From a virus, in the IMG/VR virus record IMGVR_UViG_3300037488_001994, positions 1 through 60,561 of that record: a DNA stretch of 60,561 nucleotides; one strand, 5' to 3'. Made by a program: the position numbers and the translations under genes. This document shows, piece by piece, positions 1 through 60,561 of the stretch. Below the pieces are notes generated by a model. The model searched no databases, had not been told where the DNA came from, and saw nothing but the letters and a program-made list of their open reading frames with translations. Every line of letters begins with the position of its first letter. Within the stretch, counting starts at the first letter, position 1.

Positions 1-1
1 T

Positions 2-727
2 AAGATAAATTCATTCATGCTCAGTCAGGCCGCGCAGAAAATCGCGCAACAAGACGCAGAGGCAAAACAATTAGAAGCACAAAAAGCCTCACAGACCTTT
101 CAGAAGGAGCAAACGGCCGCTGGATATAAGCATGCCGAAACCATGCAAGAGAAAGGTTTTGGGAACCAGGAAAAATTACAGACCGGCGCCCAAACATTTA
201 CGGCTGGAGAAAACGCTAAAAGCCAGCAGTTGCAAAAAGAACTTGAAGATAAGCGGTTGGCAAAAGCCATCCAGGTTGAACAGGAACAAGGCCGTCAGAG
301 AATGAGGGAAATAGGCGCCCAGGGAGCCAATCAACTCGCAGAAACAAGAGCGTCAGGGGAAGAGCAACGCAAAACGAATGAACAATTATATCCGGAGGGT
401 AAACCAAAAACCGGACAGGGAACATCCAGGGCAAGTAAAGATTTCATGACCTTAAACGATTTTACCACCGGAAAAGAGGTGGCTAAAATCAATGGATTAC
501 AGGCAGATGCCGTATTAAATTACCTTCATACCAACGGAATGCTATCCGAGGAGATAAGCACAACGATTAAGAATTTGAAGGGTATGGCAATGCCGGACGA
601 TCAGCAAAAACGAATAATTGCAAAGTATTATCCAAAAATCACACCGGAAGTGTTGAATAACATTTTACAGACCAACGCCGGCGATCAAACGAATACTGAC
701 GATCCATTAGGTTACGGAATCAAATAA
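2..727 (+). CDS. Coiled-coil virion-type protein, 5' end outside window
   Basis: The frame is open from base 2, so the gene probably begins left of the window; the first ATG inside is at 17. The first 130 residues are rich in Q, A, E and K with heptad-like spacing and almost no hydrophobic core, as in long coiled coils of internal virion or tail-associated proteins. The C-terminal 90 residues look globular (TLNDFTTGKEVAKINGLQ). The stop lies 10 bp before the giant polyvalent gene, on the same strand and upstream of the portal, which supports a structural or ejected-protein role. No enzymatic motif is seen. The function is inferred from context only. Confidence 0.6.
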   Translation, partial: KINSFMLSQAAQKIAQQDAEAKQLEAQKASQTFQKEQTAAGYKHAETMQEKGFGNQEKLQTGAQTFTAGENAKSQQLQKELEDKRLAKAIQVEQEQGRQRMREIGAQGANQLAETRASGEEQRKTNEQLYPEGKPKTGQGTSRASKDFMTLNDFTTGKEVAKINGLQADAVLNYLHTNGMLSEEISTTIKNLKGMAMPDDQQKRIIAKYYPKITPEVLNNILQTNAGDQTNTDDPLGYGIK

Positions 728-737
728 ATCTTACAGC

Positions 738-3700
738 ATGGAACCTGTTGTCGATGTTAAAAAGAAAACCATTTCTGAATTTGCGGCCGACATTAAGAAA
801 AAATATCCCTTATACAAGGATGTTGACGATAATAAGTTGGCAACAGATTTCGTGGCTAAATTCCCTAAGTATAAGGAATTTGTTGATTTTGGAACAACGG
901 AACCGATAACGCCCCAGGCAGAACCGGCCCAAGTTGAATCAGCGGACACCACACAATCGGCGGTTACCGATACTACTCAACCGGAGGTTGCCTCACAAAC
1001 AGTACAACCAGCAGTTGCCGATACGACAAAAGTTGACGCACCGGAATTTTCTTCCGTAAAACCTTTGGGTCCGGTTAAAGAAAAAGGAAATGTATTGGAG
1101 GGATTTGGTACCGGATTTCAGAGAGATTGGGGAAATATTCAGAAAGGTGTTGGACAATTATCGGTTGATTTATCAGGGAAAGAGAATATAAACGCTACCG
1201 CCGAGGCTCTTAAAATAGGGTCGATATCACCGACAGAAGATTTTGCTAAACAAAAGGAGGCATACCAGGAAATATACGATGAAACTAAGGCCAATGGTGC
1301 TGAACTTGAAAAGGAATATCAGAAGATTGCCAGCCAGCATTTCAGCGTTTATGTTCGTGGAACAGATAACGACACGCGCGAAAAAATGGCCGAAGCCAAT
1401 AAGCAAAGGGCATTAGAGAAGTGGAGTAAGTTTCCGGAGTATCAGGAATACCAGGATAGGCTCAAACTGATATCTGAAAAGATCAGTCAGTATGGTACCC
1501 TGCAAAAAGAAAAAGAGGCTAAGACTATTCTTCCTGGTGGAAGTATGATGCCTATTCCTGTAACACAATTTGCCGAGAAAACATCCGAGGAGGCCGCAAA
1601 AAATATAACCGATCAGGCCGGTACAAAAAGTTGGGGTGAACAAGTTGTTGACAAGGGTGTAGAAGATATTGTTTCATCTGCCATGAAATCGGAAACCCAT
1701 GAGGGTTGGGGATTTAAGTTTGGAGAGAAAACGGCAACCATGTTACCACTTGTTGCGGCAATGGCCGCGAGAGCGATACCGGTTGTTGGTCCGGTAATAG
1801 GAGGCGCCCTGGGAACTGCCACAATGGGAGGATTTGTTCTTTCGGGAGCCGGCGGAATGGAATATGCCTATGAAGAGAATCAGAAGAAATTAGGGAAGCC
1901 TATTGATCCGGAAAGCAGAGCATTATACGGTATTGCTGGCGCATTGGCCATGTATATACCAATGGCCCTGGGATTCAAGTCGCTGGTACCCGACAAACTG
2001 ATGAATAAGTTTGTTGCAGAAACATTGCTTAAAGGAGGTTTTGAAAACGGAGGGAAAAAGGTTTTGGTTGATTTCGTGGCCAAAAATCCGGAGTTGGTTA
2101 AGCGTATGTTGAAGGATACCGGTGAATCAGCAATTACCGGAGGTACAATGATGGCCACTACAACCGAACTTAATATTGCCCTGGAGAATACATTCAGAGA
2201 GGGTGATGATAAGGTAGGATTATTGCAGGCACTAATTGAAGGTACCAAGTCCTTTGGTGCCGGTATTCTTATGGCTGGTTTGTTTGGCCCGGGAAAGACT
2301 TTGGCCACAAACTCAATGATGAAACAAATGAGGGCCAAGCGCGGAACAGTAACGCTGGCCACCGATGGCAATACCGGTGAAGTATTTGAGGTATTTGGGC
2401 AAGACAATGGTAATTTTACCGGATTCACCAGGACCGCACAATCAATTAGTGTTCCGGTAGATCAGGTTACCAATAAAATAACCATTCCTGTAAAATTGTT
2501 CAATGAGTTGGAGAAAACTGTTCCTAAAAATATCCAAGCCGCGAAGGATTTGGAAATGCAATTTTATAAGGATCAGGTAGATTCAAACCTTACAGAAGTA
2601 ATGAGGGGGATCACCAACGCAAATGGTGAAGTGACCAAAGGAAAATTACCGGATCAGTCTGATGTTATTCTTATCCAGGGTGAAATTGGTGTTGATACCA
2701 AGGTCAGGGTAGTGGATGGTATGGGTAATAAATCGTGGATTGATCCAGCCGAGTTGCACAATGTAGAGGTTATTCCGGCTGATGTATATGCCGAAGGACT
2801 GAGAAAGACCCAATATGACAGGATTGGTATTACTCAGGCGGAAAAAGATCAGGCGAAATTAGCGGCCTATGACGAGGCTGATGCCAAGGCCAGGGATTTC
2901 ACCACACTTATTCAAAGCCAGGATGATCCTGGATTTGCAGTCCGTACCACAAGTGTCGAAATGGTTGAAAATGCCGATGGAACTAAAACTCCGAAGGTAT
3001 GGTATATTCGATCCAGCAAAGTTGGACCCGATGGCAAGTCATTATTCGCGCTGGTGGATGCAGATGGTATAACCAAGATTACAACCGCCGAAAATCTGAC
3101 TCAACCGGAAATAATACCGCTGGATCAGATTCACCAAGAGGTATTAAAAGGTTTAACCACGGAGATTGATATTGCAAGTAAGGAGCCTACGGCCGATGTT
3201 TTTGGTTTTGAGGTTGGTAATAGGGTAACCGTCAATGGTGTATCCGGAGTTATTACCGATGCCAGCAGACCGGAGGACGGAATTGTTATTCGATCCAAAG
3301 ATGCCGATGGGTTAGAACAGGATATTTATGTGGAACCCAAGGATTATGGAACCATATTGCCGGAAGAAGTTGCACCGGCCGCACCTATGGCGGAAGCACC
3401 GCCAGCCGAAGTTGCACCAGCAGAAGTGCCACCGGTTGCGGAAGTACCACCGGTTGCAGAGCAAGCACCGGCCGTACCGGTAGAACCACCGCCACCGCCA
3501 AGACCTACCACCTGGGCCATTGGGAAAAAGAATTTCAATATTGAATATGACGATACCACCGGTAACAAATATATTCCCTTTACGGAGGGAACTGATGAAA
3601 CCGCGACTATTAAAAAAGAGGTTGACTTAACTCAGTATGATGTTGTTCCGAGGACCAAAGAAGTTAAGGCCCCTGGAGCGCCTGAGTTTGCCAAGCCTGT

Positions 3701-6700
3701 TAAAATCACATTAGGAGTTGACATTATCCCTAAAAAACAGAAAAATGAAACACCAAAAGCGCCCCTGCAAGGGAAAACCCCCGAAGAAGTAATTCCGCCG
3801 GTTACGCCGACAATGGTTACACCACCACCGGTTCCGCTGGTACCGGAAGTTGCCGGAAAACCTTCCAAAAAGGCCGTTCCTGTTAAGTATAAAGGAGCAG
3901 ACTATCTGATCGATGGTGAAAATGTATGGGTTGTTCCAAAGAAGGGAGAGCCTATGCTATATTCCACCACGCCGGAAGTCATTAAGGCCATGAAGGAAGA
4001 GGCCACAAAGGGTGAAGAAGACGATATTTCGTTCAATCCGGAAGATTGGGAAGTACCGCCGGCACCGCCGGCAGATAGCCAGGAATATAATAAATGGGTA
4101 TCCGAACACAGTACCGATCCTAAAGAGGTTTCCGCGGCTTATGAAACAGAAATGTTTAATAGGCCAATAAAGAAACTTGCTCCATGGCAAGAAAATTTCA
4201 TTGGCTCAAAGATTACTCAGAAATCGTGGAAACGGTTTGGTGATCCGAATTGGACCAGCCAGGGATTGGCCCAGGCATGGTTCTTAAAGGGTGACGAAAG
4301 AGATAATCGGGATGGAGATTTGGACGGTATTGCCCAGGAACTATCAGAGGATTTTGGAATGGAGATTACTCCTCAAATGCTGGTAGAATTTATCATGCAA
4401 TTCCCAAACAACAATCCAAGAAAGACCACGGATGTTCAAATGGCCCTTGCCAAAAGGTATAATAAATTAACCGGCACAAAAACATACGATGAAAGAACCG
4501 GAGAATTAAAGGCCGGATATGAACCATTAACTCCTGATGAAGAGGCCATTGCCTTAAATTTAGGTGACGATTTGCTGAATTTTTTAGATGAAAATAAAAT
4601 TGATTCAGTAGAATTATTGGATCAAATACGAGCAGAACATTTTTCAGAAACAAGTTTCCCATTTGGACCAAAAGATTATGAAAAATCAAGAACCCACCTC
4701 ACCAAAAAAGCCAACCGAAAGGCAGATAGCGGCATTTCGAAGACTGAAAAAGATGCAACAGATGAAGGAGGAGCAATCCCAGGAGAAGATGGCCAAGGAC
4801 CAGGCGAAGAAATAGGAGATATTTCCTTTAATCCTTCCGAATTTGCCGGAGAGAATATACCGGCAGGCAAAACCATTGACGGATTCAATTTCGTTCCAGA
4901 TGGAAGAGATATGCGCTTATCCAAGGAGTCACTTCCGCTGGCCATTGAGCATATCAAAAAGGTTGGGTTTGTCGGTGAGTTACCAACAGACACAACCGGA
5001 GGGCAGTTTTTACGGAAAATTTCTGAGGCCATTGTTAATTTTACCAAGGCCAGGGAATTTGGATTTACCAAGTACGAGTTTAATGATAGTGGCTGGAGTG
5101 ATTACAATTTGGAACAGGAGGAAATTCCTCTATTGACCAATAAACCTGGATGGGCATTAACCAACTATATCACCCTGGGTAAAGGCCCCAATGGTAAGTA
5201 TGCACAAGGTTTTTCCATGCACATAGGGAATGGTGGCTACGCTGGAGGACCGTCAATATTTGGTGAAATATATGACACCAGGGAACAAGCATTGGCCGGA
5301 GTTATTGCAGAAATGCGAAAAGGTGCAGAAAAAGAACTTGAAAAGGATGAAAGTGCAAGATCAAATGCGGAAGCAAAAAAAGTCCTTTCAGAACTTGATC
5401 GGATTGAAAGCGGAAAGCCAAGCGCACCAGCACCCAAGCAAGTAAAGGTAAAATTCACCGACAAACAGGCCGCGGATCACTTTGACAGGCTTGTTTCAGA
5501 CCTGGGGGAGAATGATGTTAATATTCTCCTTGATGGATGGGAAACAGGCGCACAACTTACCGAAGATGGTGAGATAACCATTGAGGGTAAATATCGGAGA
5601 GGAGCCGAGAAGGGTATGGGGGAATCAGAGAAAGGTTCAGTTAAGAAATTCATAACCTGGTTGCTGGATGAAAATGCCGATATGCCTTTCGATGAAAAAA
5701 CGATGGGCAAAGACATTGCCGATGATAGCGATTGGGCCGATGTTGTTGATCGGGCCAGGACCGCCGCCAAAGGAGAAACGGTTGTTCCGGCTATACCAAA
5801 AGACATGCAGAGGGATCATGATTTTCTTATCGAACAGAAAGCCATGATAGCAGAATCCATTTCCGAGGCCAAGGATACAGGGTTGACGGTTGAGGAGATT
5901 GATAAATTGAGGGGATTGAAAAAAAGGCTGGATGATATACAGTCCTATTTCAATGAGGCCATAAAAAATGGAACCGTTGCTGAATCAAAATGGAATGAGA
6001 TCAGCAAGATACAACAGGAGCATAACGATATTTATGAGCAGTTAGGCAAAGATTTTGAGGGCGTTGACGAAACCAAAATTGTTCCTACTGACATAAACAC
6101 CTTTATTGCTTCCGCGAAGTATGCAAATGAGGCCGGTAAAACCTTTGGTGAATGGTGGACCGCCGTAAGAGAGGAAATGAAAATTATTGCCACCGGCAGG
6201 GAAATGACCATGCCGAGTATGAATAACCTTGTCAATGCGACATTGAAGGGAGCCGGTTATGATGTGGCTAATGATTTATGGCAAGAAATTACCACCGGAG
6301 TCAAACACCAGCAGATCGTTGAAGACAAAAATAAATATCGGAAATCCAGGCAGAGTATCATTGATATGATAAATGCGGACCATAAGGAGCCAATGGCGCA
6401 ATATGTTCCGGAGGAAATTATTCAATCAGAAGTTGAAATTTCAAATAAGTTGCTTGATTTCTTTGAGAAGAACGGAATATCCTATGATTCACAAGATTCA
6501 AGAAGAGGACTTTATGGTGATTTGAGGGATAACACCAACGGCGGATTGCTTACCAGGCTGGCAATGGATATTAAGGCCGGCAACGAGGCACGAATAGCCG
6601 AGGATAAGGCCAAAATTGCCGAAAATACCGCAAGGTTTAATGAATTACTCAAACAGACCGAGCCGGAGTATAGCAATGCCAATGCGGAAAGATTAATGAA

Positions 6701-9700
6701 CGCGCAGGCTGAAAAAGATGCTCAATATTGGGATGGCATTAAGGTAGGCCAGGATGTAATAGTAAGTACCGGTGACCGTAAACTTCCAGGTAAAGTGTTG
6801 GATATTATTAAGCCTATTGATGAAGCCAAAGAAGATCGATGGAAGCGACAATATAAGGTTGAAGTAAACGGCCAGGCTATTTCTGTTAAAAGGAACGCCC
6901 TGGAACCTATCACACCGGCCCCCAAAGGTCAGATTATTGTCGGATCGCTACCCAAGATTGATTTTGTCACCCCACCGCCGGTATCAACCGGTCGAAAATT
7001 GACATTCAATAAGGCAAAAAAAGTAGAGCCAAACATTCCGTATCCTTTTGATCCTTCCATAAGGGTTGACAAATACACCATTGAGTATATGAGTGGGGCC
7101 GGCCATTATGAGAAAGTTTTCTATTTAAACACCGGCGCCAAGGCTGATTTTCCAAAATATGCCACCGAGGAAGAAATTGACAAGGTTAAGGATCAGGTTA
7201 CAGTACCGCCGGCCCAGGGGCGTACCCCCGAAATGCCCCCGATTGCCCCTGCAAGGAAGAAATTTAAGGTTGACACCACGAATAACGAGGAGATACAAAA
7301 GGCCAAGGATGATCTTAACAAACTGATCGGGAATAATGATGTTGAGTTGCGCGAACCGGTTGCCCCTTATGGTGAAAAAGATGCCAGGAAGATCATGTAT
7401 GCCGGCCTGCCGTATGCCTTTGAGTTGGCCAGCGTTATAGAGAGAGAAACCGGAGAGTTGATTTACGATGATTTTGCCCAGGCCATGGTTGACGAGTTTG
7501 GGAACAATATCAAACCGTATGTGAAGATGATGTATGAGGGTATCCGGAATGATCCTTCAAAAGAAAACACCAAGTTTAGCGACTACCCTTATGTTAAGTC
7601 ATTTGACATTAACAAATTACAACAGGATACGCAACCTGACGAGATAGAAATGCGTAAAGAGATTAACGACCTTAAAAATCAAGACGATGTTGGGAGTAAA
7701 TCAGGAGATATTACAGGAAATCGCCCGAACACAGGCGATGAAGTACCGGCTGACAAAACAAATATTCCAGGCCAACCAGGATCAAGTGAACACCTTCGAA
7801 GAGGCGCTGATACAGGAACAAGTGAAACAGTTGGGGCCAACCCTGCGGATCAAGAGTTCGCCGGAGGACTTCTTTTCCCAACTATGGAGCGTCCTACCCC
7901 TGCTCCTGGAGAACGAGGCAATAAGCCGGTTCGTACAGGCAAAGAACAGTCCGGCGCTCCGACAGGCTTTGCCGGAGATCGTATCACCGGAGGAGGCGGC
8001 ACAAGTAATATATTTGGACCATCGGACAGAGCAGAGGGAGTTGGCAGAGATGAAGAGGCTGATGCAGAAAATGATGAACACGCTGAAAAAGGCATAGACC
8101 TTGTAAGCCTAAAGGCCAAACAACAAGCCGTTGAGAAATCACCGGTTATTATGGGGGATATCGATAATATCCGCGAAACCCTGCCGGCCTTATTCCCACA
8201 ACAACATGACGATGTACTGAAAGCAGAAAAGAGGTTTTTCAGCGGTGCCGGCCCGAAAAATGCAATGGGCAAGGGAATGTTGTTTACCAATGGTACCGGA
8301 ACCGGAAAGACCTTTTCGGGAATGGGCATTGTAAAAAGAGCCATAAAGAATGGCGCCCAGGATATCCTAATCATAACTCCGAGTCAATCTTTGAACCGTA
8401 CCTGGATGAAGGTTGCAGGGATTTTGGGTGTTGACGCCGAGGTTCTTCCAAACACTTCAACCGCTGGTACCAAAAAGGTTGTGATTACCACTTATTCAAA
8501 CTTTAGAGGAAATGAAACCCTAAAGGATGTTGATTACGACTTGGTGATGTATGATGAAAGTCAGAACATTATGAGTGGCAAGAAAGGTGACGAGGTAAAA
8601 TCCGCGTTCCTTCATTATAAAATAACCAATCGGGATGCCGAGAGCGCGTTACTCAGATTAAAGGACCGTCACCCATTATGGATGGAACAGGCCGTTTTGA
8701 CTAACCGGTGGAACCATCTTAATAAACTTGTAAATACTTATAGGTCAGATAACCAGCAAAGGGATCGGGCAGAGATTGAACAGATACTCCAAAAGATTGA
8801 GGGTATAAAGGTTGAACAGGACAAGGTTATTTTCGCCATGACCGAGAGGGCAAAGGCTTCGGTTGACAAAACCAAGGTAGTTTTCCTTTCGGCCACGCCG
8901 TTTAACCAGCACAAGAGTTTACGGTATGCCAATAAATATATCTTCGATTGGGGTCCGGACAAGACGAGCCGAGGATATAATGAGCCGGATGCCGAGGGCC
9001 AATTCTTTGTTGACAACTTCGGGTACCGGATCAGATACAACAAACTTACCGCGCCGGAGATATCAGAGGCAGGAATGATGGGTGAATTGGAAATGACCTT
9101 TACCGAGAGGTTGCGCGAAAGCGGTGCATTGAGTGGCCGCGCGCTGGATAGCGACAAGGATTACTCCAGGGATTTTCCAATTATCGTGGGTGTGGATGCT
9201 GAACGCTACAATGCGGCAATATCTGACCTTCTTTCCCATAATGACGAGTTTAATGCGATCAGAAAATATGCTTCAGATGTTTTCTACAACTATGAGTATA
9301 GCACACAGTTGTTTGAATCCATGAAATCTACTCTTACGCTGGATCGTATTCAACAACATTTGGACCTGGGGCGCAAAGTTGTGGTATATCACCGCCGGCA
9401 CATGTCCAATGTATATCCGCCATTCCAAACCATTGAAATGAATTTGGAGGAGGCAAAAGGATCGATTGTGAACGGAATGCGCGTTGATACCAAGGATGCA
9501 GAGGCTCAATGGGAGGCATTCAAACAGAAATATCCGGACCTGATAGAATATGATAAAACGCTGGAGATTGATAGCGTTATCGATAAGATCACCGGAAGAT
9601 TTGGAAACAAAGTTGGATTACTTAATGGCCGCGTTCCTGACAAGATCAAAAAACGAAACATTGAGAACTTCAATAATGATGATAGCGGTATGGATATCTT

Positions 9701-12700
9701 TGTCATACAGGAGCAATCCGGTAAGGAAGGATTAAGCCTACATGATACCACCGGCAAGAAGCAAAGGGTACTGATAAACATGGCCCTGCCACAATCTTCC
9801 ATAACCACATTGCAGATTGAGGGCCGTATTTTCCGGATCGGAAATCAATCGAATGCTATTTTTGAATACCCGATACTTAACCTGGACCTGGAACTATACC
9901 TATTTGGCACCAAGTTTAACAAATTACTGAGTACAACCGAGAACCTGGCCATGGGCCGTTCATCCAGGGATTTAATCAGCAGTTTCCGTGATGGAGTTAT
10001 CTTCGGGAAGAACACCGATGCCCCAAGTATGGAGCAAGGAGCCGGAGGTAAAGATTTGGATGCAAGGCCAACCACCGTAACATCAAAATTCGATTTGGCC
10101 AAGGCAACCTATTTCACCAACCTAAGAAGGACCGCAAAAAATAAATCCAGGGAAGGAATTGACTATTACCCAACGCCGGAGCCGGTAGGTTTGGCAATGG
10201 TGAATTGGCTGAATCTTACCCAGGGTGAATCCATGCTGGAGCCGGAAGCCGGACACGGTGCAGTTGCTATGTGGGCGCCGAGCAATGTTATTATGAAAGC
10301 CGTTGAGCCAAGTTACGAACTGTTTACCAAGTTGGAGGTTCGCGCTGGTGGAGTTGGCCGGTTCCTGTTCAATCAGACCTTTGAGAGTTACAATACGATC
10401 AACAAGTTTCATGGTATTGCCATGAATCCGCCTTATGGTTCCGGAGGGAAAACTGCCATGGACCATTTCGAAAAGGCATTGAAACACCTTAAAAACGGTG
10501 GCCGAGTAGTGGCCATTGTTCCCAACGGTCCATCCATGGATAAACGGATGGACAAATTCATGGACGAGAAAGACGAGGATGGAAACTATGTAAACGCCAA
10601 TTACCATGTGATTGCAGAAGTCATTCTACCATCCGTCACCTTTGAGAGAGCCGGTACCGCAGTTAATACCAAAATTCTTGTTATTGATAAGGTTGTTCCG
10701 CCGAAAGTTAAATCCCTTGAAAAGATACGCGAGGAGATAAAGACGGCAGATACCCAGGCCTTAATGAGTAGCAGGTGGCATGTAATGTTGACGCCGGAAC
10801 AAGTAAAGGCCGAGGCTCAAAACCGGTATGAAATGGCCCTGGCAACACAGGCCGCGATAGATATTCAGCCTACCCGACAGATCGATTTGAGTTACATAAC
10901 TGATATCAATGAACTGTTTCAAAGCATTAATGATATCGGAATGCCTGACCGGATAAGATTTGAGAAAACACCGGAAGAAGTTGCGGAAGAAACACCGGTC
11001 GCTCCAGCCGGAGGAGGCCTTTTGGAGAATGAATATAAGGTTCAGAACGATCCGTATTCCGGTGAACCAAGGGAAATGGTTTTGCTTAAAAAGCGGTTAC
11101 CGAAGGATGTTTACCGCATGGTGGCAACCAAGGCCGCTGAGATTGGATACCCAAGGAATTACAATCAGAACAAAGGTGGCGGATTTAGGCCTGGGTTTAT
11201 GTTCCAAACGAAAGAAAAAGCCTTAGAGTTTAAGTCATGGCTTGATAATTACCAATTTGCCCAAGAATCGGCAGTTGCCTACAAGGTTGGGAAAACCTAC
11301 TTAACACTTTTGGACAATGCAACACCGGAAACTTTATCTGAAATCAATCGTGCTTACGGAAGCAAAGAGGCGGCGATTACGGCAGTTGAGAAAACTGTTG
11401 AACAAGCCAGGCAACTTGTCCTTGATTTTTCCGGACGAGTCAGAGGTTCCATACCAAAAGGCGTTCACAAAAGATCAGTCATTGAAGACTTCCAAGAGTC
11501 CGGATATGTAGATTTTGTCGGACGAAAATTCAATGGTTCCCAGGATATTGCCGACATGTGGAGTATCCACCGGTCACCATACATTGAGAAGAGCCATGCG
11601 ATATTCACCAAGAACCAAACTATTGTTGGATCATTGGCAATAACCGTAAACAATCAGTCCGCGGTTCAATTACCCGATGCAGGGTTGATTGCGAAAGCCT
11701 TAAAGGTTTTTGGAGCCGATGGGTTTGCCCTGGTGCATAATCATCCTTCCGGTAATTCTGTTCCAAGCGAGAACGATGTAACGGCAACCAAAATTCTATT
11801 GGGTCGTTTACAAAACAGTCCTATCAATTTTTGGGGCCATGTTGTTATAAATCATGGAACATACTCCTTTATCGATGGGAACGGTGGGGTTGTGAATGAT
11901 TTGAAATATTCAACACCGGTACCGAGTTTATATAAACCAAGGGCCGATATTAAAGACCCTTTGACCGGTAAGGGGAGTCCTGAGAAAATGGGAGAGATTG
12001 GCCGGTCGTTGCTAAACGCAGAAGGGTACCAGGCGGCGGTTGTGTTCCTGTCTATGAAAATGGATATTAACGCTTATGAACAGTTGCCGGTTACCACGCA
12101 CAATGAAATGTTTGATTTCATTGAGAGAAGGATGGGCGGAAAACAACCATTGGGATCAGCCTTTGTTATTATCCACGATGGTTCCGATCAGTCAAACGCC
12201 ATTTTCGGAAAATATAGTTCCTGGCCATCCGGCGCGAGGGATATCATTAATGCCGAAACCGGCATAAGTAATGATTTTGATGAAAGCAATATCGAAATAG
12301 GCAGAAGGACCAATCCGGAAGTTTTATGGGTTGAAGAGGGCCGAGTAGATTACACAGACCTTTCTCCAGCCAACCGGAATAAGATTGCCATTAAATCAGC
12401 CGAATTTGACGCCAAGATTTCCGGTATCAATAAGGAATTAGGCCGGATCAAGAGGGAAATTGAAACCAAAAAGGGTACCCTTTCGAATATTCAGACTTCC
12501 CAGGGCGATTTGTTTGCCGGAAATGTGTTTGGAGCGCCGGAACCTGTGGCCCCGAAACGCGGTGAATTTGCTGGAAGTTTCTTTGATGTGGCTCCGGATG
12601 CTTCTGACGCCAATGTTCAAAGGTTAATCCAGCCTTTACAGAATCAGTTAAAAAGGTTATCCGATGATCTTCTATACACCATGCGTTCAAAAGAGGCCTG

Positions 12701-15700
12701 GATAGATGAATTTGTCAAAAGTATCAGGGATCAGGGTAAATTATTTGAGCCAGGAACACAGTACGGTAAAAAAGTGAGCCACGATTTGGCTGATGAATAT
12801 AGCCGGCTGGTGGATGTTCCCATGAAGGATGCCGTAACCGAGTTAATGCGCGAATATGGTTCCAGCAGATCAGAGATATCCAAGGCCGTTGGAGGAATAG
12901 CAGTCCGTCCAAGAAACGCCGAACTGCCTGCCAGGGATTTCATGCTTTACCATGAGAGCCGGTTGGGTAAATCGATTGAGCAGATTAACGCTGAAACCGG
13001 CGCTGGCTGGAATGAAATTCTGAAAGCCAGGGAAGACGCCACCGAATACATTAAGGCCCATCCGGAACGCAAGCCACTTTACAAGGCAACAGAATTAACC
13101 AATAAGGGCATAAACGCACATTCCTACGAGTCTTCAATCTATGAACTGCAAACCTTATCGAATATTACCGATAGGATGCAGGCCATTGAGGAGCAGTTGT
13201 CCAAAAATGGATTTAGGGTCCGGCCAGCATTGGGAATGGAACCTGGTAATGTTTTCTATACAGGCAAGGAAAATGATGCTCCATTTACTGAACTTGACGA
13301 ATCGTTGATACAGGAGTACATGGAACTTGATTTCATGGCCAAGCGCGATCCGAGGGTAATGGATGGAGATTATTTTGAGCGTCCAATATTGCAAGGGAAC
13401 CAGGGCGAGATAAGATTGGCCGGTAACCGGTTATTGAATGAGCAAATAAGGCATTCCCTGGAGGATGTGAATAAAGGCATTATCAATGGTCCGTACATTG
13501 AGGTTTATGAAAGGAACGATGATATACCCGAACACATAAGGAACGAAAACCCCGACATTGCTAATCCGGCTTTTTATTACGGCAATACGGTTTATTTTAT
13601 CCTTGAAAACATTGCCAATGCCGAGTCTGCCATTAAGGATTACATTCATGAGGTTGGTGTCCATTATGGCATTCACAATGTTATTCCACGGCCATTGTTT
13701 GATACCACCATGAGGTTAATTGTGGCGGATATCGGGAAGGATGCTATTAAGGCCACCATGACTGAGGGAGGCTGGTTAGGCGTTGTTGGTGATGATGTGG
13801 CCATGGGTGAAGAATATTTGGCCTACCTGAGTGCGAAGATCGGTGCCGAGAAAGATTTGACGCCGAAGGAACAGGGTATATGGGATAAGATCATTCAAAC
13901 CATACTTGATTTCTTCCGCAAAATATTCAAATTGGGCGGAAAGATCACAAAGGCTGATTGTGAAAACATAGTGCATGCCGCGGTTCAATCCACCAGGCAG
14001 GCGAAAATGAATGTTGGGCATACCGACAACAGATTCTTTGCCGTTGATACCGCTGGGAAAACCTATGTTGAGAGCAAATTAGGCACAACCGGAGTTATCC
14101 ACCATAACAACCAACGGCTTGAATTTAACACCCTGGGGAACTATTATGCTGATGGATTACAAAAGTTGGCTCACGACATTAAGAATGGGAACAAGGAATC
14201 CATACAAAAAGCCGCAAAAAAATTGTTGCCCATAATTCCCAAGAACTCAATTATTGTTCCTATTCCATCCAGGTCCGGTAATGCAACCACAACATTAATG
14301 TTAGCCGAGGAGATTGCCAAACTGAGGGATGATGTTTCGGTAAGCGATATTTTGAGGGGATCGGAACGGCCATCACTTTATGAGGCCAAGAGAAACGGAA
14401 CACCTTTGGGGATATCCGACATGGGAATAACATTATCATCCAATCCGCCGGCTGGTAAACAATTAATTCTTTTAGATAATGTAATCGATACCGGTACTAC
14501 GGCAATGGCGGCAAATAGCGTATTACCAAACGCTACGCTTGTTGCGATTGCTTCTTCAAACAAACCCAATTCAGTAGTCAGACAAAAAACCGTTTCCAAA
14601 GGACTGAGAACCCATACCCAGGGCGTTAAGTGGACCGGCTTCATTGATCCTGTTGACCTGGATTGGAAGGATAAAGTAAGGAAGGGGTTACAGGACAAGG
14701 AACTTCCACTTCTCCGGTTCCAGGAAAAGGTTAAGGCCGAGGGCGGTATTATCAGAAAGTTAAATGATATTCATGATATGCTACCCAAAAACCGGTCCAA
14801 AAACAGGACTATGGTTGAGGATTTTGAGGTTGAGTTAGGAAAACCGATGCTCAAAGCGATAGCCGATATTCAGATTGCCAATGGCATTGAGTATGATGAA
14901 GTTACTGACTACCTTTACGCAAAAGAGGCATTAAACAGGAATATCAGGATAAGCGCCGAAAAAAAGAAGAGTGAAATTATCAATTACTCCGGTATGGAGC
15001 AAGCGGAGGCGCAGGCCATTGTGGACAAATTCGAACTTGATGTTTCCGATACCCTTGTTTCATCATTGAATGAGAAGGTCCGGCAGGCAACAGATTTTGC
15101 GGTGCGTACCTGGAGGGATGCCGGCTTTACTTCAAAAGAGGATTATGAAATGTACCGAGAGCGCGACAAGAACTATGTTCCTTTGCGCGGTTGGGAAGAT
15201 TTGCAGGCAGATGATGTGTATAATTTCCTAAATGCAGACATGGATCATGCCTTTAATCCAGCATTGCTGAGAGCAAAAGGAAGAAAATCAAAAGCCGATG
15301 ATCCGATACCATATATATATAGTATGGCTCACACGGCAGTTGTGGCAGGCAATAAGAATTTAGCCAAAAGGATGCTTCTCCGGATCGCCAGGGATAATTA
15401 CCAAAAATACCCACACCTGATAAACTTCAAAAAGGTTTATGAGGTACAAGTTACCGATCCGTCAGGGAATGTTTCATGGCTGGAAACAGTTGACCGGCCG
15501 GATCAACAGTTATTTGATGATAAGAAAGCCAGGACGAAAATGTTCCGGAAGTACGGTGAGCGCGCTACGGCCCGACAGAAAGAACAGTTTGAGGTTGAGG
15601 TATGGGAAAATGGTGAAAAGTATGTTGTTATCATTGATCCACAAGTAGCCAATGTTCTTAACGGAAACGAGTCACACTTAGGTTGGTTAATGGGTAAGAT

Positions 15701-17510
15701 TTCCAACGCAACCAGGGTGTGGTCAGCATTAACCACCAGCAAAAACCCGATGTTCGTTTTACCGAACATTCTCCGTGACGGTCAGTTTGGGTTGGTGAGC
15801 GTAAATATTCAGTTTGGGATTAAACCGGTGAAACTTGCCAATGGCAAAACCGATATTCCTGGTAACCTTTATCGCAGATATTATAGTGATGCAAGCAAAG
15901 CAATCCGCCGGTGGCAAACTGAAAAGTTTGATCCTAATAATCCGCTGGATGTTGAGTTTAAGCATTGGAGAGATATGGGCGGTCCTACCGGTTTTGTTTA
16001 CATGCAGGGGATTGAGAAAATCCGTAAGCAGGTTTATCGGGATATAAATGAAATGAAATCGTTGGGAAAGGTTGGGAATGTTAAGGACTATATCGCCAAG
16101 GGGATGAAGATTATTGGTGATGCCACAACTAACCTGGCCGAATGGTCTGAATTATTGGCAAGATTTTCCGCCTATAAAGTTGGGAAGGATATGAGCCTTT
16201 CCGATTCAGAGGCAGTTACCTTATCCAAGGAGATAACCACGAACTTTGATAGAAGTGGCGAATGGAGCAGAACCATAAATGCTGGTTGGGCATTCTTTAA
16301 CGCCAGGTCACAGGGTATTGATCGGTATTTCAAATTGTTTGGAATAAACAAGGGCCGGTTCGCCGCCTGGAACGCCGCCATGTTTGCCACCGGTGAACTG
16401 TTAAGCATGCTTTTGGATTGGTTTTATGGTGACGATAAGGACGAGGATGGGGTTAAGAAATATGACAAATTCTCTTCCTTCCTACGCCGTGGATACATAA
16501 TGATCCCAATTCCAGGTACCGATAAGACAATCAGTATTCCGAACATGCACGGATTTGGGGCATTCTTTACCCTGGGCGCCATTGGTTATGAAATGGCCAC
16601 CGGCAGAACCACGATCCCGACAGGGGTAATGGCTTCGCTGGACTCTTTCTCCAACAGTTTCCTTCCTATTGATATGGGAAGTATCGTTAAAGCCGATGGT
16701 GGAGTTACCCTGGGGCCGTTATTGCCAACATTATTGGTTCCTGTATGGGCGCTGAACGCAAACAAGAACTTTGCCAATCAGATAATCTATAAAGAACCGT
16801 TCACCGCTAATCAGGATATTGCCAGCAGTCAGTTGTATTTGAAAAATGTGAACTCAACTATCCGGAGAGGAACGGACGCGCTATTTAAGTTGGGAGGAGG
16901 AGATACCGCAACCAAGCATTTGTATTACGATAAGAACGGCGTGGAGAAAAAGGTACCCTGGCTGATGGATTGGAACCCTTCAAAAATTGAATATCTTTTG
17001 GAGTATTACACTTCCGGAGCCGGTCAATTCTATAATAAACTGTTCAAGTCAACCATTGAACCGCTTATTGATATGAGTACCAGGGCCGCGGAGGATGGTG
17101 TGAACAAGGGTACTGCCTTATGGTATAACTACCGAGATTTGGTTAAGGAACACCCAAGCGATATCCCTGTTCTCAATAGGTTCATCCGGAAAGCAACCGG
17201 CAATCCGATAAGGCAACAGTATTTCGATCAGAGGGGTCGTTTTGACCGCTATCTGCATGAGTTTAATGAAACCATTGAGGTTGGTAATGATACCGATAAG
17301 ATCATGCGGATGGCCCGACAGAAGGAGTTTCCTAACGATACCATACCGAAGTACGAAAAAGCACTTATCTTTAAGGCTAATCAATCGGTCGTTGACGAAT
17401 ATTACGATGCCATGAACCTACCTGGTTTGTCCAAGGATACAGTTAAGTATTTCGAAAAGTTGATAAAGGACAAGCAAAAAGAAATGATTAATTTCAAAGA
17501 AAGAAAATAG
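738..17510 (+). CDS. Giant polyvalent protein (5590 aa): helicase, N6-adenine methyltransferase, RadC/JAB, zincin-like, PRTase
   Basis: One uninterrupted frame of 5590 codons. Domains in order: an N-terminal KYP-type helical motif (residues 10-50); hydrophobic segments (about 333-370 and 395-413); a Pro/Ala/Val-rich linker (about 875-926); an SF2/SNF2-like helicase with Walker A GTGTGKT (2519-2525), DESQ (2606-2609), SAT (2718-2720) and motif VI QIEGRIFRIG (from 3026); an N6-adenine methyltransferase with LEPEAGHG (3167-3174) and NPPYG (3230-3234); a RadC-type JAB domain with HNHPSGN (3667-3673); a zincin-like HEVGVHYG (4304-4311); a phosphoribosyltransferase with IVPIPSRSG and LLDNVIDTGTT (D4580, D4584); and a C-terminal NPMFVLPNILRD...IPIPGTDK domain (about 4960-5330) typical of phage polyvalent proteins. 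Helicase plus methyltransferase resembles P1 DarB, an injected anti-restriction protein. Ejection with the DNA is inferred from family knowledge and from the position beside the portal. Disordered linkers separate the domains. Confidence 0.9.
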   Translation: MEPVVDVKKKTISEFAADIKKKYPLYKDVDDNKLATDFVAKFPKYKEFVDFGTTEPITPQAEPAQVESADTTQSAVTDTTQPEVASQTVQPAVADTTKVDAPEFSSVKPLGPVKEKGNVLEGFGTGFQRDWGNIQKGVGQLSVDLSGKENINATAEALKIGSISPTEDFAKQKEAYQEIYDETKANGAELEKEYQKIASQHFSVYVRGTDNDTREKMAEANKQRALEKWSKFPEYQEYQDRLKLISEKISQYGTLQKEKEAKTILPGGSMMPIPVTQFAEKTSEEAAKNITDQAGTKSWGEQVVDKGVEDIVSSAMKSETHEGWGFKFGEKTATMLPLVAAMAARAIPVVGPVIGGALGTATMGGFVLSGAGGMEYAYEENQKKLGKPIDPESRALYGIAGALAMYIPMALGFKSLVPDKLMNKFVAETLLKGGFENGGKKVLVDFVAKNPELVKRMLKDTGESAITGGTMMATTTELNIALENTFREGDDKVGLLQALIEGTKSFGAGILMAGLFGPGKTLATNSMMKQMRAKRGTVTLATDGNTGEVFEVFGQDNGNFTGFTRTAQSISVPVDQVTNKITIPVKLFNELEKTVPKNIQAAKDLEMQFYKDQVDSNLTEVMRGITNANGEVTKGKLPDQSDVILIQGEIGVDTKVRVVDGMGNKSWIDPAELHNVEVIPADVYAEGLRKTQYDRIGITQAEKDQAKLAAYDEADAKARDFTTLIQSQDDPGFAVRTTSVEMVENADGTKTPKVWYIRSSKVGPDGKSLFALVDADGITKITTAENLTQPEIIPLDQIHQEVLKGLTTEIDIASKEPTADVFGFEVGNRVTVNGVSGVITDASRPEDGIVIRSKDADGLEQDIYVEPKDYGTILPEEVAPAAPMAEAPPAEVAPAEVPPVAEVPPVAEQAPAVPVEPPPPPRPTTWAIGKKNFNIEYDDTTGNKYIPFTEGTDETATIKKEVDLTQYDVVPRTKEVKAPGAPEFAKPVKITLGVDIIPKKQKNETPKAPLQGKTPEEVIPPVTPTMVTPPPVPLVPEVAGKPSKKAVPVKYKGADYLIDGENVWVVPKKGEPMLYSTTPEVIKAMKEEATKGEEDDISFNPEDWEVPPAPPADSQEYNKWVSEHSTDPKEVSAAYETEMFNRPIKKLAPWQENFIGSKITQKSWKRFGDPNWTSQGLAQAWFLKGDERDNRDGDLDGIAQELSEDFGMEITPQMLVEFIMQFPNNNPRKTTDVQMALAKRYNKLTGTKTYDERTGELKAGYEPLTPDEEAIALNLGDDLLNFLDENKIDSVELLDQIRAEHFSETSFPFGPKDYEKSRTHLTKKANRKADSGISKTEKDATDEGGAIPGEDGQGPGEEIGDISFNPSEFAGENIPAGKTIDGFNFVPDGRDMRLSKESLPLAIEHIKKVGFVGELPTDTTGGQFLRKISEAIVNFTKAREFGFTKYEFNDSGWSDYNLEQEEIPLLTNKPGWALTNYITLGKGPNGKYAQGFSMHIGNGGYAGGPSIFGEIYDTREQALAGVIAEMRKGAEKELEKDESARSNAEAKKVLSELDRIESGKPSAPAPKQVKVKFTDKQAADHFDRLVSDLGENDVNILLDGWETGAQLTEDGEITIEGKYRRGAEKGMGESEKGSVKKFITWLLDENADMPFDEKTMGKDIADDSDWADVVDRARTAAKGETVVPAIPKDMQRDHDFLIEQKAMIAESISEAKDTGLTVEEIDKLRGLKKRLDDIQSYFNEAIKNGTVAESKWNEISKIQQEHNDIYEQLGKDFEGVDETKIVPTDINTFIASAKYANEAGKTFGEWWTAVREEMKIIATGREMTMPSMNNLVNATLKGAGYDVANDLWQEITTGVKHQQIVEDKNKYRKSRQSIIDMINADHKEPMAQYVPEEIIQSEVEISNKLLDFFEKNGISYDSQDSRRGLYGDLRDNTNGGLLTRLAMDIKAGNEARIAEDKAKIAENTARFNELLKQTEPEYSNANAERLMNAQAEKDAQYWDGIKVGQDVIVSTGDRKLPGKVLDIIKPIDEAKEDRWKRQYKVEVNGQAISVKRNALEPITPAPKGQIIVGSLPKIDFVTPPPVSTGRKLTFNKAKKVEPNIPYPFDPSIRVDKYTIEYMSGAGHYEKVFYLNTGAKADFPKYATEEEIDKVKDQVTVPPAQGRTPEMPPIAPARKKFKVDTTNNEEIQKAKDDLNKLIGNNDVELREPVAPYGEKDARKIMYAGLPYAFELASVIERETGELIYDDFAQAMVDEFGNNIKPYVKMMYEGIRNDPSKENTKFSDYPYVKSFDINKLQQDTQPDEIEMRKEINDLKNQDDVGSKSGDITGNRPNTGDEVPADKTNIPGQPGSSEHLRRGADTGTSETVGANPADQEFAGGLLFPTMERPTPAPGERGNKPVRTGKEQSGAPTGFAGDRITGGGGTSNIFGPSDRAEGVGRDEEADAENDEHAEKGIDLVSLKAKQQAVEKSPVIMGDIDNIRETLPALFPQQHDDVLKAEKRFFSGAGPKNAMGKGMLFTNGTGTGKTFSGMGIVKRAIKNGAQDILIITPSQSLNRTWMKVAGILGVDAEVLPNTSTAGTKKVVITTYSNFRGNETLKDVDYDLVMYDESQNIMSGKKGDEVKSAFLHYKITNRDAESALLRLKDRHPLWMEQAVLTNRWNHLNKLVNTYRSDNQQRDRAEIEQILQKIEGIKVEQDKVIFAMTERAKASVDKTKVVFLSATPFNQHKSLRYANKYIFDWGPDKTSRGYNEPDAEGQFFVDNFGYRIRYNKLTAPEISEAGMMGELEMTFTERLRESGALSGRALDSDKDYSRDFPIIVGVDAERYNAAISDLLSHNDEFNAIRKYASDVFYNYEYSTQLFESMKSTLTLDRIQQHLDLGRKVVVYHRRHMSNVYPPFQTIEMNLEEAKGSIVNGMRVDTKDAEAQWEAFKQKYPDLIEYDKTLEIDSVIDKITGRFGNKVGLLNGRVPDKIKKRNIENFNNDDSGMDIFVIQEQSGKEGLSLHDTTGKKQRVLINMALPQSSITTLQIEGRIFRIGNQSNAIFEYPILNLDLELYLFGTKFNKLLSTTENLAMGRSSRDLISSFRDGVIFGKNTDAPSMEQGAGGKDLDARPTTVTSKFDLAKATYFTNLRRTAKNKSREGIDYYPTPEPVGLAMVNWLNLTQGESMLEPEAGHGAVAMWAPSNVIMKAVEPSYELFTKLEVRAGGVGRFLFNQTFESYNTINKFHGIAMNPPYGSGGKTAMDHFEKALKHLKNGGRVVAIVPNGPSMDKRMDKFMDEKDEDGNYVNANYHVIAEVILPSVTFERAGTAVNTKILVIDKVVPPKVKSLEKIREEIKTADTQALMSSRWHVMLTPEQVKAEAQNRYEMALATQAAIDIQPTRQIDLSYITDINELFQSINDIGMPDRIRFEKTPEEVAEETPVAPAGGGLLENEYKVQNDPYSGEPREMVLLKKRLPKDVYRMVATKAAEIGYPRNYNQNKGGGFRPGFMFQTKEKALEFKSWLDNYQFAQESAVAYKVGKTYLTLLDNATPETLSEINRAYGSKEAAITAVEKTVEQARQLVLDFSGRVRGSIPKGVHKRSVIEDFQESGYVDFVGRKFNGSQDIADMWSIHRSPYIEKSHAIFTKNQTIVGSLAITVNNQSAVQLPDAGLIAKALKVFGADGFALVHNHPSGNSVPSENDVTATKILLGRLQNSPINFWGHVVINHGTYSFIDGNGGVVNDLKYSTPVPSLYKPRADIKDPLTGKGSPEKMGEIGRSLLNAEGYQAAVVFLSMKMDINAYEQLPVTTHNEMFDFIERRMGGKQPLGSAFVIIHDGSDQSNAIFGKYSSWPSGARDIINAETGISNDFDESNIEIGRRTNPEVLWVEEGRVDYTDLSPANRNKIAIKSAEFDAKISGINKELGRIKREIETKKGTLSNIQTSQGDLFAGNVFGAPEPVAPKRGEFAGSFFDVAPDASDANVQRLIQPLQNQLKRLSDDLLYTMRSKEAWIDEFVKSIRDQGKLFEPGTQYGKKVSHDLADEYSRLVDVPMKDAVTELMREYGSSRSEISKAVGGIAVRPRNAELPARDFMLYHESRLGKSIEQINAETGAGWNEILKAREDATEYIKAHPERKPLYKATELTNKGINAHSYESSIYELQTLSNITDRMQAIEEQLSKNGFRVRPALGMEPGNVFYTGKENDAPFTELDESLIQEYMELDFMAKRDPRVMDGDYFERPILQGNQGEIRLAGNRLLNEQIRHSLEDVNKGIINGPYIEVYERNDDIPEHIRNENPDIANPAFYYGNTVYFILENIANAESAIKDYIHEVGVHYGIHNVIPRPLFDTTMRLIVADIGKDAIKATMTEGGWLGVVGDDVAMGEEYLAYLSAKIGAEKDLTPKEQGIWDKIIQTILDFFRKIFKLGGKITKADCENIVHAAVQSTRQAKMNVGHTDNRFFAVDTAGKTYVESKLGTTGVIHHNNQRLEFNTLGNYYADGLQKLAHDIKNGNKESIQKAAKKLLPIIPKNSIIVPIPSRSGNATTTLMLAEEIAKLRDDVSVSDILRGSERPSLYEAKRNGTPLGISDMGITLSSNPPAGKQLILLDNVIDTGTTAMAANSVLPNATLVAIASSNKPNSVVRQKTVSKGLRTHTQGVKWTGFIDPVDLDWKDKVRKGLQDKELPLLRFQEKVKAEGGIIRKLNDIHDMLPKNRSKNRTMVEDFEVELGKPMLKAIADIQIANGIEYDEVTDYLYAKEALNRNIRISAEKKKSEIINYSGMEQAEAQAIVDKFELDVSDTLVSSLNEKVRQATDFAVRTWRDAGFTSKEDYEMYRERDKNYVPLRGWEDLQADDVYNFLNADMDHAFNPALLRAKGRKSKADDPIPYIYSMAHTAVVAGNKNLAKRMLLRIARDNYQKYPHLINFKKVYEVQVTDPSGNVSWLETVDRPDQQLFDDKKARTKMFRKYGERATARQKEQFEVEVWENGEKYVVIIDPQVANVLNGNESHLGWLMGKISNATRVWSALTTSKNPMFVLPNILRDGQFGLVSVNIQFGIKPVKLANGKTDIPGNLYRRYYSDASKAIRRWQTEKFDPNNPLDVEFKHWRDMGGPTGFVYMQGIEKIRKQVYRDINEMKSLGKVGNVKDYIAKGMKIIGDATTNLAEWSELLARFSAYKVGKDMSLSDSEAVTLSKEITTNFDRSGEWSRTINAGWAFFNARSQGIDRYFKLFGINKGRFAAWNAAMFATGELLSMLLDWFYGDDKDEDGVKKYDKFSSFLRRGYIMIPIPGTDKTISIPNMHGFGAFFTLGAIGYEMATGRTTIPTGVMASLDSFSNSFLPIDMGSIVKADGGVTLGPLLPTLLVPVWALNANKNFANQIIYKEPFTANQDIASSQLYLKNVNSTIRRGTDALFKLGGGDTATKHLYYDKNGVEKKVPWLMDWNPSKIEYLLEYYTSGAGQFYNKLFKSTIEPLIDMSTRAAEDGVNKGTALWYNYRDLVKEHPSDIPVLNRFIRKATGNPIRQQYFDQRGRFDRYLHEFNETIEVGNDTDKIMRMARQKEFPNDTIPKYEKALIFKANQSVVDEYYDAMNLPGLSKDTVKYFEKLIKDKQKEMINFKERK
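4678..4815 (+). CDS. Possible overprinted 45-aa helical protein inside the polyvalent gene
   Basis: In the +1 frame relative to the polyvalent gene, an ATG at 4678 opens 45 codons ending in TAG. The product is lysine/glutamine/glutamate-rich and predicted helical (PTERQIAAFRRLKKMQQMKE). The polyvalent frame over the same bases is a low-complexity linker (residues about 1314-1360, rich in G, D, E, K). The hidden frame therefore looks more protein-like than the main one here. No strong ribosome-binding site is visible. It could be an overlapping gene, a relic of compensating frameshifts, or chance. Confidence 0.3.
   Translation: MKNQEPTSPKKPTERQIAAFRRLKKMQQMKEEQSQEKMAKDQAKK
7687..8097 (+). CDS. 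Possible overprinted 136-aa protein inside the polyvalent gene
   Basis: In the +1 frame relative to the polyvalent gene, ATG 7687 opens 136 codons ending in TAG. The product has the composition of a folded, mostly helical protein (SSPEDFFSQLWSVLPLLLEN; AEMKRLMQKMMNTLKKA at the C-terminus) and uses many CTG, CAG and GAG codons. Over the same bases the polyvalent frame (residues about 2317-2453) is a Gly/Pro/Thr/Asp-rich linker just before the helicase. The last upstream stop in the hidden frame is at 7645. No clear ribosome-binding site is seen. A true overlapping gene or an ancient frame switch are both possible; the family is unknown. Confidence 0.42.
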   Translation: MLGVNQEILQEIARTQAMKYRLTKQIFQANQDQVNTFEEALIQEQVKQLGPTLRIKSSPEDFFSQLWSVLPLLLENEAISRFVQAKNSPALRQALPEIVSPEEAAQVIYLDHRTEQRELAEMKRLMQKMMNTLKKA

Positions 17511-17512
17511 CC

Positions 17513-19546
17513 ATGATACTAAGTACCAATTTCTCACCCAACATGTTCACCAAGGAGATTGTTGGAGGAAAAAAAACAAAGATCAAGCGGACAGATATCA
17601 AATATCTGCTTGAATCAACTTCCGAGAACACAGACCTACTGTTCCGGTGCCAAGCCTGGTATGATAGCATGTCTGATTTTCGAAGGAGAAGGGTCCGGAA
17701 CCGGAAATATCTTCGCGGTGACCAATGGCATGAAACAATGATCGATCCAGCCACCAGGGAAACGGTAACCGAGGAAACCTATATCAGCAACCAGGGTAAA
17801 ATTCCGCTGAAACAGAACCTTATGCGTCAGTTGGAAAAGAACCTGATGGGTCAATTCCGTACCAACCCACTAAAATCCATCATTATAGCACGATCCAGGC
17901 ATAATGCAAAGATCAGCGAAATGATGAGTATTGCCCTGGAGAGTGTTGGGGATTCAAATAAGAGCCTTGAACTTGATGTAAGAAACTTTGAGGAGTTTGT
18001 TATGTCAGGGATGGCCATTGGGAAAACGGTGTGGAAATACATTCCCAAGAGAAACCGGAAGGATATTTTCAATGAGAATATTAACCCAAACACCATTTTC
18101 TTCAATACCGATGTTACGGATATCCGCCTTACAGACCTTTGCCTGATCGGGCAGATACTTGATGTTACCCAGGATGAAATTATCGCCACTTTCGCCAAGA
18201 ATCCAGGTGACGAGGCAAAGATCAAAACCTGGTACAATACTTCATACAAAGACCTAATCAATGGGAATGGCTTATCGTCCGACCGTATGGACCTTATGGA
18301 TTTCTTTATTCCCAATGACGGTAATAAGTGCAGGGTGTTTGAGATATGGGAAAAGAAATATGAATGGCGCCTGTATGTTCACGATCCGATGGATGGTTCC
18401 TACCAGGTGATGAAAAAAGATCAGAAAAATATTTTGGCCCAGGTAAATGTTGAGCGAGTGAAGTTTATGGAAATGAATGATATTGCGGAGGAGGATTACG
18501 AAAACTATTTGCTGGATATTGAGGATAAAATGGAACCCTATTGGAACCAAAAATTCCTAACCCCAATGGGTCAAACCTTATATGAGGGAGAAACCACCTA
18601 CGCTCACGAAGAACACCCTTATTCCATTGTCCTTTATCCGTTGATTGACGGTGAAGTTTGGGGATTGCTGGAGGATGTTATCGATCAGCAGAGGTATATT
18701 AACCGGTTGATAAGCCTATTGGACTTCATTATGGGCGCCGCCGCCAAAGGCGTTCTCCTGGTGCCGGAAGATGCTATTCATCCTGAGTTTGATTTAGCCA
18801 GCATTGCCAATGAGTGGAGCAAGTTTAACGGCGTTATCAAAATTAAAAGTTTGAAGCAGGGAGCGCAGATGCCCCAACAGATCAGCGCGAACCTTACCAA
18901 TATCGGAGCGCACGAAATGATAGGCATTCAAATGAAACTGATGCAAGAGATTTTCGGTGTTTCACCGGCCATGCAGGGCCAGCGCGCAACTTCCGGAACT
19001 CCATCATCCCTGTACGCACAAGAGGCCCAAAATTCCACGATAAACAGTAAGGATATCATGGATTTCTATTCCTGGTACATTGAGCAGAGAGATTACAAAG
19101 TGATGAAGTTGATCGTTCAATTCTACAAGGAAGAGCGTTACATTAATGTTGCCGGGTCCAATTATGCCGAGGAATCCAAAATGTTCCGTCCGGAGTTGGT
19201 TAAGGATGTTGACCTGGAGTTAAAGGTTGCCAAGGGCCAGGATACACCGGTTTACCGGCAGATGATCGATGATTTACTATTCAAACTGTTAGACCTACAA
19301 CAGATTGATATACAAATGTTCCTTGAAAATACGAGCCTACCATTCGCAGACAAGTTGCTGGAAACCATTAAGTCGCGTCAGGAACAGTTGGCACAAGGCC
19401 AGGTACCGCAAGGAGGATTACCGCCGGAACTTATGGCCGCCATGCAACAACAGGCCGGAGCCGGAACGCCGGAAGGTCAGCCGGCCATGTCACCTCAGAC
19501 TGAGCGAGTTATGAATACCTTACTTGCCAACGCCAGGAATAATTAA
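17513..19546 (+). CDS. Portal protein
   Basis: This 677-residue protein should form the dodecameric ring at the unique capsid vertex through which DNA is packaged and ejected. It shows the usual layout: a basic N-terminal helical part with a YLRGDQWHE segment, then KIPLKQNLMRQLEKNLMGQF, a central clip and stem region, and a Gln/Pro/Gly-rich C-terminal tail (AAMQQQAGAGTPEGQP). Length and motifs fit portals of short-tailed phages of Bacteroidota. It starts 2 bp after the polyvalent gene stop, so the two are probably co-transcribed. It lies some 30 kb from the terminase and capsid genes, an unusual separation. A run of eight A residues near codon 20 is the only oddity. Confidence 0.85.
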   Translation: MILSTNFSPNMFTKEIVGGKKTKIKRTDIKYLLESTSENTDLLFRCQAWYDSMSDFRRRRVRNRKYLRGDQWHETMIDPATRETVTEETYISNQGKIPLKQNLMRQLEKNLMGQFRTNPLKSIIIARSRHNAKISEMMSIALESVGDSNKSLELDVRNFEEFVMSGMAIGKTVWKYIPKRNRKDIFNENINPNTIFFNTDVTDIRLTDLCLIGQILDVTQDEIIATFAKNPGDEAKIKTWYNTSYKDLINGNGLSSDRMDLMDFFIPNDGNKCRVFEIWEKKYEWRLYVHDPMDGSYQVMKKDQKNILAQVNVERVKFMEMNDIAEEDYENYLLDIEDKMEPYWNQKFLTPMGQTLYEGETTYAHEEHPYSIVLYPLIDGEVWGLLEDVIDQQRYINRLISLLDFIMGAAAKGVLLVPEDAIHPEFDLASIANEWSKFNGVIKIKSLKQGAQMPQQISANLTNIGAHEMIGIQMKLMQEIFGVSPAMQGQRATSGTPSSLYAQEAQNSTINSKDIMDFYSWYIEQRDYKVMKLIVQFYKEERYINVAGSNYAEESKMFRPELVKDVDLELKVAKGQDTPVYRQMIDDLLFKLLDLQQIDIQMFLENTSLPFADKLLETIKSRQEQLAQGQVPQGGLPPELMAAMQQQAGAGTPEGQPAMSPQTERVMNTLLANARNN

Positions 19547-19574
19547 AATAATCTGTAAATAAATCCTTGTTTGC

Positions 19575-19605
19575 TTGTTTATTACGAACAAGTATCTTAA
19601 ATTTG
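19575..19605 (+). promoter_or_regulatory. Bacteroidota-type promoter
   Basis: TTG at 19575-19577 and TAAATTTG at 19598-19605 are separated by 20 bp. This matches the -33 TTTG / -7 TAnnTTTG pattern of Bacteroides primary-sigma promoters. It lies just upstream of the HTH gene and at the start of the early operon. A CTTGTT...AACAAG inverted repeat (19574-19579 / 19587-19592) overlaps the -33 element. Confidence 0.6.
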
Positions 19606-19634
19606 TGGTCTAAACATTTATAAAACCACAAATT
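19600..19634 (+). promoter_or_regulatory. Inverted repeat operator or leader hairpin
   Basis: AATTTGTGGT (19600-19609) and ACCACAAATT (19625-19634) form a perfect 10-bp inverted repeat with a 15-nt spacer. The left arm overlaps the -7 element and the right arm touches the ATG of the HTH gene. It could be the binding site of that regulator (autorepression) or an RNA hairpin that masks the start codon. Confidence 0.6.
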
Positions 19635-19829
19635 ATGACATTTGTAGAGTATTATTACAGTTTGGGCAAGAAGGATAAGATCGTATTGAGGAATAAGATT
19701 GTTGCCAAGGCAAGGATCAGTCATACCTCAATCTATAATTGGCTTAACAAGCCGGTTTATCCCCATCCCCTTGTTCAAGAAGTGATTTCTAAAATTATAG
19801 GAAAATCTTCGAATGAGTTATGGCCCTGA
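19635..19829 (+). CDS. Small HTH transcriptional regulator
   Basis: This 64-residue protein has a helix-turn-helix-like core (LRNKIVAKARISHTSIYNWL) in which SHTSIYNWL looks like the recognition helix. Its length fits Cro-like phage regulators. It is the first gene behind the early promoter, and its ATG abuts a perfect 10-bp inverted repeat, which suggests autoregulation. The next small gene overlaps its last codons. The DNA target is an inference. Confidence 0.6.
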   Translation: MTFVEYYYSLGKKDKIVLRNKIVAKARISHTSIYNWLNKPVYPHPLVQEVISKIIGKSSNELWP

Positions 19830-20029
19830 TTTACAAATATGTACTACATGCTAACCAAGATACTTGCTTAGAGGATTTTGATTCGCCGGTAGATATTTGC
19901 CCTGCTCACAGAATTATAATGGACCTTGATAGCGGTACCAAGTTTTGTATCTTATGTGAAACTAAATTAAATAATGATGAACCTTCCCACCCTTCCCCAT
20001 CCCTTGCCTTACATATCAGGACCGGATGA
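19820..20029 (+). CDS. Small Cys-containing protein, unknown
   Basis: This 69-residue reading frame begins inside the last codons of the HTH gene (stop/start overlap) and overlaps the start of the nuclease gene by 56 bp. It contains C-P-A-H and C-I-L-C pairs that could bind zinc. The C-terminal part over the overlap is Pro/Ser-rich and less convincing. Coupling to the HTH gene supports translation. No family is recognised. Confidence 0.4.
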   Translation: MALIYKYVLHANQDTCLEDFDSPVDICPAHRIIMDLDSGTKFCILCETKLNNDEPSHPSPSLALHIRTG

Positions 20030-20996
20030 AATTTCAAACGAAGATTATCACAATGGCGAAACTTATCGTGAGTTTCAGTCTTCCACGCACTTAAAGCATT
20101 ATGCCATTTCTCCAAAGTATGCCAGGTACACCCAACTTAATCCTAAGTTTGAGCAAACCAAGGGTATGCAAGAGGGATCGGTATTACATGACTACCTGGC
20201 CAGCCTAACGAACTACGGTGACCTGAGAGCATTTCCCTGGATCAGTTTCGATGAACCGCCAATCAATTCAAAGACCGGTAAGGCGTATGGCAAAGATTCA
20301 GATGCTTATACCGTTGCTTTGTCTGAGTATCTGAACGCAAACCCAGGCAAAGTAATTTGTGAGCAGGGATTCATTCAGAATGTTGAGAGGATGGTAAACG
20401 AGTTGCTATACGGCAACCGGCACCTTTCTCCGGATATTCAGTTTATGATGAAGAACGGAGTGGCCGAGCAATCGCATTTCTGTGAATATGAAGGAGGATT
20501 GTGGAAATTCCGCACCGACCTTAAAACGCGGAACAAAATTGTCGATTGGAAGAAAACCACGCTGGAGAACCCAAAAGTCGAAGAGTTTCCTTCCGTAATT
20601 ATCAAATACGGATATCACATTTCCGCCGCCATGTATCAATTCTTTGATGCCGTAATTACCGGCAAATGGCGCCCTTTCTATTGGGTTGTTATCGAAAACG
20701 AACCACCTTATGATTTTACCATATTGGACTCAGAAGAATGGTCCTGGGAGATCAGCAGAGGATCGGATGGCGAACAGATTGTTCAGCCAAAGGTAGGAGC
20801 GCACCAATTTCTCGCGCTTATGCAACAACATTTACATTGTATTTCAGAGGCTTATTGGCCAGGATACAGTATTTTTATAGAACCGAATTGGAAAGGCAGA
20901 AGAATCGGCATACCTTCGGTTCCAGGTTGGTACAAAGGGAGAATCATAAACTTTTATAACGAAAAAAATGACAAAACAGGATCAGCCAGCGAATAA
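19974..20996 (+). CDS. PD-(D/E)XK exonuclease, RecE/lambda-exo-like
   Basis: This 340-residue protein probably resects double-stranded DNA 5' to 3' to give the single strands bound by the RecT encoded next to it. The C-terminal half of the catalytic core shows RTDLKTRNKIVDWKKT, giving D182...D191-x-K193 as the PD-(D/E)XK triad, with an upstream GSVLHDYLASL helix and a downstream YGYHISAAMYQFF helix as in the DUF3799/RecE group. Its start overlaps the preceding small ORF. Its end overlaps the RecT gene by 29 bp, consistent with translational coupling of an exonuclease/annealase pair. Confidence 0.8.
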   Translation: MMNLPTLPHPLPYISGPDEISNEDYHNGETYREFQSSTHLKHYAISPKYARYTQLNPKFEQTKGMQEGSVLHDYLASLTNYGDLRAFPWISFDEPPINSKTGKAYGKDSDAYTVALSEYLNANPGKVICEQGFIQNVERMVNELLYGNRHLSPDIQFMMKNGVAEQSHFCEYEGGLWKFRTDLKTRNKIVDWKKTTLENPKVEEFPSVIIKYGYHISAAMYQFFDAVITGKWRPFYWVVIENEPPYDFTILDSEEWSWEISRGSDGEQIVQPKVGAHQFLALMQQHLHCISEAYWPGYSIFIEPNWKGRRIGIPSVPGWYKGRIINFYNEKNDKTGSASE

Positions 20997-21996
20997 TCCG
21001 CAGGCAGTAGCAAAGAAAAAGGCACCAATCGATTTGATGAAATTGGATGCAAAGGGATTGGCAGTACAGGCCGAGCCGGTGTTCATGGCAATGGGTTTGC
21101 CCAGGGAGCAATTCATAAGGGAAGCCGGTTACGCAATGCAGATGATGACGAAAACGCCGTATCTGTTGGAGTGTGATCGGGGAAGCCTTATCACCGCCAT
21201 TGGGAATGTGGCGCTGGCCGGCCTTACTTTATCGCCCGACAAGAAGTTGGGGTATCTTATTCCGCGCAAGGGTAGGGTATATTTCGAAACTTCCTATATG
21301 GGGAAAAAGGAAATTCTTATTCAGTCCGGTTCCGTCAGGGATGTATGGGCCAACCTGGTCCATGAGAATGATGAATTTATTCCGGTGGAGGGATCGGAAC
21401 GGAAACTGATCCACAACCTTCCGCGAAATCCGTTTGATGCCAAGGCCAGGGGGAAGGTGATCGGTGGCTATTGGTGTGCCGTTCTTCCCAATGGGGAAAG
21501 ACCTTTTGGCCTTATCAGTATTGACCGGATCAATGAGATCATGGCGCGGTCCGAGAGTGTGAAAGCGAAAAAGGGGCCAACTGCCTGGGATACGGATTTT
21601 GAAGAAATGGCCAAGAAAACTCTTATCAACAACGCCTATAAGTATCTTCCGAAAACAAATATTTCGGATAGCGTTATGGCGATCCTGGATATTGAGGCCG
21701 AGAACGACAATGAGGATTATGCTGAACTTCGCAAGGCCCAGGCGGTTGAAACGGCCAAACAGAAGGATCATTTTGACGATGACGGTCCGGCGAATCGTGA
21801 AATATATTCCGAGTATGCAGAGGTTGTTCCGGAACCGGCCAAGAAAAAAACTCCGGTTACCGATGTGAAGGAAATGACCGCCGAGGAAATTGAGGCTGAT
21901 ATGCTGGCCATGGAGCGCGGTGATGTGGCCGAACAGATGAAACTACAAGGAGAGGCCAAGTTGACTTCCGCCATCAAGAAACCGAAACCCCAATAG
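20968..21996 (+). CDS. recT: RecT single-strand annealing protein
   Basis: This 342-residue protein should coat single-stranded DNA and catalyse annealing during phage recombination and replication. The RecT core is clear: GSLITAIGNVALAGLTLSPD, GYLIPRKGRVYFETSYMGK, then a tyrosine/tryptophan-rich GGYWCAVLPNG and KKTLINNAYKYLPK. The N-terminal 35 residues and the acidic, Glu-rich C-terminal 90 residues are less conserved, as is usual. The gene overlaps the RecE-like nuclease and is followed by a coiled-coil gene, with SSB further down the same strand. Confidence 0.9.
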   Translation: MTKQDQPANNPQAVAKKKAPIDLMKLDAKGLAVQAEPVFMAMGLPREQFIREAGYAMQMMTKTPYLLECDRGSLITAIGNVALAGLTLSPDKKLGYLIPRKGRVYFETSYMGKKEILIQSGSVRDVWANLVHENDEFIPVEGSERKLIHNLPRNPFDAKARGKVIGGYWCAVLPNGERPFGLISIDRINEIMARSESVKAKKGPTAWDTDFEEMAKKTLINNAYKYLPKTNISDSVMAILDIEAENDNEDYAELRKAQAVETAKQKDHFDDDGPANREIYSEYAEVVPEPAKKKTPVTDVKEMTAEEIEADMLAMERGDVAEQMKLQGEAKLTSAIKKPKPQ

Positions 21997-22017
21997 GAAT
22001 CTTAATTTTAAATTGAT

Positions 22018-22449
22018 ATGATCCCACAAAAACTGTTTGAAGGACGCGGAAACGCGGAACGGCTGGAATTGTTGGAAAACAACATGCTCCGGCAAACCGA
22101 GAGAACCTACCAAAAGGATTTCACCCAGGAGGAGGTTGACGAATTTAAAACTATCATGTCCGAGGATATGATTAAGTTGGATGCCATTGAGGACGAGTTG
22201 GCCGAAGTGAAAAAGGAGTTTAAGGCCAAAATGGAACCGTTGCAGAAGAACATTAAAGGCTTGTTGACCTTTATCAAATTCAAGTCACGCCAGGTTACCG
22301 AGCAAGTTTACTTGTTCGATTATCAGGAGGAGGGCATGATGGCAAGTTATAATTCAGATGGTGACCTTGTGGACACCAGGAGGCTCACGCCTGCCGAAAA
22401 GCAGACGAATATTATGTCAATCATTCGCAAAACCGGAACGGAGGAGTAA
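22018..22449 (+). CDS. Coiled-coil protein of the recombination operon, unknown
   Basis: This 143-residue protein is rich in E, K and M, with a long coiled coil (residues about 30-85, DAIEDELAEVKKEFKAKMEP). A short C-terminal beta-rich stretch follows (YLFDYQEEGMMASYNSDGDL). It sits between recT and another unknown gene, with one base separating its stop from the next ATG. A structural or accessory role in recombination is possible, but no family is recognised. Confidence 0.7.
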   Translation: MIPQKLFEGRGNAERLELLENNMLRQTERTYQKDFTQEEVDEFKTIMSEDMIKLDAIEDELAEVKKEFKAKMEPLQKNIKGLLTFIKFKSRQVTEQVYLFDYQEEGMMASYNSDGDLVDTRRLTPAEKQTNIMSIIRKTGTEE

Positions 22450-22450
22450 T

Positions 22451-23245
22451 ATGAATAAAGAAGTCCATATTCAACTTGTGCCGGTGAATGATCGCATTAA
22501 AATCACCGAGGAAGTCCGTACCGGCGCCCTGCCAGCAATAAAGGATTTAATAACACTAAAGATTGTTGGAACAATCCTGGCTCCATTTCAGTATTTGGAT
22601 CACATGAACAGACTAAACGAGGTTGATAAGCCGGTTGAGGGAGAAGAGAACACCTTTCGTATTGATCGGTCCTTAACTCACGCCCTGGTGGACCTGGAGA
22701 ACCAGCGTATCCGGCTCAATGTCAACAAGAACAAAGAGTATAACCAGGGTTATCAGGCCATTATTGCCGGTGAATTAATGTTGTCCGGCGATTTAAAGCG
22801 GTTCAATATTAACGAGGATGATGAAATGTCACCGCGTAAGATGGCCGACAAACTGAAAAGGTTGAAAATCTTTTTCAAAGACCCCAATCAGAACCATGAA
22901 ATTGTCAGCGCACTTATGAACCTGGTTGGTAAATCCACAAAGGATTTTAGCCGGTCGGAAGACAATCGCGGAAACCTAAAGGCTTCATTGGACAAAAAGG
23001 TGAACACGAATCTTCCGGAAACCTTTACCCTATCAGTACCGATATTTGAGGGATTTCCACCGCTTACCTTCCAGGTGGAAATTGGGGTGGACGAAAGGGA
23101 TGGAGGCCTGAGTGTGTGGCTGGAGTCAACCGAATTGTTTTCCCTTATGATTGAAATGAGGGATAAGGCCATAAGTACAGAAGTGGCCGCACTTGAAAAA
23201 AATGGTATCCTGGTTTTGTTCGTAAACCCAGGAGCGAAAGAGTAA
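22451..23245 (+). CDS. Unknown early protein (264 aa)
   Basis: The chosen start is the ATG at 22451, directly after the previous stop; a longer frame from 22358 would overlap the upstream gene. The protein is mixed alpha/beta, with charged helices (KMADKLKRLKIFFKDPNQNH) and a C-terminal beta-rich part (FPPLTFQVEIGVDERDGGLS). It has no membrane segment, Cys cluster or nuclease motif. It is the last gene before a terminator hairpin, in the recombination operon. The family is not recognised. Confidence 0.7.
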   Translation: MNKEVHIQLVPVNDRIKITEEVRTGALPAIKDLITLKIVGTILAPFQYLDHMNRLNEVDKPVEGEENTFRIDRSLTHALVDLENQRIRLNVNKNKEYNQGYQAIIAGELMLSGDLKRFNINEDDEMSPRKMADKLKRLKIFFKDPNQNHEIVSALMNLVGKSTKDFSRSEDNRGNLKASLDKKVNTNLPETFTLSVPIFEGFPPLTFQVEIGVDERDGGLSVWLESTELFSLMIEMRDKAISTEVAALEKNGILVLFVNPGAKE

Positions 23246-23301
23246 CCGTTGAAAGATGGTTAGGCAAAGGGATAAAACTGACCCGAAAGGGGAATATGGG
23301 G

Positions 23302-23331
23302 CCGGTTGTTTTCAGTCAACCGGACTTTTTT
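23302..23331 (+). terminator. Rho-independent terminator/attenuator
   Basis: CCGGTTG (23302-23308) pairs with CAACCGG (23317-23323) around an 8-nt loop and is followed by a run of seven T after AC. It lies between two genes on the same strand, so it may partly terminate or attenuate the early transcript before the DnaA-like gene. Confidence 0.7.
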
Positions 23332-23353
23332 TCTTTACCAAATAACGACACCA

Positions 23354-23827
23354 ATGGAATTATCATTTTACAGTATTCCTGGGATTGAGGAGCCAATGGA
23401 TCAGTTTATTGAAAGAACCCTTGTATCCGTTTTCGGGGTACCTATGGAGAATATTATGATTAAGAAACGGAGTAAGCACCTGGTTATTCCGAGAATGAGT
23501 TATGTTACCGCCATGTGCCGGTATAACGGAAATACCCAATGGGGAATGAGTTCTCTTATTTTTGATCGTTGGGGTATAAATTATGACCATTCCACCGTTC
23601 ACCATGCCGAGGAAACCATTGAGGGGGTATATCTTCCAGGGAAAGTATCAAACGCCACCGATAGAATTTTCGCTGGTAAGGTTCAAGAGTTTTTTGAAAT
23701 AGTTAAGTCAGAGTATAAACGCCAGCATCAAAAGAGAAGCAATGAAAATAACAGTTCAATCAGAACCGGTGAGCGAATCAGAATTGCAGAAATTAATATG
23801 CTGGTTGCTAAAGGTAAATTATCCTAA
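23354..23827 (+). CDS. DnaA domain IV-like DNA-binding protein
   Basis: The start at 23354 places the gene just after the terminator; an upstream in-frame ATG at 23306 would lie within the hairpin. The 157-residue product contains the DnaA C-terminal helix-turn-helix signature: a basic helix with IPRMSYVTAMCRY, then WGINYDHSTVHHAEETI, where DHSTVHHA matches the DnaA box-recognition loop and helix. The AAA+ ATPase part is absent. It may bind DnaA-box-like sites on the phage or host origin. The last 86 bp overlap the next gene. Confidence 0.7.
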   Translation: MELSFYSIPGIEEPMDQFIERTLVSVFGVPMENIMIKKRSKHLVIPRMSYVTAMCRYNGNTQWGMSSLIFDRWGINYDHSTVHHAEETIEGVYLPGKVSNATDRIFAGKVQEFFEIVKSEYKRQHQKRSNENNSSIRTGERIRIAEINMLVAKGKLS

Positions 23828-24194
23828 CCTGATTTTCTTTTCCGATTTGTCGGGTGTTCGCCTGGGTTGGAAGTTGGCCAAGCAAATAAAGGATTTAAAA
23901 TGCGACCGTGGCATTCCGGACCTTTGGATTATAAAACGGATTGACCCTTACCCTGGCCTTGTCCTGGAATTAAAAACAACCATAAATACCCCATTTCTTA
24001 AAGATGGAACCATAAGCAAGGACAAGCATGTTCAAGAGCAAGTTGCCGTAATGAGAAGCATCACCAAGGAGGGTTATTTGGTACTCTTCGGAGTTGGTAT
24101 TAATGACTCCGTGAAGATCATTGAAATGTATATGATAGGCGATATTGTTGGGATATTGGAACTTTTAAAGGATAAAAACCAAAAGTATGATTAA
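23742..24194 (+). CDS. VRR-NUC-type nuclease
   Basis: This 150-residue protein carries a compact PD-(D/E)XK core of the VRR-NUC type: CDRGIPDLWII with the catalytic Asp, then GLVLELKTT with the E-x-K pair, then a helix with HVQEQVAVMRSITKEGY, where the conserved Gln precedes the GYLVLFG strand. Such phage proteins act on branched or single-stranded DNA during recombination. The gene starts inside the preceding one and its stop overlaps the next start by 8 bp. Confidence 0.75.
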   Translation: MKITVQSEPVSESELQKLICWLLKVNYPNLIFFSDLSGVRLGWKLAKQIKDLKCDRGIPDLWIIKRIDPYPGLVLELKTTINTPFLKDGTISKDKHVQEQVAVMRSITKEGYLVLFGVGINDSVKIIEMYMIGDIVGILELLKDKNQKYD

Positions 24195-24639
24195 GACCTA
24201 CCTTCGGGTGCTGGATGATGGCCGGCACATAATTGAGAAAGAGGAAACATTCAATATGAATGTTCTCAACCTGGAGCCTTGTCTGTATGTGATTACCATT
24301 GATAAAGCCAAAAGTAAACGATCAATTTTGCAGAATAGTTACTATTGGGCCGTGGTATTGGGTGCATTTTTGGAGGGTTACCGCGATACCAATGGAGAGG
24401 AAATTTCCAAAGAGGAGGCCCATGAAACCCTTAAAATGGAGTTGAACTACAAAACCATATCCAACGAGGAAACCGGTGAGGTTGTTCGCATACCCAAGTC
24501 CACGGCAGATATCAATACCAAGGAGTTTTCCGAGTATGTGGAGAAGTGCCGGAGGTTTATATCTGAATGGTTTGGAGTTGAAACACCGGACCCTGATCCA
24601 GCCTACCGAGTGAAAATCCATAAAGGTTACACGCCATGA
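24187..24639 (+). CDS. NinB-like recombination protein
   Basis: This 150-residue protein has the KSKRSILQNSYYWAVVLGAF segment that resembles the SxxQNxxYW signature of NinB/YqaN-type phage proteins, which bind single-stranded DNA as recombination mediators. A C-terminal helix follows (NTKEFSEYVEKCRRFISEWF) with a PDPDP tail. It is coupled at both ends: ATG overlap with the VRR-NUC gene and TGA/ATG overlap with the initiator gene. The family call rests on these motifs and context only. Confidence 0.6.
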   Translation: MIKTYLRVLDDGRHIIEKEETFNMNVLNLEPCLYVITIDKAKSKRSILQNSYYWAVVLGAFLEGYRDTNGEEISKEEAHETLKMELNYKTISNEETGEVVRIPKSTADINTKEFSEYVEKCRRFISEWFGVETPDPDPAYRVKIHKGYTP

Positions 24640-25481
24640 AATCCGGTTGGGTAAAAAATCACCGAGCGATTGAGGAGTGGGAATGGTACACGGCCGATCA
24701 CATGGCACACCTATTCCAACACCTTATCAGAAATGCCAATCATGAGGATAAAACCTGGCAAGGGAAAGTGATTAAAAGGGGGCAACTTGTTACCGGAAGA
24801 ATTGCATTATCTGAACAAACAGGCATTTCAGAACAGTCAATTCGCACTTGCCTAAATAGGCTAAAATCAACCAGCGAAATAACCATCGAAACAACCAACA
24901 AATTTAGTATCATAACTATCAATAAATATGAGGATTATCAAAATCCTGACGAGGCAGACAACCAAGTGATTAACCAGCAATCTAACCAACAACTAACCAA
25001 CAATCAACCAACAACTAACCAACAACTAACCACAAACAAGAATGATAAGAATGTAAAGAATGATAAGAAGAAGAATAAGAAGACCGGCCAAACAAGTTTG
25101 CCGGTGGCAAAAACAGATCATTTGGGTGATATGCTGAAAGAATTTCAAGAGGCATATTTAGTAAATGGTGATGAATATATTGTTTTGAACCCAGGGAAAG
25201 AAAGAGAGGCCATGGGAAAATTGGCCGCGTTTTACAAAAAAAAATATCCTGACCACAATTCAGCACAGGCATTAATCGGAATGAGGGCATTTTTTGATAA
25301 CTGCATGCAGATAAGTGAACCATGGTTGCGTGATAACATGAGTCCATCTATCATAATCAGCAAGTTAAACGAAATTAATAAGATTCTAAAAAATGGAAAT
25401 CAACGACAAACCGGTAAAGTTGGAGCAACTGACAGAGAACTTGCAGAACTTATCGCCCGTAAGAACAACATCCGAAGGTAG
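24636..25481 (+). CDS. Winged-helix phage replication initiator, carries iterons
   Basis: This 281-residue protein begins SGWVKNHRAIEEWEWY, as in phage replication organisers, followed by a winged-helix domain (LSEQTGISEQSIRTCLNRLK, residues about 55-110). A Gln/Asn/Lys-rich linker (about 110-150) is encoded by 11-bp tandem repeats. The C-terminal part is helical and DnaD-like (AMGKLAAFYKKKYPDHNSAQ). Such proteins bind iterons and recruit helicase. Repeats inside the initiator gene resemble the lambda O arrangement. It overlaps the next gene by 89 bp. Confidence 0.75.
   Translation: MKSGWVKNHRAIEEWEWYTADHMAHLFQHLIRNANHEDKTWQGKVIKRGQLVTGRIALSEQTGISEQSIRTCLNRLKSTSEITIETTNKFSIITINKYEDYQNPDEADNQVINQQSNQQLTNNQPTTNQQLTTNKNDKNVKNDKKKNKKTGQTSLPVAKTDHLGDMLKEFQEAYLVNGDEYIVLNPGKEREAMGKLAAFYKKKYPDHNSAQALIGMRAFFDNCMQISEPWLRDNMSPSIIISKLNEINKILKNGNQRQTGKVGATDRELAELIARKNNIRR
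24970..25036 (+). repeat. 11-bp tandem iterons, candidate replication origin
   Basis: CTAACCAACAA occurs in tandem at 24982, 24993, (TCAACCAACAA) 25004 and 25015, with CTAACCACAAA at 25026 and a degenerate unit from 24970. The period is 11 bp, about one helical turn and not a multiple of three. The spacing is therefore set by DNA rather than by the encoded peptide. It lies inside the initiator gene. Confidence 0.75.
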
Positions 25482-25854
25482 TACAGTAACGATCTATGTT
25501 CCGGACGAGATAAGTATCCAGGCGCAAATTGAGGCCGTCAAAACGCTTAAAAATGCCTTCCCTGCCCTTCCGATGGGTTTTTATGACATAATGATCGACC
25601 GCATGAGGGCAAATGGTTTTAACGAGCAAAGGTTAATGGATGCCGTGGCAAATGTTATTGATACTTGCGTTTATCCGACACCGACCATTGCAACCCTTAT
25701 TTCCTGGGATCGCAGGGTAAAACTTTACACCTGGGCCGAGGTTACTGACATGATCGATAAGGGAGCAAAAATGAGTGACTTCATCATTCGTGAGTACAAC
25801 GGAGAGAAATTCCGGATATTGAAAACTGATGCAATTAAATTTGGGATGCTATGA
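25393..25854 (+). CDS. Replication-region protein, unknown
   Basis: This 153-residue protein overlaps the initiator gene by 89 bp and is coupled to the next gene by an ATGA-type overlap. It is mostly helical (LPMGFYDIMIDRMRANGFNE; RLMDAVANVIDTCVYPTPTI) with a basic C-terminus. Position right after a DnaD-like initiator suggests a helicase-loading or accessory role, but no Walker motif or other diagnostic residue is present. Confidence 0.65.
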   Translation: MEINDKPVKLEQLTENLQNLSPVRTTSEGSTVTIYVPDEISIQAQIEAVKTLKNAFPALPMGFYDIMIDRMRANGFNEQRLMDAVANVIDTCVYPTPTIATLISWDRRVKLYTWAEVTDMIDKGAKMSDFIIREYNGEKFRILKTDAIKFGML

Positions 25855-26039
25855 CCAATACTGAGGAAGATATCATTTGGGAAGAACACATTCAATCCCT
25901 TATTGATCGTGAGAAAGATAAATGGAATACTGATAATTCCTGGCTGAAACACAAATATGCCTATACGATCCGAGTGCTGGAGGAATTATTGGGCCAGCGA
26001 CAGAATGAGGAGTTGTGGACTAAAAAACTGATAAAATGA
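25851..26039 (+). CDS. Small helical protein, unknown
   Basis: This 62-residue protein overlaps its neighbours by 4 bp on both sides (ATGA), which strongly supports translation. It is rich in E, K and W and predicted as two amphipathic helices (EEDIIWEEHIQSLIDREKDK). No Cys, signal or membrane segment is present. No family is recognised. Confidence 0.6.
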   Translation: MTNTEEDIIWEEHIQSLIDREKDKWNTDNSWLKHKYAYTIRVLEELLGQRQNEELWTKKLIK

Positions 26040-26626
26040 AGCGTACAAAGTTATTGGACTGCGGGTACACGAACCCGAATGAATCGACCCAACCAACTCC
26101 CATCCCCGCAACGGAGCGAGAGCGAAAGATCGTGATTGAATCTATGGAGTTTTACCAAAATTCTATATTGAATTGGTTTGACCCTATTCTTTGGGATGAG
26201 TTTTTTGAATCCGAAGCCTATCAATCTATCCCACCAGCACAACCGGAGGGGATCAGTCGGGAAGCAGAATCATTACCAAGTGACTATACTGTTAGAGTAC
26301 CATTTAAAACCAATCAACCGAAGCAGACAGAGCCGAGCATTCCGGTCAGCGAGCCTATTGATCCGAGCAAGTCGGCATTTGATCTTCTGCAAAAATACCA
26401 TGATTTTATACAAGCGAATGGAGAAAAACCATCTGAATACATTGAAGATCGGATATTACAAGCCATGCAAGCCTATGCCGATCAGCGTGATCAGTATTGG
26501 CGTGATCGCATCCAGACCGCTTATGATAAAATGGATAAGGACGGCACATTTAGAAATGCCAAGATCGTGTTAACTAAACTACTGAAACCATTAAAAAGAA
26601 ATCATGAACCACTACCGAATGTCTGA
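26036..26626 (+). CDS. Unknown early protein (196 aa)
   Basis: This 196-residue protein is coupled to the preceding gene by ATGA. It has a central Pro/Ser/Thr-rich linker (residues about 65-115) between an N-terminal part and a C-terminal helical part (DRILQAMQAYADQRDQYW). It overlaps the HNH gene by 23 bp. The two-domain layout with a disordered linker is visible, but neither part is recognised. Confidence 0.6.
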   Translation: MKRTKLLDCGYTNPNESTQPTPIPATERERKIVIESMEFYQNSILNWFDPILWDEFFESEAYQSIPPAQPEGISREAESLPSDYTVRVPFKTNQPKQTEPSIPVSEPIDPSKSAFDLLQKYHDFIQANGEKPSEYIEDRILQAMQAYADQRDQYWRDRIQTAYDKMDKDGTFRNAKIVLTKLLKPLKRNHEPLPNV

Positions 26627-26900
26627 CGGAACCAGGATATCAAAAAGGAATATTGACCGGCTGGTTCACCAGGCAAAAGGCGAAGTGCTGGCCGACCAGG
26701 TGGAAGAGTATGGATACAACTTTTGTACCGTCTGTAAGCAGAACGATTGTCTGCCGGTAACTTGTATGCACCTGGTTTCTGTTGACCGGTGCCAAAAGGA
26801 GGGCCGAGCAGAATTAGCCTGGGATAAAACGAACATTGTTCCGGCCGGCCAGCCTTGTCATGCTAAATACGATGGGAATAATATAGGAGGAAACAAATAA
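26604..26900 (+). CDS. HNH-type endonuclease-like protein
   Basis: This 98-residue protein shows a zinc-stabilised HNH pattern: C-T-V-C, then TCMHLVSVDRC with the first His, then KTNIVPAGQPCHAKYDG, where N, C and H occupy the second half of the betabetaalpha-metal fold. The length fits small phage HNH or NinG-like nucleases. It sits in the recombination and replication block, and its last base is the first base of the next ATG. Cleavage specificity cannot be seen. Confidence 0.65.
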   Translation: MNHYRMSDGTRISKRNIDRLVHQAKGEVLADQVEEYGYNFCTVCKQNDCLPVTCMHLVSVDRCQKEGRAELAWDKTNIVPAGQPCHAKYDGNNIGGNK

Positions 26901-27157
26901 TGGCCGCACCAGCAGGGATGATAATTAGTTTTGATCCGCTTTTGGATTCAGTTAATGAGGCTATTGATAGAATGAAACCATCTTCATATCCGGTGGATGA
27001 TTGGTTACGCGCTACCGCCAGGACCATGAAAGAACAACAAGCGTTAAAAGATAATCCGCCGGCACGATCATTACACAATGATACCCAGGGATTTTTTGAG
27101 GAGTATAACAAGTTTGTAAAGAATTTAGAAGAGCAATCAAAAATAAACCACTATTAA
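26900..27157 (+). CDS. Small protein, unknown
   Basis: This 85-residue protein begins MAAPAGMIISFDPLLDSVNE and is otherwise helical and charged, with no Cys. Its first and last bases overlap the neighbouring genes, as expected in a tight operon. No family is recognised. Confidence 0.55.
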   Translation: MAAPAGMIISFDPLLDSVNEAIDRMKPSSYPVDDWLRATARTMKEQQALKDNPPARSLHNDTQGFFEEYNKFVKNLEEQSKINHY

Positions 27158-27870
27158 TGGCAACAACAAAAATTCAATGGACGGATAAGGTTTGGAACCC
27201 TATCACCGGATGCAGTAAAGTTTCTCCAGGGTGTGACAACTGTTATGCCAAGAAGATGGCCAGCCGGCTCAAAGGTAGGTTTGGATATCCGGCTGATGAA
27301 CCATTCAAAGTTACCTTTCATCCGGACCGGCTGGAGGAACCTGGCCATTGGGGTGCAAAATACAAGGTTTTTGTTTGCTCCATGAGTGATTTATTCCATG
27401 AGAGCGTGGAACCAGGATGGTTCAAAAAGATATGGGCCATTATGCGCGTGAACGAACACCTAACCTTTCAGATACTAACCAAGCGCCCTGGCCTTGCGCT
27501 GGTTACCATTGGGGTTGATCTTATTTTCCCTAAAAACATTTGGGTTGGGGTTACGGTTGAGAACCAACGGCAGGCAGATTTCCGGATACCGCTATTGAAT
27601 AAGATACCGGCACAAACCCGATTTCTTTCCGTGGAGCCGATGTTGGAGGAAATTGACCTATCCGGACACCTGGATAAAATCGATTGGGTAATATGTGGCG
27701 CGGAAACCGGACAGAAAGCCAGGAAGTTTGATCCTTATTGGGCAATTAAAATCCAGGTTCAATGCAGGGATGCCGGCATTCCTTTTTTCTTCAAGTCCTT
27801 TGGACCCAAGGCAATGCCGGAACCGCACATAAGATTATTGCTGGAGGACGAAAAAAACTTCCCAAAATAA
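27157..27870 (+). CDS. Phage Gp37/Gp68 family (DUF5131) protein
   Basis: This 237-residue protein starts with the family signature: IQWTDKVWNPITGCSKVSPG followed by C-D-N-C-Y-A. Later motifs are FVCSMSDLFHE, FQILTKRP, WVGVTVENQ, RFLSVEPMLE and WVICGAETG. The three N-terminal cysteines and barrel-like repeats resemble a radical-SAM-type fold. The family is widespread in phages and plasmids, but its reaction is unknown. Length is typical. It follows the preceding gene without a gap. Confidence 0.85.
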   Translation: MATTKIQWTDKVWNPITGCSKVSPGCDNCYAKKMASRLKGRFGYPADEPFKVTFHPDRLEEPGHWGAKYKVFVCSMSDLFHESVEPGWFKKIWAIMRVNEHLTFQILTKRPGLALVTIGVDLIFPKNIWVGVTVENQRQADFRIPLLNKIPAQTRFLSVEPMLEEIDLSGHLDKIDWVICGAETGQKARKFDPYWAIKIQVQCRDAGIPFFFKSFGPKAMPEPHIRLLLEDEKNFPK

Positions 27871-27881
27871 TGTAGCAAATA

Positions 27882-28388
27882 ATGGGAATACTTTTAGCCG
27901 GAACTAAAATTACTCTTAGCCTGGAGGCTCAAAATAGAATCTTACGCATGGATGATAGAATAGGAAAGCAAGACAGAAGTTATTTTGAGAAAAACTTTAA
28001 GGTTGACAAGTCTATGCCGATGGACAAAATGAATATTAATGGATTTGGAGCAGAATCAGCGTTCAACATACTTGTTGGGGTTGAATTTGATTCAACAACA
28101 AACAAATATGAAAACCATTATAAGAAAAAAGATTGCAAACTAAGGGATGGAGCCACCATTGACACCAAGCAAACCGTTTATCCCAACGGATGGCTTTTGG
28201 TTAGGTGCGGTAAAGAGCGCATGTATGTTGAAATATATACACTAATGATAGGAGTGTTCCCAACCTATATGTTTGGTGGGTTTGCGTTTTATGAGGAGAT
28301 AATAAGACCCGAAAACATTGTTGATAAAGGTCATGGACCATCTTATGGACTCCCCCAGCATAAACTTATTAAGACTTTGTATTTTTAA
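27882..28388 (+). CDS. Putative PD-(D/E)XK nuclease-like protein
   Basis: This 168-residue protein contains KKDCKLRDGATIDTKQT, which fits the D...D-x-K spacing of a PD-(D/E)XK active site, followed by a strand YPNGWLLVRC. The remainder is beta-rich and ends with an aromatic tail. Phages carry similar orphan restriction-like folds, sometimes with roles in DNA repair or host DNA degradation. It is the last gene before the internal promoter at 28.4 kb. The nuclease call is tentative. Confidence 0.5.
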   Translation: MGILLAGTKITLSLEAQNRILRMDDRIGKQDRSYFEKNFKVDKSMPMDKMNINGFGAESAFNILVGVEFDSTTNKYENHYKKKDCKLRDGATIDTKQTVYPNGWLLVRCGKERMYVEIYTLMIGVFPTYMFGGFAFYEEIIRPENIVDKGHGPSYGLPQHKLIKTLYF

Positions 28389-28399
28389 TTAGAAATATA

Positions 28400-28431
28400 T
28401 TTGGAAAGATGAAACCTTATTCGTAGGTTTG
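28400..28431 (+). promoter_or_regulatory. Bacteroidota-type promoter
   Basis: TTTG (28400-28403), a 20-bp spacer and TAGGTTTG (28424-28431) match the Bacteroides -33/-7 pattern and repeat the geometry of the site at 19.6 kb. It lies in the only sizeable gap in this stretch and would drive the second half of the early operon. Confidence 0.6.
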
Positions 28432-28457
28432 TCGTACAAAACAAAAAACAAAAGCGG

Positions 28458-28844
28458 ATGATAACCAACTTTGAGCATGAAACAGAGCCATTATCGAAAG
28501 ACGAACTCAAATTAGCCGAGCAGTTTTCAATGTCGTTTCAGAAATATGTTGGGCCGACCAATGCGATAACGAATAAGCAGATACAGTTAAACTATCAGAA
28601 TAGCCGTGGAAAGAAGATATCTGATACCAGGATACGGAAGATCATTAACCACATTCGCGTTACCGGTATGGTATCAGGCCTTGTTGCCAGCAGTAAGGGT
28701 TATTATATAAGCCGTGATCCGGAAGAGTTAAAACGGTATATTCAAAGCCTGGATGATCGTATCATGGCAATTTCAGCAGTAAGAAACAAGACCAAGCACT
28801 ACCTAAACCTACTCACACAAAAACCCGACCCGAAATTATTTTAA
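28458..28844 (+). CDS. Winged-helix DNA-binding protein
   Basis: This 128-residue protein is the first gene after the promoter at 28.4 kb. The core AITNKQIQLNYQNSRGKKIS followed by DTRIRKIINHIRVTGMV looks like a winged helix that recognises DNA, with GLVASSKGYYIS as the wing. The C-terminal 40 residues form a charged helix (YIQSLDDRIMAISAVRNKTK) that may mediate dimerisation. It may regulate its own operon. The target is unknown. Confidence 0.6.
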   Translation: MITNFEHETEPLSKDELKLAEQFSMSFQKYVGPTNAITNKQIQLNYQNSRGKKISDTRIRKIINHIRVTGMVSGLVASSKGYYISRDPEELKRYIQSLDDRIMAISAVRNKTKHYLNLLTQKPDPKLF

Positions 28845-28856
28845 CCTTAAATAACA

Positions 28857-29846
28857 ATGACACCAAAACCCAATGATTTAGTAAAGTTGGTTTACGAAAC
28901 CACCCTGGATATCGAGATCAAGGGAACCCTTACCGACAAATTCAAACCATTGTTCGATCAGATGGAAACCTGGAAGGTAAAAGCGGACGCCCTTGTGGTT
29001 ACCAGCGTGGATCAGGTTGCCGAAATGAAGCAGGCGCGCGAGGCCAGGTTAGCATTGAAGAATATCCGCGTGGAGGCCGACAAGACGCGGAAGTTACTGA
29101 AAGAGGACAGTTTGAAGTTTGCCAATGCCGTTCAATCGGTTTACAACATGATTGAGGAGAAGATCAAGCCTATTGAAACCCATTTGCAGACCCAGGAGAA
29201 TTTTGCCGAAACCGAAAGGCTCCGGAAGGTCACCGAACTCACCGGTATCCGGCAGGCAGAAATGGCCCCCTATACAAAGTATGTGATTCATGGGGTATTT
29301 TCCAACCTGGGAGAATTAACCGAGGAGGAATATCATATCACTTTCAATGGTGCCAAGGCTCAGTTTGATGCCGTGGCCAAAGCGGAAGAGGATCGGATCG
29401 CAAAGGCTGAACAAGATGCAAGGGATCAGGCCGAGGCAGAATTACACCGGTTAAGCCAAGAACAGGATTCCGGTCCGGTTATCAATCCGGTGAAGATTGT
29501 TTCACCGCCGGACGAGAATGGAGTTATCCATGAGCGTTACGAGGTTGGTGTTGTTGGTGGAACGCCTTATGCAAAATTCCCAGGAACACAGGAACCGCCC
29601 AAGCACATTGGAGGTATGCCGTTCCCGAAATACTCACCATCACCGGCCCAGGGGATACATGGTTACAATCCAAGCGGAACTCCTGTAAAGACCGACAAGG
29701 AGAAAATATTGGAGTTGGCCAAAACAATCGATGCTATCTATATGCCGGTAGTTACCAGCGATCCGGCCAATGCAATCCTGGTGAGCGTTAATACCCTGCT
29801 TACCAAGGTTACCACCTTCATCAAACAGAAAGCGGAAACCTTATGA
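28857..29846 (+). CDS. Coiled-coil phage protein (DUF1351-like), unknown
   Basis: This 329-residue protein has a long alpha-helical coiled coil (residues about 45-200; REARLALKNIRVEADKTRK; KAEEDRIAKAEQDARDQAEA), then a Pro/Gly-rich linker (about 210-285) and a helical C-terminus. The arrangement resembles DUF1351-type proteins often found near phage RecT and SSB genes. It overlaps the next start by 4 bp. The role is unproven. Confidence 0.6.
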   Translation: MTPKPNDLVKLVYETTLDIEIKGTLTDKFKPLFDQMETWKVKADALVVTSVDQVAEMKQAREARLALKNIRVEADKTRKLLKEDSLKFANAVQSVYNMIEEKIKPIETHLQTQENFAETERLRKVTELTGIRQAEMAPYTKYVIHGVFSNLGELTEEEYHITFNGAKAQFDAVAKAEEDRIAKAEQDARDQAEAELHRLSQEQDSGPVINPVKIVSPPDENGVIHERYEVGVVGGTPYAKFPGTQEPPKHIGGMPFPKYSPSPAQGIHGYNPSGTPVKTDKEKILELAKTIDAIYMPVVTSDPANAILVSVNTLLTKVTTFIKQKAETL

Positions 29847-30748
29847 AAACCTACGCACTTGTTGGAGCCGGAGGCTATATCGCCCCCAAGCACATGAAAG
29901 CCATTTATGAAACCGGCGGAGAACTCCTTTTTGCTTACGATGTGAGTGATAGTGTTGGAATCCTTGATAAATGGGCCAAGGATTGTATGTTCACCACAGA
30001 TGAAGAAATCTTTTGGGGATTGGTTAAAATAACAAGGCCCACCGTGGTTATCTGTACTCCGAACCATACCCATGAGCATTTCATGGTAACGGCCAATGCT
30101 TATGGATGTGAGGTTATATGTGAGAAGCCTTTATTCCTTCCGGAAAAAATTAATGATGTACCGTTGATTTTGAACGATTGGAATGTTTATCCTATTCTTC
30201 AACTTCGCATTCATCCGGAGGTACAAAGAATGAAGCGCTGGATTATGTCGCGGATATGGGCCAAGGATCGAACCGTTATCACCATTGATTATGTAACGGT
30301 CCGCGGAAATTGGTACCAAAAATCATGGAAACATGACCGTCAAAGGTCCGGAGGATTGGTTTATAATATTGGGATTCATTTGCTGGATATGCTTTTCCAT
30401 GTTTTTGGGTTTGTTGGATTCATGGGCAATGCTATCCAGGCTGAGTGGATAAGGGAAGGAACTTCCGCGCAAATATGTATCAAAGGCCCAGGTTCCGGTC
30501 CGGCTATCTTATTAAATCTTTCCGTTGATCGTGATGATCTTCCGGATGATATTGGCCGGAACTCTTTCCGCCAGGTGAGTATTGACATGGTTACAGATAA
30601 GATTGATTTTAATTTGGATGGCAATTTTACCGATCTTCATACCGCATTCTATCAAAACATACTTGATGGCACCGCGCCAACCATAAAGGATGCACTTCCG
30701 GCCCTTAACCTGGCCTACCTTATTACCGAGAAACTTTACAAGGAATAA
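29843..30748 (+). CDS. WbpB/WlbA-like sugar-nucleotide dehydrogenase (Gfo/Idh/MocA family)
   Basis: This 301-residue protein matches WbpB/WlbA, NAD-dependent enzymes that oxidise C3 of UDP-N-acetylglucosaminuronic acid on the route to diacetamido-uronic acid sugars. Visible features are the Rossmann start ALVGAGGYIAPKHMKAIYET, the segment VVICTPNHTHEHF, the family signature CEKPL, the substrate-side ILQLRIHPEV, and SGGLVYNIGIHLLD with the conserved His. Length is that of the family. It is coupled by ATGA to the coiled-coil gene. A WbpI/WecB-like epimerase lies at 40.9 kb, suggesting two steps of one pathway. Sugar metabolism inside a replication operon is unusual. Confidence 0.85.
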   Translation: MKTYALVGAGGYIAPKHMKAIYETGGELLFAYDVSDSVGILDKWAKDCMFTTDEEIFWGLVKITRPTVVICTPNHTHEHFMVTANAYGCEVICEKPLFLPEKINDVPLILNDWNVYPILQLRIHPEVQRMKRWIMSRIWAKDRTVITIDYVTVRGNWYQKSWKHDRQRSGGLVYNIGIHLLDMLFHVFGFVGFMGNAIQAEWIREGTSAQICIKGPGSGPAILLNLSVDRDDLPDDIGRNSFRQVSIDMVTDKIDFNLDGNFTDLHTAFYQNILDGTAPTIKDALPALNLAYLITEKLYKE

Positions 30749-30751
30749 ATC

Positions 30752-31015
30752 ATGGAAATACAAGTTTTTGATATTAAGACGGTTATTGGGGATGAAATCG
30801 AACTCCTTCCGGCCCTGGGAAATGTATGGGTTGGTGATTGTCCTTTTTGCAAAGGAAGAGAGCAAGCATTCCTGGTTAATGATGTTGTTTATAAATGTGG
30901 AATGTGCGGTAAAGGCGGAAACGCGATAAACTTCATAATGGAGTTGAAAAAGAAAACCTACGAGGAGGCGGTTGCCTACCTGGTTGCGAAATATCGTAAA
31001 ACTTCAACACAATGA
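30752..31015 (+). CDS. Stand-alone DnaG-type (CHC2) primase zinc finger
   Basis: This 87-residue protein is only the zinc-binding domain of bacterial-type primases: VGDCPFCKGREQAF, then YKCGMCGKGGNAINFIMELK, then TYEEAVAYLVAKY. The second half follows the CHC2 pattern C-x2-C with GxGGNAINF. No TOPRIM catalytic domain follows and the reading frame simply stops, so it may act with a separately encoded primase or as a DNA-binding or competitor protein. It overlaps the next gene by 4 bp. Confidence 0.75.
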   Translation: MEIQVFDIKTVIGDEIELLPALGNVWVGDCPFCKGREQAFLVNDVVYKCGMCGKGGNAINFIMELKKKTYEEAVAYLVAKYRKTSTQ

Positions 31016-31623
31016 AAATCTTTAATCCTTACTATTGGTACCGGCACTTTTGGAACAAGGCATTCATGGCCGGTCGCAAAGAGGGTGAGAAAAAGTCAAA
31101 CGAGCATGGCTTTGAGCAGGGTTATAAACATGGATGGAATGCCGTACATGGATGGTGGGATAAAGGCCCGATTAACCAGGACAACAAAACCGTTTATGAC
31201 CGAGTATATGAGGATGGGTTAGCCAATGGGAAAAAACTTGCAGAGGAAGATTTTGACCCCAGGACCAGCGAAGATATTAGGGCCATTGAAAAGGAAAACT
31301 ATGACCGCGGTTTTGTCGATGGCCAAAAGACCAGGACGCCGGCAGAATATGAGGCAATTTTGAGGTACGAACAAAGTAAAGTAAAGGAAAACTCTTCCAA
31401 CTTTGAGGGGATGTTGAGTTATTCCAATGGCCTTATCAAAGGCCGTGAGGAAGGGATAAAAGAGGGTAAGGCAATGATGGAGGAACACTACCTTAATGCC
31501 ATTCGATACGCTAAAGAAATCGCCCATTGTCAGGGATATCAGGCGGCGGAAAAGAAATTCATGGAGAAAACGCGCATTATGAGCGCCAGGTGGAAGAAAA
31601 CCAATAAACTACTGAACCGATGA
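31012..31623 (+). CDS. Unknown Gly/Lys-patterned protein (203 aa)
   Basis: This 203-residue protein shows repeated short motifs of the type F-x-x-G-x-K/R-x-G (AGRKEGEKK, FEQGYKHGW, GLANGKK, FVDGQK, IKGREEGIKEGK). These give an amphipathic periodic pattern through most of its length. No membrane segment or Cys pair is present. It overlaps both neighbours by 4 bp. No family is recognised. Confidence 0.6.
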   Translation: MKIFNPYYWYRHFWNKAFMAGRKEGEKKSNEHGFEQGYKHGWNAVHGWWDKGPINQDNKTVYDRVYEDGLANGKKLAEEDFDPRTSEDIRAIEKENYDRGFVDGQKTRTPAEYEAILRYEQSKVKENSSNFEGMLSYSNGLIKGREEGIKEGKAMMEEHYLNAIRYAKEIAHCQGYQAAEKKFMEKTRIMSARWKKTNKLLNR

Positions 31624-31895
31624 AAAATACAATTATCAATATCCTTGTGATAAATTTCGTGGTATCATTCATTTTTTCATTCATTTTTGTAAGTATATTT
31701 TTTTGGTTGAAAAGGAGGCAGAAAATGGGGAAGAAACCGAAAAAGATCAAAGTTATTCACGGAACCTTTATCGAAAATCCAAAGTGTAAAATTTGTGGTT
31801 GTGATATTCCGCATGAATGGTTAGCCGGAGATTATACCCTGCTTATGTGTGCTAAAAAAGAGTGCTGGGAAATATTAAAAAATATCAAGCCATGA
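31620..31895 (+). CDS. Small membrane-anchored Cys-rich protein
   Basis: This 91-residue protein has an N-terminal transmembrane helix (INILVINFVVSFIFSFIFVS) followed by a basic stretch and a C-terminal zinc-knuckle-like part (C-K-I-C-G-C, then C-A-K-K-E-C). The basic residues after the helix suggest the Cys part stays in the cytoplasm. It is coupled by ATGA on both sides. It has the same layout as the next gene, so the two may work together. Unknown family. Confidence 0.6.
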   Translation: MKNTIINILVINFVVSFIFSFIFVSIFFWLKRRQKMGKKPKKIKVIHGTFIENPKCKICGCDIPHEWLAGDYTLLMCAKKECWEILKNIKP

Positions 31896-32116
31896 TTTGG
31901 ATAATTATTTCGGCAGTAATCTTTTTTCTTTCATTCATGGCGGGTTATGTGATCGGGGCCATCATGTCATCCGGAGCGAGGCAGGATGAATTGATTGAAA
32001 AGATGGATGAAAAGTGTAATCACCGATTTTCAATCGAGGATTTTAAAAATCATGGGTTGGATTCTGAGTGCATGAAGTGTAAAACACCCTTACACCAATT
32101 AATGAGGAGATGTTAG
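31892..32116 (+). CDS. Small membrane-anchored Cys/His protein
   Basis: The start at 31892 gives an ATGA overlap with the preceding stop and removes an unlikely 10-residue extension. The 74-residue product has an N-terminal transmembrane helix (MIWIIISAVIFFLSFMAGYV) and a C-terminal C-x-H...C-x2-C cluster (CNHRFSIED; ECMKCKTPL) compatible with a single zinc site. Function is unknown; a membrane-tethered adaptor is possible. Confidence 0.6.
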   Translation: MIWIIISAVIFFLSFMAGYVIGAIMSSGARQDELIEKMDEKCNHRFSIEDFKNHGLDSECMKCKTPLHQLMRRC

Positions 32117-32117
32117 C

Positions 32118-32777
32118 ATGAAAGGAATAATGTTCAAAGAGGAGTTATTCAAGGCTGTCATTGCCGGCCGTAAAACGCAGACCAGGCGGATCGTGCCACC
32201 GGTAAAAAATCACGAAGGAACCAGGATTGAGGTAAAAAATTATCAGGGCCATTCGGCTTTAAAAGGCTATTGGGCATTTGAACTTAAAACCGGAATATGG
32301 GCCTGGATTTACCCCAGGTATCGGATAGGTGACCAAGTATATCTGAAAGAGCCGTATATGCCAGCAGATAATAGACCGCTTCATTTTCCCAGGGAATTGA
32401 TTTATAAGTATGGACAAACGCCATTGGTTAGTCAGACAATGGAGGCCTTTGGAGCAGTTTGGAAAAACAAAATGTTCATGCCAGCGGATCAGGCCAGGTA
32501 CTTCATTAAGATCACCAGGGTAAGGTGTGAACGGTTGACGGATATCACCGAGGCAGACGCCATTGCAGAAGGAGTTACCGAAGTTGACAAAAGAAAGATC
32601 ATGCCGGAGTTTTATGACAAAGATGGTAATTGGATAATTAAGAACGGTCGGCCAAAATTAGGATTAACCCCAATGGGCCAATTTGAACGCCTTTGGGAAT
32701 CTATTAACGGCTCCGGTTCCTGGAATCTGAATCCCTGGGTATGGGTTTATGAATTTGAACTAACAACCAAGCCATGA
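32118..32777 (+). CDS. ASCH/PUA-like domain phage protein
   Basis: This 219-residue protein fits the phage ASCH-type family: GRKTQTRRIVPP near the N-terminus, YRIGDQVYLKEPY, YFIKITRVRCERLTDITEAD with IAEGVT, and a C-terminal FERLWESINGSGSWNLNPWV. ASCH domains have a PUA-like beta-barrel thought to bind RNA or modified nucleotides. It overlaps the following gene by 4 bp. The exact substrate is unknown. Confidence 0.8.
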   Translation: MKGIMFKEELFKAVIAGRKTQTRRIVPPVKNHEGTRIEVKNYQGHSALKGYWAFELKTGIWAWIYPRYRIGDQVYLKEPYMPADNRPLHFPRELIYKYGQTPLVSQTMEAFGAVWKNKMFMPADQARYFIKITRVRCERLTDITEADAIAEGVTEVDKRKIMPEFYDKDGNWIIKNGRPKLGLTPMGQFERLWESINGSGSWNLNPWVWVYEFELTTKP

Positions 32778-33328
32778 ATGAAAAGTATATCATCCTGGCT
32801 AAGAAATTAAAGGCCCTGGCCGACAAAGGTATCGATGGCGAGAAGGTGAACGCTCAGAAGATGCTGGAGGCCTTACTGAAAAAGCACAATTTAACTATCC
32901 TTGATATTGAGGCTGAAAGCAAAAACGATTATTTTTTTAAATTGAAGGACGCGGATCACCGGTTATGGCAACAGATTGTAAAAAGGGTTGGCAAAGATAT
33001 TCCCTGCTACGGTCCGATACCAGCCAAAGTATTGAAGGATTTCAAGTTTAAAGGCAATTACCTGATTACTTGTACCGCTTCGCAATATGTTGAAGTGGAG
33101 GCCATGTTCGCCATTTATAGCAAGCACCTGGTTAAAGAATATGACATTTTTTATCGTGCCTTTTGTACGGCCAATGATCTGCTTGTGGAACGAGGCGAAG
33201 ATGATCCAAAAGACGAGTCCGAACTAAGCGCGGAGGAATTGAAAGCATTTCGCCGGTCCTTATTGATGGCCGAGAATATCAAGAAAGAAACTTACCGCAA
33301 ACAATTACGCCATGAAAACAATCTATAA
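32774..33328 (+). CDS. DUF2786-like protein
   Basis: This 184-residue protein begins with two helices of the kind seen in DUF2786 (KKLKALADKGIDGEKVNAQK; MLEALLKKHNLT), followed by a more variable alpha/beta part (WQQIVKRVGKDIPCYGPIPA) and a charged C-terminal helix. It is ATGA-coupled to the ASCH gene and overlaps the next one. The biochemical role of the family is unknown. Confidence 0.6.
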   Translation: MNEKYIILAKKLKALADKGIDGEKVNAQKMLEALLKKHNLTILDIEAESKNDYFFKLKDADHRLWQQIVKRVGKDIPCYGPIPAKVLKDFKFKGNYLITCTASQYVEVEAMFAIYSKHLVKEYDIFYRAFCTANDLLVERGEDDPKDESELSAEELKAFRRSLLMAENIKKETYRKQLRHENNL

Positions 33329-33608
33329 ATTCCCATGTAACGGCCGGTGCAAAATATCAATGCCGGTCGGCTCCGTGATCGTCAGGGTTGCATTGTCGGA
33401 AGGAATACCCTGCCTTTGGGCCGTGGTTCCCATTTATCCGGACCCCAACATGGGTCACCTTATCGCAACAAGGCCAACGATGTTCCATGAAAGAGAGTTT
33501 ATACACATTTCAACCGGTGGCATAATAACCGGAAATGTTTTGTATATTGGTACTTATGTAATTCCAAACCAAGAAGTTTATCATATTTTCGAACTCCTTA
33601 ATACTTAA
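33312..33608 (+). CDS. Small phage beta-barrel-like protein (DUF7352-like)
   Basis: This 98-residue protein has the pattern MKTIYKFPCNGRCKISMPVG...PCLWAVV seen in a small family common in phages: a beta-rich fold with a central CLWAVV strand and a GGIITGNVLYIGTYV C-terminal hairpin. It lies immediately upstream of ssb. Its function is unknown. Confidence 0.6.
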   Translation: MKTIYKFPCNGRCKISMPVGSVIVRVALSEGIPCLWAVVPIYPDPNMGHLIATRPTMFHEREFIHISTGGIITGNVLYIGTYVIPNQEVYHIFELLNT

Positions 33609-33613
33609 TTTTT

Positions 33614-34081
33614 ATGTCAGTCAATTTGCAGATTATTGTCGGGAATGTGGGCCAGGAGCCTATCATTCGAAACCTGGAAGGTGGCCGGTCGGTCGCGGCC
33701 TTTTCTGTTGCCGTAACGGAGAAATACAAAAACAAGTCCGGCGAACTCGTTGAAAATACAGAATGGTTCAATGTGTCCGCATGGCAGGGGTTGGCTGAAT
33801 TTGCCGACAAGTATATCCGGAAGGGTGCCAAGTTGTATGTCGAAGGATCAACTAAGCACACCGAGTATGAAGACAAGGACGGAGTAAAACGGCAGAAGGT
33901 TGAAGTTGTGGCCCATAAAATTGACCTATTCGATTGGCCAGCGAAGGATGGCGCACCATCCGGCGGAAGTCGCTTAAATCGCCCCCAGGCAAGTCCACAA
34001 ACCGAACCACGCCATGATGATCTTCCGGAACCGGACGAAATCGACCAGGAAGAAGCCGAAGGTGACGATCTCCCATTCTGA
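33614..34081 (+). CDS. ssb: Single-stranded DNA-binding protein
   Basis: This 155-residue protein has an OB fold with the usual SSB segments: LQIIVGNVGQEPIIRNLEGG, VAAFSVAVTEKYKN, TEWFNVSAWQGLAEFADKYI, GAKLYVEGSTKHTEYEDKDG. A disordered Pro/Gln-rich linker and an acidic tail ending DDLPF follow. The tail recruits replication and repair partners. Together with the RecE-like and RecT proteins it completes an annealing-type recombination set. Confidence 0.9.
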   Translation: MSVNLQIIVGNVGQEPIIRNLEGGRSVAAFSVAVTEKYKNKSGELVENTEWFNVSAWQGLAEFADKYIRKGAKLYVEGSTKHTEYEDKDGVKRQKVEVVAHKIDLFDWPAKDGAPSGGSRLNRPQASPQTEPRHDDLPEPDEIDQEEAEGDDLPF

Positions 34082-34085
34082 TCCA

Positions 34086-34250
34086 ATGAAAAAAATGCCC
34101 CTACTCTATTCATATTGCTCCAACTGCCGGTTAGCAAGGCGCCGGTGGTTCCGGATGCAACTGTTCTGCAAATGGGATCACTCAACCTATTGGATTCCCA
34201 AATTGCGACTGATCCGCGGATGTTGCGCCGCGCAATTACCGCGCAAGTGA
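34086..34250 (+). CDS. Possible small Cys-rich protein
   Basis: An ATG 4 bp after the ssb stop opens 54 codons. The product starts MKKMPLLYSYCSNCRLARRR and has further Cys residues later, so a zinc ribbon is conceivable. The rest is rich in R, W and C, typical of a non-coding frame, and it overlaps the next gene by 79 bp. It fills an otherwise empty gap in a tightly packed operon, which is the main support. Confidence 0.35.
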   Translation: MKKMPLLYSYCSNCRLARRRWFRMQLFCKWDHSTYWIPKLRLIRGCCAAQLPRK

Positions 34251-34375
34251 ATAACCTGGCCCTGGAAGGATACGGCGGAGCCAATTTCGTCCTATTCATA
34301 GCCATTACCATAATTATCGTAGTGATACACAGTTACATTAAAGACTATAAACAACGAAAAAAACCTAAACAATGA
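34172..34375 (+). CDS. Small single-pass membrane protein
   Basis: From ATG 34172 the product has 67 residues; a TTG at 34115 would add 19. It contains TDPRMLRRAITAQVNNLALE, then one transmembrane helix (FVLFIAITIIIVVIHSYI) and a basic tail (KDYKQRKKPKQ) that should lie in the cytoplasm. It is coupled to the next gene by ATGA. Unknown function. Confidence 0.5.
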   Translation: MGSLNLLDSQIATDPRMLRRAITAQVNNLALEGYGGANFVLFIAITIIIVVIHSYIKDYKQRKKPKQ

Positions 34376-34611
34376 AAGAATTTTATGAAATGCTTACCTT
34401 GATGCTGGGTAAATTATCCCTATCCGAACAGAACGAAGTGCTTACCGAACTCATTCGCACTATCGTATTAAACCGCCGGCAACATGAATCGAAATTGAAT
34501 GATGAAGGGAACGAACTGAACCAGGCCAACCGGAATCTGTTATCAAGCCTTGGTGAAATGGCAGACCCCACAAAGAGAGAGCCGGACCAATTTTTAAAGG
34601 AAAGAAAATAA
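34372..34611 (+). CDS. Small helical protein, unknown
   Basis: This 79-residue charged helical protein (MLTLMLGKLSLSEQNEVLTE) is the last gene of the early + strand operon. It overlaps the membrane-protein gene by 4 bp and is followed by a strong terminator. No family is recognised. Confidence 0.55.
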   Translation: MKEFYEMLTLMLGKLSLSEQNEVLTELIRTIVLNRRQHESKLNDEGNELNQANRNLLSSLGEMADPTKREPDQFLKERK

Positions 34612-34633
34612 ACCAGGGTATCATTGAAAAGAA

Positions 34634-34660
34634 AAAGGCCGGATTGAATGTCCGGCCTTT
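34634..34660. terminator. Bidirectional terminator between converging operons
   Basis: AAAGGCCGGA (34634-34643) and TCCGGCCTTT (34651-34660) form a perfect 10-bp stem with a 7-nt loop. A-rich and T-rich flanks on either side allow termination in both directions. It separates the + strand early operon from the - strand cluster. Confidence 0.85.
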
Positions 34661-34664
34661 CTGT

Positions 34665-35039
34665 TTAGTTAGATGCCACCATTACCCCTGGCAAATGGTA
34701 TTTATGGTAGTGATCCGTTGCCGTTTCGCTGGCGTCAATGTAATTGTAAAACGGCCTTGGGAAAACATACACCATGTTAATTTTAAAGGCGTCCATGTCG
34801 ATCCGCGAAATAGCAAAAATTGTTATCATCTTGTCGCGGTCCATCTGCTTCCATAAAGCCGGTACCGGTCTGAGCATGGTGTCATGGTAAACCATAAAAA
34901 CCGGTCCGATCCTTTGCCTTGCCATGAATGCACCCATCTTCTGAACCATCCGGAACTGTTCCGATGGATCAATTAAGTACATGATCTCCCATTGTGGTAC
35001 AATGTGAAAATGGCGGACCGGTGGCGAGTAGAGAATCAT
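34665..35039 (-). CDS. Unknown protein (124 aa)
   Basis: The start at 35039 overlaps the preceding stop by ATGA. The product is rich in M, Y, H and P (MYLIDPSEQFRMVQKMGAFM; INMVYVFPRPFYNYI) with no membrane helix or Cys pattern. It is the last gene of the - strand small-gene operon. No family is recognised. Confidence 0.55.
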   Translation of the reverse strand: MILYSPPVRHFHIVPQWEIMYLIDPSEQFRMVQKMGAFMARQRIGPVFMVYHDTMLRPVPALWKQMDRDKMITIFAISRIDMDAFKINMVYVFPRPFYNYIDASETATDHYHKYHLPGVMVASN

Positions 35040-35224
35040 ATTCTGTATCTGCTTATAACATCCTTCAATTCGTTTGCAAATTTGTCGATATCCGCAAATG
35101 TGATGGTACAAAGATATAACCGGTTAAGGTAAACATCCGTATCCAGGTATTGACCGGCGCCATCTTTCGGTGTTTCGAACTCTAAAAGGTGGTGTTCGTC
35201 CACCATTACTGTTTTAGTTTTCAT
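35036..35224 (-). CDS. Small protein, unknown
   Basis: The start at 35224 follows a purine-rich ribosome-binding site (GGAGAAGAGGT) and overlaps the previous stop by ATGA; an upstream ATG at 35242 is less likely. The 62-residue product (VDEHHLLEFETPKDGAGQYL; ITFADIDKFANELKDVISRY) looks like a small alpha/beta protein. Unknown. Confidence 0.55.
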   Translation of the reverse strand: MKTKTVMVDEHHLLEFETPKDGAGQYLDTDVYLNRLYLCTITFADIDKFANELKDVISRYRI

Positions 35225-35478
35225 ACCTCTTCTCCTTTCCAATCTCTGAAACCCATTTCAAAACTGCAAGGATCAAGCCGGCGGAGCAATGTACCAACGG
35301 TCCGCCTTTTATAACAATTCCGCAAATTTCGGTCGGTCGTATATCCGCCCTGCCTGGTTGGTACACAAAGATTTTCCAGGTGTTCACAAAGTTGCTCCAT
35401 TGTAAACTCTTCATTGTACCAATCATTAAGCCAGCGTTCATACATGGCCTTTGTCTGTTTACTGTATGTCTTTGTCAT
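35221..35478 (-). CDS. Small helical protein, unknown
   Basis: This 85-residue basic protein (MYERWLNDWYNEEFTMEQLC; RNLRNCYKRRTVGTLLRRLD) may contain a helix-turn-helix in its first half, with MEQLCEHLENL as the first pair of helices. That reading is tentative. It is coupled to the genes on both sides by short overlaps. Confidence 0.5.
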   Translation of the reverse strand: MTKTYSKQTKAMYERWLNDWYNEEFTMEQLCEHLENLCVPTRQGGYTTDRNLRNCYKRRTVGTLLRRLDPCSFEMGFRDWKGEEV

Positions 35479-35686
35479 TTATCGGGGTATCAGGGTAATC
35501 GTAAGCCGTAAGCATTTCAGTTAAATCGCCGGCAACCATTTCAAGGTCTGCCATAACTACCTCCAGCGCTTCAATGGCCTGGGTGTTCTCCTTTGTCCTG
35601 GATATATTGTTAAGGATATATCCGGCCTTGTCCTTCTGCCGGCCCAATTCGGCCACCATGGTAATAATCTCACTTCTAATTTTCAT
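35459..35686 (-). CDS. Small coiled-coil protein, unknown
   Basis: The start at 35686 gives an ATGA overlap with the upstream gene. The 75-residue product is almost wholly helical (NTQAIEALEVVMADLEMVAG) and probably dimerises as a coiled coil. No family is recognised. Confidence 0.5.
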   Translation of the reverse strand: MKIRSEIITMVAELGRQKDKAGYILNNISRTKENTQAIEALEVVMADLEMVAGDLTEMLTAYDYPDTPINDKDIQ

Positions 35687-35955
35687 GGTGTTTGATGTTT
35701 GGTTAATAATGTGAACAAAAGGCCCATTACCATTATGGCCATTAGAACCACGGCGAAAATGCACCCTATGTTACTCCCTTTAATTGATTCCGCACTATGC
35801 CCCTGGTCGGGTTGTGAGTTTTTAACGCAAGTCGGGCAGACAGTCATAAAACTATCTTCATCAAAGGTTCCCAACTCGGTAAGGTATTTTTCTCCGCATC
35901 CGTCACAAGTTGCGAACTCATACCCTGGTTCCGGTTCATAATTTAATTTTTTCAT
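35683..35955 (-). CDS. Zinc-ribbon plus transmembrane helix protein
   Basis: The start at 35955 (MKKLNYEPEPGYEF) is preferred over an upstream Met that would extend into the neighbouring gene. The 90-residue product has a zinc-ribbon-like pair of C-x2-C motifs (CDGCGEKYL; CPTC) and a C-terminal transmembrane helix (GCIFAVVLMAIMVMGLLFTL). The helix position suggests a tail-anchored cytoplasmic zinc domain. Unknown role. Confidence 0.6.
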   Translation of the reverse strand: MKKLNYEPEPGYEFATCDGCGEKYLTELGTFDEDSFMTVCPTCVKNSQPDQGHSAESIKGSNIGCIFAVVLMAIMVMGLLFTLLTKHQTP

Positions 35956-36133
35956 TGTGGTAAATTTTTTGATAACATGAATCACAAACCGCGTCACTCG
36001 GAAATTCATTAATGCACTTTTGAAACCGGATATCTTTCCGGATATCCAGGGCAATAACAACAGACAACACCAGGAATCCGGCCACCCATATCAGGATGGC
36101 CGGGGTTAACACTTTTTTAAATATCTTTTTCAT
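35936..36133 (-). CDS. Membrane-anchored Cys protein
   Basis: This 65-residue protein has an N-terminal transmembrane helix (VLTPAILIWVAGFLVLSVVI) and a C-terminal C-x-S-C pair (VCDSCYQKIYHNEK). It overlaps the next gene by 20 bp. It mirrors the membrane/Cys layout of the pair at 31.6-32.1 kb on the other strand. Unknown. Confidence 0.55.
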   Translation of the reverse strand: MKKIFKKVLTPAILIWVAGFLVLSVVIALDIRKDIRFQKCINEFPSDAVCDSCYQKIYHNEKIKL

Positions 36134-36423
36134 ACTCGCATAAAATTATCTAATTCGTGAATTGTATCCTCCAGGGTAAAGAATCCGCCTTCATCCGGCC
36201 AATCCTTAAATTCAATTTCCAATATGTCACTAATCGAAATTTCATCACCGGCCCAATCCCGAACAACGATACAAGCCTCGCCGGACCGATCCAGGGTAAT
36301 AATCAGACCGCCCCAATTACATTCTACATGGGTACCATGTGCCTCGTACACTTCCGGAAAGTTTTCGCCGGCCGTAATTTCACTATAAACGGCCTGCAAT
36401 TCTGTGCGTTTGATTGTTTTCAT
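36130..36423 (-). CDS. Unknown protein (97 aa)
   Basis: The start at 36423 (MKTIKRTELQAVYSE) lies 3 bp after the previous gene. The product is acidic and beta-rich in its middle (GLIITLDRSGEACIVVRDWA), with a C-terminal helix (TLEDTIHELDNFM). It is coupled to the following gene by ATGA. No family is recognised. Confidence 0.55.
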   Translation of the reverse strand: MKTIKRTELQAVYSEITAGENFPEVYEAHGTHVECNWGGLIITLDRSGEACIVVRDWAGDEISISDILEIEFKDWPDEGGFFTLEDTIHELDNFMRV

Positions 36424-36425
36424 AA

Positions 36426-36689
36426 TTAATCCATTGCACAATAATAGTGCGTTTTAACTCCGTGTTCCGAAACGATATCAATGGCCTCGCTCATGGTCAT
36501 ATCATCGCGCCACCTTGTTACAAGGTCAATCCATGCCTTTTGGACGCCTCTTTTGCCTTTGGTATAGAAGGATGGTAAATTGTATTGGTCTGTGTGATCC
36601 AGGCCATGAATGCCGTAATTCCCTATTCCTAAATTACATTTTGTGCCGTGTAAATCAGTCACCGCCGGCGCCGTTGTTGTTGTTGTCAT
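36426..36689 (-). CDS. Small protein, unknown
   Basis: This 87-residue protein begins with a Thr-rich MTTTTTAPAV and has a globular part (WIDLVTRWRDDMTMSEAIDI) ending in YYCAMD. It lies between two similarly sized unknown genes with 2-bp gaps. No motif is diagnostic. Confidence 0.5.
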   Translation of the reverse strand: MTTTTTAPAVTDLHGTKCNLGIGNYGIHGLDHTDQYNLPSFYTKGKRGVQKAWIDLVTRWRDDMTMSEAIDIVSEHGVKTHYYCAMD

Positions 36690-36691
36690 GC

Positions 36692-36967
36692 TTAGTAAAT
36701 TAATGGTAAGTGAATTGTTTCGTATCCGGACCGCTTCCCTTTTTTGTCAAAGGTCGCGCGGTAAATCCGGAGCCTTTGAATTTTTACAATCTTGAAATCC
36801 TGGGTAATTGATAAGTGATAGCCGGCAACAATTTCGCCGTTAATTTCCTGGGATACCTGGAAGAACACCACCCCACCGCTGGCGCCTGCATACTCAACAG
36901 AATCCGCCAGGGTGCCGGCCCTCAATAGACCGGCCACCCTTGTAAATGTTTCATTGTTCAGTATCAT
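36692..36967 (-). CDS. Small protein, unknown
   Basis: This 91-residue protein is mainly beta-strand in pattern (GGVVFFQVSQEINGEIVAGY; FKIVKIQRLRIYRATF). It follows radC by 4 bp on the same strand. No family is recognised. Confidence 0.5.
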   Translation of the reverse strand: MILNNETFTRVAGLLRAGTLADSVEYAGASGGVVFFQVSQEINGEIVAGYHLSITQDFKIVKIQRLRIYRATFDKKGKRSGYETIHLPLIY

Positions 36968-36971
36968 CGAA

Positions 36972-37595
36972 TTATGGTATTAAGTTATCATCGGCCATGC
37001 TCATGTATCCGGCATCACTTAAAATAATGTGATCCAGCATTGTAATATCCAGCAACTTACAAGACTCTTTAAGTTTGCCGGTAATCTTTATATCTGCTTC
37101 GCTGGCTGACAGATTGCCGGATGGATGGTTATGCGCCACAATTAAACCGCTGGCCAACAATTTGACTGCATGGTTTAAGATGATCCGGATATCGGTAACT
37201 GTTCCGGAGATACCGCCCTCGGATATCCTTACAATTTTCAGCACTTGGTTGGAACGATCACAATACATGGCCCAAAATTCTTCATGATCCAGGTCCGAAA
37301 GGTTTGTTTCGGATTCCAGCAATTTCCAGGCGTCCTGACTGCAACGGATTTTAGCCTTTGGTTTTTTTGCCTCGTATTTCATTCTCCTGGCAATTTCAAC
37401 CACGGCCAAAATTTTACCGGCCTTTGCTTCTCCGATCCCAGGAACTTGGCAAAGGTCTTCGATTGTCAGCCGGCCAACATTGGATAACTGCCGGTCGGCC
37501 ATTTTCAAAACTTCATTTGCTTGTGGTTCCGAATCACATACCATGCTCAAAAGGTCGCGGTCGTTCATCTGATTGAAATAAATTTGCTTTTTCAT
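36972..37595 (-). CDS. radC: RadC family JAB-domain protein
   Basis: This 207-residue protein has the RadC layout: a helix-hairpin-helix (VPGIGEAKAGKI, residues 51-62) followed by a JAB/MPN+ metalloprotease-like domain with AHNHPSGN (H155, H157) and D168 in ASEADI. RadC proteins are common on mobile elements; a role in DNA repair is disputed, and the fold is that of a zinc isopeptidase. A second RadC-like domain lies inside the giant polyvalent protein. Confidence 0.88.
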   Translation of the reverse strand: MKKQIYFNQMNDRDLLSMVCDSEPQANEVLKMADRQLSNVGRLTIEDLCQVPGIGEAKAGKILAVVEIARRMKYEAKKPKAKIRCSQDAWKLLESETNLSDLDHEEFWAMYCDRSNQVLKIVRISEGGISGTVTDIRIILNHAVKLLASGLIVAHNHPSGNLSASEADIKITGKLKESCKLLDITMLDHIILSDAGYMSMADDNLIP

Positions 37596-37606
37596 TGGTT
37601 GGTGTA

Positions 37607-37882
37607 TTAAATTGGGAAGTTATATTTAGCACATAAATCGCGGTACTTTTGGCCCATGCCATTATCTATGTATATGGTGCCGATCAACTTTATCAAAGTT
37701 GTGTTATTTGTTTTCGGGCCATGGCCGGAAAGTTTACAAACCTGGTCCTTCATCCATCCAAAGTTGGGAGCCGTATGTCTGCCGGTCTTGTAATAGAATA
37801 AGGAATCCAATAATAAAGTGAACAGTTGTAACTCCGAGAATGGAGCCGTTACCGTTACCATTTCAACCTCTTGCTTTTTCAT
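37607..37882 (-). CDS. Unknown protein, first gene of - strand operon
   Basis: This 91-residue protein is the first gene transcribed leftwards from the divergent control region. It is helical with aromatic patches (LQLFTLLLDSLFYYKTGRHT; NFGWMKDQVCKLSGHG), and TTLIKLIGTIYIDNG near the end. A regulatory role is possible from position only. Confidence 0.5.
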   Translation of the reverse strand: MKKQEVEMVTVTAPFSELQLFTLLLDSLFYYKTGRHTAPNFGWMKDQVCKLSGHGPKTNNTTLIKLIGTIYIDNGMGQKYRDLCAKYNFPI

Positions 37883-37909
37883 TTGTCTGTTGTATTAATG
37901 TGTTTATGC

Positions 37910-38042
37910 CGTATTCTACGATATATGTTATAAGTATGTTACATTCATAAGTAAAATAAAATTAATGTCCTTGATTATCAGCACAATAAAATTATTTTTC
38001 TGAATTACTGCAACATATATGTATATAGTATCGTAGAATACG
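37910..38042. promoter_or_regulatory. Divergent promoter region with two 14-bp operator copies
   Basis: CGTATTCTACGATA (37910-37923) and its exact reverse complement TATCGTAGAATACG (38029-38042) face each other across about 105 bp. Each is close to the start of its gene on either side, and each contains the dyad CGTA-GAA-TACG. Both copies are preceded by an AACATA/TATA-like stretch in the direction of transcription. This fits matched promoters or operators controlling the two divergent small-gene operons together. Confidence 0.7.
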
Positions 38043-38075
38043 ACAATTACCAACAACAACGAAAAAGCAAACACC

Positions 38076-38375
38076 ATGAAAAGAAAAACCAACAAGTTTA
38101 AAGTGATCTTAACCGCGATCCTTGACCGCCTGCCGAAAACTCAATATTATGCTTGTTTCAGTCGTGACTGTGATATGTGTGAAAGAACCTGGGCCAGCAA
38201 ATACCCGAACAAATATCAGGCTAAAAAAGCCTATGAGAGTTTAATCGATGGCGCCGAAGGTCCGATTGGTTTTGAACCCATCACCAAACAAGAGTTTGAA
38301 AACTTTGAAAACGGCCACCGTGACCGGTGCCTGGAAGCCTGGGAAAACGGCAACGGAACCTCAATTTATGTTTAA
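38076..38375 (+). CDS. Unknown protein, first gene of rightward small-gene operon
   Basis: This 99-residue basic protein follows the divergent control region. It has C-x-R-x-C-x-M-C (CFSRDCDMCE), which could hold zinc, followed by a helical part (YPNKYQAKKAYESLI). It is spaced 18 bp from the next gene. No family is recognised. Confidence 0.55.
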   Translation: MKRKTNKFKVILTAILDRLPKTQYYACFSRDCDMCERTWASKYPNKYQAKKAYESLIDGAEGPIGFEPITKQEFENFENGHRDRCLEAWENGNGTSIYV

Positions 38376-38393
38376 CCTTTATCCATTATAGCC

Positions 38394-38684
38394 ATGTCAC
38401 CAAAAGAAAAACGCGAACAAGACGCCCCGACCTTCCTCCGCTGGATACTTAACCATATCGCCGCCGGCCGGACCCGATTGGTAATTAAGGATAACGATAC
38501 CTCCGCCTGGGAATCCGGTTTCGCCTCCTTCCTGATGGATCACTACAATTATTACAACCTTGCCGACCGCTTTGTGGTGTTCCTTAACCTCCCATTGAAT
38601 GAAGGAACGCGGACCCCTGCCGAATGTGAGAAGGTCCACGAAGTTAGCCAGCAAGTTAAACAGATAAGAACCTCAATTTTTTAA
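38394..38684 (+). CDS. Unknown protein (96 aa)
   Basis: This 96-residue protein mixes helix and strand (PTFLRWILNHIAAGRTRLVI; YYNLADRFVVFLNLPL) and looks like a compact alpha/beta domain. It sits 3 bp upstream of the next gene. No motif is diagnostic. A role early in host takeover is conjecture from location. Confidence 0.5.
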   Translation: MSPKEKREQDAPTFLRWILNHIAAGRTRLVIKDNDTSAWESGFASFLMDHYNYYNLADRFVVFLNLPLNEGTRTPAECEKVHEVSQQVKQIRTSIF

Positions 38685-38687
38685 ACC

Positions 38688-39011
38688 ATGAAAAAGTCAG
38701 CAACATACTATTGTGAGAAATGGAATGACAAGACTAAAAAATGGATGCCTCATTCCCAGCACCCCACCCTTAAATCCGCCAGGACCGAAGCCGGATATTT
38801 GAAACATACCTATCGCGTAAGTATTACCAAATGGCAATCCATTGAAGTGCTTGAAATTGTGGAACCCAGGTACAAGGTAGTTAGAACCATGCGCGTATCA
38901 CAACGCCGGTCAATTCTTCGCAAAGGTCTGACCCTGGCAGAAGCCAGGAGAGTAGTTGCCAAATATCCGGATTCTTCGCGTTCAATGGTATGGTACACCA
39001 AACAAAACTAA
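38688..39011 (+). CDS. Unknown basic protein (107 aa)
   Basis: This 107-residue basic protein is beta-rich in its N-terminal half (YYCEKWNDKTKKWMPHSQHP; YRVSITKWQSIEVLEIVEPR), with a helical SILRKGLTLAEARRVVAKYP segment that resembles a short DNA- or RNA-binding element. This is an impression only. No family is recognised. Confidence 0.5.
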   Translation: MKKSATYYCEKWNDKTKKWMPHSQHPTLKSARTEAGYLKHTYRVSITKWQSIEVLEIVEPRYKVVRTMRVSQRRSILRKGLTLAEARRVVAKYPDSSRSMVWYTKQN

Positions 39012-39015
39012 CCCC

Positions 39016-39228
39016 ATGACACACCCAATTATTACCCAACATTGGCCGGTGGATCATCAAACCGTAAGCCAATGCCCTGAACTGATGGGAAGAATCATAA
39101 ATATCCAGCACTTTCGCGCAAAGATGGACCCAAATTACAATCCGATGGAAGACCTCAAACGCCTGGAGAAACTGACCGGCGCCGAACTTTGGGAAGAACA
39201 AAACGAACTCATATCAAAAAATTGGTAA
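39016..39228 (+). CDS. Small protein, unknown
   Basis: The start at 39016 (MTHPIITQHWPVDHQ) follows the previous stop by 4 bp; a longer frame would overlap the upstream gene. The 70-residue product ends in a charged helix (EDLKRLEKLTGAELWEEQNE). No family is recognised. Confidence 0.5.
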   Translation: MTHPIITQHWPVDHQTVSQCPELMGRIINIQHFRAKMDPNYNPMEDLKRLEKLTGAELWEEQNELISKNW

Positions 39229-39231
39229 GCC

Positions 39232-39429
39232 ATGACAACCCTATTAACATTGCACCAGGAGTTTATGAAACTCCGCTTTGAACTCTTCGCCGGTAACTCT
39301 TTCGTAGAGCAAGATGATACAGACCCACGCTGGCCCCGATATTCCCAACTCTTAGGATACTTTTATCCCTGCTACCGGACCAAAGATTGGGTAAATCCAG
39401 CCGAAGAAATTCACACAGTTTTAACCTAA
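39232..39429 (+). CDS. Small protein, unknown
   Basis: This 65-residue protein has an aromatic-rich second half (SQLLGYFYPCYRTKDW) and a helical start (TLHQEFMKLRFELFAG). It lies 3 bp after its neighbour. An AT-rich gap of 65 bp follows. No family is recognised. Confidence 0.45.
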   Translation: MTTLLTLHQEFMKLRFELFAGNSFVEQDDTDPRWPRYSQLLGYFYPCYRTKDWVNPAEEIHTVLT

Positions 39430-39494
39430 AATTATGCACAATTTTGTCAGAAAATTATATAATCCCATTCTAATTCCTTAACTTTATTACAGTT

Positions 39495-39803
39495 ATGAAA
39501 AAATTACACTTTCCCAATGGTGACATTCGCACCGGATACGAACTCCGCGACCTGGACAAAGAAACCCAGGACCGAGTTATCGCGGACCAGGGCCAATTCC
39601 TTCAAGAAACGGAGAACGATCCCGACTATCACCCCACCGAAGAAGATATTGTTGAATCCATTGAAATCAACAACTACCTCTATGACGATGATGGCGAAAT
39701 GCTTGATATCCTCTATCACACTCGCCAGCCAAACGGCGAAGTATGGAAAATCACCTTCGGAAAAAAACATACTGAAATAACCCTAACCACCTTCCAACCA
39801 TGA
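39495..39803 (+). CDS. Unknown acidic protein (102 aa)
   Basis: This 102-residue protein is strongly acidic (ESIEINNYLYDDDGEMLDIL) and begins KLHFPNGDIRTGYELRDLDK. It overlaps the next gene by 4 bp. Highly acidic early phage proteins sometimes mimic DNA, but nothing here proves that. The coding strand is C-rich, unlike most other genes of the window. Confidence 0.5.
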   Translation: MKKLHFPNGDIRTGYELRDLDKETQDRVIADQGQFLQETENDPDYHPTEEDIVESIEINNYLYDDDGEMLDILYHTRQPNGEVWKITFGKKHTEITLTTFQP

Positions 39804-40396
39804 CAACACTATTCGAAGCCGAAACCAAAAGAGTTAAGACGGAACTATACGCCTCAGAACTCCGAGCCTGGAAACCAACCCCCGAACAAATTCGCACCGC
39901 GGAAATTTATTTCGCCGCCCTCGCCTGGGAGAAAACTGTTCGCCCCATTGTCCTCAATTACCAATCTGAAATCCTGGCCAAACACCAATGGAAGAACACC
40001 GGCGAACTCGCACGCTTCCAGGAAATGAACAGAAAACACCCCAACCACCCCCCGATCCCCCTCAAAGAAGAAACCATAACAGACCCCAATCAGACCTACC
40101 GCCTTAACGAACCCGATGCACAAACCTATTACATGGAATGCGACCAGCAGGCAAAGATTCACGGCCTCAAACATAAACCCGAATGTTGCCCACTCCTCGA
40201 AGCCGAATCAATGACCAGGAACGCGCGCGACCTCATGCTTGACGCAATGGAACCCATCACCCATATCAAACGCGCCGATCTTTGGAAATCTGAACACCTG
40301 GACCAACTTACAACCCTCGCCTGCCAACTCCTGGCCCCTGCCGTTAGACCAGCCGAAGTAATTGCCAACGAACTCTATCAACCAACAACGACTTAA
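39800..40396 (+). CDS. Unknown protein (198 aa), last gene of operon
   Basis: This 198-residue protein is helical and charged (ETKRVKTELYASELRAWKPT; AEIYFAALAWEKTVRPIVLN) with an H-x-x-x-P-E-C-C motif (HKPECCPLL). The coding strand is unusually rich in C. It is followed by two terminator hairpins. No family is recognised. Confidence 0.5.
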   Translation: MTTLFEAETKRVKTELYASELRAWKPTPEQIRTAEIYFAALAWEKTVRPIVLNYQSEILAKHQWKNTGELARFQEMNRKHPNHPPIPLKEETITDPNQTYRLNEPDAQTYYMECDQQAKIHGLKHKPECCPLLEAESMTRNARDLMLDAMEPITHIKRADLWKSEHLDQLTTLACQLLAPAVRPAEVIANELYQPTTT

Positions 40397-40421
40397 CGCG
40401 CTTTTTCAGTTGTAAATGATC

Positions 40422-40457
40422 GCCGGCCGGAGTTATGAACCGCGCCGGCTTTCTCTT
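40422..40457 (+). terminator. Terminator after small-gene operon
   Basis: GCCGGCCGG and a matching CCG-C-GCCGGC flank AGTTATGAA to give a GC-rich hairpin with one bulge, followed by TTTCTCTTT. It lies 26 bp after the stop of the last gene. Confidence 0.65.
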
Positions 40458-40480
40458 TATCAACAAACTCCTTCCCATAT

Positions 40481-40642
40481 TGTATAAATACTTACATTTG
40501 TTCCGTCATTATTTGGTATAAAGGTTTAGGTTGAAGGTCCGGCACTTGGGAAGGTGGCCGGACTTTCTTTTGGTACTCAAATAGTATAATTACCTACTCT
40601 TTAGGTATAAATACCTACCGCATTATTCAGTATAAATACCTT
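40481..40642. repeat. Cluster of five GTATAA(A)TACCT-type repeats
   Basis: Related elements start at about 40482 (GTATAAATAC), 40516 (GTATAAAGGT), 40584 (GTATAATTACCT), 40603 (AGGTATAAATACCT, a near-palindrome) and 40629 (AGTATAAATACCT). Spacings are 34, 68, 21 and 25 bp. They could be protein-binding sites, origin iterons or promoter elements. Confidence 0.55.
40537..40571 (+). terminator. Second terminator
   Basis: GTCCGGC (40537-40543) pairs with GCCGGAC (40557-40563) around a 13-nt loop, followed by TTTCTTTT. It would stop transcripts escaping the first hairpin. Confidence 0.65.
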
Positions 40643-40905
40643 CGCACTTGCATTTCTCTGTCAATCACCCATCTGCAAAACTTTCATGCCAAAATATCAA
40701 AGCCTGCATTATCTTTACACTACTGAATATCACCCAGGTTAATCAAATCAAAGGAAGGAAGACCGCCAAAAAGAGCAAACGCCCCTAAATGTTTTATTGT
40801 CTGAAATTGTTCCCTGCATACTTATACAATACGACCGGCACCAAACATGAATAAATATTCCAGCAGTCAGAAATATCACCGGCAAAACAAAAATATCATT
40901 GCATA

Positions 40906-42003
40906 TTATACAGAAATAGCCTTAACGAATGCTTTAATGGCATTAAGAGCAGTTTCCGCGGCCAAACCGGAACCGAATAAGATACCAGGGTCTTGTGATG
41001 GATTGATAGTCTGAAATTGTTTTATTGCCTGCCGGATTCTTGTCTTATCTATACCGGTGAGAATGTTCCGGTCAAAGTTTAGAGTTTCGGGCCATTCTGT
41101 ATGATCCCGAATAGTTACACATGGAGTTTTTAACCAAAAGGATTCTTTTTGCATTCCCCCGGAATCAGTTATCACCTTCCTGGCGCCTGCCATGAGTTTT
41201 AAATTTGTCGCGTATCGTTGTGGTTGAATCAGGACAATACCAGGGGGAACCGGCAGGGAAAAATCCTTCAATCTATTTATAAGCCTGGGATGGGCCGACA
41301 AAAATACCGGATGATCTAAATGGCTTCCTATTGCGTTTAAGACGGTGAGCAAATTATCTCTATTGTCAATCGTTTCCGGCCGGTGTAATGTCATGTAATA
41401 ATACTCGCGCTTCCTTACGATGTTTTTCTGAACGCTTAACGCCTCCTCCTCCTTCCAGGTCCAAAGGTGTTTAAATCTCAATAAACTATCCAGCATCAAG
41501 TCACCGGTGAAAACACCCTTCTGCCAGGGTTGGATTGTTGCCTGATGTTGGCTGAACTTGCTTACATATAAAAGTAGGTCCGATATTGAGTCAACTACGA
41601 TACGATTGGCCTCCTCTTGCATCCTATTGTCACCTGATCGGGCGCCGGCTTCCATGTGTACGATTTTCATTCCCAACTTGCGAGCAGTCAGGGCGCCGGC
41701 CAATGTGCTGTCAGTATCACCATAGACCAGGACGATATCCGGCCGGTGTTCCTTCAACGCTTTCTCAATTCCCAGCATCATTAACGCGGTGTTCTCTATG
41801 TTGGTGCCTCCGTTCACTCCCAGGTTCCGGTTAGGCTCAGGTATGTTAAGGTCATCAATGTGTGCCTGGGATAACATATCTGAATAGTGCTGGCCCGTAT
41901 GAATAATATAGTGATCGATGGAAGGATCACCCTTGAATATGGCGCACATTTCGGCAAGTTTAACGAATTGTGGACGCGCTCCGATGATGGATGTGATTTT
42001 CAT
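40906..42003 (-). CDS. UDP-sugar 2-epimerase, WecB/WbpI-like
   Basis: The start at 42003 (MKITSIIGARPQFVK) is the family start and overlaps the preceding small gene's stop by ATGA. The 365-residue protein matches non-hydrolysing UDP-GlcNAc-type 2-epimerases: GARPQFVK, VYGDTDSTLAGAL, HMEAGARSGDNRMQEEANRI, TLHRPETIDN, VITDSGGMQKE. The GARPQF and RMxEExNR variants look closer to WbpI-type enzymes, which epimerise diacetamido-uronic acid sugars, than to housekeeping WecB. A WbpB-like dehydrogenase is encoded at 29.8 kb. It is the last gene of the - strand cluster. Confidence 0.85.
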   Translation of the reverse strand: MKITSIIGARPQFVKLAEMCAIFKGDPSIDHYIIHTGQHYSDMLSQAHIDDLNIPEPNRNLGVNGGTNIENTALMMLGIEKALKEHRPDIVLVYGDTDSTLAGALTARKLGMKIVHMEAGARSGDNRMQEEANRIVVDSISDLLLYVSKFSQHQATIQPWQKGVFTGDLMLDSLLRFKHLWTWKEEEALSVQKNIVRKREYYYMTLHRPETIDNRDNLLTVLNAIGSHLDHPVFLSAHPRLINRLKDFSLPVPPGIVLIQPQRYATNLKLMAGARKVITDSGGMQKESFWLKTPCVTIRDHTEWPETLNFDRNILTGIDKTRIRQAIKQFQTINPSQDPGILFGSGLAAETALNAIKAFVKAISV

Positions 42004-42149
42004 GTGATGATTGATTGGTGAATGAATGTGCAAATGTGATGGAATTGCGTGATGTGTGCGCGAATGTGCGCGGTGGTGGGTGCATGGGCATGGTCGTGAC
42101 CCCCCCCTGGGTACTGTTCCACTCCAAAGGCTTTATTCAGATTTTCCAT
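42000..42149 (-). CDS. His-rich 49-aa protein with internal G8 tract
   Basis: An ATG at 42149 opens 49 codons whose TGA overlaps the epimerase ATG (ATGA). The product has eight His residues (GGGHDHAHAPTTAHIRAH; FHHICTFIH). The codons for PGGG contain a run of eight G on the coding strand (about 42110-42117), prone to slippage. Coupling to the epimerase suggests a metal-binding or leader peptide whose frame could modulate epimerase translation. No family is recognised. Confidence 0.5.
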   Translation of the reverse strand: MENLNKAFGVEQYPGGGHDHAHAPTTAHIRAHITQFHHICTFIHQSIIT

Positions 42150-42208
42150 GTTGAATCTGACTTTCTGCAATTTTTTTGGGATAAAAAAGGTGATTTTATG
42201 CGAAGGTA

Positions 42209-42340
42209 TCAGCCGAATTTATGAGAGTCGTTTATCCAGCGATATATTCCCCATAGCCAATTTTCATATTTTCGGTAGTACCATTTACGAAATTTGGCAG
42301 AATGGATTCCCAATAGGTATGGTATAAAGTTGATTTTCAT
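42209..42340 (-). CDS. Micro-protein, aromatic and basic (43 aa)
   Basis: ATG 42340 opens 43 codons to TGA at 42209. The product is rich in W, Y and K (FRKWYYRKYENWLWGIYRWI), which could form an amphipathic membrane-active helix. An A-rich stretch precedes the ATG. It fills a gap in an otherwise packed strand. No family is recognised. Confidence 0.42.
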   Translation of the reverse strand: MKINFIPYLLGIHSAKFRKWYYRKYENWLWGIYRWINDSHKFG

Positions 42341-42382
42341 AATTTTTTTGGATCAGAAAGGTGTTGGAATGGCGAAGGTAAA

Positions 42383-42407
42383 GGGATGGGTTTTTAAAGT
42401 CCATCCC
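42383..42407 (-). terminator. Stem-loop between micro-genes
   Basis: GGGATGG (42383-42389) and CCATCCC (42401-42407) form a 7-bp stem with an 11-nt loop between two micro-genes. The T-run on the coding side is short, so this is a weak terminator or a processing/stability hairpin. Confidence 0.4.
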
Positions 42408-42421
42408 ATCCTTCGGATTGA

Positions 42422-42553
42422 TTACAGTTTCCCAATTAGTTCGATCATTTTATTTACAATGACTTCAATTACCTCCGTTTTTTTTGCCCTAAGTAGGGGA
42501 TCGATAGCGGAGGAGAGGGTTGCAATCGCGTTAATGGTGTTTTGATTTTCCAT
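42422..42553 (-). CDS. Micro-protein, helical (43 aa)
   Basis: ATG 42553 opens 43 codons to TAA. The product looks like one or two amphipathic helices (NTINAIATLSSAIDPLLRAK; KTEVIEVIVNKMIELIGKL). It lies between two other small genes on the same strand, about 30 bp after the upstream one. Unknown. Confidence 0.45.
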   Translation of the reverse strand: MENQNTINAIATLSSAIDPLLRAKKTEVIEVIVNKMIELIGKL

Positions 42554-42586
42554 TTTATTGAGGTATTTATAGTCACAACATTGTGA

Positions 42587-42751
42587 TTATTTTCCAATTT
42601 CTATTTTGTTATAACCGTCCATCCAAACTGTTTTAATAAGGTGATATATTTCGGCTGGGGAGTACGGTAAGGTATCCTTAACGCTTTCACATTGGTTCTT
42701 GGCGTATTTTTCTGCCAATTTCAAAATTTCCTTTTTTGATTTTGCTTTCAT
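42587..42751 (-). CDS. Micro-protein (54 aa), unknown
   Basis: ATG 42751 opens 54 codons to TAA. The product is lysine-rich at the start (KAKSKKEILKLAEKYAKNQC) and continues YSPAEIYHLIKTVWMDGYNK. Its codon use and composition look like a real gene, and it starts 7 bp after the upstream stop. No family is recognised. Confidence 0.55.
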   Translation of the reverse strand: MKAKSKKEILKLAEKYAKNQCESVKDTLPYSPAEIYHLIKTVWMDGYNKIEIGK

Positions 42752-42757
42752 GTGGTA

Positions 42758-42991
42758 TTATTTCGGGTACAGTCGTGGTGGAATAGGTTGTGGAACGGCG
42801 CCGAAGTCATTGGCTGGATTGAAAGGTAATGGCCCCAAAACGATTTTAACGCTTTCCATTGGTTTGAAAGGGTTTGGAATGTCCTTATCGAAGTATTGGC
42901 AAGGAACGCAGTTTTTGGTTATTTCTCGTTGTTCCTGGTCGGTTATACAGTCAATGCAGACTTGTGGGAGTTGGGATAGGATTGAGTTCAT
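42758..42991 (-). CDS. Small Cys-containing protein, unknown
   Basis: This 77-residue protein has C-I-D-C and C-V-P-C pairs (QVCIDCITDQEQREITKNC), which could form a zinc site, and a Pro-rich C-terminus. It overlaps the upstream gene by 41 bp. No family is recognised. Confidence 0.5.
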   Translation of the reverse strand: MNSILSQLPQVCIDCITDQEQREITKNCVPCQYFDKDIPNPFKPMESVKIVLGPLPFNPANDFGAVPQPIPPRLYPK

Positions 42992-43313
42992 TGTTTTGTA
43001 CGGTTAGATCGTTGTTGAAGTCTTCGATGAATGATTGAGCGTCACCGAGAGCGCGGACGATATTTCGGGCCTGGTAGTGTGTTTGACAGAGGGGTGAGAA
43101 TTTGTCGATGATGATTTGGATTTTCCGGTGGTCGGATATTTCCTTGGATTTGTAAACCATGATACCGGTTTGCTGGTATATTCTCAAAAATTCTTCCACG
43201 GAAGTATCTTCGGGGATATCTTCGATTGCGATTTTTTTCCGAGGGTGTTTTTTAATCCATTCATCGGTTTGTTTAAGGAAGTTTGGTCCGAGTTGACCGG
43301 GTTGTTTTTTCAT
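42951..43313 (-). CDS. Unknown protein (120 aa)
   Basis: This 120-residue protein is charged and helical (NFLKQTDEWIKKHPRKKIAI; VEEFLRIYQQTGIMVY), ending in a Pro/Asn-rich tail over the overlap. It is coupled to the preceding gene by ATGA. No motif is diagnostic. Confidence 0.55.
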   Translation of the reverse strand: MKKQPGQLGPNFLKQTDEWIKKHPRKKIAIEDIPEDTSVEEFLRIYQQTGIMVYKSKEISDHRKIQIIIDKFSPLCQTHYQARNIVRALGDAQSFIEDFNNDLTVQNNELNPIPTPTSLH

Positions 43314-43567
43314 GTTTTATTTTCTTTTGCGCGTTTAAGCCGGTCGGCGATTCGTTGTTCCTTTTTCATGAGGTTGACGAGTTTATTTCCTTTGCGGAAA
43401 GCCAATCGTTCAGTTACGGCATCGCATTCACCAGGTTCAAGTTTCCCTGGGATTGATTTTACTCTACGGATTTGAAAGTCTTTGTGGAGGGTTTCTTTAC
43501 GGATCACCACTTCATCGCGGCGCCAAAAGATACCTTCTTCGGTCCAATGTCTTTGATAGAATTTCAT
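43310..43567 (-). CDS. Unknown basic protein (85 aa)
   Basis: This 85-residue basic protein (MKFYQRHWTEEGIFWRRDEV) ends in a lysine/arginine-rich helix (MKKEQRIADRLKRAKENK). It may bind nucleic acid by charge alone. It overlaps the next gene by 4 bp and lies 11 bp after the sponge-like gene. Confidence 0.5.
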   Translation of the reverse strand: MKFYQRHWTEEGIFWRRDEVVIRKETLHKDFQIRRVKSIPGKLEPGECDAVTERLAFRKGNKLVNLMKKEQRIADRLKRAKENKT

Positions 43568-43578
43568 GGTATTTATTT

Positions 43579-43914
43579 TTAAGGTTTATATTGACCTTCG
43601 ACACCGCGTTTGATACGGTCGCTGGTTCGTTTTTCTAACCACATAAGGGCCTCCTCCATTTTGGTAATAGCGAGGGCGGTTTCCCTGGATGGGAATTTGG
43701 CATGGAGGTTTTGGCACCGGTCGATAAGCATGGCCAAAACTTCTTCATTGGTGGTGCCGTCATTGACTGTTCCCAATATCGTTGGACCGCAATTTGGATT
43801 ATTAATATCTCCTGGTATTGGCGCTTTTTCGATGAATTGGATCACTTGGCCTGGGGCCTGTTTGTTTTCGAAGTTGGCCAGTTCGTAACGATGGCCTGGA
43901 GTTAGGATTTTCAT
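43579..43914 (-). CDS. Acb2/Tad1-like cyclic-nucleotide sponge candidate
   Basis: This 111-residue protein has an N-terminal beta part (ILTPGHRYELANFENKQAPG; QVIQFIEK), then GTTNEEVLAMLIDRCQNLHA and the helical hairpin SRETALAITKMEEALMW, ending RGVEGQ. The SRExxLAITKxEEAxMW hairpin matches what I recall of the Acb2/Tad1 hairpin family. Those proteins bind and sequester cyclic nucleotides or gcADPR, blocking CBASS and Thoeris defence. The N-terminal extension differs from the shortest members. It is ATGA-coupled to a small membrane protein. The call is from recalled family sequence and was not searched. Confidence 0.62.
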   Translation of the reverse strand: MKILTPGHRYELANFENKQAPGQVIQFIEKAPIPGDINNPNCGPTILGTVNDGTTNEEVLAMLIDRCQNLHAKFPSRETALAITKMEEALMWLEKRTSDRIKRGVEGQYKP

Positions 43915-44183
43915 TTTTTGATAAATTGAATGAGGTAAGTTGTTTTGTCTTTGTCAACGAAGTAAACGGAATCTTTTGTGGAGAGTCCTTTGGATAGGAT
44001 TGCCATGATCTTGTCGTACTCTTTGACAAGGTTGGCACTAAAGGCTGAGTCTGCCTGGTGCTGGAGGATCAGTTCTTTTTTATCGCGCGATACTTGCATC
44101 ATTTTTTGATGAAGGAATCCAAAGGCGATTGCGAGAGCGATAGTGAGTAACACTTTTACAGAAAAGATAATTTTCTTTTTCAT
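43911..44183 (-). CDS. Small membrane protein with outer coiled coil (spanin-like?)
   Basis: This 90-residue protein has one N-terminal transmembrane helix (VKVLLTIALAIAFGFLHQKM) after basic residues, then a charged helical part (QVSRDKKELILQHQADSAFS) expected outside the inner membrane. The layout fits an i-spanin or a small exclusion protein. No partner gene or endolysin is visible nearby, so the lysis role is uncertain. It is coupled on both sides by ATGA. Confidence 0.5.
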   Translation of the reverse strand: MKKKIIFSVKVLLTIALAIAFGFLHQKMMQVSRDKKELILQHQADSAFSANLVKEYDKIMAILSKGLSTKDSVYFVDKDKTTYLIQFIKK

Positions 44184-44374
44184 TGCGGATTAGTTTCTAA
44201 GTATTTGAGTATCATTTTTTTAATAAACTCCTGTGAGGTTTTGAAATTATTTTGTTTCTTTTCATCCAGGGAGAAGTATGCTTCCAGCGCTTCGATCTCG
44301 CGTTCATTCATTTTGGGAATGAGTTGATCTTTGAGAATGGTTACAAGTTCTTCGGGGTCTTCGGGTAGGATCAT
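44180..44374 (-). CDS. Small helical protein, unknown
   Basis: This 64-residue acidic protein is fully helical in pattern (LPEDPEELVTILKDQLIPKM; QEFIKKMILKYLETNPQ). It overlaps both neighbours by 4 bp. No family is recognised. Confidence 0.5.
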   Translation of the reverse strand: MILPEDPEELVTILKDQLIPKMNEREIEALEAYFSLDEKKQNNFKTSQEFIKKMILKYLETNPQ

Positions 44375-45156
44375 TGGGAAAGTCTTTCTCTTATGAATTT
44401 ATCCAGGCGGTGATCTTTGCCATTGTCGTTGTAGTTCATAACGAGTTTACCAATGGCGTCTTTTTTCAGTAACGCTAAATCCCTTGCGCGATAAACGCCG
44501 AGTTTTATGGTTTGGTCATTCTCCAGGGAAACATCGGGATTGAGCCGGACATGGTTTCCGTAAAGCGTAGCGAAGAGGATCGGTTGAGTCAACATGGAAT
44601 GCTGAGTAATATTGTAGGTCGTGAGGACTTCGGTTATCAGGGCCTTGTTGAAGTACCTTGGTAGGTGTGTTTCGTAGTTCCAGGTACCTTTGCCATTTCG
44701 TTTGAGGTAGTCCAGGGTGATACGGAATTGTTCTCTCCATGTTTTTGATGGTAGGTTCCCTGGCTTGTTCCAATAATCCAGCAGGGTATGGACATGATTG
44801 TTCGCTATTGATCGGGAAATTTCCGGCAGGGTAAATTGTCGGAGGAACACCTGATCGTCATTCATATAAACGAAGTCAGGGTTTATCTGATCTTCCTTGG
44901 CAATGGTTTCAAGTTTTGATATTGAGTCCAGCGCCTTTGCATACATGATATTTTGAACCTGGGTGTGCGGTATGTGGGTCCAATAGGGTTTGAACGGTTC
45001 CGGCCGGTCACCGACAATAAAGATTTTCCTTTCGCCCTTAAAGAATTTCTCTACCGAGCGAATGGAGGATTGAATCTCGTCATGTACCTGGCCGAATTTA
45101 ATGTAAACCCAAACGAAGTGGATTATTGGTTCGGAGTCTGATTGGGTATAACTCAT
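44371..45156 (-). CDS. Stealth-like glycosyl/sugar-phosphate transferase
   Basis: The start at 45156 (MSYTQSDSEPIIHFVWVYI) avoids a long implausible extension over the upstream gene. The 261-residue protein has a GT-A-like core: a beta strand IIHFVWVY, SSIRSVEKFFKGERKIFIVG, and FVYMNDDQVFLRQF. The NDD motif resembles the metal-binding part of Stealth sugar-phosphate transferases and related glycosyltransferases. It belongs to a cluster with two other glycosyltransferases and a methyltransferase. Donor and acceptor are unknown. Confidence 0.6.
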   Translation of the reverse strand: MSYTQSDSEPIIHFVWVYIKFGQVHDEIQSSIRSVEKFFKGERKIFIVGDRPEPFKPYWTHIPHTQVQNIMYAKALDSISKLETIAKEDQINPDFVYMNDDQVFLRQFTLPEISRSIANNHVHTLLDYWNKPGNLPSKTWREQFRITLDYLKRNGKGTWNYETHLPRYFNKALITEVLTTYNITQHSMLTQPILFATLYGNHVRLNPDVSLENDQTIKLGVYRARDLALLKKDAIGKLVMNYNDNGKDHRLDKFIRERLSQ

Positions 45157-45451
45157 TTTTTTCAAAGTTTTCAGATTGTGGATACTTGGATGGTTCAGCG
45201 GTGATTTTTCTGAGGAGGTTTTCTTTTGCTCCATTGACAAGCCGGCGAAGTCTTTCCATTTCGGCGTTATAGATTGGATCGCATTTCTCTTCATACTTTG
45301 CAACCATCTGTTCGCAAAAATCGGTGTATGCCTGCCGGCTTTTCTCGCCATTGAACCTTATCCGGTCACCGATCCTTGTACCCATTGCGAGGCGCATTTG
45401 ATACTGATGGCGCTCTTCCGGCGTCATGTATGAATAGATTTCATTGTTCAT
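45098..45451 (-). CDS. Unknown helical protein (117 aa)
   Basis: From ATG 45451 the product has 117 residues; an ATG at 45463 would add four. It is strongly helical and charged (YSYMTPEERHQYQMRLAMGT; DFCEQMVAKYEEKCDPIYNA). Its last 59 bp overlap the glycosyltransferase gene and its start overlaps the 48-aa gene upstream. No family is recognised. Confidence 0.55.
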   Translation of the reverse strand: MNNEIYSYMTPEERHQYQMRLAMGTRIGDRIRFNGEKSRQAYTDFCEQMVAKYEEKCDPIYNAEMERLRRLVNGAKENLLRKITAEPSKYPQSENFEKNELYPIRLRTNNPLRLGLH

Positions 45452-45587
45452 TTCCATTCTCAATTTCTTTAAGCATTACATAAAGTTCAGTTATTGCATA
45501 ATTGTAGGCATCTATGGCCTGGATGGTAGTTGCAATTTCTATCATTCCATAAAGTTTATGGATCAGTTCGTTAATCTTGCGTTCCAT
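45441..45587 (-). CDS. Micro-protein (48 aa), helical
   Basis: ATG 45587 opens 48 codons to TGA at 45441. The product is a single charged helix pattern (MERKINELIHKLYGMIEIAT; AITELYVMLKEIENGNEQ). It overlaps the upstream glycosyltransferase by 17 bp and the downstream gene by 11 bp, which supports translational coupling. No family is recognised. Confidence 0.55.
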   Translation of the reverse strand: MERKINELIHKLYGMIEIATTIQAIDAYNYAITELYVMLKEIENGNEQ

Positions 45588-46521
45588 CGATCATATTTTT
45601 AAGGTGGTTGCCAATTACTTTAGAGGTATTTTTGATGTTGTGGCGCGAGGAGGCGAGTCTTAAATAGGGGTCCGCGACATGTGGATCATCCATATATTTC
45701 CTGACTGCCTGGGCGATATGTGGGGCCATATTTGGGTCAGTCATGGTACCAACCGGCACAAAGAAAGGATAGTCCTGTGTAAAATCTTCTTCCCTGGCGC
45801 GCGATCTTTCCATAATGATCGGTATTCCCATGGCGGCGGCTTCCAAAATCCTTATACAACCGGAATAATCCCATGAAACACCATGATTTCCTTCGATCAG
45901 GATATTTATTTTCTCCATTTCGGCCGGCATTTCTTTGTGAGGAACGGTTTTTATCTGAGCGTACTTTGGAATGGTGAGGCCAGGTTCAGTAATCGATCCG
46001 AGAATAACCAATTTTCCACCGGTATAAACCTTGATTTCCTTCCATATCTTGAAAAATGTACCTGGATAGGTAAGGTTTCTGATCTTTCCAATGAACGCGA
46101 AGACTATTTGCCCTGGCTGGTTACCCTTTTTGGTAAAGAATTTGCTATCAATGGTCTGAGGAATGGTAATTACCTTGCTTCTCCATGCAATTCCGTCCGG
46201 ATTGAGGTTGAATTTTGTGCCAACTCTTAACATATCGGTCCATGTATCGCTGAAAGTTGCGATCCGGTCGGCATTTCGCATCATTGTCGGGTTGTATGGG
46301 GAGGCAAACCATATCCTTTTCAATCCTTCGGCCTGCCGGAAGTAACTTTCGCTGGCCCGAATATAAGCGGCGCCGAAATCCTGGGCCATTACCCTGCCAT
46401 TATACGCAACTTTGAATCCGGCCTCCTCAATGGCCTTAACATTCATCATTTCATTGATCCGGTCACCGCTGATCGGCTCCAGGGTTTGACAAGTGCTATA
46501 TTTATAGAATATTTTGTGCAT
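45571..46521 (-). CDS. GT-B fold glycosyltransferase (GT4-like)
   Basis: This 316-residue protein looks like a GT-B enzyme: a first Rossmann half with IWFASPYNPTMMRNADRIAT, then VFAFIGKIRNLTYPGTFFKI and KLVILGSITEPG opening the second half, then NILIEGNHGVSWDYSGCIRI-LEAAAMGIPII, which places the usual E-x7-E-type Glu near the nucleotide sugar. It would transfer an activated sugar to an unknown acceptor in the cytoplasm. It abuts the next glycosyltransferase without a gap. Confidence 0.7.
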   Translation of the reverse strand: MHKIFYKYSTCQTLEPISGDRINEMMNVKAIEEAGFKVAYNGRVMAQDFGAAYIRASESYFRQAEGLKRIWFASPYNPTMMRNADRIATFSDTWTDMLRVGTKFNLNPDGIAWRSKVITIPQTIDSKFFTKKGNQPGQIVFAFIGKIRNLTYPGTFFKIWKEIKVYTGGKLVILGSITEPGLTIPKYAQIKTVPHKEMPAEMEKINILIEGNHGVSWDYSGCIRILEAAAMGIPIIMERSRAREEDFTQDYPFFVPVGTMTDPNMAPHIAQAVRKYMDDPHVADPYLRLASSRHNIKNTSKVIGNHLKNMIDGTQD

Positions 46522-48048
46522 TTATTTAATCCTCAATCTTAATGGTAGGTTTTTGGAAATTAAATTGTGTTCTTTTTGCAATTTTAACCGAAGATCAATA
46601 TTCAGTTTCATTTTCTCAGGACTTTTTTGCCTTTCGATATGCGCGCTGGTATCCGCCTGACGGTAGAGCCATGTTTTTTGTGGAAGATAGCAGAACACAT
46701 CACCGTATCTTTCGTAAATCCGCAACCATAAATCCCAATACGCGTGATTACCAAAGGTTTCGCTACGGAAAGGTAGAAAATTTTTCAGTAATTGTGTGTT
46801 AATTAAGGCGCAATCCGATACATAATTTGCCAACAAATGTTCCTTGTAGGAATAATTTTTGAATGTCCGGCTGGAATATGCTTTTAGGTTGTGATCGGTA
46901 ATTACAAAGTCGGCATAACAGACAAGTTTATTGGTAACATAGCATTGACGGACTTCATCCCTGCATTTTGTTGGCATGGCAACATCGTTTCCGGAAGCAT
47001 AACAGAACCAGGAGCCTTTAATGAAATCACAGGCGTTGTTCAGTTGCTCATAGATACCTGGCTTGTCGGAACATATCAGGGTATGTTTGTTACCATAAAT
47101 CATGGACGGATCACCCTGTACGGTTGAAATAATAATCTGCATTTTTACACCTTCTTGTTTCTCATAGGACTCAACCGCCTGTTTGAGAATTTTCGGGTTC
47201 TCATTGTAGGTGTTTATGATAACAGTTACCAATTCATCATCGAAAGATTCCGGAACGCGAGCGATAATTTCAGCATGTTTATTCCAAAATTCAGTATTAA
47301 GCCAATCGCAAGGCGCGTTCAGCCATTTTCTGAATGTTTTCGAAACCTTTTCGGCATCCGGTGGCATTTCCTTCTCTCTTATTATTGCCTGGGCCACACT
47401 TTCGGCATCGGTCCACGGTATTGTTGTCGGGTAACCGGCATTGCATATTGACCGCCGGCCCATCATTCCGAGTTCAACCACGGTATTACTCAATCCATCG
47501 TGCGGAGTAAGCCTTAACCCAACAAAACACTTCGGGTAAACCTTGCACAAGAGTAGATTACGGGAATATGTTTTACTGTCACATTGTATAAATGGTATCC
47601 CAGGGATCAATTTCTTAACCTCCTCAACAATCAATGAACCATAAAACTCAGACCTTACATCCGGAAGGTAAACATAGACTGAATCCCCAGGGGGGCATGG
47701 TCGTAGTCCAACATAGGTATTTGGGGTTACCGGAATGGACCGATAGACAAGGCCGGCCACTTTCAAGTCCTCCTCAATGTACTTGCTGATAGCAATATGG
47801 AATATTCTCATTCTATTATCCCTTAGATACCGGCAAAAATTGGCATTGAACCGAAGATTATAGGCATCGGTTCCGGCCCATATAACCACGGCAAAACTTT
47901 GGTGTGCCTGTAACACTTTCCATTGAGTGGTGTAACACCCGAAAAATACCGCCGGAAGATCGGTCCTGGTGTATTGATTTAGTTGGTACTTGGTCCTAAA
48001 AGCATGCTGGAAGAACCTTGCTCCGACAAATGCCTGCTGGATCATCAT
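46522..48048 (-). CDS. Two-domain glycosyltransferase (GT-B-like + GT2)
   Basis: This 508-residue protein seems to join two catalytic folds. The N-terminal half (to about residue 265) resembles a GT-B protein (VVIWAGTDAYNLRF; GLRLTPHDGLSNTVVELGMM, GRRSICNAGYPTTIPW). The C-terminal half is a GT2/GT-A domain (LVTVIINTYNENPKILKQAV; DKPGIYEQLNNACDFIKGSW; YASGNDVAMP as the metal-binding region). A fusion could link two sugars in sequence, though one half may be inactive. It overlaps the next gene by 4 bp. Confidence 0.7.
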   Translation of the reverse strand: MMIQQAFVGARFFQHAFRTKYQLNQYTRTDLPAVFFGCYTTQWKVLQAHQSFAVVIWAGTDAYNLRFNANFCRYLRDNRMRIFHIAISKYIEEDLKVAGLVYRSIPVTPNTYVGLRPCPPGDSVYVYLPDVRSEFYGSLIVEEVKKLIPGIPFIQCDSKTYSRNLLLCKVYPKCFVGLRLTPHDGLSNTVVELGMMGRRSICNAGYPTTIPWTDAESVAQAIIREKEMPPDAEKVSKTFRKWLNAPCDWLNTEFWNKHAEIIARVPESFDDELVTVIINTYNENPKILKQAVESYEKQEGVKMQIIISTVQGDPSMIYGNKHTLICSDKPGIYEQLNNACDFIKGSWFCYASGNDVAMPTKCRDEVRQCYVTNKLVCYADFVITDHNLKAYSSRTFKNYSYKEHLLANYVSDCALINTQLLKNFLPFRSETFGNHAYWDLWLRIYERYGDVFCYLPQKTWLYRQADTSAHIERQKSPEKMKLNIDLRLKLQKEHNLISKNLPLRLRIK

Positions 48049-48362
48049 AACTTTTTCTCTAAATGTGGATTACTGCTGGCAATAAAACTCGCGGCCGAAT
48101 AGATATCATGGATGGTCATTTTCTGTTTGAAGATACCTCTCTTTTTGGCCTGCATCATCTCCAAACTGTTATAAACATAATATCGATCCTTCGGACCCAG
48201 GATAACATAATAGGTTCTGCCATCGGCTTTGTGTTTTGCGCCGGCAATCTTTTTTGCCCTACGGAAACGCTTTGCAATTTTCCGTTGCTGGATCATATCT
48301 AATTGGTAGGTATCATCAAACCAATATCGATAAAGGTTCCGGAAGATATTTCTAAGTTTCAT
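48045..48362 (-). CDS. Unknown basic protein (105 aa)
   Basis: The start at 48362 (MKLRNIFRNLYRYWF) is chosen over an upstream Met three codons earlier. The protein is strongly basic (IQQRKIAKRFRRAKKIAGAK) with a beta hairpin RTYYVILGPKDRYYVYN. It is coupled on both sides (4 bp and 11 bp overlaps) within the glycosylation cluster. It could bind nucleic acid or a membrane. No family is recognised. Confidence 0.5.
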   Translation of the reverse strand: MKLRNIFRNLYRYWFDDTYQLDMIQQRKIAKRFRRAKKIAGAKHKADGRTYYVILGPKDRYYVYNSLEMMQAKKRGIFKQKMTIHDIYSAASFIASSNPHLEKKL

Positions 48363-48933
48363 AGGTTGCAACGATTATGAAAATAGTGTGCAGTTTGCTC
48401 CGGATCGGAATGATCTTTTCAATCGGGATCACTTCGCCATACCGAGCGCGAATTTCCTCTTCGGAACGGAACCAGCGAACATGTCCGGCATTGTTGTAAT
48501 CCGGAACGGAAATAATAAGGGTTTTGCAGAACAGTTTGTTCAGCAATAGAATATCCTTGTCGATATGTTCCAAAACTTCGATCATGGTTATCACCTGGGG
48601 AAAGGTAATATCTCTCATGGTCAAAAGATCGGAACATACTTTAAACTGCAAGGTATTATTTGGATTCAGCCGTTTGGCCATTTCGATTGCAGTTTTTGAA
48701 AAATCCCAACCCAGGTACCCCAATTTGTTTTTGATACACAACTTTCCAAACTGCCCAGGGCCACAACCGATATCCAATACCGCACTAAGGTTTTTTTCCT
48801 TAATGATATCAATGGTTTTTTGCCAAACCTGATAATACTGTGACTTTTCCGGCTCCTGTGAATAGGTTCCTGACTTTTGAGTGTTGTCCTGGTAGATTGC
48901 ATCGTACCATTCCTTACTTCTTTCTTTTCCCAT
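48352..48933 (-). CDS. Class I SAM-dependent methyltransferase
   Basis: The start at 48933 (MGKERSKEWYDAIYQ) is 2 bp after the terminase stop; the longer frame would overlap terminase. The 193-residue protein has motif I VLDIGCGPGQFGKL, motif II LGYLGWDFSKTAIEMAKRL, and a motif IV-like VITMIEVLEHI followed by LIISVPDYNN. This is the standard small-molecule or sugar methyltransferase set. Placed with glycosyltransferases, it most likely methylates a sugar or glycan. A DNA target is not excluded. Confidence 0.8.
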   Translation of the reverse strand: MGKERSKEWYDAIYQDNTQKSGTYSQEPEKSQYYQVWQKTIDIIKEKNLSAVLDIGCGPGQFGKLCIKNKLGYLGWDFSKTAIEMAKRLNPNNTLQFKVCSDLLTMRDITFPQVITMIEVLEHIDKDILLLNKLFCKTLIISVPDYNNAGHVRWFRSEEEIRARYGEVIPIEKIIPIRSKLHTIFIIVATYET

Positions 48934-48935
48934 TG

Positions 48936-50915
48936 TTAAAATATTGCGGCCGATGTTGGGCCTGTTTGTATTCTCTTCATCATTTCTTTCACAATATATG
49001 GGGCATCCATGTATTTTAATGCCATCCATACGACACCAGCGGTTGATACCACTAAATCGTCATGGCTACCTTCCACGGCACCATAGGAACCATCGGACTT
49101 GATTTCGTAACTGTCACATTCATCACAAGCGCGCTGGTCACGCTCAATGTAAAGCGAGTCACGCATGGCCGCGTTCAGTTGGTCAATAATCATCGGCTTG
49201 GTGGCCCTGTTGGTATGGAAACCATACTTTGCCGGCGCACCCTGGCGGATGGAGTCAGGTGTGGTTCTCAGATAAAGGTTATCATAGAAATTTACAATTT
49301 CATCCAGGATCGTCAGGAAGTGATCTCCTTCGAAATTATCATCCTTGTTTGTACGGAGCGAGTTTGTTTCAATGGCATATAATCCCTTACAATACCAATA
49401 GGCAAGTTGAGCGCCTTTCCAGGCGAATAAATCCTGATCTAAAATTCCATGCCAGGTGGCAACCATTTCCGGACTTTCACCTTCGATCATCCAATATCGA
49501 TCAATCACACGGATCGCTGAACGGTCGGCCTTTAATGTCCGGCCCCCGATATCCCCGAATAATCCATACCGGTTTGCAACTCTCAATGAGTGGTCCGGCG
49601 GTTGCCATACCCAAAGACTGCCATTATGAACCTTTTCGAACCGGATATTCTTAAATGCTCCTTCTCCTTTTTCAGCATCGGCAAAAAGTTCACCCTTCAT
49701 TAATGGCTGGTGACAATTCTTTTTGGTGTGGATCACATACATTGGTGCGAATGCTCTTCGGCCGGTGGACTGAAATGCCTCTTGCCAATCGCAGGGAAAC
49801 TCAGACTGCATCATCCAATCGGAATAACCTTCCCTGTATTTGAATGTTTTATACCAATGAATGGCCTCCAGGCATGCACCCTTTTCCCAAAGAATCCAAT
49901 CGGCCTCCTTCATTTCATTGATAAACTTGGTGTAATCCTTAATCTTCCGCTGGTACATTTCAATTTCGAAAAATGAAATGAACACACATTCATAACCGCT
50001 TTCGTTATTGATCCCTGACATCCATTCATGGTGCCAAAAGTTTCCGACACCCTTTGCGGTGGACTCCAGGGCAATCAATGTATCGGCTTCCGAGGGAACA
50101 GTAGCGCGAAGTGCCTGTACTAAATCTTCCGGCGTCCGGTTCTCAGTCTTTTTCCATAAACCTATCTCAGATAAGTGGAGCATGGCGAAGTCAAATGACC
50201 GCAAGGCATCCGGTGAGGGCATCGATCCGACACCGATAATGTTTCCGCGTTCAGCCACAACACGAACCTTTGCTGAACCTTCATACGGTTTTAGGGTAAT
50301 GGTACCGGAAATCTTCGGATAATGTTTGGCGAACCTGGAGAACATACCGCGGATATTCCTTGCCTGGGGTTCCACATCGGCGCAAATGGCGGAATGCCAA
50401 TTCTCGCGGAGAACAACACTTATCCATGCCATGTATAACTGAATGAGGGTACTTCCACCCCATTGCCGAGCCTTTAACAGTTTGATCCGGATGGGTATTC
50501 TCCTTAACCGTTGTTTCTCCATGCGCGCGAAGAGTTTCCTTTGAGGATGGCGGAGGCTGAATTTCATCGGTTTTTTTGAAATCTTATCCTGTATGGTTAC
50601 CCTGGTGATGGCCCAATATTCAAAATCATATTTTATCCGGAGTTTATCAAAACTGAGTAGAAAACTTGGCCAGGACCGGCCTCTTTTGAAATATCCCTGG
50701 TCGATCATATAGTCGCGGAGGTTATGACCTTCGAATTGTAGGCCAGGAATATCCTTCATGGCCATTGGTAGATATAGCAAATTATCCCTATCAAGTTGAT
50801 ACGGAAACCGATCAATAGGACTACCTTCTCCTGTGTACTGATTATACGGTACGGCAAATTCACTCAACCGTTTCGCATTCTCCAACAAGATCGCGTTCAA
50901 TTTTTCTTCGTTCAT
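48936..50915 (-). CDS. terL: Terminase large subunit
   Basis: This 659-residue protein packages DNA into the procapsid with an ATPase and a headful or site-specific nuclease. It has a Walker A-like KARQWGGST (148-156), a Walker B-like FAMLHLSE (243-250), an RNase H-like nuclease core with GDIGGRT (D455) and ADRS (D464), and a C-terminal SHDD (618-620) with the last metal ligands. Length is typical. It is encoded on the strand opposite to the capsid genes, with a divergent intergenic region between them, and heads the - strand glycosylation cluster. Confidence 0.9.
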   Translation of the reverse strand: MNEEKLNAILLENAKRLSEFAVPYNQYTGEGSPIDRFPYQLDRDNLLYLPMAMKDIPGLQFEGHNLRDYMIDQGYFKRGRSWPSFLLSFDKLRIKYDFEYWAITRVTIQDKISKKPMKFSLRHPQRKLFARMEKQRLRRIPIRIKLLKARQWGGSTLIQLYMAWISVVLRENWHSAICADVEPQARNIRGMFSRFAKHYPKISGTITLKPYEGSAKVRVVAERGNIIGVGSMPSPDALRSFDFAMLHLSEIGLWKKTENRTPEDLVQALRATVPSEADTLIALESTAKGVGNFWHHEWMSGINNESGYECVFISFFEIEMYQRKIKDYTKFINEMKEADWILWEKGACLEAIHWYKTFKYREGYSDWMMQSEFPCDWQEAFQSTGRRAFAPMYVIHTKKNCHQPLMKGELFADAEKGEGAFKNIRFEKVHNGSLWVWQPPDHSLRVANRYGLFGDIGGRTLKADRSAIRVIDRYWMIEGESPEMVATWHGILDQDLFAWKGAQLAYWYCKGLYAIETNSLRTNKDDNFEGDHFLTILDEIVNFYDNLYLRTTPDSIRQGAPAKYGFHTNRATKPMIIDQLNAAMRDSLYIERDQRACDECDSYEIKSDGSYGAVEGSHDDLVVSTAGVVWMALKYMDAPYIVKEMMKRIQTGPTSAAIF

Positions 50916-51123
50916 GCGGATTTGCCAATATTGCTCTTATGGATTTTTGCGCTGATTCTGCCTGCATGTAAAAACAGGGTGCCGGTCGTTCAGCGGCCAT
51001 TTGGAAAAGTTTTTTCTTTGAAAAGGAGTTTGATTTTTCCGGACCGAGTTCTTTAAGGAGGGCAAGATAAGACCGGTATAGGTCCGAATGTTTTTTGATA
51101 ACGAGTTCTCTTTTGGAGGCCAT
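50860..51123 (-). CDS. Possible small terminase subunit
   Basis: This 87-residue helical, basic protein (RELVIKKHSDLYRSYLALLK; KKKLFQMAAERPAPCFYMQA) overlaps the start of terL by 56 bp and is the first gene on that strand. Size and position fit a small terminase, which recognises DNA for packaging, but the sequence alone is not diagnostic. Confidence 0.5.
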   Translation of the reverse strand: MASKRELVIKKHSDLYRSYLALLKELGPEKSNSFSKKKLFQMAAERPAPCFYMQAESAQKSIRAILANPHERRKIERDLVGECETVE

Positions 51124-51270
51124 AATGTATCAATTTGTCTTCGAATATACAGAAAGGGAATTTAATACCCTAATATTCTAAAATGCACCTGATTAGTATA
51201 GATAATATCCCCTAACTTTCCGATAATTAAATTAGGGAGCGTTGTAAAACAACTAACTATTTGAAAACCA
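51124..51270. promoter_or_regulatory. Divergent late-gene control region
   Basis: These 147 bp separate the leftward terminase operon from the rightward capsid operon and are very AT-rich. CCCTAA occurs at 51168 and 51210 and its complement TTAGGG at 51232, giving possible binding sites. No clear TAnnTTTG promoter is seen, so a phage-specific late promoter may be used. Confidence 0.45.
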
Positions 51271-52272
51271 ATGGATAGCAACGAAGTACAAAACGAAATT
51301 TGGCCTGATGATATGGAGGCTACTGTTGCCGAAGAGCAAACGGCAGACAGTCCAACCATGATTCCTGGTGAAAATCAACCCGAAAATGTTGATAACCAAC
51401 CAGCAAAAGAGCCAATAGTAGAAACGCAAACGGAACCAGGTGAATCCATCATCCCTGACCAGCCGGAAACTGAAACAGAAACCGGCACAACAGAAAATCA
51501 AGAAGGAGAAACACAACCGGAAGGTAAAGAAGTCGTACCGGAAGTTACTGAATCCCCTATACCTGAGAAAGATGGAGAGTTGTTCACCGGCATTCGCACC
51601 GTTTTAGAATTGCCGGAAGATGCTACGCCCGAACAGGCGGTTACCTATGTTAAAGGACTTGTTGAGTATCGTGACAAGAACCGTAAAGCCAATCAGGAAT
51701 TATCTGCATTGTTAGTATCGGAGAAATCCTATGCCAATTTCACCAGGGAATTAATGTCCGGTGTTCCGCTGGTAGTTGCCCTGGCGCGTAATTTTGATAT
51801 GGACAGTCTTAAACCGGAGCCTGGGGATGAAGATTACTCCAAGTACAAGGATGCCGCAGACGCGCGAAAGGCTAAAGTGATCGAAGACAATAAAGCCATT
51901 CAGAAACTCCAGGAGAACAAGCAACAGACCGATACGATGCTGAGAACCTTCGCCACCGAGGAGAAATTGGATGAAAAAGGAGCCACGGAGTTTTTTACCA
52001 GCCTGGAGAATGATCTTGTCAATTTACAGGAAGGTGTAATAACCAAAGAATTTTTGGACCGGTATAAAAAAGGTCTTCGGTATGATGCCGATATCGCCAG
52101 CGCCAAAAATATTGCCACCATTGCCGCGAGAAACAAAAAGATTGTTGCCGAGAAGGTCAGCAATATTGCAGAACAGGAACCGCCGAGTTTACAACCAAGC
52201 GGTAATAAAATGGAACCGGTTGCCAAAGACCCGAATAATTGGGTTGAAGAAATAGTAGATAAATTTTCTTGA
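51271..52272 (+). CDS. Scaffold protein
   Basis: This 333-residue acidic protein lies immediately upstream of the major capsid gene, the usual place for a scaffold that directs procapsid assembly and then leaves. The first 110 residues are disordered and rich in E, T, P and Q (TETETGTTENQEGETQPEGK). The middle is helical (DARKAKVIEDNKAIQKLQEN). A C-terminal helix that would touch capsid protein ends WVEEIVDKFS. The role is inferred from position and composition. Confidence 0.75.
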   Translation: MDSNEVQNEIWPDDMEATVAEEQTADSPTMIPGENQPENVDNQPAKEPIVETQTEPGESIIPDQPETETETGTTENQEGETQPEGKEVVPEVTESPIPEKDGELFTGIRTVLELPEDATPEQAVTYVKGLVEYRDKNRKANQELSALLVSEKSYANFTRELMSGVPLVVALARNFDMDSLKPEPGDEDYSKYKDAADARKAKVIEDNKAIQKLQENKQQTDTMLRTFATEEKLDEKGATEFFTSLENDLVNLQEGVITKEFLDRYKKGLRYDADIASAKNIATIAARNKKIVAEKVSNIAEQEPPSLQPSGNKMEPVAKDPNNWVEEIVDKFS

Positions 52273-52304
52273 TAATTAAATACGAACATTAATTTTTATT
52301 CAAA

Positions 52305-53678
52305 ATGAGAACCATTAGTAAAGTAATGAGCCGGATAATGCTCCTCTCCATTGTGGCGGTAGGGGTACTTGCTCTTTTCGGTGTGGTAGCACCGGATGTT
52401 TTGGGCGCAACATTTATGTTCGCGGCCCCTGCTGGAGTGGTGCTGGAGGGTTCAACCCCAACAACCACGGTAGCCAATGCGAAGTCTTCGGACTTATTGC
52501 TAAACAAGATTAGTCAAAGCATCACAAAGATGAAACCGGCTTCTACCCCCCTTGACACCCTGTTAAGGACGGTTGTAAAGAATGTGCCGGCGAAATCGTG
52601 GCGCTACGACTACTATGCAGTTGACATGCGTGGAATTGAGGACACCATTAAAAATGCGTTTGATACTTCGGCTTCCGGCTCTTATGAGGGAAGTGGTGTT
52701 CATACGCTGAGTGTTTCCAATGTTCACATTTGGAGCCAGGATGATAACGGTATGTTACAGGGTGTTTTGGGATCAGATGGACAGGCTATTGTCTTCAATG
52801 TGATCGATAAGAACGCCGCTAACGGAACCATTTCTGTTCTTCCATTGAACGGTTTGGGTGTTGCAGTTAATGAACTTCCGGACCTTGATCCAGGCACGAA
52901 ACTAACCAGGATGGGTAATACCAAGAGTGAACTTGACGCGCAAACGGACCCATATTCGATTTTTCCGGATAAGGCATATAACTTCAATCAGATTCACATG
53001 GCCCAGGTAGAGGAGTCAGTCTATTTGGAGATGCACGAAAAAGAGGTTGCTTACGGAATGGCAGATTTTAAATATGCTTCCCTGTATGATATGCGCCGTG
53101 GTTGCGAACTTGACTCTTTATTTGGAGTCCGGAAGCAGTACACCGATCCTGGTGACCAGGAGGAAAAATATAACTCAGGTGGTATCACCAGGTATATTAC
53201 TCAGACCCTTACCTATACTTCCGGCGTAACCGCACAGGCCAAGTGGAAGCAGTATTGGAATAATTGGACCAAAACTATTTTTACCGATAACGCTGGTTCA
53301 GACACCCGATATTTCTTTGTTGGGAAAGACCTTTTGGAGAATATGGCCAATATTGATAGTTTCCAAAAGCAGATTGACGCTAAATCGGTTGAGGTTGTTC
53401 ATGGTATCAACTTCTCGAAAATCGAAACACCTTTTGGTATTCTCTTAATCAAACTGCATAACTTGTTCGCACCGGCCGGCTGGGGAGCAAAAGGTTTGAT
53501 CCTTGACATTGCCAACCTGGAGAAATTCACCTTTAAGCCGATGGCAACCGAGAAATTGGACCTTCGTTCTTCGGGTATCCGGAATGCCAACGCATTCAAA
53601 ATTGACGAGGCTTTTGGTGTAGCACTTCGTTACCCACAGACTCACGCCATTGTTGATATGGTTGAACATTCAGCATAA
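52305..53678 (+). CDS. Major capsid protein
   Basis: This 457-residue protein follows the scaffold and precedes connectors, so it should be the HK97-fold major capsid protein. The body has the expected alpha/beta mix (LLNKISQSITKMKPASTPLD; VHGINFSKIETPFGILLIKL; WGAKGLILDIANLEKFTFKP). It starts with a hydrophobic segment (IMLLSIVAVGVLALFGVVAP) like a signal or membrane anchor, unusual for a capsid protein; it may be a delta-domain cleaved during maturation. A strong terminator follows. Confidence 0.85.
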   Translation: MRTISKVMSRIMLLSIVAVGVLALFGVVAPDVLGATFMFAAPAGVVLEGSTPTTTVANAKSSDLLLNKISQSITKMKPASTPLDTLLRTVVKNVPAKSWRYDYYAVDMRGIEDTIKNAFDTSASGSYEGSGVHTLSVSNVHIWSQDDNGMLQGVLGSDGQAIVFNVIDKNAANGTISVLPLNGLGVAVNELPDLDPGTKLTRMGNTKSELDAQTDPYSIFPDKAYNFNQIHMAQVEESVYLEMHEKEVAYGMADFKYASLYDMRRGCELDSLFGVRKQYTDPGDQEEKYNSGGITRYITQTLTYTSGVTAQAKWKQYWNNWTKTIFTDNAGSDTRYFFVGKDLLENMANIDSFQKQIDAKSVEVVHGINFSKIETPFGILLIKLHNLFAPAGWGAKGLILDIANLEKFTFKPMATEKLDLRSSGIRNANAFKIDEAFGVALRYPQTHAIVDMVEHSA

Positions 53679-53697
53679 ACATTAACTGAAAGAGTAA

Positions 53698-53725
53698 GTA
53701 ACCGGTTTCGGCCGGTTACTTTCTT
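53698..53725 (+). terminator. Terminator after major capsid gene
   Basis: GTAACCGG (53698-53705) pairs with CCGGTTAC (53712-53719) around a 6-nt loop, followed by TTTCTT. It would make capsid mRNA more abundant than the downstream connector mRNA. Confidence 0.7.
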
Positions 53726-53752
53726 AATCAGTATAACAAGGGAGAAATCATT

Positions 53753-54262
53753 ATGGTAACTAAAACTTATAAACTGCTTTTTGGGCAGACATTTTTAAGC
53801 CTTATTGGTGATGTTAATGAGAAATCCATCATCATTGAATTTTCCGGCGGAAAACAAACACCGCCAAGGCCAGGTCGATTCATGACAAACAAACCTTCGA
53901 TTCAGAAGTATGTTGAAAGCCATCCATGGTATGGTAAGCGTTTCATTCTTGAAACTGAGGTTGGCATGCACGAATTACCTTCGAAAGTTCTCAACCATGT
54001 GGAAGGAGCAACACCCACAACGAAAAATCTTTTCCAATCTTCCGTACCGATGCCGGAACCGCCGGACACGCCTGACACCGCCGAAGACGCTCACGATCTT
54101 CCATTAAAGGGTCGTTCAGTTGAGGAAGTCTATTCCGGTCGTACCGCCAAGGATTGGATGATTGCGAATGTTGAAGGAGTAACGGCAGGCGAATTAAAGA
54201 ACAATGAACAGATTCGTGCCATTGCTGAACAACACAAGTTGGAGTTTCCTAACTGGAAATAA
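53753..54262 (+). CDS. Head/connector-region protein, unknown
   Basis: This 169-residue protein follows the capsid gene. Its N-terminal part is beta-rich (FLSLIGDVNEKSIIIEFSGG) and its C-terminus is a helical domain (AKDWMIANVEGVTAGELKNN) after a Pro/Asp-rich linker. A head-decoration or connector role is possible by position. No family is recognised. Confidence 0.6.
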   Translation: MVTKTYKLLFGQTFLSLIGDVNEKSIIIEFSGGKQTPPRPGRFMTNKPSIQKYVESHPWYGKRFILETEVGMHELPSKVLNHVEGATPTTKNLFQSSVPMPEPPDTPDTAEDAHDLPLKGRSVEEVYSGRTAKDWMIANVEGVTAGELKNNEQIRAIAEQHKLEFPNWK

Positions 54263-54270
54263 TTCACGCC

Positions 54271-54894
54271 ATGATGGACAGGGATAGGATTAAGGGTAGG
54301 GTAAAGATCAAGTTGGAGGAAATGTCAGAGGCTTCCGGTCAGATTGTCGAAAACCCGATGATTGACGAAATCCTTGATGAAACCGCTGATGAATTGCAAC
54401 TATTGGTACCCAGGTATCTTTTAGTGGCAGACACCGACAGTTACAATGACGAGGACGCCGAGCATGTTGTTAATGCAGACGGTTCCGGATATGTTGTCCT
54501 TCCTGACACCTTTCTCAGACTTTCCTATTTCAAAATGGAGGAGTGGATAAAGCCGGTTTTCGATGCAATAAGCGAAAACCATCCGGCTTATGTAAACCAG
54601 CACAACCCTTTTACACGCGGTAAACCTGCAAAGCCTATTTGTGTTATCCGGTATGACGCTGAGTTATCCAAGTATATACTTGAATATTTCTCCGTAACTG
54701 CCGGAAGCACACATACGGTTGAAAAAGCGGCCTTTATTTTAAAGAAGACTGCCGAGGAACTGCAAGATGATTTAATCGATCCTTTGACCTGGCTGGTGGC
54801 CGCAAAGGTACTTCAAATATATTCCACCGATGAAAAGGGGGAACAAAAGTGCAGGGATCGCGTTGCCGATTGGATTAAACTTCATACCCTATAA
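54271..54894 (+). CDS. Putative head-tail connector (adaptor)
   Basis: This 207-residue protein begins with a helical segment (DRIKGRVKIKLEEMSEASGQ; MIDEILDETADELQLLVPRY) like phage adaptor proteins that bind the portal, followed by a beta-rich insertion and a C-terminal helix (DDLIDPLTWLVAAKVLQIYS). Size, order and helix pattern fit, but this is not certain. Confidence 0.6.
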   Translation: MMDRDRIKGRVKIKLEEMSEASGQIVENPMIDEILDETADELQLLVPRYLLVADTDSYNDEDAEHVVNADGSGYVVLPDTFLRLSYFKMEEWIKPVFDAISENHPAYVNQHNPFTRGKPAKPICVIRYDAELSKYILEYFSVTAGSTHTVEKAAFILKKTAEELQDDLIDPLTWLVAAKVLQIYSTDEKGEQKCRDRVADWIKLHTL

Positions 54895-54896
54895 CC

Positions 54897-55247
54897 ATGC
54901 CAGGCAATATATATAGAGGGGGAACAAAAAAGTATGGGATTGCCCTGTACGATGAAACCGATACTCAATTCAGTTGTGAGGATGTTTACAATATTGAGGT
55001 ACGGTTGATTCACCAAACTACCAAAGCGATTTACGAGAAGTATTCGATGTTGGTACAGGCTGGATGGGTCCATGTGGAAGTTGTTGACGAAGAATTGATT
55101 ATTCCAATCAATGCCGCGATAACAACCCTAATGGATACCGGAATGTTAGAAATTGAGGTCACAGTCTATCAGACAGACACCGATTTCACTAACAGTAAAA
55201 GCATTGAGCGTTCAAAGGCTACTTTAGCGTATGTAAAAGATATTTAG
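54897..55247 (+). CDS. Tail/connector-region protein, unknown
   Basis: This 116-residue protein is mainly beta-strand (FSCEDVYNIEVRLIHQTTKA; GMLEIEVTVYQTDTDF). It starts 2 bp after the adaptor gene and precedes another beta-rich gene. It could be a tail tube or connector component. No motif is diagnostic. Confidence 0.55.
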   Translation: MPGNIYRGGTKKYGIALYDETDTQFSCEDVYNIEVRLIHQTTKAIYEKYSMLVQAGWVHVEVVDEELIIPINAAITTLMDTGMLEIEVTVYQTDTDFTNSKSIERSKATLAYVKDI

Positions 55248-55249
55248 CC

Positions 55250-55627
55250 ATGCCATTTGTAGAAATTATCAGCGTATCTGAGGACAATTTTCCAAGAATC
55301 CGCGTAATCGACAAAGGTAGCGGAATTGGAAGGATACAGATTTTCGGTATCCAGCAGGGCAATGGCATTACGATTGATATTATTGAGAACCTTGTTGGGT
55401 TAATGTATCGGGCCGGTGAGGAGGACTTAATAACCGGACCTACCAGGATAACCTATTCAACGGCATTCCCCCCAGGAACACTATTTATTTTGGATTGGGA
55501 GGTAACGGCTCTTTCCGATGGAGCGATTATTGGAGGAACAGTTGACAATACGACAGACCTGGATGGGTTTGATGTTGATGTTAATGAGCCGGCGCATATC
55601 ACTTACAAGGCATTAATAAAAGTATAA
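55250..55627 (+). CDS. Tail/connector-region beta protein, unknown
   Basis: This 125-residue protein is beta-rich with Gly turns (RIRVIDKGSGIGRIQIFGIQ; DWEVTALSDGAIIGGTVDNT), like an immunoglobulin-like or small virion domain. It lies 2 bp after the previous gene and 3 bp before the first signal-peptide gene. Unknown family. Confidence 0.55.
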   Translation: MPFVEIISVSEDNFPRIRVIDKGSGIGRIQIFGIQQGNGITIDIIENLVGLMYRAGEEDLITGPTRITYSTAFPPGTLFILDWEVTALSDGAIIGGTVDNTTDLDGFDVDVNEPAHITYKALIKV

Positions 55628-55630
55628 ACC

Positions 55631-56089
55631 ATGAAAAAGATTATCACCCTAATCCTTCTTTCGCTTATGATCTCCGCCGGAGCCATGGCCCAGGTAAGGA
55701 GAAATACAATCCGATTGGAGAAAGTTGAGGGGGATACCGTTCAAATAAATAAGTGGTTGTATTGGTTTTCTCAGGTAAGCGGTCTGACAAAGGTTTATAA
55801 GGATAGCGTTCATTATGTTCAATACGCCAGCGATAGTGTAAGATTCAAGGCTATTGGTAGCAATACATGGTCAAATTGGATGGTGACGAGTAAGCCACAA
55901 ATATTCACCAAGGTTATCGCCACCGATGGGGAAAATAACATAACCGTAAGTTTCGGCCTTAGATCGACTTCGGAGGTATATTTTAATGGAACATTGATAC
56001 CAGCCATTCGATGGACCGGCGTGGGAACAACGACATTAGCATTATTATTGGAAACAAAAATTTATGATCGCGTAACAGTTAAAAAGTAA
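55631..56089 (+). CDS. Fibre-type protein with Sec signal peptide
   Basis: This 152-residue protein begins with a clear Sec signal peptide (MKKIITLILLSLMISAGAMA then Q), the cleavage context seen in Bacteroidota. The mature part is beta-rich and ends with the fibre-type module YFNGTLIPAIRW...YDRVTVKK, also found in tail-fibre proteins. Export from the infected cell would be odd for a virion part. It could be displayed or secreted, or the helix could be an anchor in the virion. Confidence 0.6.
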   Translation: MKKIITLILLSLMISAGAMAQVRRNTIRLEKVEGDTVQINKWLYWFSQVSGLTKVYKDSVHYVQYASDSVRFKAIGSNTWSNWMVTSKPQIFTKVIATDGENNITVSFGLRSTSEVYFNGTLIPAIRWTGVGTTTLALLLETKIYDRVTVKK

Positions 56090-56093
56090 AGCC

Positions 56094-56630
56094 ATGAAAA
56101 AAGTATTCTTAATCTGCATGCTGGCTCTATTCTCCATAATCAGTTATTCTCAGGTTGCTCCTGGGGGAGTTATGAGAATATCCGACCGAACAACCGTATT
56201 TGGCCACAGTTTGCCTGCCGGTGTTATGATTTTTGCCGTTGCTGACAGTACCGTTTGGATCACCAAAAAGGCATGTATCAGTAGTCTTACTGTAAATACC
56301 GCTTTAGCAGCCGACAAAGTGATGTTGATTGTGTCAGGTGCCGAGAAAACGGCTGGAGCCATGTTTAGCCAATCGTTTGAGGCTGGCGCTCCGGACGCGG
56401 AGGATAAATCATTCACATTAAGCCATAATCCGATTGATACGACTTCAATAACTGTATCCTTAAATAGTCAGGTATTGAAACGCACAACGGATTTTTGGTG
56501 CCGGACCGTAAATGACAGTACAATAACCATCCATATACCTTGTTATCAATATGATAAGGTTACTGTTTGGTATATGACAACCTACGGCGAGGCAGTTACA
56601 CTTTGGGGTTATGCTCCTGTTGTTGAATAA
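56094..56630 (+). CDS. Fibre-type protein with Sec signal peptide, paralogue
   Basis: This 178-residue protein starts with a signal peptide (MKKVFLICMLALFSIISYS then Q). The segment MRISDRTTVFGHSLPAGVMI is paralogous to the next protein's YLYRVTDSTTQFGRTISAGG. Its C-terminus is a fibre-type module (VSLNSQVLKRTTDFWC; YDKVTVWYMT) like the one in the preceding gene. It therefore shares parts with both neighbours. Function is unknown. Confidence 0.6.
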   Translation: MKKVFLICMLALFSIISYSQVAPGGVMRISDRTTVFGHSLPAGVMIFAVADSTVWITKKACISSLTVNTALAADKVMLIVSGAEKTAGAMFSQSFEAGAPDAEDKSFTLSHNPIDTTSITVSLNSQVLKRTTDFWCRTVNDSTITIHIPCYQYDKVTVWYMTTYGEAVTLWGYAPVVE

Positions 56631-56641
56631 AGCACAATACA

Positions 56642-59600
56642 ATGAAAAGATATCTGATAATCTTAGGATTGTTGTTGTCTTTGAGTGGGTTTTCGCAAAT
56701 ATCACCGGCTTATCTTTATCGCGTAACTGACTCAACAACACAATTTGGCAGAACCATATCCGCCGGCGGTTTGATACTTGATATTCAGACCGGAAAGACT
56801 TATCGGATATTACAAAAGCAACTCAGTTCGAAAAAACTTGCTCTTCTAACGAAGAATGTTGATTATGTGGAATTGCTCACCGGATCAAATGTGAGTGCGG
56901 AAACCGGCGCTGGTGGCGCATGGCTCAAACTACTCAATTCCGATGGATCGAAGGATAGCGTTATGCTATATGCTGGCAGTAATATGACCATCATGCAACT
57001 TGACGCCAATAATATTGTTTTCAATTCCACCGGAACGGCCGGAGCGTCTTCGATTTTTGCCGCGGATACAACCGGAGGGGCATTGTTTATCCATAATGGT
57101 TCAGATGGCTCAAATGATACCATTTATCTTAGGCAGAATGGTAATGTCACTATCAGTTATTTGAATGATTCTGTTATCAATTTTGAGGCCCTTGTTTATA
57201 CCTATGACCTTTCGGTGGTGGATCATACCGGAGATATTTGGATAAAGAATTACGCGGCACCGGAGGAAAGAGATAGTATCAATATTATTGGTGGTGGAAC
57301 AACAACCGTTACCATGACTTCGGAGCATGCCTTAACAATATCATCTACCGGTGGCGGTGCAACCTATACCGTATCGGCAGAGGCCGGAACCGGTGGTGCA
57401 TATATGAAAATCCTGGGGTCCGATGGATCAAAGGATAGTGTAAAGTTGGCTGATGGTACCAATACGACAGTAACCATGACAGATGCCAACACGATAACCT
57501 TTTCTTCGCTTGATACCGGTGCCACTTATTCAATGTCGGCAGAAACCGGTACCGGAGGATCATTTATAAAGATATTGGGTTCAGATGGGTCCAAGGATAG
57601 CGTAAAGTTGATCGAAGGAACAAACATGTCTATTACCAGGACCGATGCCAATAGTATCACATTTGATGCCAGCGGTGGAGCCGGAGCAACCTATACCATG
57701 TCGGCAGAAACAGGAGTTGGGGGTTCATATATAAAAATTCTCGGTTCAGATGGTTCAAAGGATTCAGTTTTGCTCGCCAATGGAACTAAGATCGCAATTA
57801 CCAGGACCGATGCCAATACAATTACAGTAAATGGATCGACAGATATTGAGGTAATGACAAAAGAGCCGACAGGATTTCCTGACAGGACTCTTTCCCATAT
57901 CGCATTTACGAACCACGACAGAGAGTTTAAAATATCAGGGGATTTCCTTACTTACTACCAGGGTACCAGGAGGGTCGAAGAAACAGATTCATTGACTATT
58001 ACCGATGTTAGCGGATTGCACTATTTATATTTCAATTCATCCGATGTGCTGGTAGAATTAGTAAATAGTTTTCCTGGATTTGACCAGGTATTAACGGCTT
58101 TTATTTATTGGAACGCAACTACTCAGCGCGGATTACTTTTCGATGAACGGCATGGGATGGTTATGGATTGGAGAACGCATGAAATATTTCATGAGGGTAT
58201 TGGCCCCAGGTATGTTTCCGGATTTGGAGCAACATTTGGTAACACCACTTTTTCAATAGACGGAGGCGAATGGTATGATGATGATTTAGAGCATATTACT
58301 ACCACGAAAACGACTAATACCGTAATTTGGAAGGATGGTTCAGCGATTGTAAAATGGGATACTCTTCAAACCACATATTATAAGCGGTCCGGTAATAATT
58401 TGCAGTATAACACCGGAACAACCCTAAGTACATGCAATGCCACTAATCAGTATGTTGCTTATTGGGTTTTTGCCACAAACGACAGTTTAATGCCAATCGC
58501 TACTTTGATTGGTCAACGAGTAGATAACACATTGAATAATGCAAGAACCAATAACACATTTGCATCAGTATCCGTTGGAACATTGCCTTTTATGGAAATG
58601 AAGATACTGTACCGTGTGATTATGAAAAATGAGAATGTTCCGATTCAATCGGATGTTTTGGACCTGAGAACAGGAGGATCGATTTCCGGAACAACCTATG
58701 TTCAAACAACTCACGGTGGGTTAAGTGGATTAACCGCTGATGACCATTTACAATATCTTCTCCGCATTGATTTCGGTGATTCAATTCAGCCAACAAGAGA
58801 TAGTTTGGCAACTGCTTATAATAGAACATACGGTATTTCTTCCGAAACCGGAACCGGTGGGTCGTGGCTTAAACTCCTATCTTCAACAGGAATAAAAGAT
58901 AGCGTTAAGTTTGCCGCTGGAACAAATATGACCTCTATTGTCCGGACCGATGCAAACACAATAACCTTCAATGCCGCCGCTGGTGGCGCTACCTATGGCA
59001 TATCCGCGGAAACCGGTACCGGTGGATCGTGGATGAAGATTCTCGGCTCGGACGGATCGAAAGATTCTGTTAAACTTGCCGAAGGAACGAATATGACGAT
59101 CACCAGGACTGACGCAAATACGATCACCTTTACGGCCGCTGGAGGCGGAGTTACTTACGGCATATCTGCCCAAACAGGAACCGGAGGAGCGTTTATTAAG
59201 TTGCTCGGATCGGATGCCTCAAAAGACTCTATAAAACTTGTTGCCGGTACGAATATCACAAGTATTATCCGGACCAATGATTCTATAATTACGATCAACG
59301 CGGACACCCAGGGCGCGGTTGGCCTGGTGGATGATATCAATTTTGAATTTGCGGATATTGTTTATGGTGTTTCACAGACCTATACCCTGGATATCAAAGC
59401 AAGTTATGGGTACACGATAACCTCAGCAGTATTAGAAACGGATACCGGAACATTAACCGGCATTGCAGTAAAAATAAATACTACCGCGGTAACAAGTCTT
59501 TCCAGCGTTACCGCTGATAGTGGAGCAGATGAAACAAACGCCACCGGTGCCAATACGGTTGTTGCCGGTGATCGGGTTTACATTATTACGGCGATCACCT

Positions 59601-59653
59601 ATACCGGTGCGCCAACGGTTTTGCGAGGGAAACTGAAAATAACTCGGACATAA
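56642..59653 (+). CDS. Large repeat-containing fibre-type protein with signal peptide
   Basis: This 1003-residue protein starts with a signal peptide (MKRYLIILGLLLSLSGFS then Q) and the module shared with the preceding gene. It has about seven good copies of a 50-residue repeat (SAETGTGGSxIKILGSDGSK, DSVKLxEGTN, TRTDANTITF), in blocks at about 56890-57835 and 58832-59310. A unique middle part (VMTKEPTGFPDRTLSHIAFT) carries the fibre motif HGGLSGLTADDHLQYLL. It should form a trimeric fibre or spike with host-binding surfaces. The stop and the next ATG overlap (TAATG). Confidence 0.75.
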   Translation: MKRYLIILGLLLSLSGFSQISPAYLYRVTDSTTQFGRTISAGGLILDIQTGKTYRILQKQLSSKKLALLTKNVDYVELLTGSNVSAETGAGGAWLKLLNSDGSKDSVMLYAGSNMTIMQLDANNIVFNSTGTAGASSIFAADTTGGALFIHNGSDGSNDTIYLRQNGNVTISYLNDSVINFEALVYTYDLSVVDHTGDIWIKNYAAPEERDSINIIGGGTTTVTMTSEHALTISSTGGGATYTVSAEAGTGGAYMKILGSDGSKDSVKLADGTNTTVTMTDANTITFSSLDTGATYSMSAETGTGGSFIKILGSDGSKDSVKLIEGTNMSITRTDANSITFDASGGAGATYTMSAETGVGGSYIKILGSDGSKDSVLLANGTKIAITRTDANTITVNGSTDIEVMTKEPTGFPDRTLSHIAFTNHDREFKISGDFLTYYQGTRRVEETDSLTITDVSGLHYLYFNSSDVLVELVNSFPGFDQVLTAFIYWNATTQRGLLFDERHGMVMDWRTHEIFHEGIGPRYVSGFGATFGNTTFSIDGGEWYDDDLEHITTTKTTNTVIWKDGSAIVKWDTLQTTYYKRSGNNLQYNTGTTLSTCNATNQYVAYWVFATNDSLMPIATLIGQRVDNTLNNARTNNTFASVSVGTLPFMEMKILYRVIMKNENVPIQSDVLDLRTGGSISGTTYVQTTHGGLSGLTADDHLQYLLRIDFGDSIQPTRDSLATAYNRTYGISSETGTGGSWLKLLSSTGIKDSVKFAAGTNMTSIVRTDANTITFNAAAGGATYGISAETGTGGSWMKILGSDGSKDSVKLAEGTNMTITRTDANTITFTAAGGGVTYGISAQTGTGGAFIKLLGSDASKDSIKLVAGTNITSIIRTNDSIITINADTQGAVGLVDDINFEFADIVYGVSQTYTLDIKASYGYTITSAVLETDTGTLTGIAVKINTTAVTSLSSVTADSGADETNATGANTVVAGDRVYIITAITYTGAPTVLRGKLKITRT
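56887..59310 (+). repeat. Degenerate 150-bp coding repeats of the fibre gene
   Basis: Two blocks of in-frame repeats of roughly 150-160 bp encode SAETGTGG...LGSDGSKDSV...TDANTITF. The first block (about 56887-57835) has four good copies and two degenerate ones, and the second (58832-59310) has three. High similarity between copies would allow recombination and length variation of the fibre. Confidence 0.7.
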
Positions 59654-60561
59654 TGGGAAGAAATTTTTATATTCCGGCGGTGAACAGGCCTTTCATAACT
59701 GAATGGACTGTATCCGGTGACGCTACTGCGAGAACGATTACCCTGCCATTAATAAACACCAGGACGGAGGGCGCACTTGTTTACAACTTTACTGTTGATT
59801 GGGGCGATGGAACCGCAAGAGGCGATGTTAATGCATATAATTCGGCGGCCCGCGTACACACTTACGCGAGCAATGGAACCTATCAGGTAACCATAACAGG
59901 CGTTTGTGAAGGTTGGAGTTTTAATAATGTTGGAGATAAGTTAAAAATAACGAAAGTCATAAGTTGGGGCGGTGGAACACGATACCGAGGATACAGATAC
60001 CTTTTTGGAGGGTTCTATGGATGTTCCAATTTAACAAGTATTCCACTTGGAGGGATTCCGGCATCGGGTACAGGGTGCTTATCTCAAGGATTTAGTTATA
60101 TTTTTTACGGATGTTCAAAACTCACAGCCATACCTCATGATATTTTCCGCCATCATACCAGCGTTACAGGCGGTTTTCAGTATGCTTTTGCCAGTTGTAC
60201 TGCATGGACAGGAGAAATTCCTGGGGATTTATTTGCCTATAATACCGCAGTTAATTTTGATGGAGCCTTTCAGAGCACTTTCAGTTCGTGTAGTGGATTA
60301 ACCTCTATCGGATCGGGTCTTTTTACAAATAATACCCTTGTTACTACAAAGGCGTTTTATCAGACATTCAATAATTGTTCCAAAATTACGAATATTCCGA
60401 GCGATCTTTTTGATACGAATACATTGGTTTCGACCGAAGCATTTTATGGAACTTTTAGTAGTTGCTCTCTAATCGCTGGAGCCATTCCTTCGGGATTATT
60501 TGATAATAATACGGCAGTAACAACTAAGGGGTTTATGAAAACTTTTGAAAACTGCTCAAAA
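59653..60561 (+). CDS. PKD-like plus BspA-type leucine-rich-repeat protein, runs off window
   Basis: An ATG at 59653 overlaps the previous stop (TAATG), and the frame stays open to the end of the window, at least 303 residues. The N-terminal part looks like a PKD/Ig fold (YNFTVDWGDGTARGDV; HTYASNGTYQVTITG). From about residue 115 it has BspA/TpLRR-type repeats (GCSNLTSIP, GCSKLTAIPHDIF, SCSGLTSIGSGLF, NCSKITNIPSDLF). Such repeats are common in Bacteroidota and Treponema surface proteins and in gut-phage adhesins. It is probably a receptor-binding tail protein. Confidence 0.75.
   Translation, partial: MGRNFYIPAVNRPFITEWTVSGDATARTITLPLINTRTEGALVYNFTVDWGDGTARGDVNAYNSAARVHTYASNGTYQVTITGVCEGWSFNNVGDKLKITKVISWGGGTRYRGYRYLFGGFYGCSNLTSIPLGGIPASGTGCLSQGFSYIFYGCSKLTAIPHDIFRHHTSVTGGFQYAFASCTAWTGEIPGDLFAYNTAVNFDGAFQSTFSSCSGLTSIGSGLFTNNTLVTTKAFYQTFNNCSKITNIPSDLFDTNTLVSTEAFYGTFSSCSLIAGAIPSGLFDNNTAVTTKGFMKTFENCSK

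Follow-up and report, generated by a model that had tools for sequence, protein, structure and literature searches.

The window analysed here, a single 60,561-base virus contig from IMG/VR, carries on its plus strand at 738..17510 the gene for a polyvalent protein of 5590 amino acids (aa). The frame is uninterrupted over all 5590 codons, a run without a stop that has a probability of ~10^-153 in random sequence of matching composition, and the GC content by codon position is gene-like from end to end; the preliminary description of one ~17-kb frame encoding 5590 residues was therefore correct. Its origin in a single IMG/VR contig, for which no near-identical second assembly was found, could raise the suspicion that assembly or fusion has joined several genes artificially, but we regard this as extremely improbable and rejected it, since the open frame and its codon-position GC are joined by two comparisons: the same blocks run colinearly through a single frame of at least 4895 aa in a related IMG/VR locus (L007), and the syntenic Bacteroides-phage genes are of full size (5391 and 5553 aa). 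The extreme size claimed for the protein, by comparison, did not stand. Frames of up to 6003 aa occur among 103 complete relatives from the fetched phage and IMG/VR loci, and when placed among these the 5590-aa protein ranks third of 104 by length; it is large, and its size is not extreme for the polyvalent class.

In this tailed phage the giant gene directly precedes the portal gene. The portal protein gene (17513..19546, plus strand; phrog_156, E = 1.7e-61; 34% identical to the BS-TP4 portal) starts 2 nt past the stop codon of the giant gene, and the record also contains the large terminase gene (48936..50915, minus strand; phrog_24361, E = 6.8e-9; 38% identity to its syntenic BS-TP4 counterpart across 686 columns) and the major capsid protein gene (52305..53678, plus strand; phrog_1328 major head protein, E = 1.9e-6; syntenic in relatives). 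The window and its relatives show synteny for the portal, terminase and capsid genes, and in 68 of the 78 pairings in which a portal was recognised it was found no more than 150 nt downstream of the giant gene. A late-gene position, as would fit virion packaging, is supported by the adjacent portal and by the terminase and capsid genes that the record also holds. Those named relatives that come closest belong to Bacteroides phages or to Bacteroidales prophages, most of the prophage relatives sitting in Bacteroidales genomes, and the host is therefore probably a member of the Bacteroidota; no tyrosine integrase was found in the 60,561-base record. Portal and terminase are separated by ~29 kb in the window, a stretch that holds genes for recombination and replication and sugar genes, and mostly by ~0.4-2 kb in the syntenic relatives. 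A minus-strand cluster at 40906-49029 encodes a UDP-GlcNAc 2-epimerase, a Stealth_CR2-like protein, a methyltransferase and a protein that weakly matches a glycosyltransferase, and possibly serves the modification of surface polysaccharide. At 56642-59653 on the plus strand there is a gene for a 1003-aa protein with four 153-nt repeats of ~70% identity, and the protein that follows has PKD-like as well as LRR-like matches and runs off the end of the record.

The 5590-aa protein belongs to a known class, the phage-type polyvalent proteins, the logic of which was laid out by Iyer et al. 2017 (PMC5512222). Membership of the class is marked by at least two biochemically unrelated domains in one polypeptide, here helicase, MTase, RadC, zincin-like, PRTase and LPD38 domains; by a late or virion neighbourhood with a portal-terminase packaging system, as described above; and by a phage-only LPD domain, here LPD38 with a score above cut-off, which the same authors list as phage-only and, when fused, as typical of phage-type polyvalent proteins. 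Both the reading as a polyvalent protein and the count of five enzyme-like domains (SF2 helicase, N6-adenine MTase, RadC/JAB, zincin-like HEXXXH and PRTase) were confirmed, the former by the domain content together with LPD38. The mix had also been called rare, which is an overstatement given that all five domain types are already catalogued for polyvalent proteins (PMC5512222); the combination is unusual and not a new kind. From profile matches and motifs, we consider the helicase, MTase, RadC and LPD38 assignments secure. The protein departs from published descriptions in two respects. Firstly, the MTase of polyvalent proteins is described as nearly always followed by the helicase (Iyer et al., PMC5512222), whereas the helicase came first in all 90 of the 90 frames that matched both profiles, the window protein included. 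Secondly, RadC is listed only for the polyvalent proteins of conjugative elements, a tendency and not a defining trait (Iyer et al., PMC5512222), yet here it stands in a phage-type protein alongside LPD38, and it is also present in several other relatives that bear the phage C-terminal module. The class is widely annotated and hardly tested, and the 5590-aa protein is an unusually complete member of it.

Residues 2480-3045 (8175..9872, plus strand) form an SF2 (ResIII/SNF2-like) helicase or translocase, with Pfam matches to ResIII at 2512-2622 (E = 1.9e-5) and Helicase_C at ~2942-3035 (E = 3e-4) and with Walker A GTGTGKT at 2519-2525, DES at 2606, SATP at 2718 and motif VI QIEGRIFR at 3026. 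The gamma-class N6-adenine DNA MTase follows at residues 3120-3340 (10095..10757, plus strand), where DNA-methyltransferase families in the PHROG search cover ~3125-3340; its motifs are TP (T3146-P3147) and NPPY (3230-3233), with TP and NPP present in 4/4 aligned members. By direct reading the catalytic motifs of helicase and MTase are intact, and the motif residues of this dyad are invariant across divergent members. A single-sequence search of IMG/VR with the helicase-MTase segment as query returned no match, and alignments were required to reach the relatives.

The pair had been compared with DarB of phage P1, an antirestriction protein that acts in cis against type I restriction, and the comparison survives in part. 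DarB resides in the phage head and carries a packaging signal at its N-terminus (PMC9024508). DarB likewise combines an N6-adenine MTase with an SF2/SNF2 helicase, its gene adjoins the portal gene, and its MTase is homologous, as the MTase profile of the present family finds DarB residues 91-284 at E = 1.1e-9. The domain order, however, is reversed in DarB (MTase at 91-290, then helicase at 833-1517), and the helicase profile of the window family did not match DarB at E <= 10, although both helicases are SF2 by Pfam. We therefore rejected the plain label of DarB homologue; the zincin, RadC and C-terminal profiles did not match P1 DarB either.

Downstream of the dyad, residues 3584-3715 (11487..11882, plus strand) hold a RadC-type JAB domain. 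Pfam RadC matches at 3650-3712 (E = 3.1e-9), the NCBIfam family radc (E = 3.5e-9) and a PHROG RadC family match as well, and the residues HNHPSG at 3667-3672, S3677 and D3680 reproduce the JAB pattern HxHPSG...S..D. The match to PDB sequence 2qlc (E = 2.3e-4) made RadC the only part of the protein with a meaningful match in the PDB sequence searches. An attack on host defence components had been proposed for this JAB region, but the RadC clade of JAB domains is considered unlikely to hold a ubiquitin tail (PMC5512222); because the domain falls in that clade, an attack on CBASS or ubiquitin-like conjugation is unsupported and we rejected it. The phage carries a second RadC in a separate gene of 207 aa with an HhH motif (36972-37595, minus strand; Pfam RadC, E = 7.6e-37), which is 35% identical over 57 aa to the RadC of the giant protein.

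The PRTase domain, residues 4455-4625 (14100..14612, plus strand; PRPP loop LILLDNVIDTGTT), is more weakly supported: PRK09177 matches at E = 6.7e-5 and PADLOC ShosT at E = 6.5e-5, the Pfam PRTase match is below cut-off (E = 0.0078), and the AF2 model is poor over this part (pLDDT mostly <60). A Teredinibacter plasmid PRTase is nevertheless 38% identical to the segment (E = 1e-19). A PRPP-binding loop is expected to show an acidic pair and TG[TS]; in LLDNVIDTGTT, near residue 4577, D-N replaces the D-D of classical enzymes, and D-N also appears in an alignment of the Treponema, Prevotella and Rctr197k phage PRTase relatives. A search for the loop in 235 large related frames recovered that of the window protein alone. 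Plasmids encode the nearest PRTase relatives (Treponema pTRESU01, Prevotella pE2-28 and Teredinibacter Bs12_MP), which have a D-N-V or D-G-V loop in common; one of them adjoins ArdC, LPD16 and SNF2 genes, and unlike the window gene they sit in a plasmid setting with no portal or LPD38 annotated nearby. An exchange of cargo between plasmid-type and phage-type polyvalent proteins can reasonably be inferred, and RadC and PRTase alike would probably act on nucleic acids or nucleotides.

The zincin-like metallopeptidase domain, residues 4254-4412 (13497..13973, plus strand), precedes the PRTase and belongs to a conserved family of 83 domain matches. The zincin-like assignment draws on this family; HEVGVH at 4304-4309 is HEXXXH rather than HEXXH, a variant that has been described for some polyvalent-protein peptidases (Iyer et al., PMC5512222). 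In the family alignment (A3) H180 is near-invariant and E181, H185 and E235 are invariant, E235 (residue 4359, on model helix 229-245) providing the second metal-binding Glu. AF2 modelling of residues 4125-4645 gave a pLDDT of ~90 over the zincin-like part, and a Foldseek comparison of this zincin-PRTase model with the PDB yielded nothing at E <= 0.001, only chance matches. The domain was found in 43 of 93 complete C-terminal relatives, so that either the protein can do without it or divergence often hides it from detection. In L007, the closest relative, there are two zincin-like copies, at L007:6963-7625 and L007:11100-11720, flanking RadC.

The last part of the protein, residues 4648-5590 (14679..17507, plus strand), is a conserved module to which ~105 frames align and which includes the LPD38 domain at residues 5240-5439 (16455..17054, plus strand; Pfam PF18857, E = 1.2e-16 in the protein and 5.1e-20 in the window's own record). 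An AF2 model of residues 4641-5590 built with 58 related sequences reached a pLDDT of 84.1 and a pTM of 0.81; Foldseek found no match to it in the PDB, and 85 viral predictions in BFVD matched at E <= 1e-3, many of them named as LPD38 or large polyvalent proteins and one of them a prediction from Escherichia phage PTXU04 (TM 0.58). Similarity to relatives falls in two blocks, the helicase-MTase block (~2240-3400; ~88 frames) and the C-terminal module (~4640-5590; ~105 frames), most of the remaining protein having 0-4 matching relatives. All counts among the fetched relatives carry a bias from the modules used as queries and from the 10-kb fetch limit. Scanned pieces of residues 560-2240 gave no Pfam family above cut-off. 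Near the N-terminus, a hydrophobic Gly/Ala-rich segment at residues 330-415 (1725..1982, plus strand), with hydropathy peaks at 333-356 and 395-413, is conserved in loci L007, L087, L010 and L008. As judged by sequence comparison, RadC, the PRTase and other enzymes are swappable cargo, while the dyad and the final ~950 residues are widespread.

Named relatives illustrate this turnover. BS-TP4 gp3 (5391 aa) and BKO1-TP3 gp55 (5553 aa) lie in the same gene order as here (polyvalent protein, portal, minus-strand terminase, capsid) and share the zincin-like domain and the C-terminal module with the window protein, although the module is only 24% identical to that of the window. The cargo of BKO1-TP3, whose giant gene is annotated 'DarB-like antirestriction', is different (ddrB-ParB, InPase and SNF2 helicase), with no match to the MTase or RadC profile; a relative in Ruegeria phage 45A6 carries GNAT as cargo. 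Among the fetched frames, those of the window, L007 and L089 alone combine all of helicase, MTase, RadC, zincin-like domain and C-terminal module, the latter two being IMG/VR loci (at least 4895 and at least 4245 aa, with 5' ends cut by the record or the fetch limit) that, unlike the window protein, are without the PRTase loop.

Taken together, the protein is probably a virion-packaged delivery chassis with a cargo of counter-defence enzymes that is co-injected with the DNA, that is, a polyvalent protein of two layers. The chassis layer would comprise, probably, the hydrophobic N-terminal region, the zincin-like HEXXXH domain and the ~950-residue C-terminal LPD38 module; it would be built into the virion beside the portal, serve assembly or ejection, and leave with the DNA. 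The cargo layer would consist of exchangeable enzymes set between the chassis parts. Upon entry the HEXXXH domain probably cleaves the chain into working pieces, freeing the cargo, and the helicase-MTase dyad would translocate on the incoming duplex and methylate adenines ahead of host restriction enzymes, an anti-restriction role modelled on the DarB precedent and on the proposal in PMC5512222. RadC and PRTase activity on nucleic acid or nucleotides would complete the set. Enzyme activity is judged here by motifs, and self-cleavage, methylation of the entering DNA, any RadC or PRTase activity and the timing of these steps are predictions.

Packaging and ejection of the window protein are suggested by the fact that homologues of two of its parts are found in virions, P1 DarB for the MTase and Burkholderia phage JC1 gp69 for the C-terminal module (E = 2.4e-121). 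JC1 gp69, a homologue of Bcep22 gp75, is a giant DarB-like protein with LPD38 that is virion-associated by mass spectrometry (PMC9144972); it differs from the window protein in having the MTase before the helicase, transglycosylase-like and LPD3 domains, no RadC, and a zincin-like copy without the HEXXXH motif. The presence of these two homologues in virions, the well-kept position beside the portal and the listing of fused LPD38 as typical of phage-type polyvalent proteins make it very unlikely that the protein is instead a restriction-avoidance or takeover factor made late in the infected cell and never injected, even though late synthesis would allow an MTase to modify progeny DNA before it is packaged.

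A second homologue of the chassis, Escherichia phage PTXU04 gp25, is a protein of 2197 aa that, among the domain profiles built in this analysis, is matched only by those of the HEXXXH domain (E = 1.2e-19) and the C-terminal module (E = 6.8e-42), the helicase, MTase and RadC profiles finding no match; its knockdown strongly reduced plating (PMC11879866), and the same study reports that expressing gp25 was toxic or disturbed infection. By homology, then, the chassis is tied both to a protein detected in virions and to one needed for normal plating. That gp25 is needed without matches to the MTase, helicase or RadC profiles could be read as a sign that the giant protein works mainly in structure or ejection, as an inner core or conduit in which most of the cargo rides as passengers of minor or lost activity, and the C-terminal module as the most widely conserved part, the hydrophobic N-terminal segment and the transglycosylase-like domain of the JC1 version agree with such a role. 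We consider this unlikely, though less so than the non-virion alternative, because the helicase, MTase and RadC catalytic motifs are intact and the cargo turns over as whole domains; in addition, the intact motifs and the invariance of the dyad motif residues in divergent members argue for selection on activity. The reading as a delivery chassis with active cargo is therefore preferred, and it usefully separates a conserved chassis from variable enzymatic cargo, making testable the idea of one delivery module that carries interchangeable counter-defence enzymes in the particle. More tentatively, and with somewhat less than even confidence, we propose that the HEXXXH domain and the ~950-residue LPD38 module constitute an ejection chassis of general use that had not been defined before and whose fold has no PDB counterpart. 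Phages of Bacteroidota and of Proteobacteria would share it; it would in its own right be required for infection, and it would serve as a swappable delivery platform for grafted enzymes, including the RadC and PRTase otherwise typical of conjugative plasmids.

At the extreme N-terminus, residues 8-52 (759..893, plus strand) contain a doubled KYPxYxD / KFPxYxxF motif. Among 119 large frames, 7, that of the window included, have the doubled KYPxYxD motif within their first 120 aa, compared with 0.5% of background stretches of 120 aa, and the motif is also N-terminal in relatives that include two Prolixibacteraceae prophages; it is a candidate targeting or packaging tag.
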